Positions 1 through 35,232 of a stretch of DNA of 35,232 bases are shown one piece after another. The position numbers and the translations under genes were made by a program. This stretch comes from Bacteroidota bacterium. Lineage in GTDB: Bacteria; Bacteroidota; Bacteroidia; Chitinophagales; JADIYW01. The stretch's first letter is position 1. Each line of letters begins with the position of its first letter. The stretch is from positions 1-35,232 of the forward strand of contig JAQBNI010000106.1 of NCBI GenBank assembly GCA_028288625.1, given 5' to 3'. The notes under the pieces are model-generated. The model saw nothing but the letters and a program-made list of their open reading frames with translations, had not been told where the DNA came from and ran no database searches.

Positions 1-657
1 AAATCCTTTACGGTTGTACGCGGTATGTACAAGGTCAATTTTATCAATAGGTGATTCGTAAGTTACCACATGTGTGCCGGGTACATTTTCTTCCCGTTTT
101 GAAATGATCGGCAAAACCTGTGCATCCTTAGTTGAATTATTTTCCCACGAAGTTTTTCTTTCAATCCGTTTAAGGATATCCAGTGCTGCATGCAAGGCAG
201 TTCCGCTCGGCGCATCTTTTTTTTCTGTGTGATGGATCTCCTCGAGACTGATATCATATTCATCGTGATGATTCATGATCTGCGCTAAACTCCTGTTCAC
301 TTCAAAAAAAATATTTACACCAATGCTGAAATTTGGTGCAAACAGAAAAGCTTTGTTTTTTTCAATGGCGATATTCCTGATCTCTTCCAGTTCGTCTGTC
401 CAACCCGTGCTGCCAACAACTACAGGCACACCGGCTTCGAAACACCATTTTATATTTTCAACAGCAGTATGTGGTGAAGTGAATTCAATTGCAACATCTA
501 CCTGTTTTAATTCGTCTATAGTTACAGTCTTACGGTTATCGATATCGATGATGAGCGCAATATCTAAATCTTTTTTTCCGGAGCGCGCATTTTTTTCTTC
601 AGCAATCTCCTGTATTGCTTTTCCCATTTTACCGTAGCCTATCAGCGCAATTTTCAT
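1..657 (-). CDS. dapB: 4-hydroxy-tetrahydrodipicolinate reductase (partial, C-terminus cut by window edge)
   Basis: Cytoplasmic NAD(P)H-dependent reductase of the diaminopimelate/lysine pathway, supplying DAP for peptidoglycan and lysine. The reading frame is open from the ATG at 657 to base 1, giving 219 residues; bacterial DapB proteins are about 240-270, so only the extreme C-terminus is missing. Residues 7-14 (GYGKMGKA) form the dinucleotide-binding loop. Residues 140-153 carry the family signature EIHHTEKKDAPSGTA-like block, with H142/H143 and K146 in the positions of the E. coli catalytic His159/His160/Lys163, followed by the substrate-binding PSGTA. It is the last visible gene of a minus-strand operon (hydrolase, parA, parB, DUF5683, dapB) and starts 30 bp after the DUF5683 gene. 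The identification is firm; the stop codon lies outside the window. Confidence 0.96.
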   Translation of the reverse strand, partial: MKIALIGYGKMGKAIQEIAEEKNARSGKKDLDIALIIDIDNRKTVTIDELKQVDVAIEFTSPHTAVENIKWCFEAGVPVVVGSTGWTDELEEIRNIAIEKNKAFLFAPNFSIGVNIFFEVNRSLAQIMNHHDEYDISLEEIHHTEKKDAPSGTALHAALDILKRIERKTSWENNSTKDAQVLPIISKREENVPGTHVVTYESPIDKIDLVHTAYNRKGF

Positions 658-687
658 AATGTTTAATAGAAATATTTTTTTGTGAAA

Positions 688-1470
688 TTATTTGAAGTTC
701 AAATTTACGGCTAATCCCGTATAAAATGAATTGTCAAAAGAATTTATTTGGGGCTTTATTTTCATTGATAATTTATCGGATATATCGAACGAATGCAAAT
801 GTGCATCCACAACAGCATCTACAATAGATAAGCCCCACACCAATGCCGTTCCAAAGGAGGCGAGCTGTACATTTCGCCGGTAAGTATTCCGGTATGTTTC
901 TATTTCACTTACATCGAGCTGATCCACCGGAGAAGGATTCGGCACACTATCATATGCATTCCTGATGTAGCCATTATACTCCCGTAATTTTTTCACATTT
1001 GCCGCAACAAAATAAATTACAGCGCCCATCAGTCCGTATACAATAGGCAGCTTCCAGTATTTTTTGTTGTAGATCTGTCCAAGCCCCGGGCATGCTAACG
1101 CCCAAAGCGCAGCTTTTTTCGGCGAGTAATGTGTCGTATCTATTTTGCCGTGCTTTCCTTTCGGGACATCTATATTTTGTGAAGATTTCTGGTTCGTTTT
1201 TTGATTCTTCAGAAATGACGCCCTGAATAATGAATCCTGAAAATTTCTGAGTGTATCCAAAAGTGATTTACGTGTAGTATCAACATTTGATTTAAAAATG
1301 GAATCCGGCGGAGGAATTACTTTAAGCGGCGCATTGATCGTATCGTCAGGATGATAATATTGCGCATTCGCTGCAAACAACAGGAACATGAAACCGGGAA
1401 GCAATAAAAATTTTAGAATACGGCTGTCTATTTTAAAAAACAAAAAGAGATAATTTTTGGTTTGCAGCAT
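688..1470 (-). CDS. DUF5683 domain-containing membrane protein
   Basis: A 260-residue protein of unknown function, typical of Bacteroidota and usually found next to parB and dapB, as here. An N-terminal hydrophobic segment (about residues 20-36, ending in ANAQ) looks like a signal peptide or anchor. Residues about 55-105 are a polar, low-complexity linker. The DUF5683 core begins near residue 115 with SPKKAALWALACPGLGQIYN, followed by KKYWKLPIVYG and a hydrophobic helix, then a second hydrophobic helix near residues 205-222. The PGLGQIYNKKYWK-type motif is shared with the TM2-like family, in which the short loop joins two membrane helices. The start ATG at 1470 lies 18 bp after parB, so it is very probably co-transcribed. 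The role is unknown; the operon context hints at envelope or growth-linked work but does not prove it. Confidence 0.88.
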   Translation of the reverse strand: MLQTKNYLFLFFKIDSRILKFLLLPGFMFLLFAANAQYYHPDDTINAPLKVIPPPDSIFKSNVDTTRKSLLDTLRNFQDSLFRASFLKNQKTNQKSSQNIDVPKGKHGKIDTTHYSPKKAALWALACPGLGQIYNKKYWKLPIVYGLMGAVIYFVAANVKKLREYNGYIRNAYDSVPNPSPVDQLDVSEIETYRNTYRRNVQLASFGTALVWGLSIVDAVVDAHLHSFDISDKLSMKIKPQINSFDNSFYTGLAVNLNFK

Positions 1471-1488
1471 TTACAAATTTACAATAAT

Positions 1489-2388
1489 TTATTCCTTTTC
1501 AATAATATCGAGTAGCCGGTTGAGGTCCGAAATGGAATAGAAAGGAATGATGATCTCCCCTTTATCTGCTGTTGTTTTTTTGATCTTCACCTTGGTTTCG
1601 AAAATGTCCATCAGTTTTGCCTGTACATTTTTATATGCGCCGGGCAATGGCTGTTCTTTCTTTTCAATTTTTTTATCGCGTCCCGAAGATAACAACCGGA
1701 CAAGCTCTTCCGTTTTTCTAACAGATAATGATTTTGAATTGATCTCTTTTAAAACATACAACTGTTTATCAATTTCAGGAATACTGATGATCGCTCTCGC
1801 ATGTCCCATCGACAATACTTTATCGCGAAGCGCTTTTTGTATTTCCGGCGGGAGTTTTAATAAGCGGAGATAGTTGGTGATCGTTGATCTGTCCTTTCCT
1901 AAACGATCACCCAAATTTTCGTGCGTCAGATCGCATTCATCTATCAATCGCTGGTAGGTGAGGGCAACTTCCATTGAATTCAGGTCTTCACGCTGAATGT
2001 TTTCTATCAGCGCCATCTCTACAACTTCCTGGTCGTTTGCCGTACGCACGTATGCCGGGATCTCTGATAATCCTGCCATTTTTGAAGCGCGCAATCTTCG
2101 CTCGCCGGAGATCAATTGATATTTTCGGTCAGATATTTTCCGTACGGTGATCGGCTGTATTACGCCGTGTACTCTTATAGAATTCGTCAGCTCTTCCAAT
2201 GCCTGCTGGTTGAAATCTGCACGCGGCTGAAACGGGTTAACTTCGATTTGTTCCAATCTTATTTTCGGAACTGTATTGATAATGGAATCTTCGTCCGTTG
2301 CACTGATCTTCAACACTTCCGTATCGTCATCGATATCGGATAACAATGCGCGAATACCTTTTCCCAACGCATCTTTTTTCTTGCTCAT
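1489..2388 (-). CDS. parB: ParB chromosome-partitioning DNA-binding protein
   Basis: Centromere-binding partner of ParA; it loads on parS sites, uses CTP to slide and spread, and helps segregate the replicated origin. The product is 299 residues, a normal length. The N-terminus MSKKKDALGKGIRALL is the usual one for Bacteroidota ParB and fits the ParA-interacting basic peptide. The ParB/Sulfiredoxin nuclease-like domain contains GERRLRAS at about residues 95-102 (the CTP/arginine motif), followed by ENIQREDLN. A helix-turn-helix follows (LTHENLGDRLGKDRSTITNYL, about residues 153-173), and a C-terminal dimerisation segment ends the protein. An ATG two codons upstream (2394) is also possible; I chose 2388 because it matches the family N-terminus. 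It lies 22 bp downstream of parA in the same operon. Confidence 0.97.
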   Translation of the reverse strand: MSKKKDALGKGIRALLSDIDDDTEVLKISATDEDSIINTVPKIRLEQIEVNPFQPRADFNQQALEELTNSIRVHGVIQPITVRKISDRKYQLISGERRLRASKMAGLSEIPAYVRTANDQEVVEMALIENIQREDLNSMEVALTYQRLIDECDLTHENLGDRLGKDRSTITNYLRLLKLPPEIQKALRDKVLSMGHARAIISIPEIDKQLYVLKEINSKSLSVRKTEELVRLLSSGRDKKIEKKEQPLPGAYKNVQAKLMDIFETKVKIKKTTADKGEIIIPFYSISDLNRLLDIIEKE

Positions 2389-2410
2389 TATCATATTAGT
2401 TTATCGTTTA

Positions 2411-3256
2411 TTAATTTAAATTTTTATCTGTGAGAGATGGAATCCCTATTTCATCTGTTTCAATAAATTTATCTTCCATCGGGATACTCGTCAAGCCGTT
2501 GTTTTGTAAAATTTCTCTTGCAAGATTAAGATAGTTGATCGCGCCCTTGCTTTCCGCATCGTACATAATGATCGGCTGTCGCAAGCTCTGCGCTTCGCCC
2601 AGGCGTGTGTTGCGGTGAATGATCGTATTGAAAACACTATTTTCAAATCTTCTCTTCACCTCAGAAACTACCTGGTTTGACAGGTTCAGCCGCTGATCAT
2701 ACATCGTCAGTAATATACCTTCAATGGCGAGTTCTTTATTCAACCGCGATTGCACGATCTTGATCGTATTCAATAATTTCCCCAATCCTTCCAAAGCAAA
2801 ATATTCGCATTGAACCGGCACAAGTACAGAGTCAGAAGCAGTTAATGCATTTACGGTAATTAATCCAAGCGACGGTGAGCAATCGATAATGATAAAATCA
2901 TATTTCTTTTTCAAATCGCTGATAATATCTTTTAATATTTTTTCCCTGTTCGGATGATTGATCAATTCAATTTCAGCGCCCACAAGATCCAGGTGTGACG
3001 GCAGCAAAAATAAATTCGGCGTATCCGTTTCCATGATAATATCTTTCGGTTTTACCGCATCGATCAGGCATTCATACAAGCTTACTTTTATACTTCTCGG
3101 ATCGAAGCCGCAGCCACTGGTGCTATTCGCTTGCGGATCCGCATCTATCAGTAATGTCTTATGTTCCAGTATCGCAAGACTCGCTGCCAGGTTAATGGCA
3201 GTAGTCGTTTTTCCAACGCCGCCTTTTTGATTTGCTATGCTTATTATTTTTCCCAT
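2411..3256 (-). CDS. parA: ParA-family chromosome-partitioning ATPase
   Basis: Deviant Walker-type ATPase that binds nucleoid DNA and works with ParB to move the origin region. The 281-residue protein starts MGKIISIANQKGGVGKTTT. The deviant Walker A motif KGGVGKTT is at residues 11-18, Walker A-prime (LLIDADPQAN) at about 39-48 and Walker B (FIIIDCSPS) at about 118-126. The reading frame stays open 51 codons upstream, but that extension lacks family similarity and would run into the upstream hydrolase gene in another frame, so the ATG at 3256 is the right start. It lies 17 bp after the hydrolase gene and 22 bp before parB. It has no N-terminal HTH, so it is the chromosomal rather than the plasmid P1 type. 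Confidence 0.97.
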   Translation of the reverse strand: MGKIISIANQKGGVGKTTTAINLAASLAILEHKTLLIDADPQANSTSGCGFDPRSIKVSLYECLIDAVKPKDIIMETDTPNLFLLPSHLDLVGAEIELINHPNREKILKDIISDLKKKYDFIIIDCSPSLGLITVNALTASDSVLVPVQCEYFALEGLGKLLNTIKIVQSRLNKELAIEGILLTMYDQRLNLSNQVVSEVKRRFENSVFNTIIHRNTRLGEAQSLRQPIIMYDAESKGAINYLNLAREILQNNGLTSIPMEDKFIETDEIGIPSLTDKNLN

Positions 3257-3273
3257 TGTAGTTGTGTTATAAC

Positions 3274-3954
3274 TTATATCTCGATTGTTTCTCTGATTCC
3301 CATTAATATTAATTCCTTTCCTTTCTCTGCAAATTTTTTCTTTGCGTCTTCGTGGTTGATCACAATGTAACCGAATGTATCGTAATGCACGCCAATCACT
3401 TTGTTGCATTGTACAAATTCAGCAGCCATCACTGCGTCATCGGCGCCCATCGTAAAATTGTCGCCGATCGGCAGTACTGCAAATTTCAACTTTGCCCATT
3501 TCGGGATCAGCTGCATGTCCATTGTCAATGCTGTATCGCCGCTATAATAAAAATCACCTTCATCCGTATTGAAAACAAATCCAAGCGGATTCGCACCGTA
3601 AGTGCCGTCTTCAAAACAGGAAGAATGCTGTGCAACCACACATTTTACGGATCCAAAATCTGCTGTCCACTTTCCGCCGGTGTTCATCGGTCTGAAATTT
3701 TCAAGTCCTTTTTTTGAAAGCCATTGATACAATTCAAATGCACAAATGATCGTTGCCTTTGTTCTTTTGCCGATCGCCACTACATCGCCGGTATGATCCG
3801 AATGCGCATGCGAGATCACGATATAATCACATTCGATCTTTTCGATATCTATGTTTTTAGCAAGATCGTTTTGCGTTATAAATGGGTCGAAGAGGATCTT
3901 TTTTCCTTTAACTTCTACCAGAAAACTGGCGTGTCCGTAATACGTAAGTTTCAT
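3274..3954 (-). CDS. UPF0173-type metal-dependent hydrolase (metallo-beta-lactamase fold)
   Basis: A 226-residue cytoplasmic protein of the UPF0173 family; members are predicted metal-dependent hydrolases whose substrates are unknown. The N-terminus MKLTYYGHASFLVE is diagnostic. The metal-binding motif HAHSDH is at residues 49-54, a further histidine follows in AQHSS (about 110), and the aspartate of YYSGDTAL (about 138) and the late histidine in GVHYDT (about 194) complete the usual ligand set. It is the first gene of the parAB operon; a TAnnTTTG box 48-55 bp upstream could be its promoter. Why a hydrolase heads a chromosome-segregation operon is not apparent from the sequence. There is no signal peptide. 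Confidence 0.92.
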   Translation of the reverse strand: MKLTYYGHASFLVEVKGKKILFDPFITQNDLAKNIDIEKIECDYIVISHAHSDHTGDVVAIGKRTKATIICAFELYQWLSKKGLENFRPMNTGGKWTADFGSVKCVVAQHSSCFEDGTYGANPLGFVFNTDEGDFYYSGDTALTMDMQLIPKWAKLKFAVLPIGDNFTMGADDAVMAAEFVQCNKVIGVHYDTFGYIVINHEDAKKKFAEKGKELILMGIRETIEI

Positions 3955-4001
3955 AATTTAAATATACAGCAGCGAATGAAACTTTTTAATTGTTCCACGC
4001 T

Positions 4002-4009
4002 CAAAAATA
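4002..4009 (-). promoter_or_regulatory. Candidate -7 box for the hydrolase-parAB-dapB operon
   Basis: On the minus strand this reads TATTTTTG, a perfect match to the Bacteroidota sigma-A -7 consensus TAnnTTTG. It would place the transcript start near 3995, giving a leader of about 40 bases. A TTG upstream is spaced more widely (about 25 bp) than is usual for the -33 element, so only the -7 box is well supported. Confidence 0.4.
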
Positions 4010-4063
4010 AGAGATAAAATGCAGCATTTTTGTGCAAGTTATCAAGGAAATAGTCCCACGTTT

Positions 4064-4072
4064 TGTGGATAA
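4064..4072 (-). other. Perfect DnaA-box 9-mer (TTATCCACA)
   Basis: The plus strand reads TGTGGATAA, the complement of the E. coli consensus DnaA box TTATCCACA. A one-mismatch box (TGTGAATGA) follows at 4085-4093. Both lie in the AT-rich divergent gap between the parAB operon and the FMN reductase gene. One perfect box is not enough to call an origin; DnaA is also a transcription factor and the match may be chance. Confidence 0.3.
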
Positions 4073-4126
4073 AATTTAAAATCTTGTGAATGAATAGGTT
4101 TTACTTTTATGAAAATTAATAGATAG

Positions 4127-4651
4127 ATGCTTACAATTTTTCATGGAACTGCGCGACCGCAAAGTAATTCGCGGAAGATTGCCAATTTTTATCATGAATT
4201 ATTAGAAGAAAGAAATGTTCCACACCAGTTTTTTACGTTGGAAGGACTGGATAAATCGATTTTCAGCAAGACTTACCACGACGAAAAGTCACCCGAGCAG
4301 GCGCATATCGAAAAGGATATATTAGCGCCGACAAAAAAATATATATTTATTGTTCCTGAATACAACGGCAGTTTTCCGGGTATGTTTAAGGGATTTATTG
4401 ATTCCACGGATGTTAAAAGCTGTTTTTATAACAAAAAAGCGTGCTTAACGGGTGTTGCAGAAGGAAGGGCAGGAAATCTTCGCGGCATGGAGCATCTCAC
4501 CAATATTTTCAATCACATAAAGATGGATGTGCTGCATTTTAAAATTCCCATTTCACAGGTAGATAAACATCTCGATGAAAACGGGAAGCTGAATGACCCG
4601 GAGATCATCAAGCTCATCCATATACAAATCGATCTCTTCCTTAAATTTTAA
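4127..4651 (+). CDS. NADPH-dependent FMN reductase-like flavoprotein
   Basis: A 174-residue flavodoxin-fold protein of the NADPH-dependent FMN reductase family (FMN_red); such enzymes reduce FMN, quinones or azo compounds in the cytoplasm. The phosphate-binding loop is HGTARPQSNSRK at residues 6-17, and the flavin-ring loop PEYNGSFPG is at residues 77-85 (the family usually has PEYNGSxPG). The physiological substrate cannot be read from the sequence. The start ATG at 4127 gives the canonical N-terminus. The next gene, a peptide-type binding lipoprotein, begins two bases after its stop codon, so the two are almost certainly co-transcribed and perhaps translationally coupled, although no functional link is obvious. 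A TACTTTTA sequence about 15 bp upstream resembles, but does not match, the -7 box. Confidence 0.9.
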   Translation: MLTIFHGTARPQSNSRKIANFYHELLEERNVPHQFFTLEGLDKSIFSKTYHDEKSPEQAHIEKDILAPTKKYIFIVPEYNGSFPGMFKGFIDSTDVKSCFYNKKACLTGVAEGRAGNLRGMEHLTNIFNHIKMDVLHFKIPISQVDKHLDENGKLNDPEIIKLIHIQIDLFLKF

Positions 4652-4653
4652 AT

Positions 4654-6270
4654 ATGCGATCAAAACTTTTTGTTCTTTTCATTCCCCTTATTATCGTCGT
4701 TATTATTGTTTGCTGTAATCCAAAGCACAATGGAAGACATTCTATTTTTCACATGAATATTTCTGCCGGCTTAACGTCGTTAGACCCTGCATTTTCAAAG
4801 GACCAGGCGACGATGTGGTGCGATAACCAGTTGTTTAACGGATTGGTACAAATTGATGAACACCTTGACGTGAAGCCTTGTATTGCGAAAAGCTGGAAGA
4901 TCAGTGATGATGGTTTGCATTACGAATTTAATTTAAGAAGCGATGTGTTCTTTCATGATCATGAAAAATTTGCAAGCGGAAAAGGAAGGAAAGTAACTGC
5001 GACGGATTTTGTGTATTCTTTAACGAGGTTGATCGATTCAACTGTGGCTTCTCCCGGTGGATGGCTGTTTAATGAAAAAATAGATAAAACAAAACCGTTT
5101 GAAGCTGTAAATGACACGACTTTCCGGATCAATTTAAAGGTTCCTTTTCACCCGATGCTGGGCATGCTGACGCTTCAGTATTGTTCTGTTGTTCCAAAGG
5201 AAATTGTTGAATTTTATGGCAAAGATTTTCGCTCGCACCCTGTTGGAACAGGTCCGTTTCAGTTAGTAAGATGGGAAGAGAGTAACGTATTGGTTATGAA
5301 GAGGAACGATAATTATTTTGAGACAGATTCTTCAGGTCATAAATTGCCTTATCTCGAAGGTGCAAGGATAAGTTTTATTGCGGATAAGGGAACGGAATTC
5401 CTTCAGTTTACACAAGGTAAGCTCGATTTCATGACTGGTCTCGATATTGCTTATAAAGATAAATTGCTCACACATAATGGAGAATTACAGCCTGAATGGA
5501 AAAAGGAAGTGACCTTTGAAAAAATGCCGTATCTGAATACGGAATACTTAGGTATTTCAATGGCGAAACAGCCTTCGTCCGCATTAAAAAATAAAAAGGT
5601 GCGGCAGGCAATCAACTATGCGATCGACAGAAAAAAAATGATCTCTTATCTGCGCAACGGCATCGGGCTTTCCGCAGAAAATGGTATGATCCCGAAAGGT
5701 GTTCCCTGCTTCGATGAAAATGAAGTGAAGGGTTATACCTATGATATTGAAAAAGCTAAGCAATTACTGGCGGCTGCAGGATACCCGAATGGAAAGGGGA
5801 TTGAACCGATAAAAATTTATTCTAATCCAACTTACCAGGACCTGATCACAAATATTGCAAATGAATTATCAAACATCGGCATCACTTTAGAAATTGAAAA
5901 TACACCTGCCACATTTTTGCGGGAAGCCATGAGAAAAAATGAAGTTGAATTTTTTCGTGCATCGTGGATCGGCGATTATCCTGACGGCGAAAATTATTTA
6001 GCATTATTTTATAGCAAGAACGGCGCGCCGCCGAATTATACCTTCTTTAAAAATGCACAATACGACCAGTTATATGAGCAGGCAATGGCAGAAACCGATC
6101 AGCAAAAAACATGTTCGCTGTATCACCGGATGGAACAGATCATTATAGAAGAAGCGCCCGTAGTGCCTTTGTTTTATGATGAAGTGACGAGATTTACACA
6201 TAAGAATGTAAAAGGCTTACCTAACAATGCAATGAATTTAGTGATATTGAAAGGAGTGAGATTGGAGTAA
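4654..6270 (+). CDS. Peptide/oligopeptide ABC-transporter substrate-binding lipoprotein (SBP family 5)
   Basis: A 538-residue extracytoplasmic solute-binding protein of family 5 (OppA/DppA/NikA type). The N-terminus has one hydrophobic stretch ending in the cysteines C20-C21, consistent with a lipoprotein signal peptide. Family features follow in order: the LTSLDPAFSKDQ opening, LVQIDEHLDVKPCIAKSW, the segment after YEFNLRSDVFFHD, the KVRQAINYAIDR motif near residue 315, and a C-terminal ending in VVPLFYDEVTRF. No permease or ATPase genes lie nearby, so it is an orphan component: it could serve a distant transporter, or act as a binding or sensing lipoprotein. It starts two bases after the FMN reductase gene and is followed by a heptamer repeat array, then the glycosyltransferase gene. 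Confidence 0.93.
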   Translation: MRSKLFVLFIPLIIVVIIVCCNPKHNGRHSIFHMNISAGLTSLDPAFSKDQATMWCDNQLFNGLVQIDEHLDVKPCIAKSWKISDDGLHYEFNLRSDVFFHDHEKFASGKGRKVTATDFVYSLTRLIDSTVASPGGWLFNEKIDKTKPFEAVNDTTFRINLKVPFHPMLGMLTLQYCSVVPKEIVEFYGKDFRSHPVGTGPFQLVRWEESNVLVMKRNDNYFETDSSGHKLPYLEGARISFIADKGTEFLQFTQGKLDFMTGLDIAYKDKLLTHNGELQPEWKKEVTFEKMPYLNTEYLGISMAKQPSSALKNKKVRQAINYAIDRKKMISYLRNGIGLSAENGMIPKGVPCFDENEVKGYTYDIEKAKQLLAAAGYPNGKGIEPIKIYSNPTYQDLITNIANELSNIGITLEIENTPATFLREAMRKNEVEFFRASWIGDYPDGENYLALFYSKNGAPPNYTFFKNAQYDQLYEQAMAETDQQKTCSLYHRMEQIIIEEAPVVPLFYDEVTRFTHKNVKGLPNNAMNLVILKGVRLE

Positions 6271-6298
6271 TTAGTACTTAGTACTTAGTATTTAGTTG
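6271..6298. repeat. Heptamer tandem array, unit TTAGTAC
   Basis: Four back-to-back 7-bp units of consensus TTAGTAC begin at the base directly after the stop codon of the binding-protein gene and fill most of the gap to the glycosyltransferase start. The first two units are identical and the last two are degenerate. Confidence 0.7.
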
Positions 6299-6310
6299 AG
6301 GACATCTCAA

Positions 6311-8659
6311 ATGAAAAAACAAAAAAAACAGGTCCTGAAAAAAACGGTTGCCGTTGTTCAAAAAAAAGCGGCAACAGCAAAGTATTGGAATGTTTTTGAA
6401 AGCTGGTTAGGTAAAAATACCCGTTATGTACTGGGCGGCTTGCTGCTTGCCGCAACTATTTTAAGAATAATCTATTTTGTTCAGCTGAATAATACTCCTT
6501 GTATTAACTGGCATCTGGCAACGGAATCGGATATGAATTTTTTTGACAAGTGGGCAAAACACCTTGCCAATGAAGACTGGCTGCAGCATACATCTTATAA
6601 TAATTATACACAGGCTCATAAATGGGTTGCAGAAGATTACCTGAAAAAACATCCGGAAACAATTGAAGAATTGAAAAAGGAATTGCCTGCAGGCAGCGAA
6701 ATAAATTTCAACGAATATGGAAAGCTCTTGTTTAAAAGCTGGCAGGGAGATAAAGTATATTTCCAGGAACCGTTTTATGCCTACCTGGTCGCCATATTTT
6801 ATAAGATCTTCGGACCTGATGTACGATACGTTTTTATTTTTCAGATGCTGATGGGATTGTGCAGCATCGCTCTGATATTTTTGATCACGAGGAATTATTT
6901 CGGAAATATAGCTGCCCTGGTTTCCGGGTTGCTCGCCTTGCTTCACGGTCCATTGCTTTTTTATGAACTGATCCTGTTGCGCGAATCTTTAATAGTTTTT
7001 ATTGGATTGCTGCTTGTGTTCAGTATCAGCGAGACCTTAAAAAATAAATCCAGGCGAAACCTTTTTTTCTCGGGCTTTATCATCGGTATAAGTATCCTTA
7101 TCAAATCCGTATTTTTTATTTTTGGAGTTCTTTTTTTGATTTTAATATTTGTTGATGCGCGGCGAAAAAAAGAAGGCGGCGGAAATTCAATGCTCTTGCC
7201 GGCAGCAGGAATAATTGCCGGTTTGCTGCCACTGATCATCAGGAATATTATTGTGGGTGTTTCACCTTTTGCAATATCGTCAAGCGGCGCTTTCTCTTTT
7301 ATGACATGCAATTATTATCACTATAATCCGATACAGGCTTTTACCGTAAATTCTTCCAACGCGGATGTATTTTATAAAACAAAGGGTGCTTTCCTGCAGT
7401 CTGTTGTTGAAACGCTAAAAACGTTTCCTTCATTTTCAGAATATCTCAACTTGTTATGGCAAAAATTAAAACTGATTTTTTTATGGACGGAAATACCGAA
7501 CAATAAATCATTTTATTATTATAAAATAAACGCACCGGTATTAGGATTCACATTTATTAATTTTTCTGTGATCGCAGCGTTAGGAATTCCCGGTATAGTT
7601 ATGTCTTTTTATAAAAAACAAAAACCAATCAGCCTGTATTTATTGGTTTTAACGCATTTTGGAGTCCTGCTCGGCTTCCTGGTTTTATCCCGTTACCGCA
7701 TTCCTTTTACTGCGGGCTTGATCCCTTTTTGTGGTCTTGCCGTAAGTGAGTTAATAAAAAAAGCAGAAACAAAGAGTTTTAATATCATTCTTATTACTGT
7801 GCCGGTTATTGTGATATTCTTTATTGTGAACCGATCAATACCAGATGGTTTATTTCCCATACGAACTACAGATTATGCGAGTCCCTATTATTTTTATTAT
7901 AAGCCACGGATAGATAGCCTGATGAAAAAGAATCAACCGGAATTAGCGAGGAAAGAGATGGAAAAATTTTTGAAGATCACGCCGCCTGAACTCGAAAGCT
8001 TACAAGGAAATATGATGCAGGCAAGTGCAGATGAAATCAATCTTGCACAATTCTACGGACAAATATATAATCATTACAGCACATTGTTCTTTGCAAGTAA
8101 TATGTATGACAGAGGATCTGAAGCACGCAAAAGATCCGAAGAACTCACCGCGATTGCAGATCGTCTGGGAAATGCTATGGACGCTTTTTCATTATTTAAA
8201 AAGGCACGAATGACATCGGATACCAGCGAGAGAAAGCAATATCTTCAGCAAGCGGTTAATGAATTACAATTACGCCTCAAGGCAAATCCGAATGATTTTG
8301 ATGCGTTGGGCGCGATGTCGGATATTACGCTTGATGATCTGCATGATACTGCTCAATTCGAGCACTATATAAAGGCTGCATTAAAGGTACAACCTGACAA
8401 TGCGAGAGCGCAATTTAAGTTGGGAAATTATTACATCATGACGAATAAAAACCTGGATGAAGGAAAAAGGTTAATTGAAAGTTCACAAAAAGACTGGAGT
8501 GATAACTCCGCAGCTTATACTGATCTTGGTTACTATTATGCAGTGCATAATCAAAACGATAAGGCACTGCAGTTGTGGCAAACTGCAGTAAAGATGAATC
8601 CTGCAGACTGTACAGCTGTAAATGATCTGCGGATCCTCAGGAAACGCATGAACAATTAA
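6311..8659 (+). CDS. Polytopic membrane glycosyltransferase (GT39/GT83-like) with C-terminal TPR domain
   Basis: A 782-residue membrane protein. After a basic N-terminus there are many hydrophobic segments between about residues 40 and 520. The first luminal-type loop holds the acidic motif TESDMNFFDKWAKHL, and a later loop has KVYFQEPFYAYLVAIFYK, both resembling the ArnT/PMT-like family that transfers sugars from polyprenyl-phosphate carriers in the periplasm. The last 230 or so residues are soluble and contain tetratricopeptide-like repeats (for example NPNDFDALGAMSD, QPDNARAQFKLGNYY, NSAAYTDLGYYYAVHNQNDKA), probably facing the periplasm. A TTG five codons upstream is possible; the ATG at 6311 is preferred. 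Sugar and acceptor are unknown. A TPR-tailed glycosyltransferase could link glycan transfer to a protein partner, which is inference. Confidence 0.82.
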   Translation: MKKQKKQVLKKTVAVVQKKAATAKYWNVFESWLGKNTRYVLGGLLLAATILRIIYFVQLNNTPCINWHLATESDMNFFDKWAKHLANEDWLQHTSYNNYTQAHKWVAEDYLKKHPETIEELKKELPAGSEINFNEYGKLLFKSWQGDKVYFQEPFYAYLVAIFYKIFGPDVRYVFIFQMLMGLCSIALIFLITRNYFGNIAALVSGLLALLHGPLLFYELILLRESLIVFIGLLLVFSISETLKNKSRRNLFFSGFIIGISILIKSVFFIFGVLFLILIFVDARRKKEGGGNSMLLPAAGIIAGLLPLIIRNIIVGVSPFAISSSGAFSFMTCNYYHYNPIQAFTVNSSNADVFYKTKGAFLQSVVETLKTFPSFSEYLNLLWQKLKLIFLWTEIPNNKSFYYYKINAPVLGFTFINFSVIAALGIPGIVMSFYKKQKPISLYLLVLTHFGVLLGFLVLSRYRIPFTAGLIPFCGLAVSELIKKAETKSFNIILITVPVIVIFFIVNRSIPDGLFPIRTTDYASPYYFYYKPRIDSLMKKNQPELARKEMEKFLKITPPELESLQGNMMQASADEINLAQFYGQIYNHYSTLFFASNMYDRGSEARKRSEELTAIADRLGNAMDAFSLFKKARMTSDTSERKQYLQQAVNELQLRLKANPNDFDALGAMSDITLDDLHDTAQFEHYIKAALKVQPDNARAQFKLGNYYIMTNKNLDEGKRLIESSQKDWSDNSAAYTDLGYYYAVHNQNDKALQLWQTAVKMNPADCTAVNDLRILRKRMNN

Positions 8660-8680
8660 TTTTTAATTCATAATTAATAC
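8660..8680. repeat. Short AT-rich heptamer-like run
   Basis: Three degenerate 7-bp units of the TTnATAA type fill the gap between the glycosyltransferase stop and the transporter start at 8684. It is weaker than the other arrays and could be simple AT richness. Confidence 0.3.
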
Positions 8681-8683
8681 TCT

Positions 8684-9487
8684 ATGATCCATAACATCAT
8701 CAAGGACAAATCCACCAAGCTTTTTATTTTATTGGGCGGATTTTTTATTGCCAATGCATTTATTGCGGAGGTGATCGGCGTAAAAATATTTTCACTGGAA
8801 CATACTATCGGCATTCAGCCGTTTAATATTCCGCTGTTCGGTCACGAATTTTCTTTTAATCTTACTGCAGGAGTTTTGCTCTGGCCTGTTGTATTTATTA
8901 TGACGGATATTATCAACGAATATTACGGAGAGCGCGGCGTAAAATTTTTATCGTACCTGACCGCGGCATTGCTGGCTTATGCTTTCTTTATGTATTACCT
9001 GGCGATAAAACTTGTTCCTGCAGACTGGTGGTCCGGTTCAAAAATTGCACAAGGCGTTAATAATATGCAGGCGGCATATCAGCAGATCTTCGGACAAGGT
9101 ATTGCGATCATTTTGGGTTCGCTGATCGCGTTCCTGATCGGGCAAGTCGTGGATGTTGTCATCTTTCATAAAATAAAAAAAATCACGGGGGAGAAATATA
9201 TCTGGCTGCGTAGCACAGGTTCTACAATTGTTTCACAGCTCATTGACAGTTTCGTTGTGTTGTTCTTTGCTTTTTATTTATATCCGAAATATATCAGTTC
9301 TTCTAACGGACCCGCGTGGGCGTTTAGCGTCGTGATGTCTATCTGTATCGGGAATTATATTTATAAATTTTTTATGGCAGTGATATTAACGCCCGTCATT
9401 TACTGGGTGCATAACGGCATAGAAAAATATCTTGGACATGAGCTAGCATCGAATATGAAAAATGCAGCGATACATGACGAAGGGTAA
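8684..9487 (+). CDS. Queuosine precursor transporter (VUT/YhhQ family)
   Basis: A 267-residue inner-membrane protein of the VUT/YhhQ (QPTR, ECF-like) family, which imports queuine or preQ0/preQ1 for tRNA modification. About six or seven hydrophobic segments are visible. Family landmarks are the early NAFIAEVIGVKIF, then NLTAGVLLWPVVFIMTDIINEYYG (the PxxFxxTDxxxExYG signature), and LRSTGSTIVSQLIDSFVVLFFAFYL (the SxxxSQxxDS signature). The latter two are strongly diagnostic. Compared with the E. coli protein it carries a longer loop near residue 105 (VPADWWSGSKIAQGV). A queG homologue about 3 kb away, on the other strand, works in the same pathway; the two are not in one operon. I give no symbol because the naming across this family varies. 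Confidence 0.92.
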   Translation: MIHNIIKDKSTKLFILLGGFFIANAFIAEVIGVKIFSLEHTIGIQPFNIPLFGHEFSFNLTAGVLLWPVVFIMTDIINEYYGERGVKFLSYLTAALLAYAFFMYYLAIKLVPADWWSGSKIAQGVNNMQAAYQQIFGQGIAIILGSLIAFLIGQVVDVVIFHKIKKITGEKYIWLRSTGSTIVSQLIDSFVVLFFAFYLYPKYISSSNGPAWAFSVVMSICIGNYIYKFFMAVILTPVIYWVHNGIEKYLGHELASNMKNAAIHDEG

Positions 9488-9493
9488 TTAAAG

Positions 9494-9535
9494 AAATTAC
9501 GAATTAGGAATTATGAATTACGATTTGAGAATTAA
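9494..9535. repeat. Heptamer tandem array, unit GAATTAC
   Basis: Five 7-bp units of consensus GAATTAC (9501-9535), with one degenerate unit before them, occupy nearly the whole gap between the transporter and the DUF1801 gene and end exactly at the start codon at 9536. Confidence 0.75.
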
Positions 9536-9919
9536 ATGAGCGGGTATAAATTTCAGTCTATAGTTGAGTTATTGGAATCACTTCCTGAAGAAGAAAGAAT
9601 TATTGTTGATGTGCTGCGTCAAATTGTTTTAGAACATCTTCCTGCCACTGCTAAAGAAAAATTATCTTATAACGTACCGTTTTATAAAGGAAAGAAAGGC
9701 ATTTGCATTATCTATCCGGCTTCCGTTCACAGAGCCGGATTTAAAGAAGGTGTGCTGCTGGGTTTCTGGCATGGAAATAAATTAAAAGATGAAGACCGCT
9801 ATTTAAAACATGGTACAAACAAACAAGTCTTTTATAAAATTTACAAATCTGTTGATGAAATAAATGAACGCGCAATTGTGAAGCTATTGAAAGAAGCTGC
9901 AGAATTGGATCAGCGTTGA
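9536..9919 (+). CDS. DUF1801 domain-containing protein
   Basis: A 127-residue cytoplasmic protein of the DUF1801 (YdhG-like) family. The features are a helical N-terminus with LPEEERIIVDVLRQIVLEHLP, the ATAKEKLSYNVPFYKGKKGICIIYPA core in which a charged helix leads into a strand pair, and the C-terminal block HGTNKQVFYKIYKSVDEI. The fold is shared with small iron-chaperone-like and frataxin-like DUF1801 proteins, but no function is established for this subgroup. Its start codon abuts a heptamer array, so the translation initiation region is made of repeat sequence. It converges on the cation-efflux gene with only four bases between the two stop codons and no terminator. Confidence 0.85.
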   Translation: MSGYKFQSIVELLESLPEEERIIVDVLRQIVLEHLPATAKEKLSYNVPFYKGKKGICIIYPASVHRAGFKEGVLLGFWHGNKLKDEDRYLKHGTNKQVFYKIYKSVDEINERAIVKLLKEAAELDQR

Positions 9920-9923
9920 AGCC

Positions 9924-10829
9924 TTATTTACCTGAAGGCTGCACATAAACAAACTCGATCAATTTAAATTGTTCCTTGATGCTTTTGCGAATGCGTTCAA
10001 TGGAATCCGTAATTTCTGTGGTGTGAAGATCTGTTTTAAAAGAGATGATCATCATCAGTACAATTTCATCAGGCGATTCATAGGTTGATAAAATATTTCT
10101 GACTTTAATCACCGCCGGATCACTTTCGGCGAGTGATGTTATTTTCTTTTGCGTTTCCGGGGCAACTCCTTCGCCCATTAGCAAACTACGGCTTTCTCTT
10201 GCCAGCACGATCGAAACTAAAACCAGTAGTAATCCCACCAAAATAGAAGCAACGCCATCAAGTACAGGAAGACGAAATGCATGGCTGCAGACCATCAATA
10301 TAAACACGATCACCAAACCGACAACAGCTGCGCCATTTTCAAACAATACCAAAAAATCAGACGGGTCCTTGCTTTTTACAAATGCTTTCCAGAATGACAT
10401 CTCTCCGCGTGTTTTATTAAATTGTTTCAGTGCAATAACCAATGATATGCCATCAAAAATAAAGGAGAAACCGAGCACTATATAATTCCATTTTGCATCT
10501 CCTAATTCAGCGCCATACGCGATGTGTGTCACGCCCTGGAAGATCGATAAACCGCCGCCTAAGCCAAAAATGAGAATAGAAACAATGAATGACCAGAAGT
10601 ATAACTCTTTTCCATACCCAAAGGGTCTGAGTTTGTCGGGCGGCTTTTCGCTTTTTTTAATGCCGTATAATAATAATAACTGGGTTACTGTATCTACTAC
10701 AGAGTGAATGCCTTCGGAGATCATTGCAGAACTATTGCTATATGCCCCGGCGATAAATTTTGTAGCTGCTATTAGCAAATCCGCGATCAATGCACTGTAA
10801 ATAGCCGGAAGATTTTTTGTTCTGTTCAT
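9924..10829 (-). CDS. Cation diffusion facilitator family transporter
   Basis: A 301-residue inner-membrane divalent-cation/proton antiporter (CDF family), likely exporting Zn or a related metal. The N-terminal membrane domain has the signature region SNSSAMISEGIHSVVDTVTQ, including the H-x-x-x-D pair in the second membrane segment. Further helices follow (YFWSFIVSILIFGLGGG, YIVLGFSFIFDGISLVIAL, and two more). The C-terminal 80 residues form the cytoplasmic ferredoxin-like domain (about residues 215-301). The loop GIKKSEKPPDKLRPFGYGKELYFW is the RPFGYGKExYFW form seen in the ZnT9-like subgroup, whose second metal-site residues differ from those of YiiP. The longer frame begins with TTG at 10844; ATG at 10829 is preferred. 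Confidence 0.92.
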   Translation of the reverse strand: MNRTKNLPAIYSALIADLLIAATKFIAGAYSNSSAMISEGIHSVVDTVTQLLLLYGIKKSEKPPDKLRPFGYGKELYFWSFIVSILIFGLGGGLSIFQGVTHIAYGAELGDAKWNYIVLGFSFIFDGISLVIALKQFNKTRGEMSFWKAFVKSKDPSDFLVLFENGAAVVGLVIVFILMVCSHAFRLPVLDGVASILVGLLLVLVSIVLARESRSLLMGEGVAPETQKKITSLAESDPAVIKVRNILSTYESPDEIVLMMIISFKTDLHTTEITDSIERIRKSIKEQFKLIEFVYVQPSGK

Positions 10830-10976
10830 TTGGTTAATATGCAACGTAGATCTTAAGAGAATGTTTATGAGGATAAACCATCAGATAGAATGGGGATCGT
10901 ATAAAATATTTGGGAAATGGTATAATGCAGGATAACAGATTTTATGAAATATTTACAGTAATAAAAAATATAGATT

Positions 10977-11141
10977 ATGGCAAATACAAAACGATCAGCT
11001 GACGACAGTGGATCAGCAAAAAATAAAAACGCAGTTAATCAGGGCGATAAAAAAGTAAAGATCACGCATAAAGGAAATGATAAGGATACCGGAAAGGGAA
11101 GAGGATTTGGAAAATCTGATGATAAGTCGCCGATAAGATAA
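10977..11141 (+). CDS. Small basic hydrophilic protein (54 aa, hypothetical)
   Basis: An ATG-initiated 54-codon frame within the only gap of more than 300 bp in the window (10830-11161). The product is rich in Lys, Asp, Gly, Asn and Ser, with no hydrophobic segment and no cysteine; it begins MANTKRSADDSGS and ends with a GKGRGFGKSDDKSPIR tail. The composition resembles small intrinsically disordered, nucleic-acid-binding or stress-related proteins, but I recognise no family. The upstream 130 bases hold no other open frame or clear promoter box that I can support. It is separated by 20 bp from the convergent endonuclease-family gene. The call rests on composition and the clean start and stop alone. 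Confidence 0.45.
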   Translation: MANTKRSADDSGSAKNKNAVNQGDKKVKITHKGNDKDTGKGRGFGKSDDKSPIR

Positions 11142-11161
11142 GTACGTACCATTACAATGGT

Positions 11162-11830
11162 TTATTGCGCTTCAGATAATTGTACACAGATTCCTATGTG
11201 ATCGCTTAATTTCTTATCCTCATTCCAGGTTTCGATTTTTACAGTTTTATTTTTTATAAAATCATTGCTTAAAATAATATGATCAACATTGTCCGTTATT
11301 TTTTCTGTTACATTCGTCAAATTATATTTTTTGAAAACTTCATTCAACGTTTGCCGGGCTTTATGACTTGGATAAGGATAACCGGTGAAAGCAACATTAA
11401 AATCTCCGGCGATACAGATCTGTTTATTTGTAAACAGTTTTTCAAAGTCCTGAAGGTTCTGATTCAGATCAGTTTGAAAACGCTGCCCTCGACCTCCGAA
11501 CACACCAATGATTGTTCCATAAACAGTAATTATTCCAAATGGAGTTTCAATATCTGTACACACACTCGTAAAGCCATCCGTCGTTTTATATTGAATCCCT
11601 GTTTTGTATTTTGTAAAGATGGATGTTCGGTTTTCTCCCGCTTTATATTTTATTCCATCATAGACAGGAGGTAAAATTTCAGTAGAGACACAAGTATAAT
11701 TATCCGGATAAATGATGGAATTTGTTTCAGTCAAAGTTAAAATATCCGGATTCACTTCTGATATCTTATCAATGATTGGGTGATTTTTATTTTTCACTAA
11801 TCGCTCTAAATTCCAAGCCGCAATTTTCAT
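11162..11830 (-). CDS. Endonuclease/exonuclease/phosphatase-family protein
   Basis: A 222-residue protein of the EEP superfamily (DNase I/exonuclease III/inositol phosphatase fold). The motifs appear in order: MKIAAWNLERL at the N-terminus (the asparagine metal/substrate motif), ILTLTETN (catalytic glutamate, about residues 50-57), GDFNVAF (the GDFN motif, about 142-148) and DHIILSND followed by LSDHIGICVQL (the C-terminal SDH motif, about 208-211). All canonical catalytic residues are therefore present, which supports a metal-dependent phosphodiesterase, but DNA, RNA and lipid-phosphate substrates are all possible. There is no signal peptide. It begins one base after the queG stop codon and is very likely co-transcribed with it; that pairing suggests no obvious shared pathway. 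Confidence 0.88.
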   Translation of the reverse strand: MKIAAWNLERLVKNKNHPIIDKISEVNPDILTLTETNSIIYPDNYTCVSTEILPPVYDGIKYKAGENRTSIFTKYKTGIQYKTTDGFTSVCTDIETPFGIITVYGTIIGVFGGRGQRFQTDLNQNLQDFEKLFTNKQICIAGDFNVAFTGYPYPSHKARQTLNEVFKKYNLTNVTEKITDNVDHIILSNDFIKNKTVKIETWNEDKKLSDHIGICVQLSEAQ

Positions 11831-11831
11831 A

Positions 11832-12809
11832 TCATTTTTCTAAGAATAAAATATTTCTTTTCAGTCCTTCAAACTTCGTTCGCTGGACTGGAGATCTTTT
11901 AAACAGGTCATTAAATATTTCTTCCGTAATTTCTTTCCATTCCTTTCTACTCATCGATAACAGTTTTTCATTCGGTTCAAATTTCGGCTCATTGTGCTGC
12001 TTCGAAAACCTGTTCCATGGACAAATATCCTGACAGATATCACAGCCGAACATCCAGTCATCAAATTTATTTTTATAATCCGCGGGGATCTGGTCTTTTA
12101 ATTCAATTGTAAAATAGGAAATACACTTGCTGCCATCAACCACTTTATTTTCTACAATGGCATCGGTCGGACAAGCATCTATGCATGCCGTGCATGTACC
12201 GCAATGATCCGTTTTAACCGGTGAATCATAATCAAGTTCCAGGTCTAAAATTATTTCTGCAAGAAAGAAAAATGATCCCTGATTTTTATTGATGAGCAGC
12301 GAATGTTTTCCGATCCACCCAATGCCGCTTCGCGCCGCCCACGCACGCTCCAGTACAGGAGCAGAGTCTACAAAAACTCTTCCGTGTATTTCACCAAACT
12401 CTTCCTTCCATCTTTCCATTAAAATTTTCAGCTTCTCTTTCACCACAAAATGATAATCTTCGCCGTAAGCATATTTTGAAATTTTAAGAGTTGTTTCAGG
12501 TAATTGCATCCCCCTCGATCCCACTTGATAAGGGGGAGGCTGTAGTTCTTTTTGTTTCGTTGTAAAATAATTATACGTCAACGAAATAACAGATTTTGCA
12601 CCGGGCACTAACTTCCGCGGATCAAGGCGCATATCTAAATTATTCTCCATATAATGCATCTCTCCCTGATAACCACGCTTCAGCCATTCATCCAGTTTAA
12701 CTGCTTCGTCTTCCAAAAATTCAGCTTTAGCAATTCCAACATGAGAAAATCCAAGCTCTCCTGCCCATAGCCTGATCTTTTCAGAAATATTTGGATTAGA
12801 TTTTGTCAC
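11832..12809 (-). CDS. queG: Epoxyqueuosine reductase QueG (cobalamin- and 4Fe-4S-dependent)
   Basis: Catalyses the last step of queuosine synthesis, reducing epoxyqueuosine to queuosine in tRNA. The 325-residue protein has the DUF1730 N-terminal half, including [14 protein letters not shown], the KYAYGEDYH motif (about residues 112-120) and [23 protein letters not shown], where the aspartate of VDSAPV corresponds to the catalytic acid. Two 4Fe-4S cysteine sets follow: [12 protein letters not shown] and [11 protein letters not shown]. The start is GTG at 12809, beginning MTKSNPN. Residues 91-100 ([10 protein letters not shown]), just before the conserved KISKYAYG block, look like an extra loop compared with the family and are encoded by a GC-rich palindrome at 12510-12536. 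The endonuclease-family gene follows after one base; a lipoprotein gene diverges 42 bp away. Confidence 0.95.
12510..12536. repeat. GC-rich imperfect palindrome inside queG
   Basis: The arm CCCCCT (12510-12515) pairs with AGGGGG (12531-12536); an inner ATC/GAT pair closes a six-base loop, with a small asymmetric bulge between the two stems. It stands out in AT-rich sequence and lies in frame, encoding residues 91-100 of QueG, in a segment absent from what I know of the family. Confidence 0.55.
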
Positions 12810-12851
12810 CTTTGAAAAATAACATTAAATTGGGATATTAAAAATTGAATT

Positions 12852-13670
12852 ATGAAAAACAACTTACTTCTTTTGATCGTCTTTATTTCTATTCTTTCTG
12901 TATTATCCTGCAAGAAGAGTTCAAATTCAAACACTACAACGCCAATAAATAAGCCGCGTTTCTTTGAAAATAACGGGGGAGGAATATCTGTTGTGGATAC
13001 ACGTGATATCAAGAATGTAAAAAGATATCAGTATAATTGGAATTCAGTTACAAGCAAATACGAATATAACAGCACAGATGATACTACTACCCAGCCGAAA
13101 CTTAAACTATGGCCCAGCAATGTGGTTGACCCGGTAGGCACAGGATATAGCTATCATTTTTTAAACAGGATCAACGGCACAAATACTTATACGATAGATT
13201 ATGGCAGCCCAACGCTTATCACAAGTACATTGCTTACAGATTATCCTTATTTGTTTTCAAATTGGCAAGCGCCAAATAAAATTGAAGGCTATGCAAATGT
13301 TTATGAAGTTTATGGTGTAGCCGGCGGATCATCGTATTTTTTCTTCGATCTTGATGCAGGCACCTATACGCTTACAAGAAATGATGGCATTGTGTCTGTC
13401 GATGAAACGATCGCAAGCCTTGTAACGGTTCCTAATGGCACGCTTACGTCTACTTCTGTAGATTTCCGTAAAGCGGATGCAGTGGCGTTTGATTACGATA
13501 GAACTTCCGTATCGAGTAACCTGAATAATATTTATTTCATCGATTATGATGCCATGAAATACGTACAGATCAGCAGGAGGGATGATCTTCCGGATGCTAT
13601 TGGTAGAAATACTTTGGTTACACCCAATTGGGTTCCGCTTACAAACCTGATCAGCGGCTGGAAATTCTAA
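12852..13670 (+). CDS. Hypothetical lipoprotein
   Basis: A 272-residue protein that I do not recognise. Residues 1-20 form a lipoprotein signal peptide ending in the lipobox VLSC, with C20 as the lipidated residue, followed by KK and an Asn/Thr/Ser-rich linker; the acylated protein would sit in the outer or inner membrane facing the periplasm or the surface. The rest is rich in Tyr, Asn, Asp and Thr with alternating short hydrophobic stretches, suggesting a beta-rich fold, including GGSSYFFFDLDAGTYTLTRNDG and the end NTLVTPNWVPLTNLISGWKF. The linker contains a second GC-rich imperfect palindrome (12954-12982). Its stop codon directly abuts that of the convergent MDR gene. It is divergent from queG. 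Confidence 0.75.
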   Translation: MKNNLLLLIVFISILSVLSCKKSSNSNTTTPINKPRFFENNGGGISVVDTRDIKNVKRYQYNWNSVTSKYEYNSTDDTTTQPKLKLWPSNVVDPVGTGYSYHFLNRINGTNTYTIDYGSPTLITSTLLTDYPYLFSNWQAPNKIEGYANVYEVYGVAGGSSYFFFDLDAGTYTLTRNDGIVSVDETIASLVTVPNGTLTSTSVDFRKADAVAFDYDRTSVSSNLNNIYFIDYDAMKYVQISRRDDLPDAIGRNTLVTPNWVPLTNLISGWKF

Positions 13671-14675
13671 TTACCAGGTGATACCGATCTTTCCCATTGT
13701 TTTACGCTTTTCCATGTCTTCGTGCGCCTGGTAAATATCTTTTGCGGCATACATGTTGCCGACATGCGGATCAATTTTTCCTTCATCCAATAAAGTGATC
13801 ACACTTTCCATGCAGTATTTTAAAGTATCCGGTTTATAATCGGCAATGCGGAGCATATTCACGCCGATCATCGCTCGACTTTCCATAATAAATTGCGCAG
13901 GATGGTAGATGCCGAATTGCGCGCCCATTTTTGCTTTTGTGAAAATATTTGTTGCATCCGTCATTGCGGCAGCGCCATATCCGACAAGCCTTCCGCCGCG
14001 GTTCAGCAGCTTGTAACTCTTCCTGAAATTTGCTGCCCCGAGACTGTCAAAAGCTACATCGATGGGCTCCTTGATCACTTCTGAAAAATCTTCTTTCGTA
14101 TAATTGATGGGGAAGTCAACACCTTGCTTGCGCAAATATTCCAGCTTGCTTTCGCTGCCTGCTGTGCCGTAAATTTTTGCATGCTTGAGTTTGCATAATT
14201 GAATTAATGCCGTTCCAACTCCGCCTGCTGCTGCATGTATAAGCACGGTTTCATGCGGCAGTACATTTGTTGCCACTGAACACGCATAGAAAGCCGTGCT
14301 GTATTGTGTGGCGAGCGCCAACGCTTTTCCAACGTCCATGGTTTCGCTTATTTTTGCAACGGCGCTTTCCTGCTGCGTTACATACTGACTGTATCCGCCG
14401 AACCTGGTGAATGCTAAAACGCGGTCGCCTTTTTTAAGCGTGGTTACATTTTTGCCCACTTTTTCAACCCTGCCTACTGCTTCATAGCCAATAATTGTTG
14501 GCAATGGCGGACAATCCTGGTAGTTGCCCATTCTTGCCACCACATCGGCAAAATTAATTCCGGATGCTTCGACAATAACGCCTACTTCATCATCCTTGGG
14601 TTCAGTCATTTGTATATCCCTGAATTCAAAAGCAACTTTAGGGGTTCCGTTCTTTACTAAATAAATAGCTTGCAT
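13671..14675 (-). CDS. Zinc-independent MDR quinone-oxidoreductase-like dehydrogenase (VAT-1-like)
   Basis: A 334-residue cytoplasmic medium-chain dehydrogenase/reductase of the quinone oxidoreductase group. The GroES-like N-terminal domain has EVGVIVEASGINFADVVARMGNY and the PTIIGYEAVGRVEKVGKNVTTLKKGDRV block. The NADPH-binding Rossmann fold starts with VLIHAAAGGVGTALIQLCK (about residues 143-162). The zinc ligands of true alcohol dehydrogenases are absent, and the C-terminus ends IYQAHEDMEKRKTMGKIGITW, as in VAT-1-like proteins. The substrate is probably a quinone or activated alkene, which is inference. The gene converges on the lipoprotein gene with no bases between the stop codons, and lies downstream of the aspartyl protease gene, separated by an inverted pair of heptamer arrays. 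Confidence 0.9.
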   Translation of the reverse strand: MQAIYLVKNGTPKVAFEFRDIQMTEPKDDEVGVIVEASGINFADVVARMGNYQDCPPLPTIIGYEAVGRVEKVGKNVTTLKKGDRVLAFTRFGGYSQYVTQQESAVAKISETMDVGKALALATQYSTAFYACSVATNVLPHETVLIHAAAGGVGTALIQLCKLKHAKIYGTAGSESKLEYLRKQGVDFPINYTKEDFSEVIKEPIDVAFDSLGAANFRKSYKLLNRGGRLVGYGAAAMTDATNIFTKAKMGAQFGIYHPAQFIMESRAMIGVNMLRIADYKPDTLKYCMESVITLLDEGKIDPHVGNMYAAKDIYQAHEDMEKRKTMGKIGITW

Positions 14676-14679
14676 TGGT

Positions 14680-14797
14680 AATGTTTAATGTTGAATGATT
14701 AATGTTTAAAAACTAAATTTAATTTGATTCTTTTTTATTGGACATGGATTATTGACAATTAATCTTATAATCATTCAACGTTCATCATCCAACATTA
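14680..14797. repeat. Opposed heptamer arrays (inverted arms), unit AATGTTT-type
   Basis: Four 7-bp units of the AATGTTT type (14680-14707) face four units of the complementary type (14770-14797) across the gap between the MDR and aspartyl protease genes. GTTGAATGATTA at 14690-14701 is perfectly complementary to TAATCATTCAAC at 14768-14779, with 66 bases between them. The right array includes the protease stop codon. Confidence 0.72.
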
Positions 14798-16027
14798 TAT
14801 TATACTTACTAATTTATAAGAAATTTTTGATATAACATTATTACGCCTGTAGTGCAGCGTGATTTTCCTGCCGATGCGCTTGTTTAATAAAGTTAAAGCA
14901 TCTTCCAGCTTTAAGCCGTCACAACTGTAATAATCGATTTTAATAATTTCATCCCCTTTCTGCAAACCTGCCAGCAGCGGTGGCGAATTTCCAGCAATAC
15001 TTTTTACAATAAATCCGCCATTTTTTGATTTATTTTCAAGTAAAATAATATTCGAAATATTGAAATAAAACGGATCTTTTATAGTAGAGTTGGGTCTGAA
15101 ATAAATTGCTTTTTCAGGATATGCAAAATAAAGATCCAGCCTGTTCATAATATCATTCCCGATATTTCCATCGAGTGTGTTTTCGTTGAGATCCCTGAAA
15201 GATATGGGAGTTTCATTGAATACGGTTACAACACTGTCAAACTTTAAGGTGTCAATAAATATTCTTTTTATCCTGCAAACCCTTGAATAGATTGGTCCTG
15301 ACAATCCTTCACCGATCTCCGCATCAATAAAATGATCGATGTGCAGATCTGCAGGATCTTTATTTTTTATGATCACGGGAACATTGGACCCGGTATCCAG
15401 CAGCAATTCAGAAAGGAACAGTTCTTTTTTGTTGTTCATCACCATGCACGACAAATATCCCTTACTCTTTCGGATATCAACTGCCATCTTCTGGAAACTC
15501 GCATTTAATTTTTTTTCCGGCTTTTTTGAATATAATTCGATCAGTCTTTTTTTATAGCTGATATGGACGTAATACTTTTCAAAGATCTCCGCTCCGAAAA
15601 TTCCATCTACATCCGTGCCGAGATAATTTTCGATGGATAAAGAATCCTTGCTTAAAATAAAGATTGGAATATGTTCGCCTTTCAATTCTCCAACCTGTAA
15701 TGTTCCATTGTCGATCTTCATCGTTTCGACAGAATCTTTAAAGCCTAAACCTGAGAAATAAACTTTTTGCTTGTAAGGAATATCAAATGAATCCAGCCAC
15801 TTCGGATGAATAATAATAGTGCTTTTACAACCGGAGTCAAAAATGAATTTCAGGGTTTTTGTTTTATTTACTTTCACATCCACAACAAGGATATTATTGA
15901 ATAAACGGAAAGGGAAGGTGATCTTGGTTTTTTTGGAATCGAAATAATAAAATTTGGTTTCTGCCCTTAATAAAAAAAACACAATAGAAAAAATACACAC
16001 CAAAAGAATTTTCCAATTACAGCGCAC
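14795..16027 (-). CDS. Membrane-anchored or secreted retropepsin-like aspartyl protease with PDZ domain
   Basis: A 410-residue protein with an N-terminal hydrophobic segment (residues 6-21, signal peptide or anchor). Two retroviral-type aspartyl protease lobes follow: FIFDSGCKSTII (catalytic D64-S-G) with the later DGIFGAEIF, and LLLDTGSNVPVII (D211-T-G) with GNIGNDIM. A PDZ domain occupies about residues 325-405, with NSPPLLAGLQKGDEIIKIDY as its core. This is the DUF/aspartyl-protease-plus-PDZ architecture found in many Bacteroidota. The first lobe has DSG rather than DTG, also an active form in pepsin-like enzymes. The only plausible start is GTG at 16027, as the next in-frame ATG is about 100 codons on. 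It lies upstream of the MDR gene on the same strand. Substrate unknown. Confidence 0.85.
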   Translation of the reverse strand: MRCNWKILLVCIFSIVFFLLRAETKFYYFDSKKTKITFPFRLFNNILVVDVKVNKTKTLKFIFDSGCKSTIIIHPKWLDSFDIPYKQKVYFSGLGFKDSVETMKIDNGTLQVGELKGEHIPIFILSKDSLSIENYLGTDVDGIFGAEIFEKYYVHISYKKRLIELYSKKPEKKLNASFQKMAVDIRKSKGYLSCMVMNNKKELFLSELLLDTGSNVPVIIKNKDPADLHIDHFIDAEIGEGLSGPIYSRVCRIKRIFIDTLKFDSVVTVFNETPISFRDLNENTLDGNIGNDIMNRLDLYFAYPEKAIYFRPNSTIKDPFYFNISNIILLENKSKNGGFIVKSIAGNSPPLLAGLQKGDEIIKIDYYSCDGLKLEDALTLLNKRIGRKITLHYRRNNVISKISYKLVSII

Positions 16028-16158
16028 TGACTAAATTTAAAAGAATTTTATCTATAAATAATACTTTTCATATTACCCTTGATTTGCAATGTATAAATAT
16101 TCACATTTTATTGATAGACAACGACTGCTCGCTTCATCATAAATTTAACTGCTTCCCG

Positions 16159-16166
16159 TACATTTG
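16159..16166 (+). promoter_or_regulatory. -7 box directly before the ABC-F start codon
   Basis: TACATTTG, a perfect TAnnTTTG match, is followed by four bases and then the ATG at 16171. If used, the transcript would start at or within a base or two of the start codon. No clear -33 TTG is visible at the usual distance. Confidence 0.45.
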
Positions 16167-16170
16167 CACC

Positions 16171-18024
16171 ATGAACTACCTGGCAGTCAACAATCTTACA
16201 AAATACTATGGCGATAAGCTCTTATTCAAGGACATTACTCTTTTTATTGACAAGGGACAAAAGGTGGCGCTGATTGCAAAGAACGGTTCGGGTAAATCTT
16301 CATTAATTAAAATTCTGCAGGGATTGGAGCCTCCGGAAAGCGGTGATTTCAAATTTCATAAAGATATTAAGGCAGGATTTTTGGTACAGGAACCAGAATT
16401 TGATGATTCCAAAACGGTTTACGAAACGATCATGCATGCAGAGAATCCTATTTTGATGGCAAGCTTAATTTATGAGCATGCACTCGATGGAAAGGGAGAC
16501 CTGCAAACTGCTATGAATAAAATGGATGAGCTGGAAGCGTGGGATTATGAACAGCAGATGAAAACCATCCTCGGTAAGTTTTTAATTTTTGATCTCGACC
16601 AGCGTGTCGGTACAATGTCGGGCGGACAAAAAAAACGTTTGGCTTTAGCCATATTGCTTTTAGAACAACCTGATATTTTTATCCTTGATGAGCCTACTAA
16701 CCACCTGGATATGGACATGGTAGAATGGCTGGAAGAATATCTTTCGAAAAATAATATAACACTACTGATGATCACGCACGACAGGTATTTTTTAGAAAAT
16801 ATTTGTAATGAGATCCTGGAGCTTGAAAACGGAGTTCTATATAAACACAAAGGCAATTATTCGAAATATTTAGAAAATAAAGAATTGCGTGAAGAGAATA
16901 TGAGGGTGAATGTAGAGAAAGCTCAAAATACATTTCGCAAGGAACTCGAGTGGATGCGACGACAACCGAAAGCGCGAACAGTGAAAGCAAAATCACGAGA
17001 AGATAATTTTGAAAATGTAAAAGAAAAAGCGACAGCGAAGATCCAGGATAAGCCTGTGGAAATGGAAGTGAAAATGCAAAGGCTTGGAGGGAAAATTTTA
17101 GAACTTCATAACATCCACAAAGAATATGACGATAAAGTTTTACTGGATAAATTTTCTCATAAATTTCAAAGAGGAGAACGGGTTGGAATTGTGGGACGAA
17201 ACGGCTGCGGTAAATCTACCTTATTAAATATTATCGTAGGAGATGAGCAGTTCGATAAAGGAAATATTGTATTGGGCGAAACTGTTGTGTTCGGCTATTA
17301 CAATCAAAAAGGACTACAGTTAAAAGAAGACAAGCGTGTAATAGAAGTGATAAAAAACATTGCTGAATTTTTACCTGTTGGGAAAGGAACTTTGTCTGCT
17401 GCCCAGTTACTCGAACGATTTTTATTTCCTTTTGAGCAGCAGTATAATTATGTTTCCACGCTGAGTGGTGGTGAACGCAGGCGCCTGTATTTGCTGACCA
17501 TCCTGATGAAGAACCCGAATTTTTTAATACTTGATGAACCGACAAATGACCTTGATATTCTGACATTACAAGTACTGGAAGATTTCCTGATGGATTTTAA
17601 AGGCTGTTTGGTGATTGTAAGTCATGACCGTTATTTTTTAGACAAACTGACCGAACATTTATTTGTATTTGAAGGTGATGGAAAAGTGCGTGATTTTCTT
17701 GGTAACTACAATGAATATCGCTTACAATTAAAAGAAGAAGCGCGACAATCAAGGAATGAAGAAAAGAATTCTGCGCTTCAAAATTCAAAAACAAATATTG
17801 CTGCAGTAAAGCGAAAGCTTTCTTTTAAAGAACAAACAGAATTCAAGCAACTTGAGAAAGACATAGAAAAACTAACGCTGGAAAAAGTGGAACTCGCAGA
17901 AAAATTATCCGGCAGCATTACAGACCACAAAGAGATACAAAAAGTTTCTCATCGCATTGACGAGATACTAAAGCAATTGGATAAAAAAGAAATGCGTTGG
18001 CTGGAGCTCAGCGAATTTGCATAA
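16171..18024 (+). CDS. ABC-F family ATP-binding cassette protein (Uup/EttA-like)
   Basis: A 617-residue soluble ATPase with two ATP-binding cassettes and no membrane segments; ABC-F proteins act on the ribosome. Cassette 1 has Walker A KNGSGKSS (about residues 38-45), signature MSGGQKKRLALA and Walker B FILDEPTNHLD. Cassette 2 has Walker A GRNGCGKSTLL, signature LSGGERRRLYLL and FLILDEPTNDLD. The linker between them carries the ABC-F interdomain region (WMRRQPKARTVKAKSR), and the last 90 residues form a charged coiled coil with IEKLTLEKVELAEKL and KQLDKKEMRW, as in Uup. The longer frame starting at 16084 is rejected because ATG 16171 gives the canonical MNYLAVNNLTK start. A role in translation-factor function or drug resistance cannot be told apart from sequence. 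Confidence 0.95.
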   Translation: MNYLAVNNLTKYYGDKLLFKDITLFIDKGQKVALIAKNGSGKSSLIKILQGLEPPESGDFKFHKDIKAGFLVQEPEFDDSKTVYETIMHAENPILMASLIYEHALDGKGDLQTAMNKMDELEAWDYEQQMKTILGKFLIFDLDQRVGTMSGGQKKRLALAILLLEQPDIFILDEPTNHLDMDMVEWLEEYLSKNNITLLMITHDRYFLENICNEILELENGVLYKHKGNYSKYLENKELREENMRVNVEKAQNTFRKELEWMRRQPKARTVKAKSREDNFENVKEKATAKIQDKPVEMEVKMQRLGGKILELHNIHKEYDDKVLLDKFSHKFQRGERVGIVGRNGCGKSTLLNIIVGDEQFDKGNIVLGETVVFGYYNQKGLQLKEDKRVIEVIKNIAEFLPVGKGTLSAAQLLERFLFPFEQQYNYVSTLSGGERRRLYLLTILMKNPNFLILDEPTNDLDILTLQVLEDFLMDFKGCLVIVSHDRYFLDKLTEHLFVFEGDGKVRDFLGNYNEYRLQLKEEARQSRNEEKNSALQNSKTNIAAVKRKLSFKEQTEFKQLEKDIEKLTLEKVELAEKLSGSITDHKEIQKVSHRIDEILKQLDKKEMRWLELSEFA

Positions 18025-18031
18025 AAAGTTT

Positions 18032-19075
18032 CTACTCTTTCTTGTTGGATATTTCGAAATCCAGCAGCCATTTTTTTCGCCATACACCACCGCCATAACC
18101 CGTCATTGTGCCGTCATTTCCAATTACCCGGTGACAAGGAATAATAATTGCAATCCTATTCATGCCGTTTGCATTTGCCACTGCCCGAACTGCTTCGGGT
18201 TTTTGAATGGCAGTGGCTTGTTGTTTATAGGAACGCGTTTTACCGTAAGGAATATTTTGTAATTCTTTCCAGACCGACTGCTGAAATTCACTTCCCGGTG
18301 TATACAACGGGACCGTAAACTCTGTTCTTCTTCCATCAAAATATTCAGTGATCTCTTTTTGAAGCAGCTCAAAATGTTTATTAGCTCCCTGGATAATAGA
18401 AGCATTTAATTGTTTAGCTAAACTTTTAAATTCTGTTTCCAGCATTTTCCTGTCAGAAAATTCAAGCAGGCAAATTCCTTTCTCTGTTGCGCAGGCAAAC
18501 ATTGTACCCAGCGGAGTTTCCAGGCGTGTGAGATCAACTACTATTTGATCCTTACTGTTTTTCGGAGATACGCCAAATATAGATTTGAAAGAATCATTAA
18601 ATCCGCTTAAAGATTCGTAGCCGGTTTCAAAAGCTGTTGAGGTCACTGAATTTCCATTCTGTATTTTTTTAAATGCAGAATTGATACGGAACATTCTCTG
18701 GTAAGCATGAAATGTAATGCCGTGATTTTTTAAGAACCACCTGCGTATCGTTGCAGGTTCTATACCTTTTAACCTGAGGTCGTAATCTTTAAATTTGTGT
18801 GCCGGCTGTTCTGTGATCTCTTTTAAGAGGTTGCGAATGTAATCCGGTGTTTCATTTAGTTTTTCCAACGGATTGCAGACTTTACAAGGTCTGTATCCGT
18901 GTAATATGGCTTCCTTTGTGCTGTTGAAAAATTCTACATTCTCTTTTTTGGGTTTTCGCGCAGTGCAGGTCGGGCGACAAAAAATCCCCGTTGTTTTTAC
19001 GGCGGCGATAAATGATCCTTCATAGGAAACATCTTTATCAACCAAAGCCTGGTACATGATCGTATCGGTAAGCAT
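18032..19075 (-). CDS. ada: Bifunctional Ada: methylation-sensing transcriptional activator and O6-methylguanine-DNA methyltransferase
   Basis: Repairs alkylated DNA and switches on the adaptive response. The 347-residue protein matches the length of E. coli Ada (354). The N-terminal zinc/methyl-phosphotriester domain has FCRPTC (C33, C37) and PCKVC (C64, C67); C33 corresponds to the methyl-acceptor Cys38. An AraC-type helix-turn-helix follows (about residues 90-165). The C-terminal MGMT domain has the active cysteine in IIPCHRVIG (C314) and ends with the usual GYGGGVWRKKWLLDFE. ATG 19075 is chosen because it gives MLTDTIMYQALVDKDVSYEGSF and a purine-rich upstream run; ATG 19105 is also possible, and a longer frame starting at 19207 would run through a heptamer array. 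It converges on the ABC-F gene with seven bases between stops. Confidence 0.94.
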   Translation of the reverse strand: MLTDTIMYQALVDKDVSYEGSFIAAVKTTGIFCRPTCTARKPKKENVEFFNSTKEAILHGYRPCKVCNPLEKLNETPDYIRNLLKEITEQPAHKFKDYDLRLKGIEPATIRRWFLKNHGITFHAYQRMFRINSAFKKIQNGNSVTSTAFETGYESLSGFNDSFKSIFGVSPKNSKDQIVVDLTRLETPLGTMFACATEKGICLLEFSDRKMLETEFKSLAKQLNASIIQGANKHFELLQKEITEYFDGRRTEFTVPLYTPGSEFQQSVWKELQNIPYGKTRSYKQQATAIQKPEAVRAVANANGMNRIAIIIPCHRVIGNDGTMTGYGGGVWRKKWLLDFEISNKKE

Positions 19076-19148
19076 ATCTTTTTCAAACAAAATTAATTGA
19101 CTCATATTAAGCTGACAACCGATAAATGAACAAGTATTTTTTTCTGTA

Positions 19149-19266
19149 GTATTAAGTAGTGAGTATTTCGTATTGCGACAATACCAAGGTTTAATAACAG
19201 TAATCATCTTTTCTCACATCTCCATACTTTGTACGCATTACTCAATACGCTGTACATACTACTATT
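19149..19266 (-). repeat. Opposed heptamer arrays upstream of ada (unit GTATTGC / TACGCAT)
   Basis: On the plus strand, four 7-bp units of GTAnTnn type (19149-19176) face five TAC-led units (19232-19266) in the gap between the esterase stop and the ada start; the last unit contains the esterase stop codon. Read on the minus strand, the inner part carries GTGAGAAA (19210-19217), then TTGTCGCAATAC (19170-19181), and TCACTACT (19155-19162), all found again at 24063-24107. Confidence 0.7.
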
Positions 19267-20485
19267 TGCACCCCGCTGCATTATTGCAAACCGGTGCATC
19301 CGCATTCATAATTTCCTTTCCTTTAATAGGATTTCCCTGTACCACACTGTAAGTAAAATCACTGATAAGCGTGAGCAATTTATTAAAGCCAACGCTGCTC
19401 ATGCCATGACCGCCACCGCACATGTAATCAAATTTCACCGTATTGTTGTTCTTCATAAATTCATAGATCAAACCGCTTCCTGCAATTTCAGGAAAAGTAT
19501 TTTTTTGTTTGCATTTATATGCAGGACCTTTTACAGGATCGATCAATTCATCACAGCTTCCGGAGATCAGCTCCACTGCATCTGCATTTGCTTTCTTATT
19601 CATGATCTTTTCCGTGAGAATAGCACCGGCGAGTGTAAACACACCTGCTACGTGAGTATTGTACTGCATATTATCTTTCATCGGATCAAGTGTACCGCCT
19701 ACCTGGTCAAGAATGCCTTTCGGGATATCGCTTTCATCATACAATGCCATTCCCAATGCTGTAATCGCACCTGCGCTTTGTCCGCCGATAAAGATTTTAT
19801 TCGGATCTATTCCCAGGCGCTCAGCATTTGCTTTTAAATATCGTACGGCTGAGCGCGCATCTTGTATAGCCCGTATCACCGCAGGATAAAAACCGGTATT
19901 AAAATCTCCCTGGCATTGTGAAGATTCTATGGCATTTTGAAAACCGATACGGTAGTCCATAGAGGCAACGACGTACCCTTTTTGTACCATGCCGGTGCAG
20001 ACCTCTGTGGTGCAATCATCCACCTTCATATAAAATCCTCCGCCAAAAATATACACTACGCACGGTCGTTTTTTTTCTGCATCATCTCTTGGCGAAAATA
20101 TATCCATGATGAGATCCATGTTGCCGCCATTATATGTTGGTGCACTTTTTTTGTACGTTTCCGAAATAATATCGTAGTCTTTGTAAATATAATCTTTGTA
20201 ACGCGTGCCCCATGGGTTAGGATTAGTGGTCAACATTTTTCCTCCGGGAATAAGTGTAGGCTTTATTCGATTTTTATTAGGAGGATAAGTGATGACATAT
20301 GCACGTGGCGGCAACTGACCGGTTGCTTTCTGAACGCTGGTTTGTGTTTGAAGAAGTGCAGTACAACCCGTTAAGAATCCCGTGGTGATTATACAAAGAA
20401 AGAGCAGGCTGTTTTTTGCTGTTCTTGTTTTATTGATTTTTATATTGCTGAAATAGGTGTAAGCAGTTGGAAGTTCCGAATTCAT
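19262..20485 (-). CDS. Alpha/beta-hydrolase esterase lipoprotein
   Basis: A 407-residue carboxylesterase/lipase-type alpha/beta hydrolase. A hydrophobic stretch ends in LTGC with C41 as a likely lipidation site, unusually far from the N-terminus (about 25 polar residues precede it); no other in-frame ATG lies between. The oxyanion region is YIFGGGFYM (about 145-153), the nucleophile elbow is GGQSAGA with S237, and the late histidine is in GGGHGMSS (about 364), so a catalytic triad is present. The spacing from elbow to the substrate side and the C-terminal lid are those of the BD-FAE/esterase_lipase group. Substrate unknown. It lies on the minus strand about 33 bp downstream of the ceramidase gene; both could act on lipid or ester substrates, which is inference. 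Confidence 0.85.
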   Translation of the reverse strand: MNSELPTAYTYFSNIKINKTRTAKNSLLFLCIITTGFLTGCTALLQTQTSVQKATGQLPPRAYVITYPPNKNRIKPTLIPGGKMLTTNPNPWGTRYKDYIYKDYDIISETYKKSAPTYNGGNMDLIMDIFSPRDDAEKKRPCVVYIFGGGFYMKVDDCTTEVCTGMVQKGYVVASMDYRIGFQNAIESSQCQGDFNTGFYPAVIRAIQDARSAVRYLKANAERLGIDPNKIFIGGQSAGAITALGMALYDESDIPKGILDQVGGTLDPMKDNMQYNTHVAGVFTLAGAILTEKIMNKKANADAVELISGSCDELIDPVKGPAYKCKQKNTFPEIAGSGLIYEFMKNNNTVKFDYMCGGGHGMSSVGFNKLLTLISDFTYSVVQGNPIKGKEIMNADAPVCNNAAGCK

Positions 20486-20503
20486 AATTAAAAAGATTAG
20501 TTA

Positions 20504-20511
20504 CGAAAGTA
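20504..20511 (-). promoter_or_regulatory. Possible -7 box for the esterase gene
   Basis: On the minus strand the sequence reads TACTTTCG, one mismatch from TAnnTTTG, 18 bases before the esterase ATG. It overlaps a small perfect inverted repeat (GTTAC, four bases, GTAAC). Weak evidence; the gene could also be read from the ceramidase promoter. Confidence 0.25.
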
Positions 20512-20518
20512 ACCAAAA

Positions 20519-21466
20519 TCACTCTAATTTGTTCATGTTTCTCACTGGAACAGGCTCAACCGCAGCTACAACTTCTTCCTCTTCCACGGTTAAAAATTCT
20601 TCGCTCCTGTAATAAAGGTAAGCTAAGAGAATACTGAATGTATTCAGAATATGCCACAATGCATGTCCCTGGAAAACGCTTGTCGGAGAGCAGAGTTTAT
20701 TCGTGATATCAAGCACCCAGATAGAGAACGCGATAAGCAATGTAATGAATGATGCTTTTAACAATCCTAAAACTGATGTAGAATTTTTCACCTTCGTGAT
20801 CAATATAAAATTCGTTGCAAAAAATGAAAGTGTGAGCAAGGGGAATATAATATTGATGGGTAATCTCCAAAGGAAAAAGAAAAAGCATGCCTGGACAATG
20901 ATCGCGCAAACAATAAAAAATTTGTTGGAGACATAGGTTTTTCCTTTGTACTTTATGATCGGAAATAATTTAAAAAGTGTGTAAGAAAGAAATGCGACAA
21001 ATAAAAAATACATGCCGGTCTGATCGATCTTTTGAAAAAAGAAAGTGAGTGTTGCATGATACATAAAACTTCCGATGCCCATGTACAAGGTAGAAAAACC
21101 AATGAGGTATGTGAAACCGGGAAATTTTGCAAGCAGGTTGTTTACACTATGTCTTTCAGAGTAACGGTGATCATTTTTAGCAATGCTGATAAACATTAAA
21201 GCGATAATAATGTAGCCGATGTTCGACCAGGTATTCGAAGGCTGTACGATTAGTTGATCGAAGCGGTTCATTTCACAAAAATGCGTTGCATTTCCTAAAG
21301 CCTTGCGCCATGTTTCCCAGGGATCGATATATTGATTAAGCTTGTATAAAACGAATAAGCCTGCAGCAATAATGATCGTCCCGAAAAAAGGCCAGGTGAG
21401 CACTCGTGGGCGATGATTATGCAAACTATAATCCTCTTTGAATTTGTCGAAATCTAAAATTGGCAT
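20519..21466 (-). CDS. Alkaline-ceramidase-like integral membrane hydrolase (CREST superfamily)
   Basis: A 315-residue polytopic membrane protein with about seven hydrophobic segments. It matches the alkaline ceramidase/aPHC family, whose members hydrolyse ceramide to sphingosine and fatty acid or act as receptors and related hydrolases. The diagnostic segments are CEMNRFDQLIVQPSNTWSNIGYI (about residues 64-86, the family C-E...QPxNTxSN signature), SFMYHATLTFF (S133, H137), the following KIDQT (D148) and the C-terminal GHALWHILNTFS with two histidines. Together these give the Ser, Asp and three His residues of the superfamily metal site. Many Bacteroidota make sphingolipids, so ceramide turnover is plausible, but the substrate is not shown here. 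It is followed on the same strand by the esterase lipoprotein. Confidence 0.88.
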   Translation of the reverse strand: MPILDFDKFKEDYSLHNHRPRVLTWPFFGTIIIAAGLFVLYKLNQYIDPWETWRKALGNATHFCEMNRFDQLIVQPSNTWSNIGYIIIALMFISIAKNDHRYSERHSVNNLLAKFPGFTYLIGFSTLYMGIGSFMYHATLTFFFQKIDQTGMYFLFVAFLSYTLFKLFPIIKYKGKTYVSNKFFIVCAIIVQACFFFFLWRLPINIIFPLLTLSFFATNFILITKVKNSTSVLGLLKASFITLLIAFSIWVLDITNKLCSPTSVFQGHALWHILNTFSILLAYLYYRSEEFLTVEEEEVVAAVEPVPVRNMNKLE

Positions 21467-21486
21467 GGATGGTTTTGAGTCTTTAA

Positions 21487-21494
21487 CAAAAATA
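21487..21494 (-). promoter_or_regulatory. Candidate -7 box for the ceramidase-like gene
   Basis: Reads TATTTTTG on the minus strand, a perfect TAnnTTTG match, 20 bases before the start codon at 21466. No convincing -33 element. Confidence 0.4.
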
Positions 21495-21540
21495 CACTTT
21501 TGTGATCCTCACCGCTTGATTATATTGTTAAAGAAGTGAT

Positions 21541-21569
21541 AAAAAAAACCACCCCGAAAAAAGGAGTGG
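21541..21569 (-). terminator. Rho-independent terminator after the DUF4412 gene
   Basis: On the minus strand, CCACTCC and GGGGTGG form a seven-pair stem (one mismatch) around a seven-base loop of mostly T, followed by a run of eight T. It lies 27-56 bp after the DUF4412 stop codon. Confidence 0.8.
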
Positions 21570-21596
21570 CTGTTATTCTATATAAATGTACTTAGA

Positions 21597-22493
21597 TTAT
21601 TTTCCGCCGAACATTGGTAATCCGCGTATATCTGTAATTGTAAAACCATCAGTTGTAAATAGTGATGCGGCAGGTTTAATTTTTTTAATATCTGTAAGTG
21701 TTACTTTCATTTCAGAGCCATCCCTGTTTAAAACATTTGTTTCGAGGGCAGTACCTTTAACATCTGAAACATTGGTTTCGCCAAATGGTGATTTACCTTT
21801 AAATCCTGCATTTGCCATGGTAATGAGATCGTTCGTATTCAATGCGAGATCCGCAGTAACCCACGATTCTATCTTCTTTATTTTGTTGGTGCTGTCAGGA
21901 TAGGTAACCAATAACTTTTCGCATTTATATCCCTGGATAATTTTCGTTTCTCCCGTCTTTTTAATTAAAGGCGCCTTTGCTGCTTTCTTGGGATCTGCAG
22001 TAGCAAGAACCGGTTTAGGGCGTTTCATCAGCAAGCCTGATTTCTTACCCTTGTTGTCTGTGGTGAGCATTGTTATTTCGTCGTATTGTGCATTTACTAA
22101 AGCACGTAAACTTTTTACATCTCTAATAACAAACGATGGAACCATAGCAGCCTGGAAGCCATCAAATGCGTATTGTATTTTGCCGGCATTGGATTTACCC
22201 TGCACATTCTTTTCATCAAAATTCATCGTGAAGCTGCCAAGAAAAGTAAATGGTTTTGCCGTTGGAGAAGGTTTGCTCTCTTCTGCAGCCGTTTCACTTC
22301 TTTGTGTTTTTATATTTGCAGAAGTATTTTTTTGAGTTTTTTCAACAGGTGGCTTTACCGGTTTAGGATGCATTTGTTCTGACTTAACCTTCATTTCAGC
22401 AGCCTTCCTGGGGTCGATAGTAATTGTTTTGTTGTTTTGCGCTTCACAAAGAATGAAGGAACCTATAAAGAGAAATAAAAATGCTTTTTTCAT
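21597..22493 (-). CDS. DUF4412 domain-containing secreted protein
   Basis: A 298-residue protein with a 19-residue signal peptide (MKKAFLFLFIGSFILCEAQ), so it is exported. After a Lys/Pro/Ser/Thr-rich linker (residues about 45-80) comes the DUF4412 domain, with KSGLLMKRPKPV, the strand GYKCEKLLVTYPDSTNKIKKIESWV and the final EMKVTLTDIKKIKPAASLFT. DUF4412 proteins occur widely in Bacteroidota and related phyla; their role is unknown. The fold is predicted to resemble periplasmic beta-rich ligand-binding domains (LolA-like), which is inference. It is a single-gene unit with its own promoter box (22510-22517) and terminator (21541-21569). Confidence 0.85.
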   Translation of the reverse strand: MKKAFLFLFIGSFILCEAQNNKTITIDPRKAAEMKVKSEQMHPKPVKPPVEKTQKNTSANIKTQRSETAAEESKPSPTAKPFTFLGSFTMNFDEKNVQGKSNAGKIQYAFDGFQAAMVPSFVIRDVKSLRALVNAQYDEITMLTTDNKGKKSGLLMKRPKPVLATADPKKAAKAPLIKKTGETKIIQGYKCEKLLVTYPDSTNKIKKIESWVTADLALNTNDLITMANAGFKGKSPFGETNVSDVKGTALETNVLNRDGSEMKVTLTDIKKIKPAASLFTTDGFTITDIRGLPMFGGK

Positions 22494-22509
22494 GTGTTCA
22501 AAATTTCCC

Positions 22510-22517
22510 CAAAGATA
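22510..22517 (-). promoter_or_regulatory. -7 box for the DUF4412 gene
   Basis: Reads TATCTTTG on the minus strand, the strongest form of the Bacteroidota -7 consensus, 16 bases before the ATG at 22493. The expected leader is about 10 bases. The -33 TTG is not at the expected spacing. Confidence 0.55.
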
Positions 22518-22598
22518 GAATATTATCGCAACCGAGTTTACGATTTGAGGTTTTTTAATCCGAATGGAAAGAAAGAGAAAAAAGGAATATATTATTCT

Positions 22599-23090
22599 TT
22601 AAAAAACAGCTCTGAAAAAATGATAACACATCATCAGGACAAGGATAATTTTTATACCGCTGGTGAATAAAAAGCCGATAAAAGACCCAATGCCGGAGCG
22701 GATCGCAACGGAAATATTCTGCCCGGTGACGAGTTCTGCTGCCATCGCTCCGAGAAACGGACACACAATAATGGAAATAGCGCCAAAAGGCGAGAGTATG
22801 ATGCCGATAAGGATGCCGATAAAACTGCCCCTGATGCCGGCTTTGGTACCGCCGAATTTTTTAGTACCCCACACCGGGATAAAATAATCAGCAACAAGAA
22901 TAATAAAAATAATTATAGCATAAGTGATCAGCAGCCATACAGGAAGGTCTTCGGTTTTATTCAAACCAAAATAAGCGATGAGCAAGGCAATGTATGCAAT
23001 CGGAGGACCCGGTAATGGCGGCAGCACACAGCTTACCAATCCGATCACCAGTAAAATAATTCCTATAGTTATGATAATACTTGCTTCCAC
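22599..23090 (-). CDS. DUF456 domain-containing membrane protein
   Basis: A 163-residue small integral membrane protein of the DUF456 family, with about four hydrophobic segments. Landmarks are the opening ILLVIGLVSCVLPPLPGPPIAYIALL (a conserved double-proline PGPP loop), DYFIPVWGTKKFGGTKAGIRGSFIG and the glycine-rich repeat ILIGIILSPFGAISIIVCPFLGAMAAEL. The GTKKFGGTKAGIRG stretch is the most conserved part of the family. Function unknown. The start is GTG at 23090, the first start codon after an in-frame gap; no ATG in the frame would retain the first membrane segment. It is divergent from surE, with a 130 bp gap holding promoter boxes on both strands. Confidence 0.88.
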   Translation of the reverse strand: MEASIIITIGIILLVIGLVSCVLPPLPGPPIAYIALLIAYFGLNKTEDLPVWLLITYAIIIFIILVADYFIPVWGTKKFGGTKAGIRGSFIGILIGIILSPFGAISIIVCPFLGAMAAELVTGQNISVAIRSGIGSFIGFLFTSGIKIILVLMMCYHFFRAVF

Positions 23091-23152
23091 TTTTTAGAAT
23101 ACATTTTTTAAATTCCTATCCGTCGCTATAAAAATAGAATAAATTTATACTG

Positions 23153-23160
23153 CAAAAATA
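23153..23160 (-). promoter_or_regulatory. Candidate -7 box for the DUF456 gene
   Basis: Reads TATTTTTG on the minus strand, 62 bases upstream of the GTG start, which would leave a leader of about 55 bases. It is in an A-rich stretch, so chance matches are likely. Confidence 0.3.
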
Positions 23161-23200
23161 AAAATTAAAATCCGTGGGACTTATTATTATCGCTTGTCAC

Positions 23201-23216
23201 TAAATTTGTACCTTTG
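23201..23216 (+). promoter_or_regulatory. Two adjacent -7 boxes in front of surE
   Basis: TAAATTTG (23201-23208) is followed directly by TACCTTTG (23209-23216), both perfect TAnnTTTG matches. The second is four bases from the surE ATG, as at the ABC-F gene, so transcripts may be nearly leaderless. Confidence 0.45.
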
Positions 23217-23220
23217 GCGC

Positions 23221-24030
23221 ATGAGCAAACCCCTGATTTTAGTTACGAATGATGATGGAATTGTTTCTCCCGGGATCAAAGCGCTTGTAGAAGTGATGAC
23301 AAAATTCGGAGATGTTACGGTGGTGGCGCCTGACAGCCCGCAATCCGGCATGGGACACGCCATTACGATTCACGATCCGCTGCGCTTGCAGAAAGTAAAT
23401 GTTTTCGGAGATGTTCCTTCTTACCAGTGTTCAGGCACTCCTGTTGATTGCGTAAAGATTGCGATCGATAAGATCTTTCACAGGAAACCGGATCTTTGTG
23501 TGTCGGGTATCAATCATGGCTCTAACGCATCTATAAATGTGATTTATTCCGGAACGATGTCAGCAGCAATGGAAGCGGCTATTGACGGCATTCCGGCTGT
23601 TGGTTTTTCTCTTCTTGATTTTTCTTTCGATGCGGATTTCAAACCTGCACAAGTATATATTGAAAAGATTATTGCAAATGTTTTAAAAGGAGGGATTCCA
23701 AAAGATTCTTTATTAAATGTAAATTTTCCAAAGCTGCCGTCGAGCAAAATAAAAGGAATGAAGATATGCCGGCAGGCAACAGCGAAATGGGAGGAAGAAT
23801 TTGATGAGCGAATAGATCCGAACGGAAAGGCGTATTACTGGCTAACCGGAAATTTCGTGAATAAAGACCAGGGAGAGGACACGGATATCTGGGCTTTGGA
23901 AAATGGCTATGTGTCTATTGTTCCCGTGCAGTTTGACCTTACACATTATCACGCCATTTCTTATATAAATCAAAACTGGGATATTCACGAGAAAATGATG
24001 GATAAGAAGATCGATATTAAGAAAAGCTGA
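23221..24030 (+). CDS. surE: 5'-nucleotidase/exopolyphosphatase SurE
   Basis: A 269-residue metal-dependent nucleoside-monophosphate phosphatase linked to stationary-phase survival and phosphate metabolism. The start MSKPLILVTNDDGIVSPG places the metal-binding D11-D12 in the NDDG motif; the later VVAPDSPQSGMGHAITI, SGTPVDCVKIA, the serine/asparagine-rich SGINHGSNASINVIYSGTMSAAMEAA and a C-terminal WDIHE follow the family order. Normal SurE length is about 250-270. The open frame reaches nine codons further upstream, but the ATG at 23221 gives the family N-terminus. It is followed by a heptamer element and a small membrane protein gene, then lpxB, all on the same strand. Confidence 0.96.
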   Translation: MSKPLILVTNDDGIVSPGIKALVEVMTKFGDVTVVAPDSPQSGMGHAITIHDPLRLQKVNVFGDVPSYQCSGTPVDCVKIAIDKIFHRKPDLCVSGINHGSNASINVIYSGTMSAAMEAAIDGIPAVGFSLLDFSFDADFKPAQVYIEKIIANVLKGGIPKDSLLNVNFPKLPSSKIKGMKICRQATAKWEEEFDERIDPNGKAYYWLTGNFVNKDQGEDTDIWALENGYVSIVPVQFDLTHYHAISYINQNWDIHEKMMDKKIDIKKS

Positions 24031-24038
24031 AGCAAATA

Positions 24039-24113
24039 GTACAACGTATAACGTATTGCGTAGTGAGAAAGAAAACGGATAAATATTTTGTCGCAATACT
24101 CACTACTAACACA
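24039..24113 (+). repeat. Opposed heptamer arrays after surE, unit GTATTGC
   Basis: Four 7-bp units of GTAnnnn type (24039-24066) are followed by a 26-base spacer and inverse units (24093-24106). The inner part carries GTGAGAAA (24063-24070), TTGTCGCAATAC (24088-24099) and TCACTACT (24100-24107), matching the element upstream of ada. It fills the gap between surE and the next start codon. Confidence 0.75.
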
Positions 24114-24118
24114 ACACA

Positions 24119-24430
24119 ATGGAAAACAAAGAAAATTTTTTAGATAAAATCAATCAAACTATGATCGGTTTTATGATGGGATTGATATTGCCGATGCTCA
24201 TGTTTGTACTTTATCACCAGCTTAAATTCAGTTATTTGCCGTGGGATGAGTATGTAAAAAGTACCAGGGATCTCGCTGTTCTTCCTTCATTTATTAAGGT
24301 GTGCGTATTTATTAATCTTCCGTTTTTTTTCCTGTTTAACCTCATCGGGAAATTTAATTTGTGCAAGGGTTTATTTATCTCTTCAATTCTTTACATCATT
24401 GCTATGCTGGTGATAAAATTTGCGTTGTAA
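24119..24430 (+). CDS. Small membrane protein (hypothetical)
   Basis: A 103-residue protein that I do not recognise. It has three hydrophobic segments: about residues 17-33 (MIGFMMGLILPMLMFVL), 60-78 (FIKVCVFINLPFFFLFNLI) and 86-100 (FISSILYIIAMLVI), with charged ends (MENKENFLDK). It contains no cysteine or histidine motif that would suggest an enzyme. It lies between surE and lpxB on the same strand, in an arrangement that could make it part of the lipid A gene cluster, but no function follows. Its frame is bounded by a heptamer array upstream and by another array downstream, in front of lpxB. Confidence 0.7.
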   Translation: MENKENFLDKINQTMIGFMMGLILPMLMFVLYHQLKFSYLPWDEYVKSTRDLAVLPSFIKVCVFINLPFFFLFNLIGKFNLCKGLFISSILYIIAMLVIKFAL

Positions 24431-24433
24431 CTG

Positions 24434-24468
24434 CTTACGACTTATCACTTACGACTTACGACTAAATA
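24434..24468. repeat. Heptamer tandem array before lpxB, unit CTTACGA
   Basis: Four clear 7-bp units of consensus CTTACGA (24434-24461), plus a degenerate fifth, fill the gap between the small membrane gene and the lpxB start codon at 24468. Confidence 0.78.
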
Positions 24469-25535
24469 TGAAATATTACATTATAGCAGGAGAGGCATCC
24501 GGCGATTTGCATGCGGCAAGCTTGGTAAAAAAAATTGCTGAACTGGATGCGCATGCTGAATTTAAAGGTGTTGGCGGAGAAAAATTAAAAGAAGCAAATG
24601 TAGAATTGCTGTTCGGTCTAGAAAGGCTCGCCTTCATGGGCTTTTATGAAGTGATCAAAAACCTGCGTACTGTCCGTAAAAATTTTCTCGAAGTAAAAAA
24701 GGATATTCTTTCATTTAAGCCAGATGTGGTGATCCTCACAGATTATCCCGGATTTAATTTACGGATGTCTAAATGGTCTAAACAAAATGGGTTTAAAGTA
24801 GCTTATTTTATTTCTCCGCAGATTTGGGCATGGAATGAGAAGCGTGTAGAGATCATAAAAAAATATGTTGATCTCGTGCTTTGCGTGTTGCCTTTTGAAA
24901 AGGCATTTTATGAAAAACATGGTTACCCAAATGCACATTTTATCGGTCATCCTTTGATGGATGTAAGAGATGAACATCAACCTGAAGTTGTTTCAGGACA
25001 AAAAACAATCGCACTTCTTCCCGGCAGCCGCAAACAAGAGATCAGAAAATTGCTGCCGTTAATGCTGAAAACAGCGCGAGAATTTCCTGCTGAAAAATTT
25101 GTAATTGCAGGAATATCAAGATTGAAAGAATTGTATACTGTTGAACTTCCGGAGAATGTTTCTATTGTGTTTGATAAGAGTGCTGAAGTTTTGCATCATT
25201 CAAAAGCAGCAGTCGTCTGCAGTGGAACCGCAACATTGGAAACTGCTTTGTTACACATTCCCCAGGTTGTGGTTTATAAGACATCCTGGCTGAATTACCA
25301 GATCGGCAAGCGTCTTTCAAAAGTAGATTTTATTTCCCTGCCCAATTTAATTGCCGGTGAAAAAATTGTAGAGGAATTGATACAGGATGATTGTACAGTT
25401 GAAAGGATTTCAGTGGAATTAAAAAAACTTCTCCATTCTCCAATTTCCCAATCCTACAATTCTCTAATTGAAAAGATAGGAGAGAAGGGTGCATCTGCTA
25501 AAGCTGCTGCATTGATTTTCAATCTCGCACGTTGA
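24468..25535 (+). CDS. lpxB: Lipid-A-disaccharide synthase LpxB
   Basis: Glycosyltransferase family 19 enzyme joining UDP-2,3-diacylglucosamine to lipid X (2,3-diacylglucosamine-1-phosphate) to form the lipid A disaccharide on the inner membrane. The 355-residue protein starts MKYYIIAGEASGDLHAASLV, the GEASGDLHA motif being diagnostic. Later landmarks are YFISPQIWAWNEKRVEIIKKYVD, LCVLPFEKAFYEKHG, the GHPLMD motif, and ALLPGSRKQEIRKLLPLML, which is the donor-binding PGSR region, then CSGTATLETALLHIPQVVVYKT. The open frame begins 16 codons earlier, inside the heptamer array; ATG 24468 gives the family start. It is normal in length (E. coli 382). Together with kdsB in this window it shows a lipid A/Kdo-bearing outer membrane. 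Confidence 0.96.
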   Translation: MKYYIIAGEASGDLHAASLVKKIAELDAHAEFKGVGGEKLKEANVELLFGLERLAFMGFYEVIKNLRTVRKNFLEVKKDILSFKPDVVILTDYPGFNLRMSKWSKQNGFKVAYFISPQIWAWNEKRVEIIKKYVDLVLCVLPFEKAFYEKHGYPNAHFIGHPLMDVRDEHQPEVVSGQKTIALLPGSRKQEIRKLLPLMLKTAREFPAEKFVIAGISRLKELYTVELPENVSIVFDKSAEVLHHSKAAVVCSGTATLETALLHIPQVVVYKTSWLNYQIGKRLSKVDFISLPNLIAGEKIVEELIQDDCTVERISVELKKLLHSPISQSYNSLIEKIGEKGASAKAAALIFNLAR

Positions 25536-25545
25536 TTTATTTTTT

Positions 25546-25553
25546 TATATTTG
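25546..25553 (+). promoter_or_regulatory. -7 box for tRNA-Ala
   Basis: TATATTTG, a perfect TAnnTTTG match, 17 bases before the tRNA. The expected start would give a leader of about ten bases. No obvious -33 element. Confidence 0.45.
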
Positions 25554-25569
25554 TGCATAATCTTTTTCC

Positions 25570-25646
<77 letters not shown>

Positions 25647-25653
25647 ACTCTGC

Positions 25654-25681
25654 AAATCGTAAATTGTAAATCGTAATTCCA
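25654..25681. repeat. Heptamer tandem array, unit AAATCGT
   Basis: Three clear 7-bp units of consensus AAATCGT, plus a degenerate fourth, fill the gap between the tRNA and the FAD oxidoreductase gene, ending four bases before its start codon. Confidence 0.72.
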
Positions 25682-25685
25682 CTTC

Positions 25686-26786
25686 ATGTTTTCTTTTTGG
25701 GAAAAACAATCTGTCCATACGTATGATTTTGCTGTTATAGGCGCGGGGATCATGGGATGTAGTATTGCATTTGAATTGCGTCAGAAATTTCCGGATGCGA
25801 AGATTGTTATATTGGAACGCAGCTTATTTCCTTCTGGTGCATCTACAAAGAATGCAGGCTTTGCATGTTTCGGCTCTCCATCCGAGATATTGCACGATGT
25901 TGAATTAAACGGCGAAAATAAAACCATAGAGATCGTTTCACAGAGGATTGAAGGATTAAAGATCCTACAGGAGAGGTTGGGTGATGAAAAAATGGGAAGA
26001 ACTTCCGGTGGCGGATATGAGCTGATTTTTGAGGATATTAATTATAAACAGAAAATAGATCGTCTCAATCAATTACTATCACCCATCGTTAAAACTCCTG
26101 CATTTTCAGATGTTTCGGACAAAATTGATCTATTTGGTTTTTCCGGTGGAATTAAACAATTGCTGTCTTGCTGCAATGAGGCGCAAATTGATTCCGGTAA
26201 GATGATGATGAATTACTGGAATTTATTAAGAGAAAATAATATCACGATTATTACCGGTGCAAACATAAAAAAAGTAGAAGATGATATCATAGAGATTGAA
26301 GGATCTTCAAACGATTTTTTAAAAGCAAAGAGAATATTTATTTGTACAAATGCATTTATTAAAGATATTCTTCCGGGTATTAATATTAAGCCGGGTCGTG
26401 GACAAGTTCTCATTACAAAGCCGGTTAAGAATCTTTCTTTTTCAGGAAGTTTTCATTTTGACAAAGGATATTATTATTTCAGGAATGTAGGAGACAGGGT
26501 TTTGTTTGGCGGCGGTCGAAATATAGATTTTTTGAATGAAGAAAGTAAAGAACTTGTAATCAATCAAAAAATTATTGATGATCTTATTTTAAAACTTCAT
26601 ACTGTTATTTTACCTGGAAAAGAATTTGAGATTGACCAGGTCTGGCAGGGAATTATGGGGTTTGCAGACAATAAGCTGCCGCACAAAGTGAATATCAACA
26701 GTTATACTACCTATGCTATGTCATGTAATGGAATGGGAATTGCCTTATCTCCGTTTATCGCAAGGGAGTTGGTTTTTTCAATATAA
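25686..26786 (+). CDS. FAD-dependent oxidoreductase (DAO family)
   Basis: A 366-residue flavoprotein of the D-amino-acid-oxidase/glycine-oxidase group. The dinucleotide-binding fold is DFAVIGAGIMGCSIAFEL at residues about 14-31, followed by KIVILERSLFPSGASTKNAGFACFGSPSE, the usual substrate-domain entry of this family with the motif GASTKNAG. FAD contacts continue with the C-terminal YAMSCNGMGIALSPFIARELVF. The substrate is probably an amino acid or related amine, but cannot be told from sequence; paralogues with a thiazole-synthesis role (ThiO) are also in this family. It has no signal peptide. The gene follows tRNA-Ala and a heptamer array, and ends close to a terminator hairpin that, from its T-run, serves the convergent yceI gene. 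Confidence 0.88.
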   Translation: MFSFWEKQSVHTYDFAVIGAGIMGCSIAFELRQKFPDAKIVILERSLFPSGASTKNAGFACFGSPSEILHDVELNGENKTIEIVSQRIEGLKILQERLGDEKMGRTSGGGYELIFEDINYKQKIDRLNQLLSPIVKTPAFSDVSDKIDLFGFSGGIKQLLSCCNEAQIDSGKMMMNYWNLLRENNITIITGANIKKVEDDIIEIEGSSNDFLKAKRIFICTNAFIKDILPGINIKPGRGQVLITKPVKNLSFSGSFHFDKGYYYFRNVGDRVLFGGGRNIDFLNEESKELVINQKIIDDLILKLHTVILPGKEFEIDQVWQGIMGFADNKLPHKVNINSYTTYAMSCNGMGIALSPFIARELVFSI

Positions 26787-26815
26787 AAAGATGCCATCAA
26801 GTGAGTGATGGCATC
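26785..26815 (-). terminator. Terminator hairpin after yceI-like gene
   Basis: A perfect ten-pair stem, GATGCCATCA (26790-26799) with TGATGGCATC (26806-26815), around a six-base loop. On the minus strand it is followed by a T-run at 26789-26785, as a terminator for the yceI-like gene ending at 26841. On the plus strand it is followed by A rather than T, so it is not a convincing terminator for the oxidoreductase gene, although it starts only a few bases after its stop codon. Confidence 0.8.
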
Positions 26816-26840
26816 AAAAAAATACAAAAAAAATAAATAA

Positions 26841-27431
26841 TTAATTCGTTTCTATTTTTACAGTCAGCTGAATGTCGTTGCTGATCGTTTTATCTCCCAG
26901 ATTATCAAAAAATGAAGATGAGCCGTAGCGTACATCCCATTTAGAACGGTCGATCACAATATTTGCTGTACCTGAATATGTATTGCCTGTTTGATTCAGA
27001 TCTGCATCAAATACAACAGGGTTAGTAATTCCCTTGATCGTTACATCAGCAGTGATCTTATAGTTTCCTATTGTTTTATATTTTTCAATTTTTTTCAGTT
27101 CAACAGTGGCAGTTGGAAATTTCTCAGCATTAAAAAAATCCGCACTTTTTAAGTGACCAATCAACTTTTGATTATAACCTTCATCTTTCAGATCGATGTC
27201 TTTAATAGATGTCATATCAATGATAAAACTTCCGCCGGATATAACATTGTTTGTTACTTGTAGAAATCCTTCGGAAATATTAACCGTTCCATTGTGCTGA
27301 CCAAGAACTTTTTTACCCGTCCATTCAATAGTGCTTTTTGATGGATTGATCTTTACGATCTTTGTTTCTGCATTTGCAATTCCCGATAAGCATATCATTA
27401 TAAGGAAAAATATAGATGTAATTGTTTTCAT
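26841..27431 (-). CDS. YceI-family periplasmic protein
   Basis: A 196-residue exported protein of the YceI family, lipocalin-like beta barrels that bind long polyisoprenoid chains; the cellular role is generally unclear. A signal peptide (residues 1-21, ending in IANA) is present. Family features follow: SKSTIEWTGKKVLGQHNGTVN, GGSFIIDMTSIKDIDLKDEGYNQKLIGHLKSADFFNAEKFPTATVEL, and the C-terminal SGTANIVIDRSKWDVRYGSSSFF with its RSKWxVRYGSSSFF signature. The length is close to E. coli YceI (191). Single-gene unit, with a -7 box at 27449-27456 and the terminator above. I leave the symbol blank because these paralogues are numerous. Confidence 0.92.
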   Translation of the reverse strand: MKTITSIFFLIMICLSGIANAETKIVKINPSKSTIEWTGKKVLGQHNGTVNISEGFLQVTNNVISGGSFIIDMTSIKDIDLKDEGYNQKLIGHLKSADFFNAEKFPTATVELKKIEKYKTIGNYKITADVTIKGITNPVVFDADLNQTGNTYSGTANIVIDRSKWDVRYGSSSFFDNLGDKTISNDIQLTVKIETN

Positions 27432-27448
27432 TTTAAATATTGTCTATA

Positions 27449-27456
27449 CAAATGTA
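27449..27456 (-). promoter_or_regulatory. -7 box for the yceI-like gene
   Basis: Reads TACATTTG on the minus strand, a perfect TAnnTTTG match, 17 bases before the ATG. A TTG lies about 24 bases further upstream, slightly wide for the -33 element. Confidence 0.5.
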
Positions 27457-27506
27457 GTCATAACTATTAAATATTCTAATCAATAAATTTTATAAAGCGA
27501 TAGGTT

Positions 27507-28223
27507 TTACTTATCCGGTAAAAATTTCAATACTTCTTCAACATCCGAAGGCACGTCTACACTTACACTTTCATATTGTGTTACTCCAACTTTAATTAAA
27601 TAACCATGATCCAACCAGCGCATTTGTTCCAGTTTTCTTTCTTTTTCGTTTGAAGTTGGCAAAAGGTGTACAATTTGTTTTAACACCTCAGTTGTAAATC
27701 CATAAATACCAATATGCTTATAAAACGGTTGGTTTGGATAAACTGTTGATTTTCTTTGAAAATCAATGGCAAAATTCTTTTCATCCATGATTACTTTTAC
27801 AATATTCGGGTTATCCAGCATCACTAGGTCATGTTCTTTTATTGCCTGTGTAACGATCTGCGCTGTTTCATCCCGGAATAAGATCGCTAATTCATCAATT
27901 TGTTCAGGATGGATCAAGGGTTCATCTCCCTGGATATTGATCACGTAATCAAACCCTTCATTTTTTATCATTTCAAGGACTTCAGCGCAACGGGAAGTAC
28001 CATTTAAATGATCTGCGTGAGTCATCACCACATTTCCGAATTGTTTTACGGCATCAAAGATCCGAAAATCGTCAGTGGCAACAATAACTTTGGATAAGTT
28101 TTTTGTCTTGATGCATTGTTCATAAACACGTTGAATCATCGGTTTGCCTCCGATATCTGCAAGCGGTTTACCTGGAAAACGGGCAGATTCATACCTCGCC
28201 GGAATAATTCCTAAAATCTTCAA
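27507..28223 (-). CDS. kdsB: 3-deoxy-manno-octulosonate cytidylyltransferase KdsB
   Basis: Activates Kdo by forming CMP-Kdo, the donor for the first sugar of the lipopolysaccharide core. The 238-residue protein (E. coli 248) starts MKILGIIPARYESARFPGKPLADIGGKPMIQRVYEQC, the classic KdsB N-terminus with the RxxSxRFPGKPL motif. Later blocks are VIVATDD, TSRCAEVLE, the NIQGDEPLI metal-binding motif (QGDEP, about residues 98-102) and PFYKHIGIYGFT followed by KLEQMRWLDHGYLIKV. It works upstream of the Kdo transferase and together with lpxB in this window. Its -7 box lies at 28241-28248. It is divergent from the LysM gene. Confidence 0.96.
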   Translation of the reverse strand: MKILGIIPARYESARFPGKPLADIGGKPMIQRVYEQCIKTKNLSKVIVATDDFRIFDAVKQFGNVVMTHADHLNGTSRCAEVLEMIKNEGFDYVINIQGDEPLIHPEQIDELAILFRDETAQIVTQAIKEHDLVMLDNPNIVKVIMDEKNFAIDFQRKSTVYPNQPFYKHIGIYGFTTEVLKQIVHLLPTSNEKERKLEQMRWLDHGYLIKVGVTQYESVSVDVPSDVEEVLKFLPDK

Positions 28224-28240
28224 ATCCTAAAATTTAACCT

Positions 28241-28248
28241 CAAAAGTA
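28241..28248 (-). promoter_or_regulatory. -7 box for kdsB
   Basis: Reads TACTTTTG on the minus strand, a perfect TAnnTTTG match, 17 bases before the kdsB ATG, so the leader would be about 11 bases. Confidence 0.5.
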
Positions 28249-28365
28249 ACGTTAACCAATCGAAACACGTTAATAAAGTAAAAATGAATAAACTTTGTTT
28301 GAACCGCTGTGGAAAAGTAAAGGAATAAGCGATAAAAAAAACACGGAGTTTTGTACGCTAAAATT

Positions 28366-29331
28366 ATGGGTGTTATGGGTAGAAAATGGTCTTTTATTAT
28401 CATCTTATTATTGTCAACAGTAATTTCCCTGTATGGGAAGAAAAAACCTGCAGAAGATCCGCCAAAATACCTGATTCACGTGGTTAAAGCAAAAGAAACG
28501 CTGTATTCCATCTCAAAACAATATGGCGTTTCAGTAACCGATATATTAAATGTAAACCCTTCATTAGGTGAAACAAATAAGCTTTCCCTGGAACAAATGC
28601 TTAGAATCCCAAATAAGTTTAAGAAAAAACAACTAACAACTACATTACCAAGTAACAATGAATTACAACCAAAAGTAATAAATCAACCTCAAGAATTACC
28701 TGCAAATGGAACTTATCATACAGTAGTAAAAGGGCAAACACTGTATTCGATTTCCAAAATGTATAATGTGAGTCTCCAGGATCTGCAAAAATGGAATCAC
28801 CTCCCGGATTTTAATGTAAAATTAGGCTCACAGCTTATTGTTGCAAATCCATCAGGAAGAACAATTTTAAAAAATGAAACAGGAAGTACACCGCTGCAAA
28901 AGCAGGAAATTCCGGTGAACAAAGAAGAATCTGTAACTGTTCCCTTAGATACCGAGTCTATTAATGATGAAATAGAAAGACCGGATATTCAGGCATCCGA
29001 CAATATCAGCCAAAAAGAAATGGGTAAAATATTCAGGCAAAAAGCGGCATCTGCGAGCATGCAAACAATAAAAGGTACCGGCGCCCCAATGACCACAACT
29101 TTAGGAAGTATGGAAACAACATATTTTGCGATGCATAAAACGTTATCAATCGGTACGATAATAAAAATAAAGAACCTGGTAAACAGCAAAATCGTATACG
29201 CAAAAGTGATTGGTAAATTGCCGGAAAATGATGAAAATAAACATGTTATCGTGCGATATACACTTGGAGTAAAAAAGGATCTTCAGCTTCAGAACGGAAA
29301 ATGTTATGTGCAGATCGAGTATCCTAATTAG
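28366..29331 (+). CDS. LysM peptidoglycan-binding protein with C-terminal RlpA-like (DPBB) domain
   Basis: A 321-residue exported protein. The signal peptide or anchor covers about residues 8-20 (SFIIILLLSTVISLYG). Two LysM domains follow: HVVKAKETLYSISKQYGVSVTDIL (about 38-85) and HTVVKGQTLYSISKMYNVSLQDL (about 115-160), separated by a polar linker. After another charged linker, the last about 85 residues (AMHKTLSIGTIIKIKNLVNSKIVYAKVIG) resemble the double-psi beta-barrel of RlpA; where catalytic RlpA has an aspartate (RxNDRG), this protein has VIGKLPE, so cleavage activity is doubtful. A TTG start five codons upstream and an ATG three codons downstream are alternatives. It likely binds the cell wall at the periplasmic side; the role is unknown. 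Confidence 0.83.
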   Translation: MGVMGRKWSFIIILLLSTVISLYGKKKPAEDPPKYLIHVVKAKETLYSISKQYGVSVTDILNVNPSLGETNKLSLEQMLRIPNKFKKKQLTTTLPSNNELQPKVINQPQELPANGTYHTVVKGQTLYSISKMYNVSLQDLQKWNHLPDFNVKLGSQLIVANPSGRTILKNETGSTPLQKQEIPVNKEESVTVPLDTESINDEIERPDIQASDNISQKEMGKIFRQKAASASMQTIKGTGAPMTTTLGSMETTYFAMHKTLSIGTIIKIKNLVNSKIVYAKVIGKLPENDENKHVIVRYTLGVKKDLQLQNGKCYVQIEYPN

Positions 29332-29423
29332 TTTATTATATTGTTAAAGTAGGGTAGATGATGAAAATCATTTTTTATTGTTTCTATTATTGCCATCTTT
29401 GTAAAATATTGTAAAAGAATCTC

Positions 29424-30671
29424 GTGCAGCATTATAAAGTAGTCACTATAACTCATAAGACAACCAAGGTCCAGCGACTGAAGGATTATTTATTGACGGA
29501 TAGTGATGTGTCTGATTTTCCTGCGAACCGGTTAAGGGAACTCAAAGAAAGTTTTTCGATGAATGAGTTGCTCTACCTGAATACATGCAACCGCGTGACT
29601 TTCTTTTTTACGCATGATAAAAAGATCGACACAAAATTTTTGAAAGATCTGTTTGTCTATATCAACCCTCATTTCAATAAAGAATTATTGAATCTTCATT
29701 TGTCGAAAGCCCTTGTTTTTGAGGGCGAAGATGCAGTGAAGCATTTTATGGGCGTTGCCGCTTCTCTCGATTCTTTAGTGATCGGTGAACGCGAAATTCT
29801 TGGACAGATAAAGTCTGCATATCTCAATGCGAAAAAAAATAATTTATGCGGAGATAATATCCGTTTGGCATACCAACAGGCAGTAGTATTTGCAAAAAAA
29901 ATTCTTTCTAATACACGAATTGGAGAAAAGCCTGTTTCCATAGTATCGCTCGCTTTCCGTTCGCTGCAGGAAGGACATTTTCCAAAAGATGCAAACCTGT
30001 TAATGATCGGCGCGGGACAAACCAATCACATGATGGCAAACCTGCTGGTAAAAAATAATATCAGGAATGTTTCTGTCTATAACAGGACGCTAAGCAAGGG
30101 AGAAGAACTGGCGATGAGATTTACAAAAGGCAAAGCTTTCCCACTGGAAAAACTGAATGACCATGATGAAGATGTGGATATTATTTTGACGTGTACCGGA
30201 GCTAATTTCCCTGTGCTTACAAAAGAAATTTTTAATAACATCGTTCCGCAGGGAAAGAAAGTAACGATCATTGATCTTGCTGTGCCGCAGGACGTGGACC
30301 AGGAAATAATTGATCTTGAAAATGTAGAGTATATTGATGTTGCTTCGCTGGAAATTAAGGCGAAGGAAAACATGGAATTCAGAAAGGGCGAATTGTATAT
30401 CGCTGAAGCCATGCTGGAAGAATTCCTGAAAAATTTTAATGAGCTTCATAAGGAACGTAGACTGGAACTTGCACTCGATGGTATTCCTGTTGAAGTAAAG
30501 AAGATCACTGACAAAGCAATGAATTCCGTGTTTAAAAAAGAGATAGAAACCCTTGATCCGGATTCGAAAATAATAATGGAAAAGATAATGAGATATATGG
30601 AAGAAAAATTTATTGCTCTTCCATATAAAGCATCTAAAAAGTCGCTGCTGGATAAAAAATTCCGCCCGTAA
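29424..30671 (+). CDS. hemA: Glutamyl-tRNA reductase HemA
   Basis: First enzyme of the C5 pathway of tetrapyrrole synthesis, reducing glutamyl-tRNA(Glu) to glutamate-1-semialdehyde with NADPH. The 415-residue product has LYLNTCNRVTFF with the catalytic cysteine C55, VIGEREILGQIKSAYLNAKKN (the conserved GExxILGQ block), an NADPH-binding LLMIGAGQTNHMMANLL and a C-terminal dimerisation region. The start is GTG at 29424; a CATCTTTG box (29394-29401, one mismatch to the -7 consensus) lies about 23 bases upstream. The next gene is hemC-hemD after a strong hairpin. A complete heme pathway would also need hemL and hemB, which are not in the window. Confidence 0.96.
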   Translation: MQHYKVVTITHKTTKVQRLKDYLLTDSDVSDFPANRLRELKESFSMNELLYLNTCNRVTFFFTHDKKIDTKFLKDLFVYINPHFNKELLNLHLSKALVFEGEDAVKHFMGVAASLDSLVIGEREILGQIKSAYLNAKKNNLCGDNIRLAYQQAVVFAKKILSNTRIGEKPVSIVSLAFRSLQEGHFPKDANLLMIGAGQTNHMMANLLVKNNIRNVSVYNRTLSKGEELAMRFTKGKAFPLEKLNDHDEDVDIILTCTGANFPVLTKEIFNNIVPQGKKVTIIDLAVPQDVDQEIIDLENVEYIDVASLEIKAKENMEFRKGELYIAEAMLEEFLKNFNELHKERRLELALDGIPVEVKKITDKAMNSVFKKEIETLDPDSKIIMEKIMRYMEEKFIALPYKASKKSLLDKKFRP

Positions 30672-30673
30672 AA

Positions 30674-30714
30674 AAATAAAGATTCCATCGCTTAAAACGA
30701 TGGAATCTTTATTT
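30674..30714 (+). terminator. Strong hairpin terminator between hemA and hemCD
   Basis: A perfect 17-pair stem: AAATAAAGATTCCATCG (30674-30690) with its complement at 30698-30714 around a seven-base loop, starting two bases after the hemA stop. The right arm ends in an AT tract instead of a separate T-run. The first 32 or so bases upstream of hemCD are therefore hairpin, so hemCD must have its own promoter or be read by leakage. Confidence 0.75.
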
Positions 30715-30747
30715 AATATTTTCACCGTAAATTGCAATCTCTCAAAA

Positions 30748-32340
30748 ATGTCAAAAGGTAAATCCATACCAATAATTATCGGTACGCGCGGAAGTGAGCT
30801 CGCTTTGTGGCAGGCAAATTTTACTAAAGATGTCCTCCAAAAAAATGGAGTATCAGCAGAATTAAAAATTATAAAAACAAAGGGCGATGTTACGCAGCAG
30901 TGGAATCTCAGCTTCGATAAAATTGAAGGCAAAGGTTTTTTTACAAAAGAACTGGAAGATGCTTTATTAGCGAATGAGATCGATCTTGCGGTACATTCGT
31001 GTAAGGACCTTCCTTCGGAAAATGCAGCAGGATTAACCCTTGCGGCGTTTTCAAAACGTGCAAACCCTTTTGATATACTGCTGATCCGGAAAGAAAGTGT
31101 CGACCATTCTAAAGTATTAAAATTAAAAGAAGGCGCAACAGTTGGAACTTCTTCATCACGGAGGAAAGCACAGTTATTAGCATTCAGACCTGATCTCGAT
31201 CTGGTAGATATGAGAGGTAATGTTCCGGGTCGTGTAAATAAATTAAGAGATAAAAATTATGATGCAATTGTGCTTGCTTCAGCGGGATTGGAACGTTTGA
31301 AAATTGATCTTGAAGAATTTGAAAAAGTAGAATTGAAAGCGCCGATGTTTATTCCTGCTGCAGCACAAGGTGTTCTGGCATTTCAGGTAAGAATAGAGGA
31401 TAAGGAAATGAAAAATATCTGCGTAGTTTTAAATGACCTTGAGGACTCTATTATTACATCTGTTGAAAGAAAGATCTTAAATGATTTTCAGGGTGGATGT
31501 CAGGTACCGCTGGGTATTTTTTCCAGGAAAGAAAATAATGAACTGCATACATGGATCAGCTATGCAGAAGCATGGAATGCAATTCCCAAGCGCATCCATT
31601 TCTCATTATCTTCTGAAGAAAAAATTCCGAAAATTAATACCGAGCATATTTTAAATAAAATAAAAAATCATCATCCAAAAACTGTTTTTATTTCTTCGGA
31701 CATACAGAATGAGGATTATCTCCCTAAAGTATTAAGCGCTCATGGATACAAAGTATTTCAGGAATCTTTTATTGATTTTAAACCGGTGAAATTTTCAATT
31801 GCACTAGATGCGGATTGGTTGTTTTTCAGCAGCAAGAATGGCGTGAAATTTTTCCTCGAAAGAATTGAAGATAAAAATTCATTCAAAACTAAAATAGCAG
31901 CAATTAATCCCGGTACTGCGCAGGCAGTTTTTGAAAGAGGCTTTAGAGTAGATTTTATTGGGGAAGGAAGTGATCTGCAAAAGATCGCACTTGATTTTGA
32001 CGAAATTGCAAAGGGAAAAATAGTTTTTCCGCAGGCGAAAACATCTATGCAAACCATACAGAAAAATCTGGTTAAAAATCAAAATAAGGAAACATTGGTG
32101 ATATACGATAATCAACCAAAGCAAAATATAATAAAGAGGGAAGAAGACATCCTCATTTTTACAAGTCCGATGAGTGCAAAAGTATATTTTTCAATGCACA
32201 CCATGAAACCTTCACAAACGGTTATTTCAATAGGGAAAACAACTACAAATAAGCTTATTAAAATGGGAATAAATGATGTAAAAACCGCATATGATCCTTC
32301 TATGTGGTGCCTTGTAGATGAAGTTTTTGGTATTGTTTAA
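30748..32340 (+). CDS. hemC: HemC-HemD fusion: hydroxymethylbilane synthase plus uroporphyrinogen-III synthase
   Basis: A 530-residue bifunctional protein. Residues 1 to about 305 are HemC: IPIIIGTRGSELALWQAN, CKDLPSE, GTSSSRRKAQLLAFRP, DMRGNVPGRVNKLRD, PAAAQGVLAFQVR and FQGGCQVPLGIF, whose C251 binds the dipyrromethane cofactor (E. coli C242). About residues 310-530 are HemD-like: VFISSDIQNEDYLPKVLSAHGYKVF, LFFSSKNGVKFFLERIED, IAAINPGTAQAVFERGFRVDFIGEG and the C-terminal FTSPMSAKVYF, with ISIGKTTTNKLIKMGINDV. One polypeptide thus makes hydroxymethylbilane and closes it to uroporphyrinogen III. The longer frame beginning at 30613 is rejected; MSKGKSIPIIIGTRG fits the family. Domain assignment is by sequence landmarks. 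Confidence 0.93.
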   Translation: MSKGKSIPIIIGTRGSELALWQANFTKDVLQKNGVSAELKIIKTKGDVTQQWNLSFDKIEGKGFFTKELEDALLANEIDLAVHSCKDLPSENAAGLTLAAFSKRANPFDILLIRKESVDHSKVLKLKEGATVGTSSSRRKAQLLAFRPDLDLVDMRGNVPGRVNKLRDKNYDAIVLASAGLERLKIDLEEFEKVELKAPMFIPAAAQGVLAFQVRIEDKEMKNICVVLNDLEDSIITSVERKILNDFQGGCQVPLGIFSRKENNELHTWISYAEAWNAIPKRIHFSLSSEEKIPKINTEHILNKIKNHHPKTVFISSDIQNEDYLPKVLSAHGYKVFQESFIDFKPVKFSIALDADWLFFSSKNGVKFFLERIEDKNSFKTKIAAINPGTAQAVFERGFRVDFIGEGSDLQKIALDFDEIAKGKIVFPQAKTSMQTIQKNLVKNQNKETLVIYDNQPKQNIIKREEDILIFTSPMSAKVYFSMHTMKPSQTVISIGKTTTNKLIKMGINDVKTAYDPSMWCLVDEVFGIV

Positions 32341-32480
32341 AATTTTTTGATTCTTTAATCCCGTAAAAGCCCATAATATCAGTTTTTTTGTCTATATTGA
32401 AGGCTATAACCCCGACTTAGTTGATAATTTTATTATAATGGTCTGTTACTGTTACGTAATTTAGTATTTTATTATTGGGT

Positions 32481-35232
32481 ATGAGAAAACTTTACTTCTT
32501 TCTTTCTTTTGTTATTATTTTATTGACCACCACTGTGTCAGTGGCTCAAATACCATATGACAGACCTTGTTATGGTGTAAATGCAGGATTGGATTCTACA
32601 TTCTGCAGCAGTTCCTGTAAAGCGGTAAGCAGGCTTGCAATTCCCGATCATGAAAACAGGAGTACTACTGCTTATGTCGTACAGCAGTTAACCATGCCCG
32701 CCCCGGCATACAATACAAGCGGAACCAACACAATCGTTGACCAGGATGATATCTGGAGCGGAGTTGTGGGTTTGGGATTTAATTTTTGCTTCTTTGGGAA
32801 TACATACAATTCAATAGTAATTGGCGCCAACGGTCTTATATCTTTTAACACTGCGTATGCCGGTTTAAGTTGTCCGTGGTCATATACCGGTGGTTTACCT
32901 TTATGCTGCACAACGGGAAACCGTTTAAATACAATAATGGGACCTTATACTGATATAGATCCCAGTGTAGGTTTTAACCCCAACCGGATTAACTGGTACA
33001 GGGAAGGAGTAGCGCCATGCAGACGCTTTGTAATAAATTTTTACCAGGTACCCTATTTCTGGTGTACAGGCACTATTATGTCTTCACAAATTATTTTGCA
33101 TGAAGCATATAATATAATAGATGTTGTTATAGCGAGTAAACCTGTCTGCAGTGCATGGAATTCAGGTCAGGGACTTATTGGTATACAGGATGCTACCGGT
33201 GCTAATTGGTATGCTCCTGCAGGAAGTAATCCATCTACTGTACCACAGGCAAATATATGTTACAGGTTTTTACCTAATGGTCCTTTAATGCAAACGATCA
33301 ACTGGACGCAGGGCGCCACAGTAGTTTCAAATACGGCTACGTTGAATCCTACTATTTGTCCAACTTCTACCACAACATATGTTGCAAACCTCGTAAATAC
33401 CCGTTGCGACGGTACAACAGTTACTGTTACTGACGCTGTTAATTTTACAGTAAATGCGGCACCTGCTCCAAGTGCGGGACCAGATAAGGCTATAAATTGT
33501 ACTTCGTCCAGTGTTACCCTCGGTTCTCCTACGGTTGCCGGACATACTTATTTATGGACTCCGTCTGCCGGTTTGAGCGCAACAAATATTGCCCAGCCCA
33601 CTGCTACAGCTGCGAATACTTATTATTTAACCGAAACGAATACTGCAAGCGGTTGTATCACTAAGGATACTGTAATAGTTATAAGTGATTTTGTACCTCC
33701 TGTTGCAAATGCAGGACCTGATAAGGCATTAACGTGTGGTGCTGTTACTATTGGAACTGCTGCAGTTGCAGGATATACTTATTCATGGACTCCCGCAGCC
33801 GGTTTGAATGATCCGACACTGGCACAGCCAACTGCTTCTTCACCTAATGTTTATACTTTAACAGTAACTAACCTTGTAAATGGATGTACAGCTTCTGATG
33901 CTGTTACTGTTTCGGGAAGTATCACTTTACCTACAGCAAATGCGGGTCCGGATAAAATGCTGACTTGCACTGCTCCGAGTGTTACAATTGGTTCTCCTGC
34001 CGTTGCAGGCAATACGTATTCATGGAGTCCTGCTATAGGATTAAACAATGCGGCTATTGCCCAGCCAACAGCTTCGGCTCCCAATACTTATATTTTAACC
34101 GTTACACAAACTGCCGGAGGATGTACAGTAAAAGATACCGTTGTTATTTCCCAGGATATTGTGCCGCCGGTTGCAAATGCAGGCGCAGACCAGGTATTGA
34201 CTTGTACAAATTCTAATTATGTGATTGGTACTGCTGCTATTGCAGGTACTGGCTATTCATGGTCTCCTGCAGCAGGCTTAAGTAATGCATCTATTGCACA
34301 GCCTACGGTGACTGCGCCCAATGTTTATACTTTAACTGCAACGAATTTAGCTAATGGCTGTACAACAACCGATGCTGTAACAATTTCACAAAATATTACG
34401 CCACCTGCAGCAAATGCAGGCGCAGATCAAACACTTACCTGTACAGCTCCTGTAGTAACTATTGGTTCTGCTGCTGTTGCAGGCAATATATATTCATGGT
34501 CCCCTGCAGCAGGCTTAAGCAATGCTTCTATAGCACAACCGACAACAACAGCACCAAATATTTACACGTTGACAGTAACGAATACGGCAAATGGCTGTAC
34601 GGCAACAGATGCTGTAACGATCTTGCAAAATACAACACCGCCTGTTGCAAATGCAGGAGCAGACCAGGCATTGACTTGTACAAATCTGAGTTATGTTATT
34701 GGCACGCCGGCTGTTGCGGGTGATACCTATTCATGGTCTCCCGCCGCTGGCTTAAGCAATGCATCTATTGCACAGCCTACAGTGACAGCATCTAATATTT
34801 ATACTTTAACAGTAACAAATACAGCAAATGGTTGTACTGCAACGGATGCAGTAACGATCTCACAAAATATTACACCGCCAGTAGCAAATGCAGGCGCCGA
34901 CCAGACATTGACTTGTACAAATCCAAATTATGTTATCGGCGCTGCTGCAGTTGCAGGCAATACCTATTCATGGTCTCCGGCAGCAGGCTTAAGCAATGCA
35001 GCTATTGCACAGCCAACAGCAACAGCTCCGAATATTTATACATTGACAGTTACAAATACTGCAAACGGCTGTACGTCAGCAGATGCAGTAACGATCTTAC
35101 AAAATATTACGCCGCCTGCTGCAAATGCAGGTGTAGACCAGACACTGACTTGTACTACTCCGGTAGTAACAATTGGTTCTGCTGCAGTTGCAGGGAATAC
35201 ATATTCATGGTCTCCTGCCGGTGGCTTAAGCA
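32481..35232 (+). CDS. Giant secreted repeat protein, nidogen-like head plus Ig-like repeats (partial, C-terminus beyond window)
   Basis: An open frame of at least 917 codons from ATG 32481 to the window end without a stop. Residues 1-23 are a signal peptide (ending VSVAQ). A cysteine-rich N-terminal domain follows, containing WSGVVGLGFNFCFFGN, IVIGANGLISF, TIMGPYTDIDP, RRFVINFYQVPYF and the block GLIGIQDATGANWYAP; its layout (nidogen-like, beta sandwich) is seen in many type IX secretion substrates. From about residue 330 it carries Ig/PKD-like repeats. I infer an exported adhesin or gliding-type surface protein; the C-terminal sorting domain, which would decide this, is not in view. The preceding 140 bp gap holds no supported promoter. 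Confidence 0.85.
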   Translation, partial: MRKLYFFLSFVIILLTTTVSVAQIPYDRPCYGVNAGLDSTFCSSSCKAVSRLAIPDHENRSTTAYVVQQLTMPAPAYNTSGTNTIVDQDDIWSGVVGLGFNFCFFGNTYNSIVIGANGLISFNTAYAGLSCPWSYTGGLPLCCTTGNRLNTIMGPYTDIDPSVGFNPNRINWYREGVAPCRRFVINFYQVPYFWCTGTIMSSQIILHEAYNIIDVVIASKPVCSAWNSGQGLIGIQDATGANWYAPAGSNPSTVPQANICYRFLPNGPLMQTINWTQGATVVSNTATLNPTICPTSTTTYVANLVNTRCDGTTVTVTDAVNFTVNAAPAPSAGPDKAINCTSSSVTLGSPTVAGHTYLWTPSAGLSATNIAQPTATAANTYYLTETNTASGCITKDTVIVISDFVPPVANAGPDKALTCGAVTIGTAAVAGYTYSWTPAAGLNDPTLAQPTASSPNVYTLTVTNLVNGCTASDAVTVSGSITLPTANAGPDKMLTCTAPSVTIGSPAVAGNTYSWSPAIGLNNAAIAQPTASAPNTYILTVTQTAGGCTVKDTVVISQDIVPPVANAGADQVLTCTNSNYVIGTAAIAGTGYSWSPAAGLSNASIAQPTVTAPNVYTLTATNLANGCTTTDAVTISQNITPPAANAGADQTLTCTAPVVTIGSAAVAGNIYSWSPAAGLSNASIAQPTTTAPNIYTLTVTNTANGCTATDAVTILQNTTPPVANAGADQALTCTNLSYVIGTPAVAGDTYSWSPAAGLSNASIAQPTVTASNIYTLTVTNTANGCTATDAVTISQNITPPVANAGADQTLTCTNPNYVIGAAAVAGNTYSWSPAAGLSNAAIAQPTATAPNIYTLTVTNTANGCTSADAVTILQNITPPAANAGVDQTLTCTTPVVTIGSAAVAGNTYSWSPAGGLS
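33468..35232 (+). repeat. Tandem protein repeats, 77-79 residues each (231/237 bp)
   Basis: Starts of successive units, aligned on the ANAGxDxxLTC segment, are at 33468, 33705, 33936, 34173, 34410, 34647, 34884 and 35121: seven complete units and one partial. Spacing is 237 bp except for one 231 bp unit. Each unit has ANAGADQxLTCT, then YSWSPAAGLSNAAIAQPT, TLTVTNxANGCT and TDAVTI. The last five are near-identical in protein sequence. Confidence 0.93.

Follow-up and report, generated by a model that had tools for sequence, protein, structure and literature searches.

Opposed heptamer tracts between genes of a Bacteroidota bacterium belong to a dispersed set of period-7 tracts oriented by gene edges

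In the 2007 work of Mrazek, long simple sequence repeats reportedly showed an excess of heptanucleotides, with units of seven bases the commonest in the majority of genomes. REP/REPIN elements are dispersed intergenic inverted pairs with a variable spacer, associated with RAYT genes. The closest known systems to the tracts described here are the heptamers of Xanthomonas and Nostoc (PMC4692102) and the TAACTGA repeats (PMC4679880), which have the same layout or polarity. The Xanthomonas and Nostoc heptamers GGGAATC and GGGGA(T/C)T constitute one G-rich unit family that forms G-quadruplexes in vitro, and tracts between the same genes differ in length and sequence among species (PMC4692102). They are described there as intergenic, mostly in co-directional gaps and in few divergent ones, with paired sites convergent and the G-strand located downstream on the coding strand or upstream on the non-coding strand (PMC4692102). 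The TAACTGA direct repeats are found in Beggiatoaceae, Cyanobacteria, and five Bacteroidetes as intergenic tracts near start codons, in one orientation and with related heptamers mixed in (PMC4679880). The same study also reports other heptamer repeats beside TAACTGA in two Bacteroidetes, shorter gaps with no obvious repeats in near relatives, one inverted repeat in the main genome, and a possible function as a post-transcriptional regulator site (PMC4679880). Among the papers listed in literature searches on such tracts in Bacteroidota, this was the one found to be relevant. The earlier explanations of heptamer repeats are separate ones: quadruplexes, RNA-regulator sites, and polymerase contacts.

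The window, i.e., the whole stretch of 35,232 nucleotides that was analysed, contains two elements with opposed arms. One lies on the plus strand between surE (23221-24030, +, by family assignment) and a small gene (24119-24430, +). It is composed of a left arm (24038..24067) with the GTA-type heptamers GTACAAC GTATAAC GTATTGC GTAGTGA, an A/T-rich spacer (24068..24087), and a TAC-type right arm, TTGTCGCAATAC TCACTACT (24088..24110), that stops 8 b short of the ATG at 24119. The other lies on the minus strand between an esterase gene (19262-20485, -, by family assignment) and ada (18032-19105, -, with the start set at the ATG yielding the Ada domains). In gene sense, its left arm of GTA-type heptamers (19209..19262) adjoins the esterase stop and is followed by a spacer (19182..19208) and a right arm, TTGTCGCAATAC GAAATAC TCACTACT (19146..19181). 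Exact word search located GTGAGAAA at 24063 (+) and 19210 (-), TTGTCGCAATAC at 24088 (+) and 19170 (-), TCACTACT at 24100 (+) and 19155 (-), and the extra heptamer of the ada copy, GAAATAC, at 19163 (-), in agreement with the positions in an earlier note on this DNA; a further GTGAGAAA is found at 20538 (-), outside both elements. Both gaps are indeed co-directional, as that note had stated. The lag-7 detector is conservative, finding the left arm of the surE copy and missing its right arm and both arms of the ada copy, which are below its threshold. A third opposed pair was also confirmed, with one arm (14677..14710, -, class TAATGTT/GAATGAT) detected beside the start of the gene at 13671-14675 and the opposed arm (14763..14797, -), recognized by eye, adjoining the stop of the gene at 14795.

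These elements are members of a dispersed set that is much larger than chance would give. In 831,732 b of the host genome, the lag detector picked up 83 tracts repeating at exactly 7 bases, whereas five dinucleotide shuffles yielded 1, 4, 1, 5, and 3. For the same 831,732 b, other lags gave 0 (lags 4-6) and 8, 7, 5, 3, 12, and 2 tracts (lags 8-13), and the harmonic at lag 14 gave 50 arrays. Co-directional gaps hold 50 of the 83 arrays and are also the majority of all gaps (342/500, counting gaps of at least 25 b); the remainder are in convergent gaps (9), divergent gaps (7), called genic sequence (13), and at stretch ends (4). Exact 7-base units and an intergenic, mostly co-directional place are shared with the Xanthomonas and Nostoc repeats, from which the host tracts differ in having many unit classes and in lacking the G-tracts needed for quadruplexes (PMC4692102). 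GGG or CCC is present in 0/83 consensus units and 4/83 arrays, which makes quadruplexes an unlikely reason for the layout. Like the TAACTGA repeats, the host tracts are intergenic and polar, with array-free shorter junctions in relatives; whereas that study followed one unit, the host arrays are not built of TAACTGA (PMC4679880), a word that occurs once, in a single one of the 83 arrays (L098). Unit words overlap between the host genome and other Bacteroidota in modest excess. Against 43 arrays of other Bacteroidota (45 less two of low complexity), 9 units are identical versus 2.3 by letter shuffling (maximum 7), and 34 match with at most one mismatch versus 24 (maximum 33).

The earlier note had proposed that the surE and ada copies represent one dispersed element family. 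The dispersal stands (83 tracts versus 1 to 5 in shuffles), but the data do not support one element that has a conserved core, and the blocks shared by the two elements are class words. A genome search run as GTGAGAAA-N20-50-TTGTCGCAATAC returned one match, the ada copy itself, the surE copy falling outside this pattern because its spacer is 17 b. TTGTCGCAATAC occurs three times in 831,732 b, two of which are the window elements. Special kinship between the two copies was rejected, given that they rank 39th in similarity among the 55 pairs formed by 11 elements of the GTA class. The spacers between arms show no homology among the elements compared, which did not include the short surE element. 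Nor is the sense relative to transcription fixed, as had been claimed. The recurring innermost class word, TCGCAATAC, is contained in the block common to both elements, and its 13 distinct copies face either way: the two window copies are sense and four are antisense in minus-minus gaps (L094, L117:4287, L121, and L131). Four more are in convergent gaps (L092, L169, L116, and L119), two have one side without a scored gene (L101 and L117:392), and one (L127) was scored as sense in one analysis and as lying in a divergent gap in another. This count comes near to the presence of copies in either orientation, which the earlier note itself had named as speaking against its proposal. Both arms of the 11 host GTA elements carry GTA words.

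Polarity follows the gene edges, with the same strand reading inward from the nearest gene. At 30 b or less from a gene edge, the G-strand is directed inward in 40 cases and outward in 9 (undefined in 4). For stop edges, gaps with arrays gave 40 inward, 7 outward, and 4 zero, versus 118, 192, and 41, respectively, in gaps without arrays. Start edges (35 to 14 with arrays) differ little from the background (264 to 151), and part of the polarity rule may therefore reflect composition or selection. Of the 14 neighbouring array pairs no more than 150 b apart, the G-strand is on the left and the C-strand on the right in 10, the order is reversed in 1, and both arms are G in 1 and C in 2. This convergence (10/14) and the edge polarity of the G-strand are the same as those given for the Xanthomonas and Nostoc repeats (PMC4692102). 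Among the 38 arrays with an unambiguous edge, 36 of the 39 pairs sharing identical units point the same way (permutation p 4e-4). The class-based test with loose edges is weaker (p 0.0026, 0.017, and 0.030 at 0, 1, and 2 mismatches), and with loose edges the stop-side arrays alone showed no significant agreement (34 to 29 pairs, p 0.25). The polarity persists in arrays that are the only one in their gap, some of which have a sub-threshold partner (inward in 27, outward in 11, zero in 4). In G299, a genome of the same order as the host, 28 arrays are inward and 3 outward, and 11 of 14 pairs are convergent, none divergent, and 3 on the same strand. G390 gave a weaker repeat of this result (8 inward, 3 outward), and the polarity was absent from the few cases in G381 (3 inward, 3 outward) and G120 (0 inward, 1 outward).

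Such tracts are widespread in Bacteroidota, with 39 in 160 kb of G299 and 16 of period 7 in 80 kb of G390. The step is 7 in most genomes and 8 in a few, among them the octamer genome G185 as well as G388 and G173, so it is not a universal 7. Period 8 is not predicted by the simple polymerase-contact idea put forward for long simple sequence repeats, which expects one common length, and G185 is a natural case in which to test what determines the step. What is new relative to the described systems is the lack of G-runs, the many classes per genome, the wide spread in Bacteroidota, and the octamer version. The same layout and polarity without G-runs, with many words per genome and tracts widespread in the phylum, argue against word-specific functions and toward one shared process. 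Two junctions suggest local gain. Five relatives (L002-L006) have a short surE junction devoid of arrays, and the same holds for the lpxB junction in both relatives where it was located; by eye, the gaps at array-free junctions look unrelated. A third junction suggests turnover: a tract upstream of leuD at the leuC-leuD junction is present in the host, G002, and G007 (in the latter two at a relaxed threshold, 14 of 21) and absent from G001, G003, and G005. The three tracts have the same polarity and partly different words; the words they have in common suggest that this may be one old tract that changed rather than a repeated gain.

The opposed arms could, as the earlier note suggested, pair in the transcript as an intergenic RNA hairpin that ends, processes, or stabilises RNA. 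Arms in one gap are often of one class in G299 (10/15 pairs versus 2.4 expected, one pair being an exact mirror), and two host gaps fold strongly (L094, z -4.8; L100 417-551, z -4.9). However, 13 of 15 neighbouring pairs in the host sample have no common class in the inverted sense, and the arms of the 11 GTA elements pair no better with their own partners than with swapped ones (-22.6 versus -24.9 +- 1.2 kcal/mol). Among co-directional gaps of 60-200 b, those carrying arrays (mean z -0.95, 26% below -2, n=23) have no advantage in folding over the others (mean z -1.14, 23% below -2, n=90), and the polarity kept by lone arrays also counts against pairing. No terminator-like site (G+C-rich stem plus T-run) falls on the elements in 13500-25800, and the sole Rfam match in the window at gathering score is one tRNA. 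The swapped-arm test, the fold z-scores, and the terminator scan lend no support to a hairpin, terminator, or stabiliser, which we consider unlikely. Selection at translation, in which tracts insulate neighbouring reading frames through sense-strand stops that are dense in every frame past the stop codon and a near absence of starts and stops before the start codon, is a minor possibility. Of the 63 units scored out of 83 (20 were dropped for equal G and C or too few letters), 52 have a stop codon on the G-strand (letter-shuffled null, 46.2 +- 3.0) and 11 on the C-strand (null, 22.1 +- 3.5); start codons, as raw counts, number 42 on the G-strand and 2 on the C-strand. The stop-edge polarity, opposite to the background, also fits this explanation. 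Nevertheless, the excess of G-strand stop codons is small, and single tracts filling short co-directional gaps are found in either polarity (about 5 with sense-G, 4 with sense-C), which indicates that neither edge rule is strict.

Numerous dispersed two-armed copies are also what a mobile inverted-repeat element would leave, whether a MITE or a RAYT-moved REPIN with heptamer arrays as its ends, and the genome has four Y1_Tnp matches, three of them above the family cut-off. The host tracts resemble REP/REPIN in being dispersed intergenic inverted pairs with a variable spacer, but they do not flank the RAYT-like genes (~1.5 kb flanks) and have no conserved core beyond the class words. The flanks of the four Y1_Tnp genes contain one T/A-rich lag-7 hit (L102), outside the element classes. 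Unlike in a MITE, the spacers have no homology among copies, and one gap can hold different classes. A mobile origin is very improbable. If the tracts were scars of intergenic double-strand breaks, in which each 3' end repeatedly gained 7 bases before joining, the polarity should be inward, the arms unmatched, and the spacers unrelated, as all are seen to be. Ku is present in the host genome and in 0/7 genus mates, and the median array index is 63 in 51 Ku genomes versus 18.5 in the 344 without (395 Bacteroidota; p 5e-5), although overlapping matches are counted in this index, which a small number of long arrays can therefore inflate. The association holds within families (permutation p 0.002, with genome size uncontrolled). 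Yet the tract-rich G299 and G390 are outside the 51 Ku-match genomes, and Ku genomes with an index of 0 or 1 exist (G112, G190, G024, and G398); Ku is correlated but not necessary, and was rejected as the cause. A reverse-transcriptase template was likewise rejected, as RVT_1 has no match in the host genome and has a match in 1 of 8 genomes in the genus. Break-end scars are quite unlikely.

The explanation that we favour, with somewhat better than even confidence, is that the elements are simple-sequence DNA grown locally between genes rather than copies of one unit. A process advancing in fixed 7-base steps would repeatedly duplicate a short word into the intergenic gap, starting from the gene edge, and the words would then drift and turn over until a 3-4 base core and the period alone remain. 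Growth inward from either edge would give two-armed gaps with opposed arms. The period, the class vocabulary, the intergenic place, the inward polarity, and the unrelated spacers all support local growth, as do GTA-class arms that are not specially matched and the short array-free junctions of relatives. We infer that growth is slippage-like duplication and that weak selection tolerates it between genes only. Classes common to two arms make independent growth alone insufficient as an explanation. Alternatively, short words might be written inward from gene edges by a dedicated process of end extension or copying, whose step is set by lineage (7 for most Bacteroidota and 8 for a few such as G185). 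We hold this to be unlikely; were it true, the step length would be an inherited property of an enzyme and not of the sequence, and the opposed-arm tracts could be read as a record of intergenic breaks or re-priming.

Besides the opposed pairs, the detector found four single arms on the plus strand of the window. An AGTACTT-class arm (6262..6300) overlaps a stop codon, with the TAA within its first unit, and an AATTACG-class arm (9491..9530) almost fills its gap. A TTACGAC-class arm (24433..24467) fills the 37-b gap upstream of lpxB, and a GTAAATC-class arm (25651..25681) lies between a tRNA-Ala gene and the gene that follows it. Elsewhere, TAACTCA, a near form of TAACTGA, is found upstream of a start codon in L096, and a GTTATCA class, the complement of TAACTGA, occurs in the related locus L071.

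The words that the earlier note had named in both elements were recovered by exact-word search, in their places and on their strands. With genes named from Pfam matches, the first element lies on the minus strand in the gap between the esterase gene and ada, where the true gene context is minus-minus, and the second lies on the plus strand, between surE and the small gene that precedes lpxB. Both are built of GTA-type heptamers (left arm), an A/T-rich spacer and TAC-type heptamers (right arm). The third opposed pair is also real, occupying 14677-14797 with the same layout and TAATGTT/GAATGAT units. Single arms are present in the window at 6262-6300, 9491-9530, 24433-24467 and 25651-25681, the last being of the GTAAATC class and directly following a tRNA-Ala (GGC) gene (25570-25681, gene plus tract). 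The small gene of the surE/lpxB interval (24119-24430) has no Pfam match; similar-looking sequence occurs at the same place in several relatives. The predicted product of window positions 14795-15982 combines an aspartyl protease domain with a PDZ domain.

The window elements are typical of a large group of heptamer tracts, that is, runs of slightly varying 7-base words. The special kinship proposed for the two was not borne out: among 11 two-armed GTA elements (2 from the window, 2 from stretches chosen by place and 7 from a targeted fetch), their similarity ranked 39th of 55 pairs. Spacers were unrelated among compared elements >100 b. A family read in the sense of its genes was not supported either: 13 distinct arms carry TCGCAATAC as their innermost word, and it faces either way with respect to the genes; for one of these arms (L127) the gene context differs between two gene calls. 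A genome search for GTA at 7-base spacing gave 79 matches and the reversed pattern 106, an unclean control because tracts of an ATG-containing class, common in the sample, fit the reversed pattern. Many unit classes were found, including GTATTGM/GTAGTGA, AGTACTT, GTAAGTC, AAGTTAT/AAGGTAT, GAATGTT, GTTCACA and AATTACG, and in some tracts the class switches with the register kept (e.g., L097 19064-19122). In several gaps, heptamer arms are flanked or separated by dispersed repeats of another sort, with palindromic cores of the CCCCTTATCAAGGGG and CTCTCCTTAATAAGGAGAG types (L117 375-596, 3031-3342 and 3896-4320; L097 18974-19243; L155 7976-8197; L171 16479-16687).

Abundance was measured by self-identity at fixed lag (at least 16/21) in 831,732 b, comprising the window and 40 stretches chosen by contig and place, blind to internal matches, on contigs chosen for length and known to be long from earlier matches. 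Lag 7 yielded 83 arrays and lags 4 to 6 none, with 8, 7, 5, 3, 12 and 2 at lags 8 to 13; lag 14, a harmonic of 7, gave 50. Dinucleotide shuffles in 500-b blocks gave 1, 4, 1, 5 and 3 lag-7 arrays. The density is thus 1 tract per 10 kb, which extrapolates to ∼370 in 3.7 Mb, and the array count is an undercount because the detector overlooks the arms of the ada copy. Five genomes of the same genus yielded 6 lag-7 matches in 331,668 b, 2 of them real-looking by eye, whereas the initial 396,500 b sampled here held 38, which indicates that tract abundance is a property of this lineage. Thirteen of the 83 arrays fall within called genes (e.g., L087:8647, L093:7424 and L168:10471), where the gene calls may be wrong or the tracts truly intragenic.

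The arrays have a preferred polarity, scored by G-minus-C skew. Among 14 neighboring pairs ≤150 b apart, 10 show the G-rich strand and then the C-rich strand, 1 the reverse and 3 the same strand. In arrays ≤30 b from a gene edge, the G-strand reads inward, from the nearest gene into the gap, in 40, outward in 9 and neither way in 4; farther away, 5 read inward and 8 outward. At stop edges, array-bearing gaps (≥40 b) gave 40 inward, 7 outward and 4 zero, whereas gaps without arrays showed the opposite bias (118, 192 and 41). Start edges gave 35, 14 and 2 with arrays versus 264, 151 and 44 without, a result near the array-free background, so that there is little special at this side. A skew-free test on 38 arrays whose edge is unambiguous compared the direction of like units across gaps. 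Identical units agreed in 36 of 39 pairs (p 4e-4); at one mismatch 87 of 122 pairs agreed (p 0.003), and at two mismatches 180 of 282 (p 0.001). The test was weaker when edges were defined loosely. Inward polarity also prevails in G299, which belongs to the same order (28 inward and 3 outward among 39 arrays from 160 kb), and, more weakly, in the Bacteroidota genome G390 (8 and 3). It was not seen in G381 (3 and 3) or G120 (0 and 1), and sampled G128 and G248 contained no scorable arrays. A paper on G-rich heptamer repeats of Xanthomonas and Nostoc describes the same polarity preference in three organisms (PMC4692102).

In a selected set of arrays ≤8 b from an edge (26 at stops and 22 at starts here, plus 11 at stops in G299), lag-7 identity begins to climb at the stop codon itself and 3 to 5 b off the start codon. 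The surE gap is short and without an array in five relatives (L002-L006), as is the lpxB gap in both relatives where it was located. Between leuC and leuD, readable in seven genus members (G006 yielded no orthologue), C-strand heptamers precede the leuD start in the present genome, G002 and G007 (the latter two at a relaxed 14/21); G004 has a fainter stretch detected only at 12/21, and G001, G003 and G005 have none. These may be one old tract, since altered, because some words differ between genomes and others are shared. Comparable change between two Xanthomonas species is described in the paper on the Xanthomonas and Nostoc repeats (PMC4692102).

The tracts have probably grown locally by fixed-step duplication from gene edges, a mechanism that we favor with modest confidence, trimmed slightly by the possibility that the leuC-leuD tracts descend from a single old one. 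Duplication of this kind, starting at gene edges, would build tracts in place. A translation reading is less probable than local growth, and so is a hairpin reading. For the latter, the own arms of the 11 GTA elements pair at a mean of −22.6 kcal/mol versus −24.9 ± 1.2 with swapped right arms, 97% of arm permutations being at least as stable, and array-bearing and array-free gaps showed no folding difference; neither result supports a conserved hairpin in this genome. Inverted-sense class sharing between neighboring arms, counted at a slightly looser threshold, occurs in 2 of 15 pairs here (0.9 expected) versus 10 of 15 in G299 (2.4 expected), where one pair is an exact mirror. In G299, own pairs of the GGATG class score no better than swapped ones, and those of the CGTGAG class score somewhat better on average, mainly through that mirror pair. 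The common layout is therefore opposed polarity, with pairing dependent on the species. All tested layout features of the Xanthomonas and Nostoc repeats recur here, but their G-tracts do not, which makes the present tracts a variant of that kind outside the G-rich family.

Across 395 Bacteroidota genomes, a summed index (AGT plus TGA, both strands), which long arrays inflate because overlapping matches are counted, was 0 in 56, ≤3 in 110, ≥20 in 211 and ≥100 in 66. Among high-index genomes, arrays numbered 0 in 80 kb (G157), 0 in 52 kb (G248), 1 in 51 kb (G128), 3 in 80 kb (G120) and 7 in 26 kb (G381), besides those of G299. Ku was searched for while an end-healing reading was weighed. Its gene is present here (G000:C68:11758-12294), in none of seven genus mates and in 51 of the 395 genomes, with a median index of 63 versus 18.5 without Ku; the association persists within families (p 0.002), genome size being uncontrolled in both comparisons. 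Ku is a lead only, since G299 and G390 are tract-rich without a Ku match and some Ku genomes have no tracts.

The AGT pattern recurred every 7 bases in 282 of these genomes, every 10 in 79 and every 8 in 170, the last an upper bound because 4-base repeats account for some of the period-8 matches elsewhere. G185, of the same order, has 236 period-8 matches and none at period 7; period-8 counts are also high in G388, G390, G173 and G106. Sites selected as pattern matches in G185 have the layout of the heptamer tracts, built from octamers resembling GTAGTANN: L195 and L196 (G185:C1 near 98728 and 143166) each carry two opposed arms, flanked by a stop codon on one side and a start codon on the other, while L197 (near 211645) has a pair and L198 a single visible arm. 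Four place-chosen 20-kb stretches of G185 gave 0 lag-8 and 2 lag-7 arrays at the detector threshold, perhaps owing to excessive variation among its units. In 80 kb of G390, 18 lag-8 and 16 lag-7 arrays were found, many within one 20-kb stretch.
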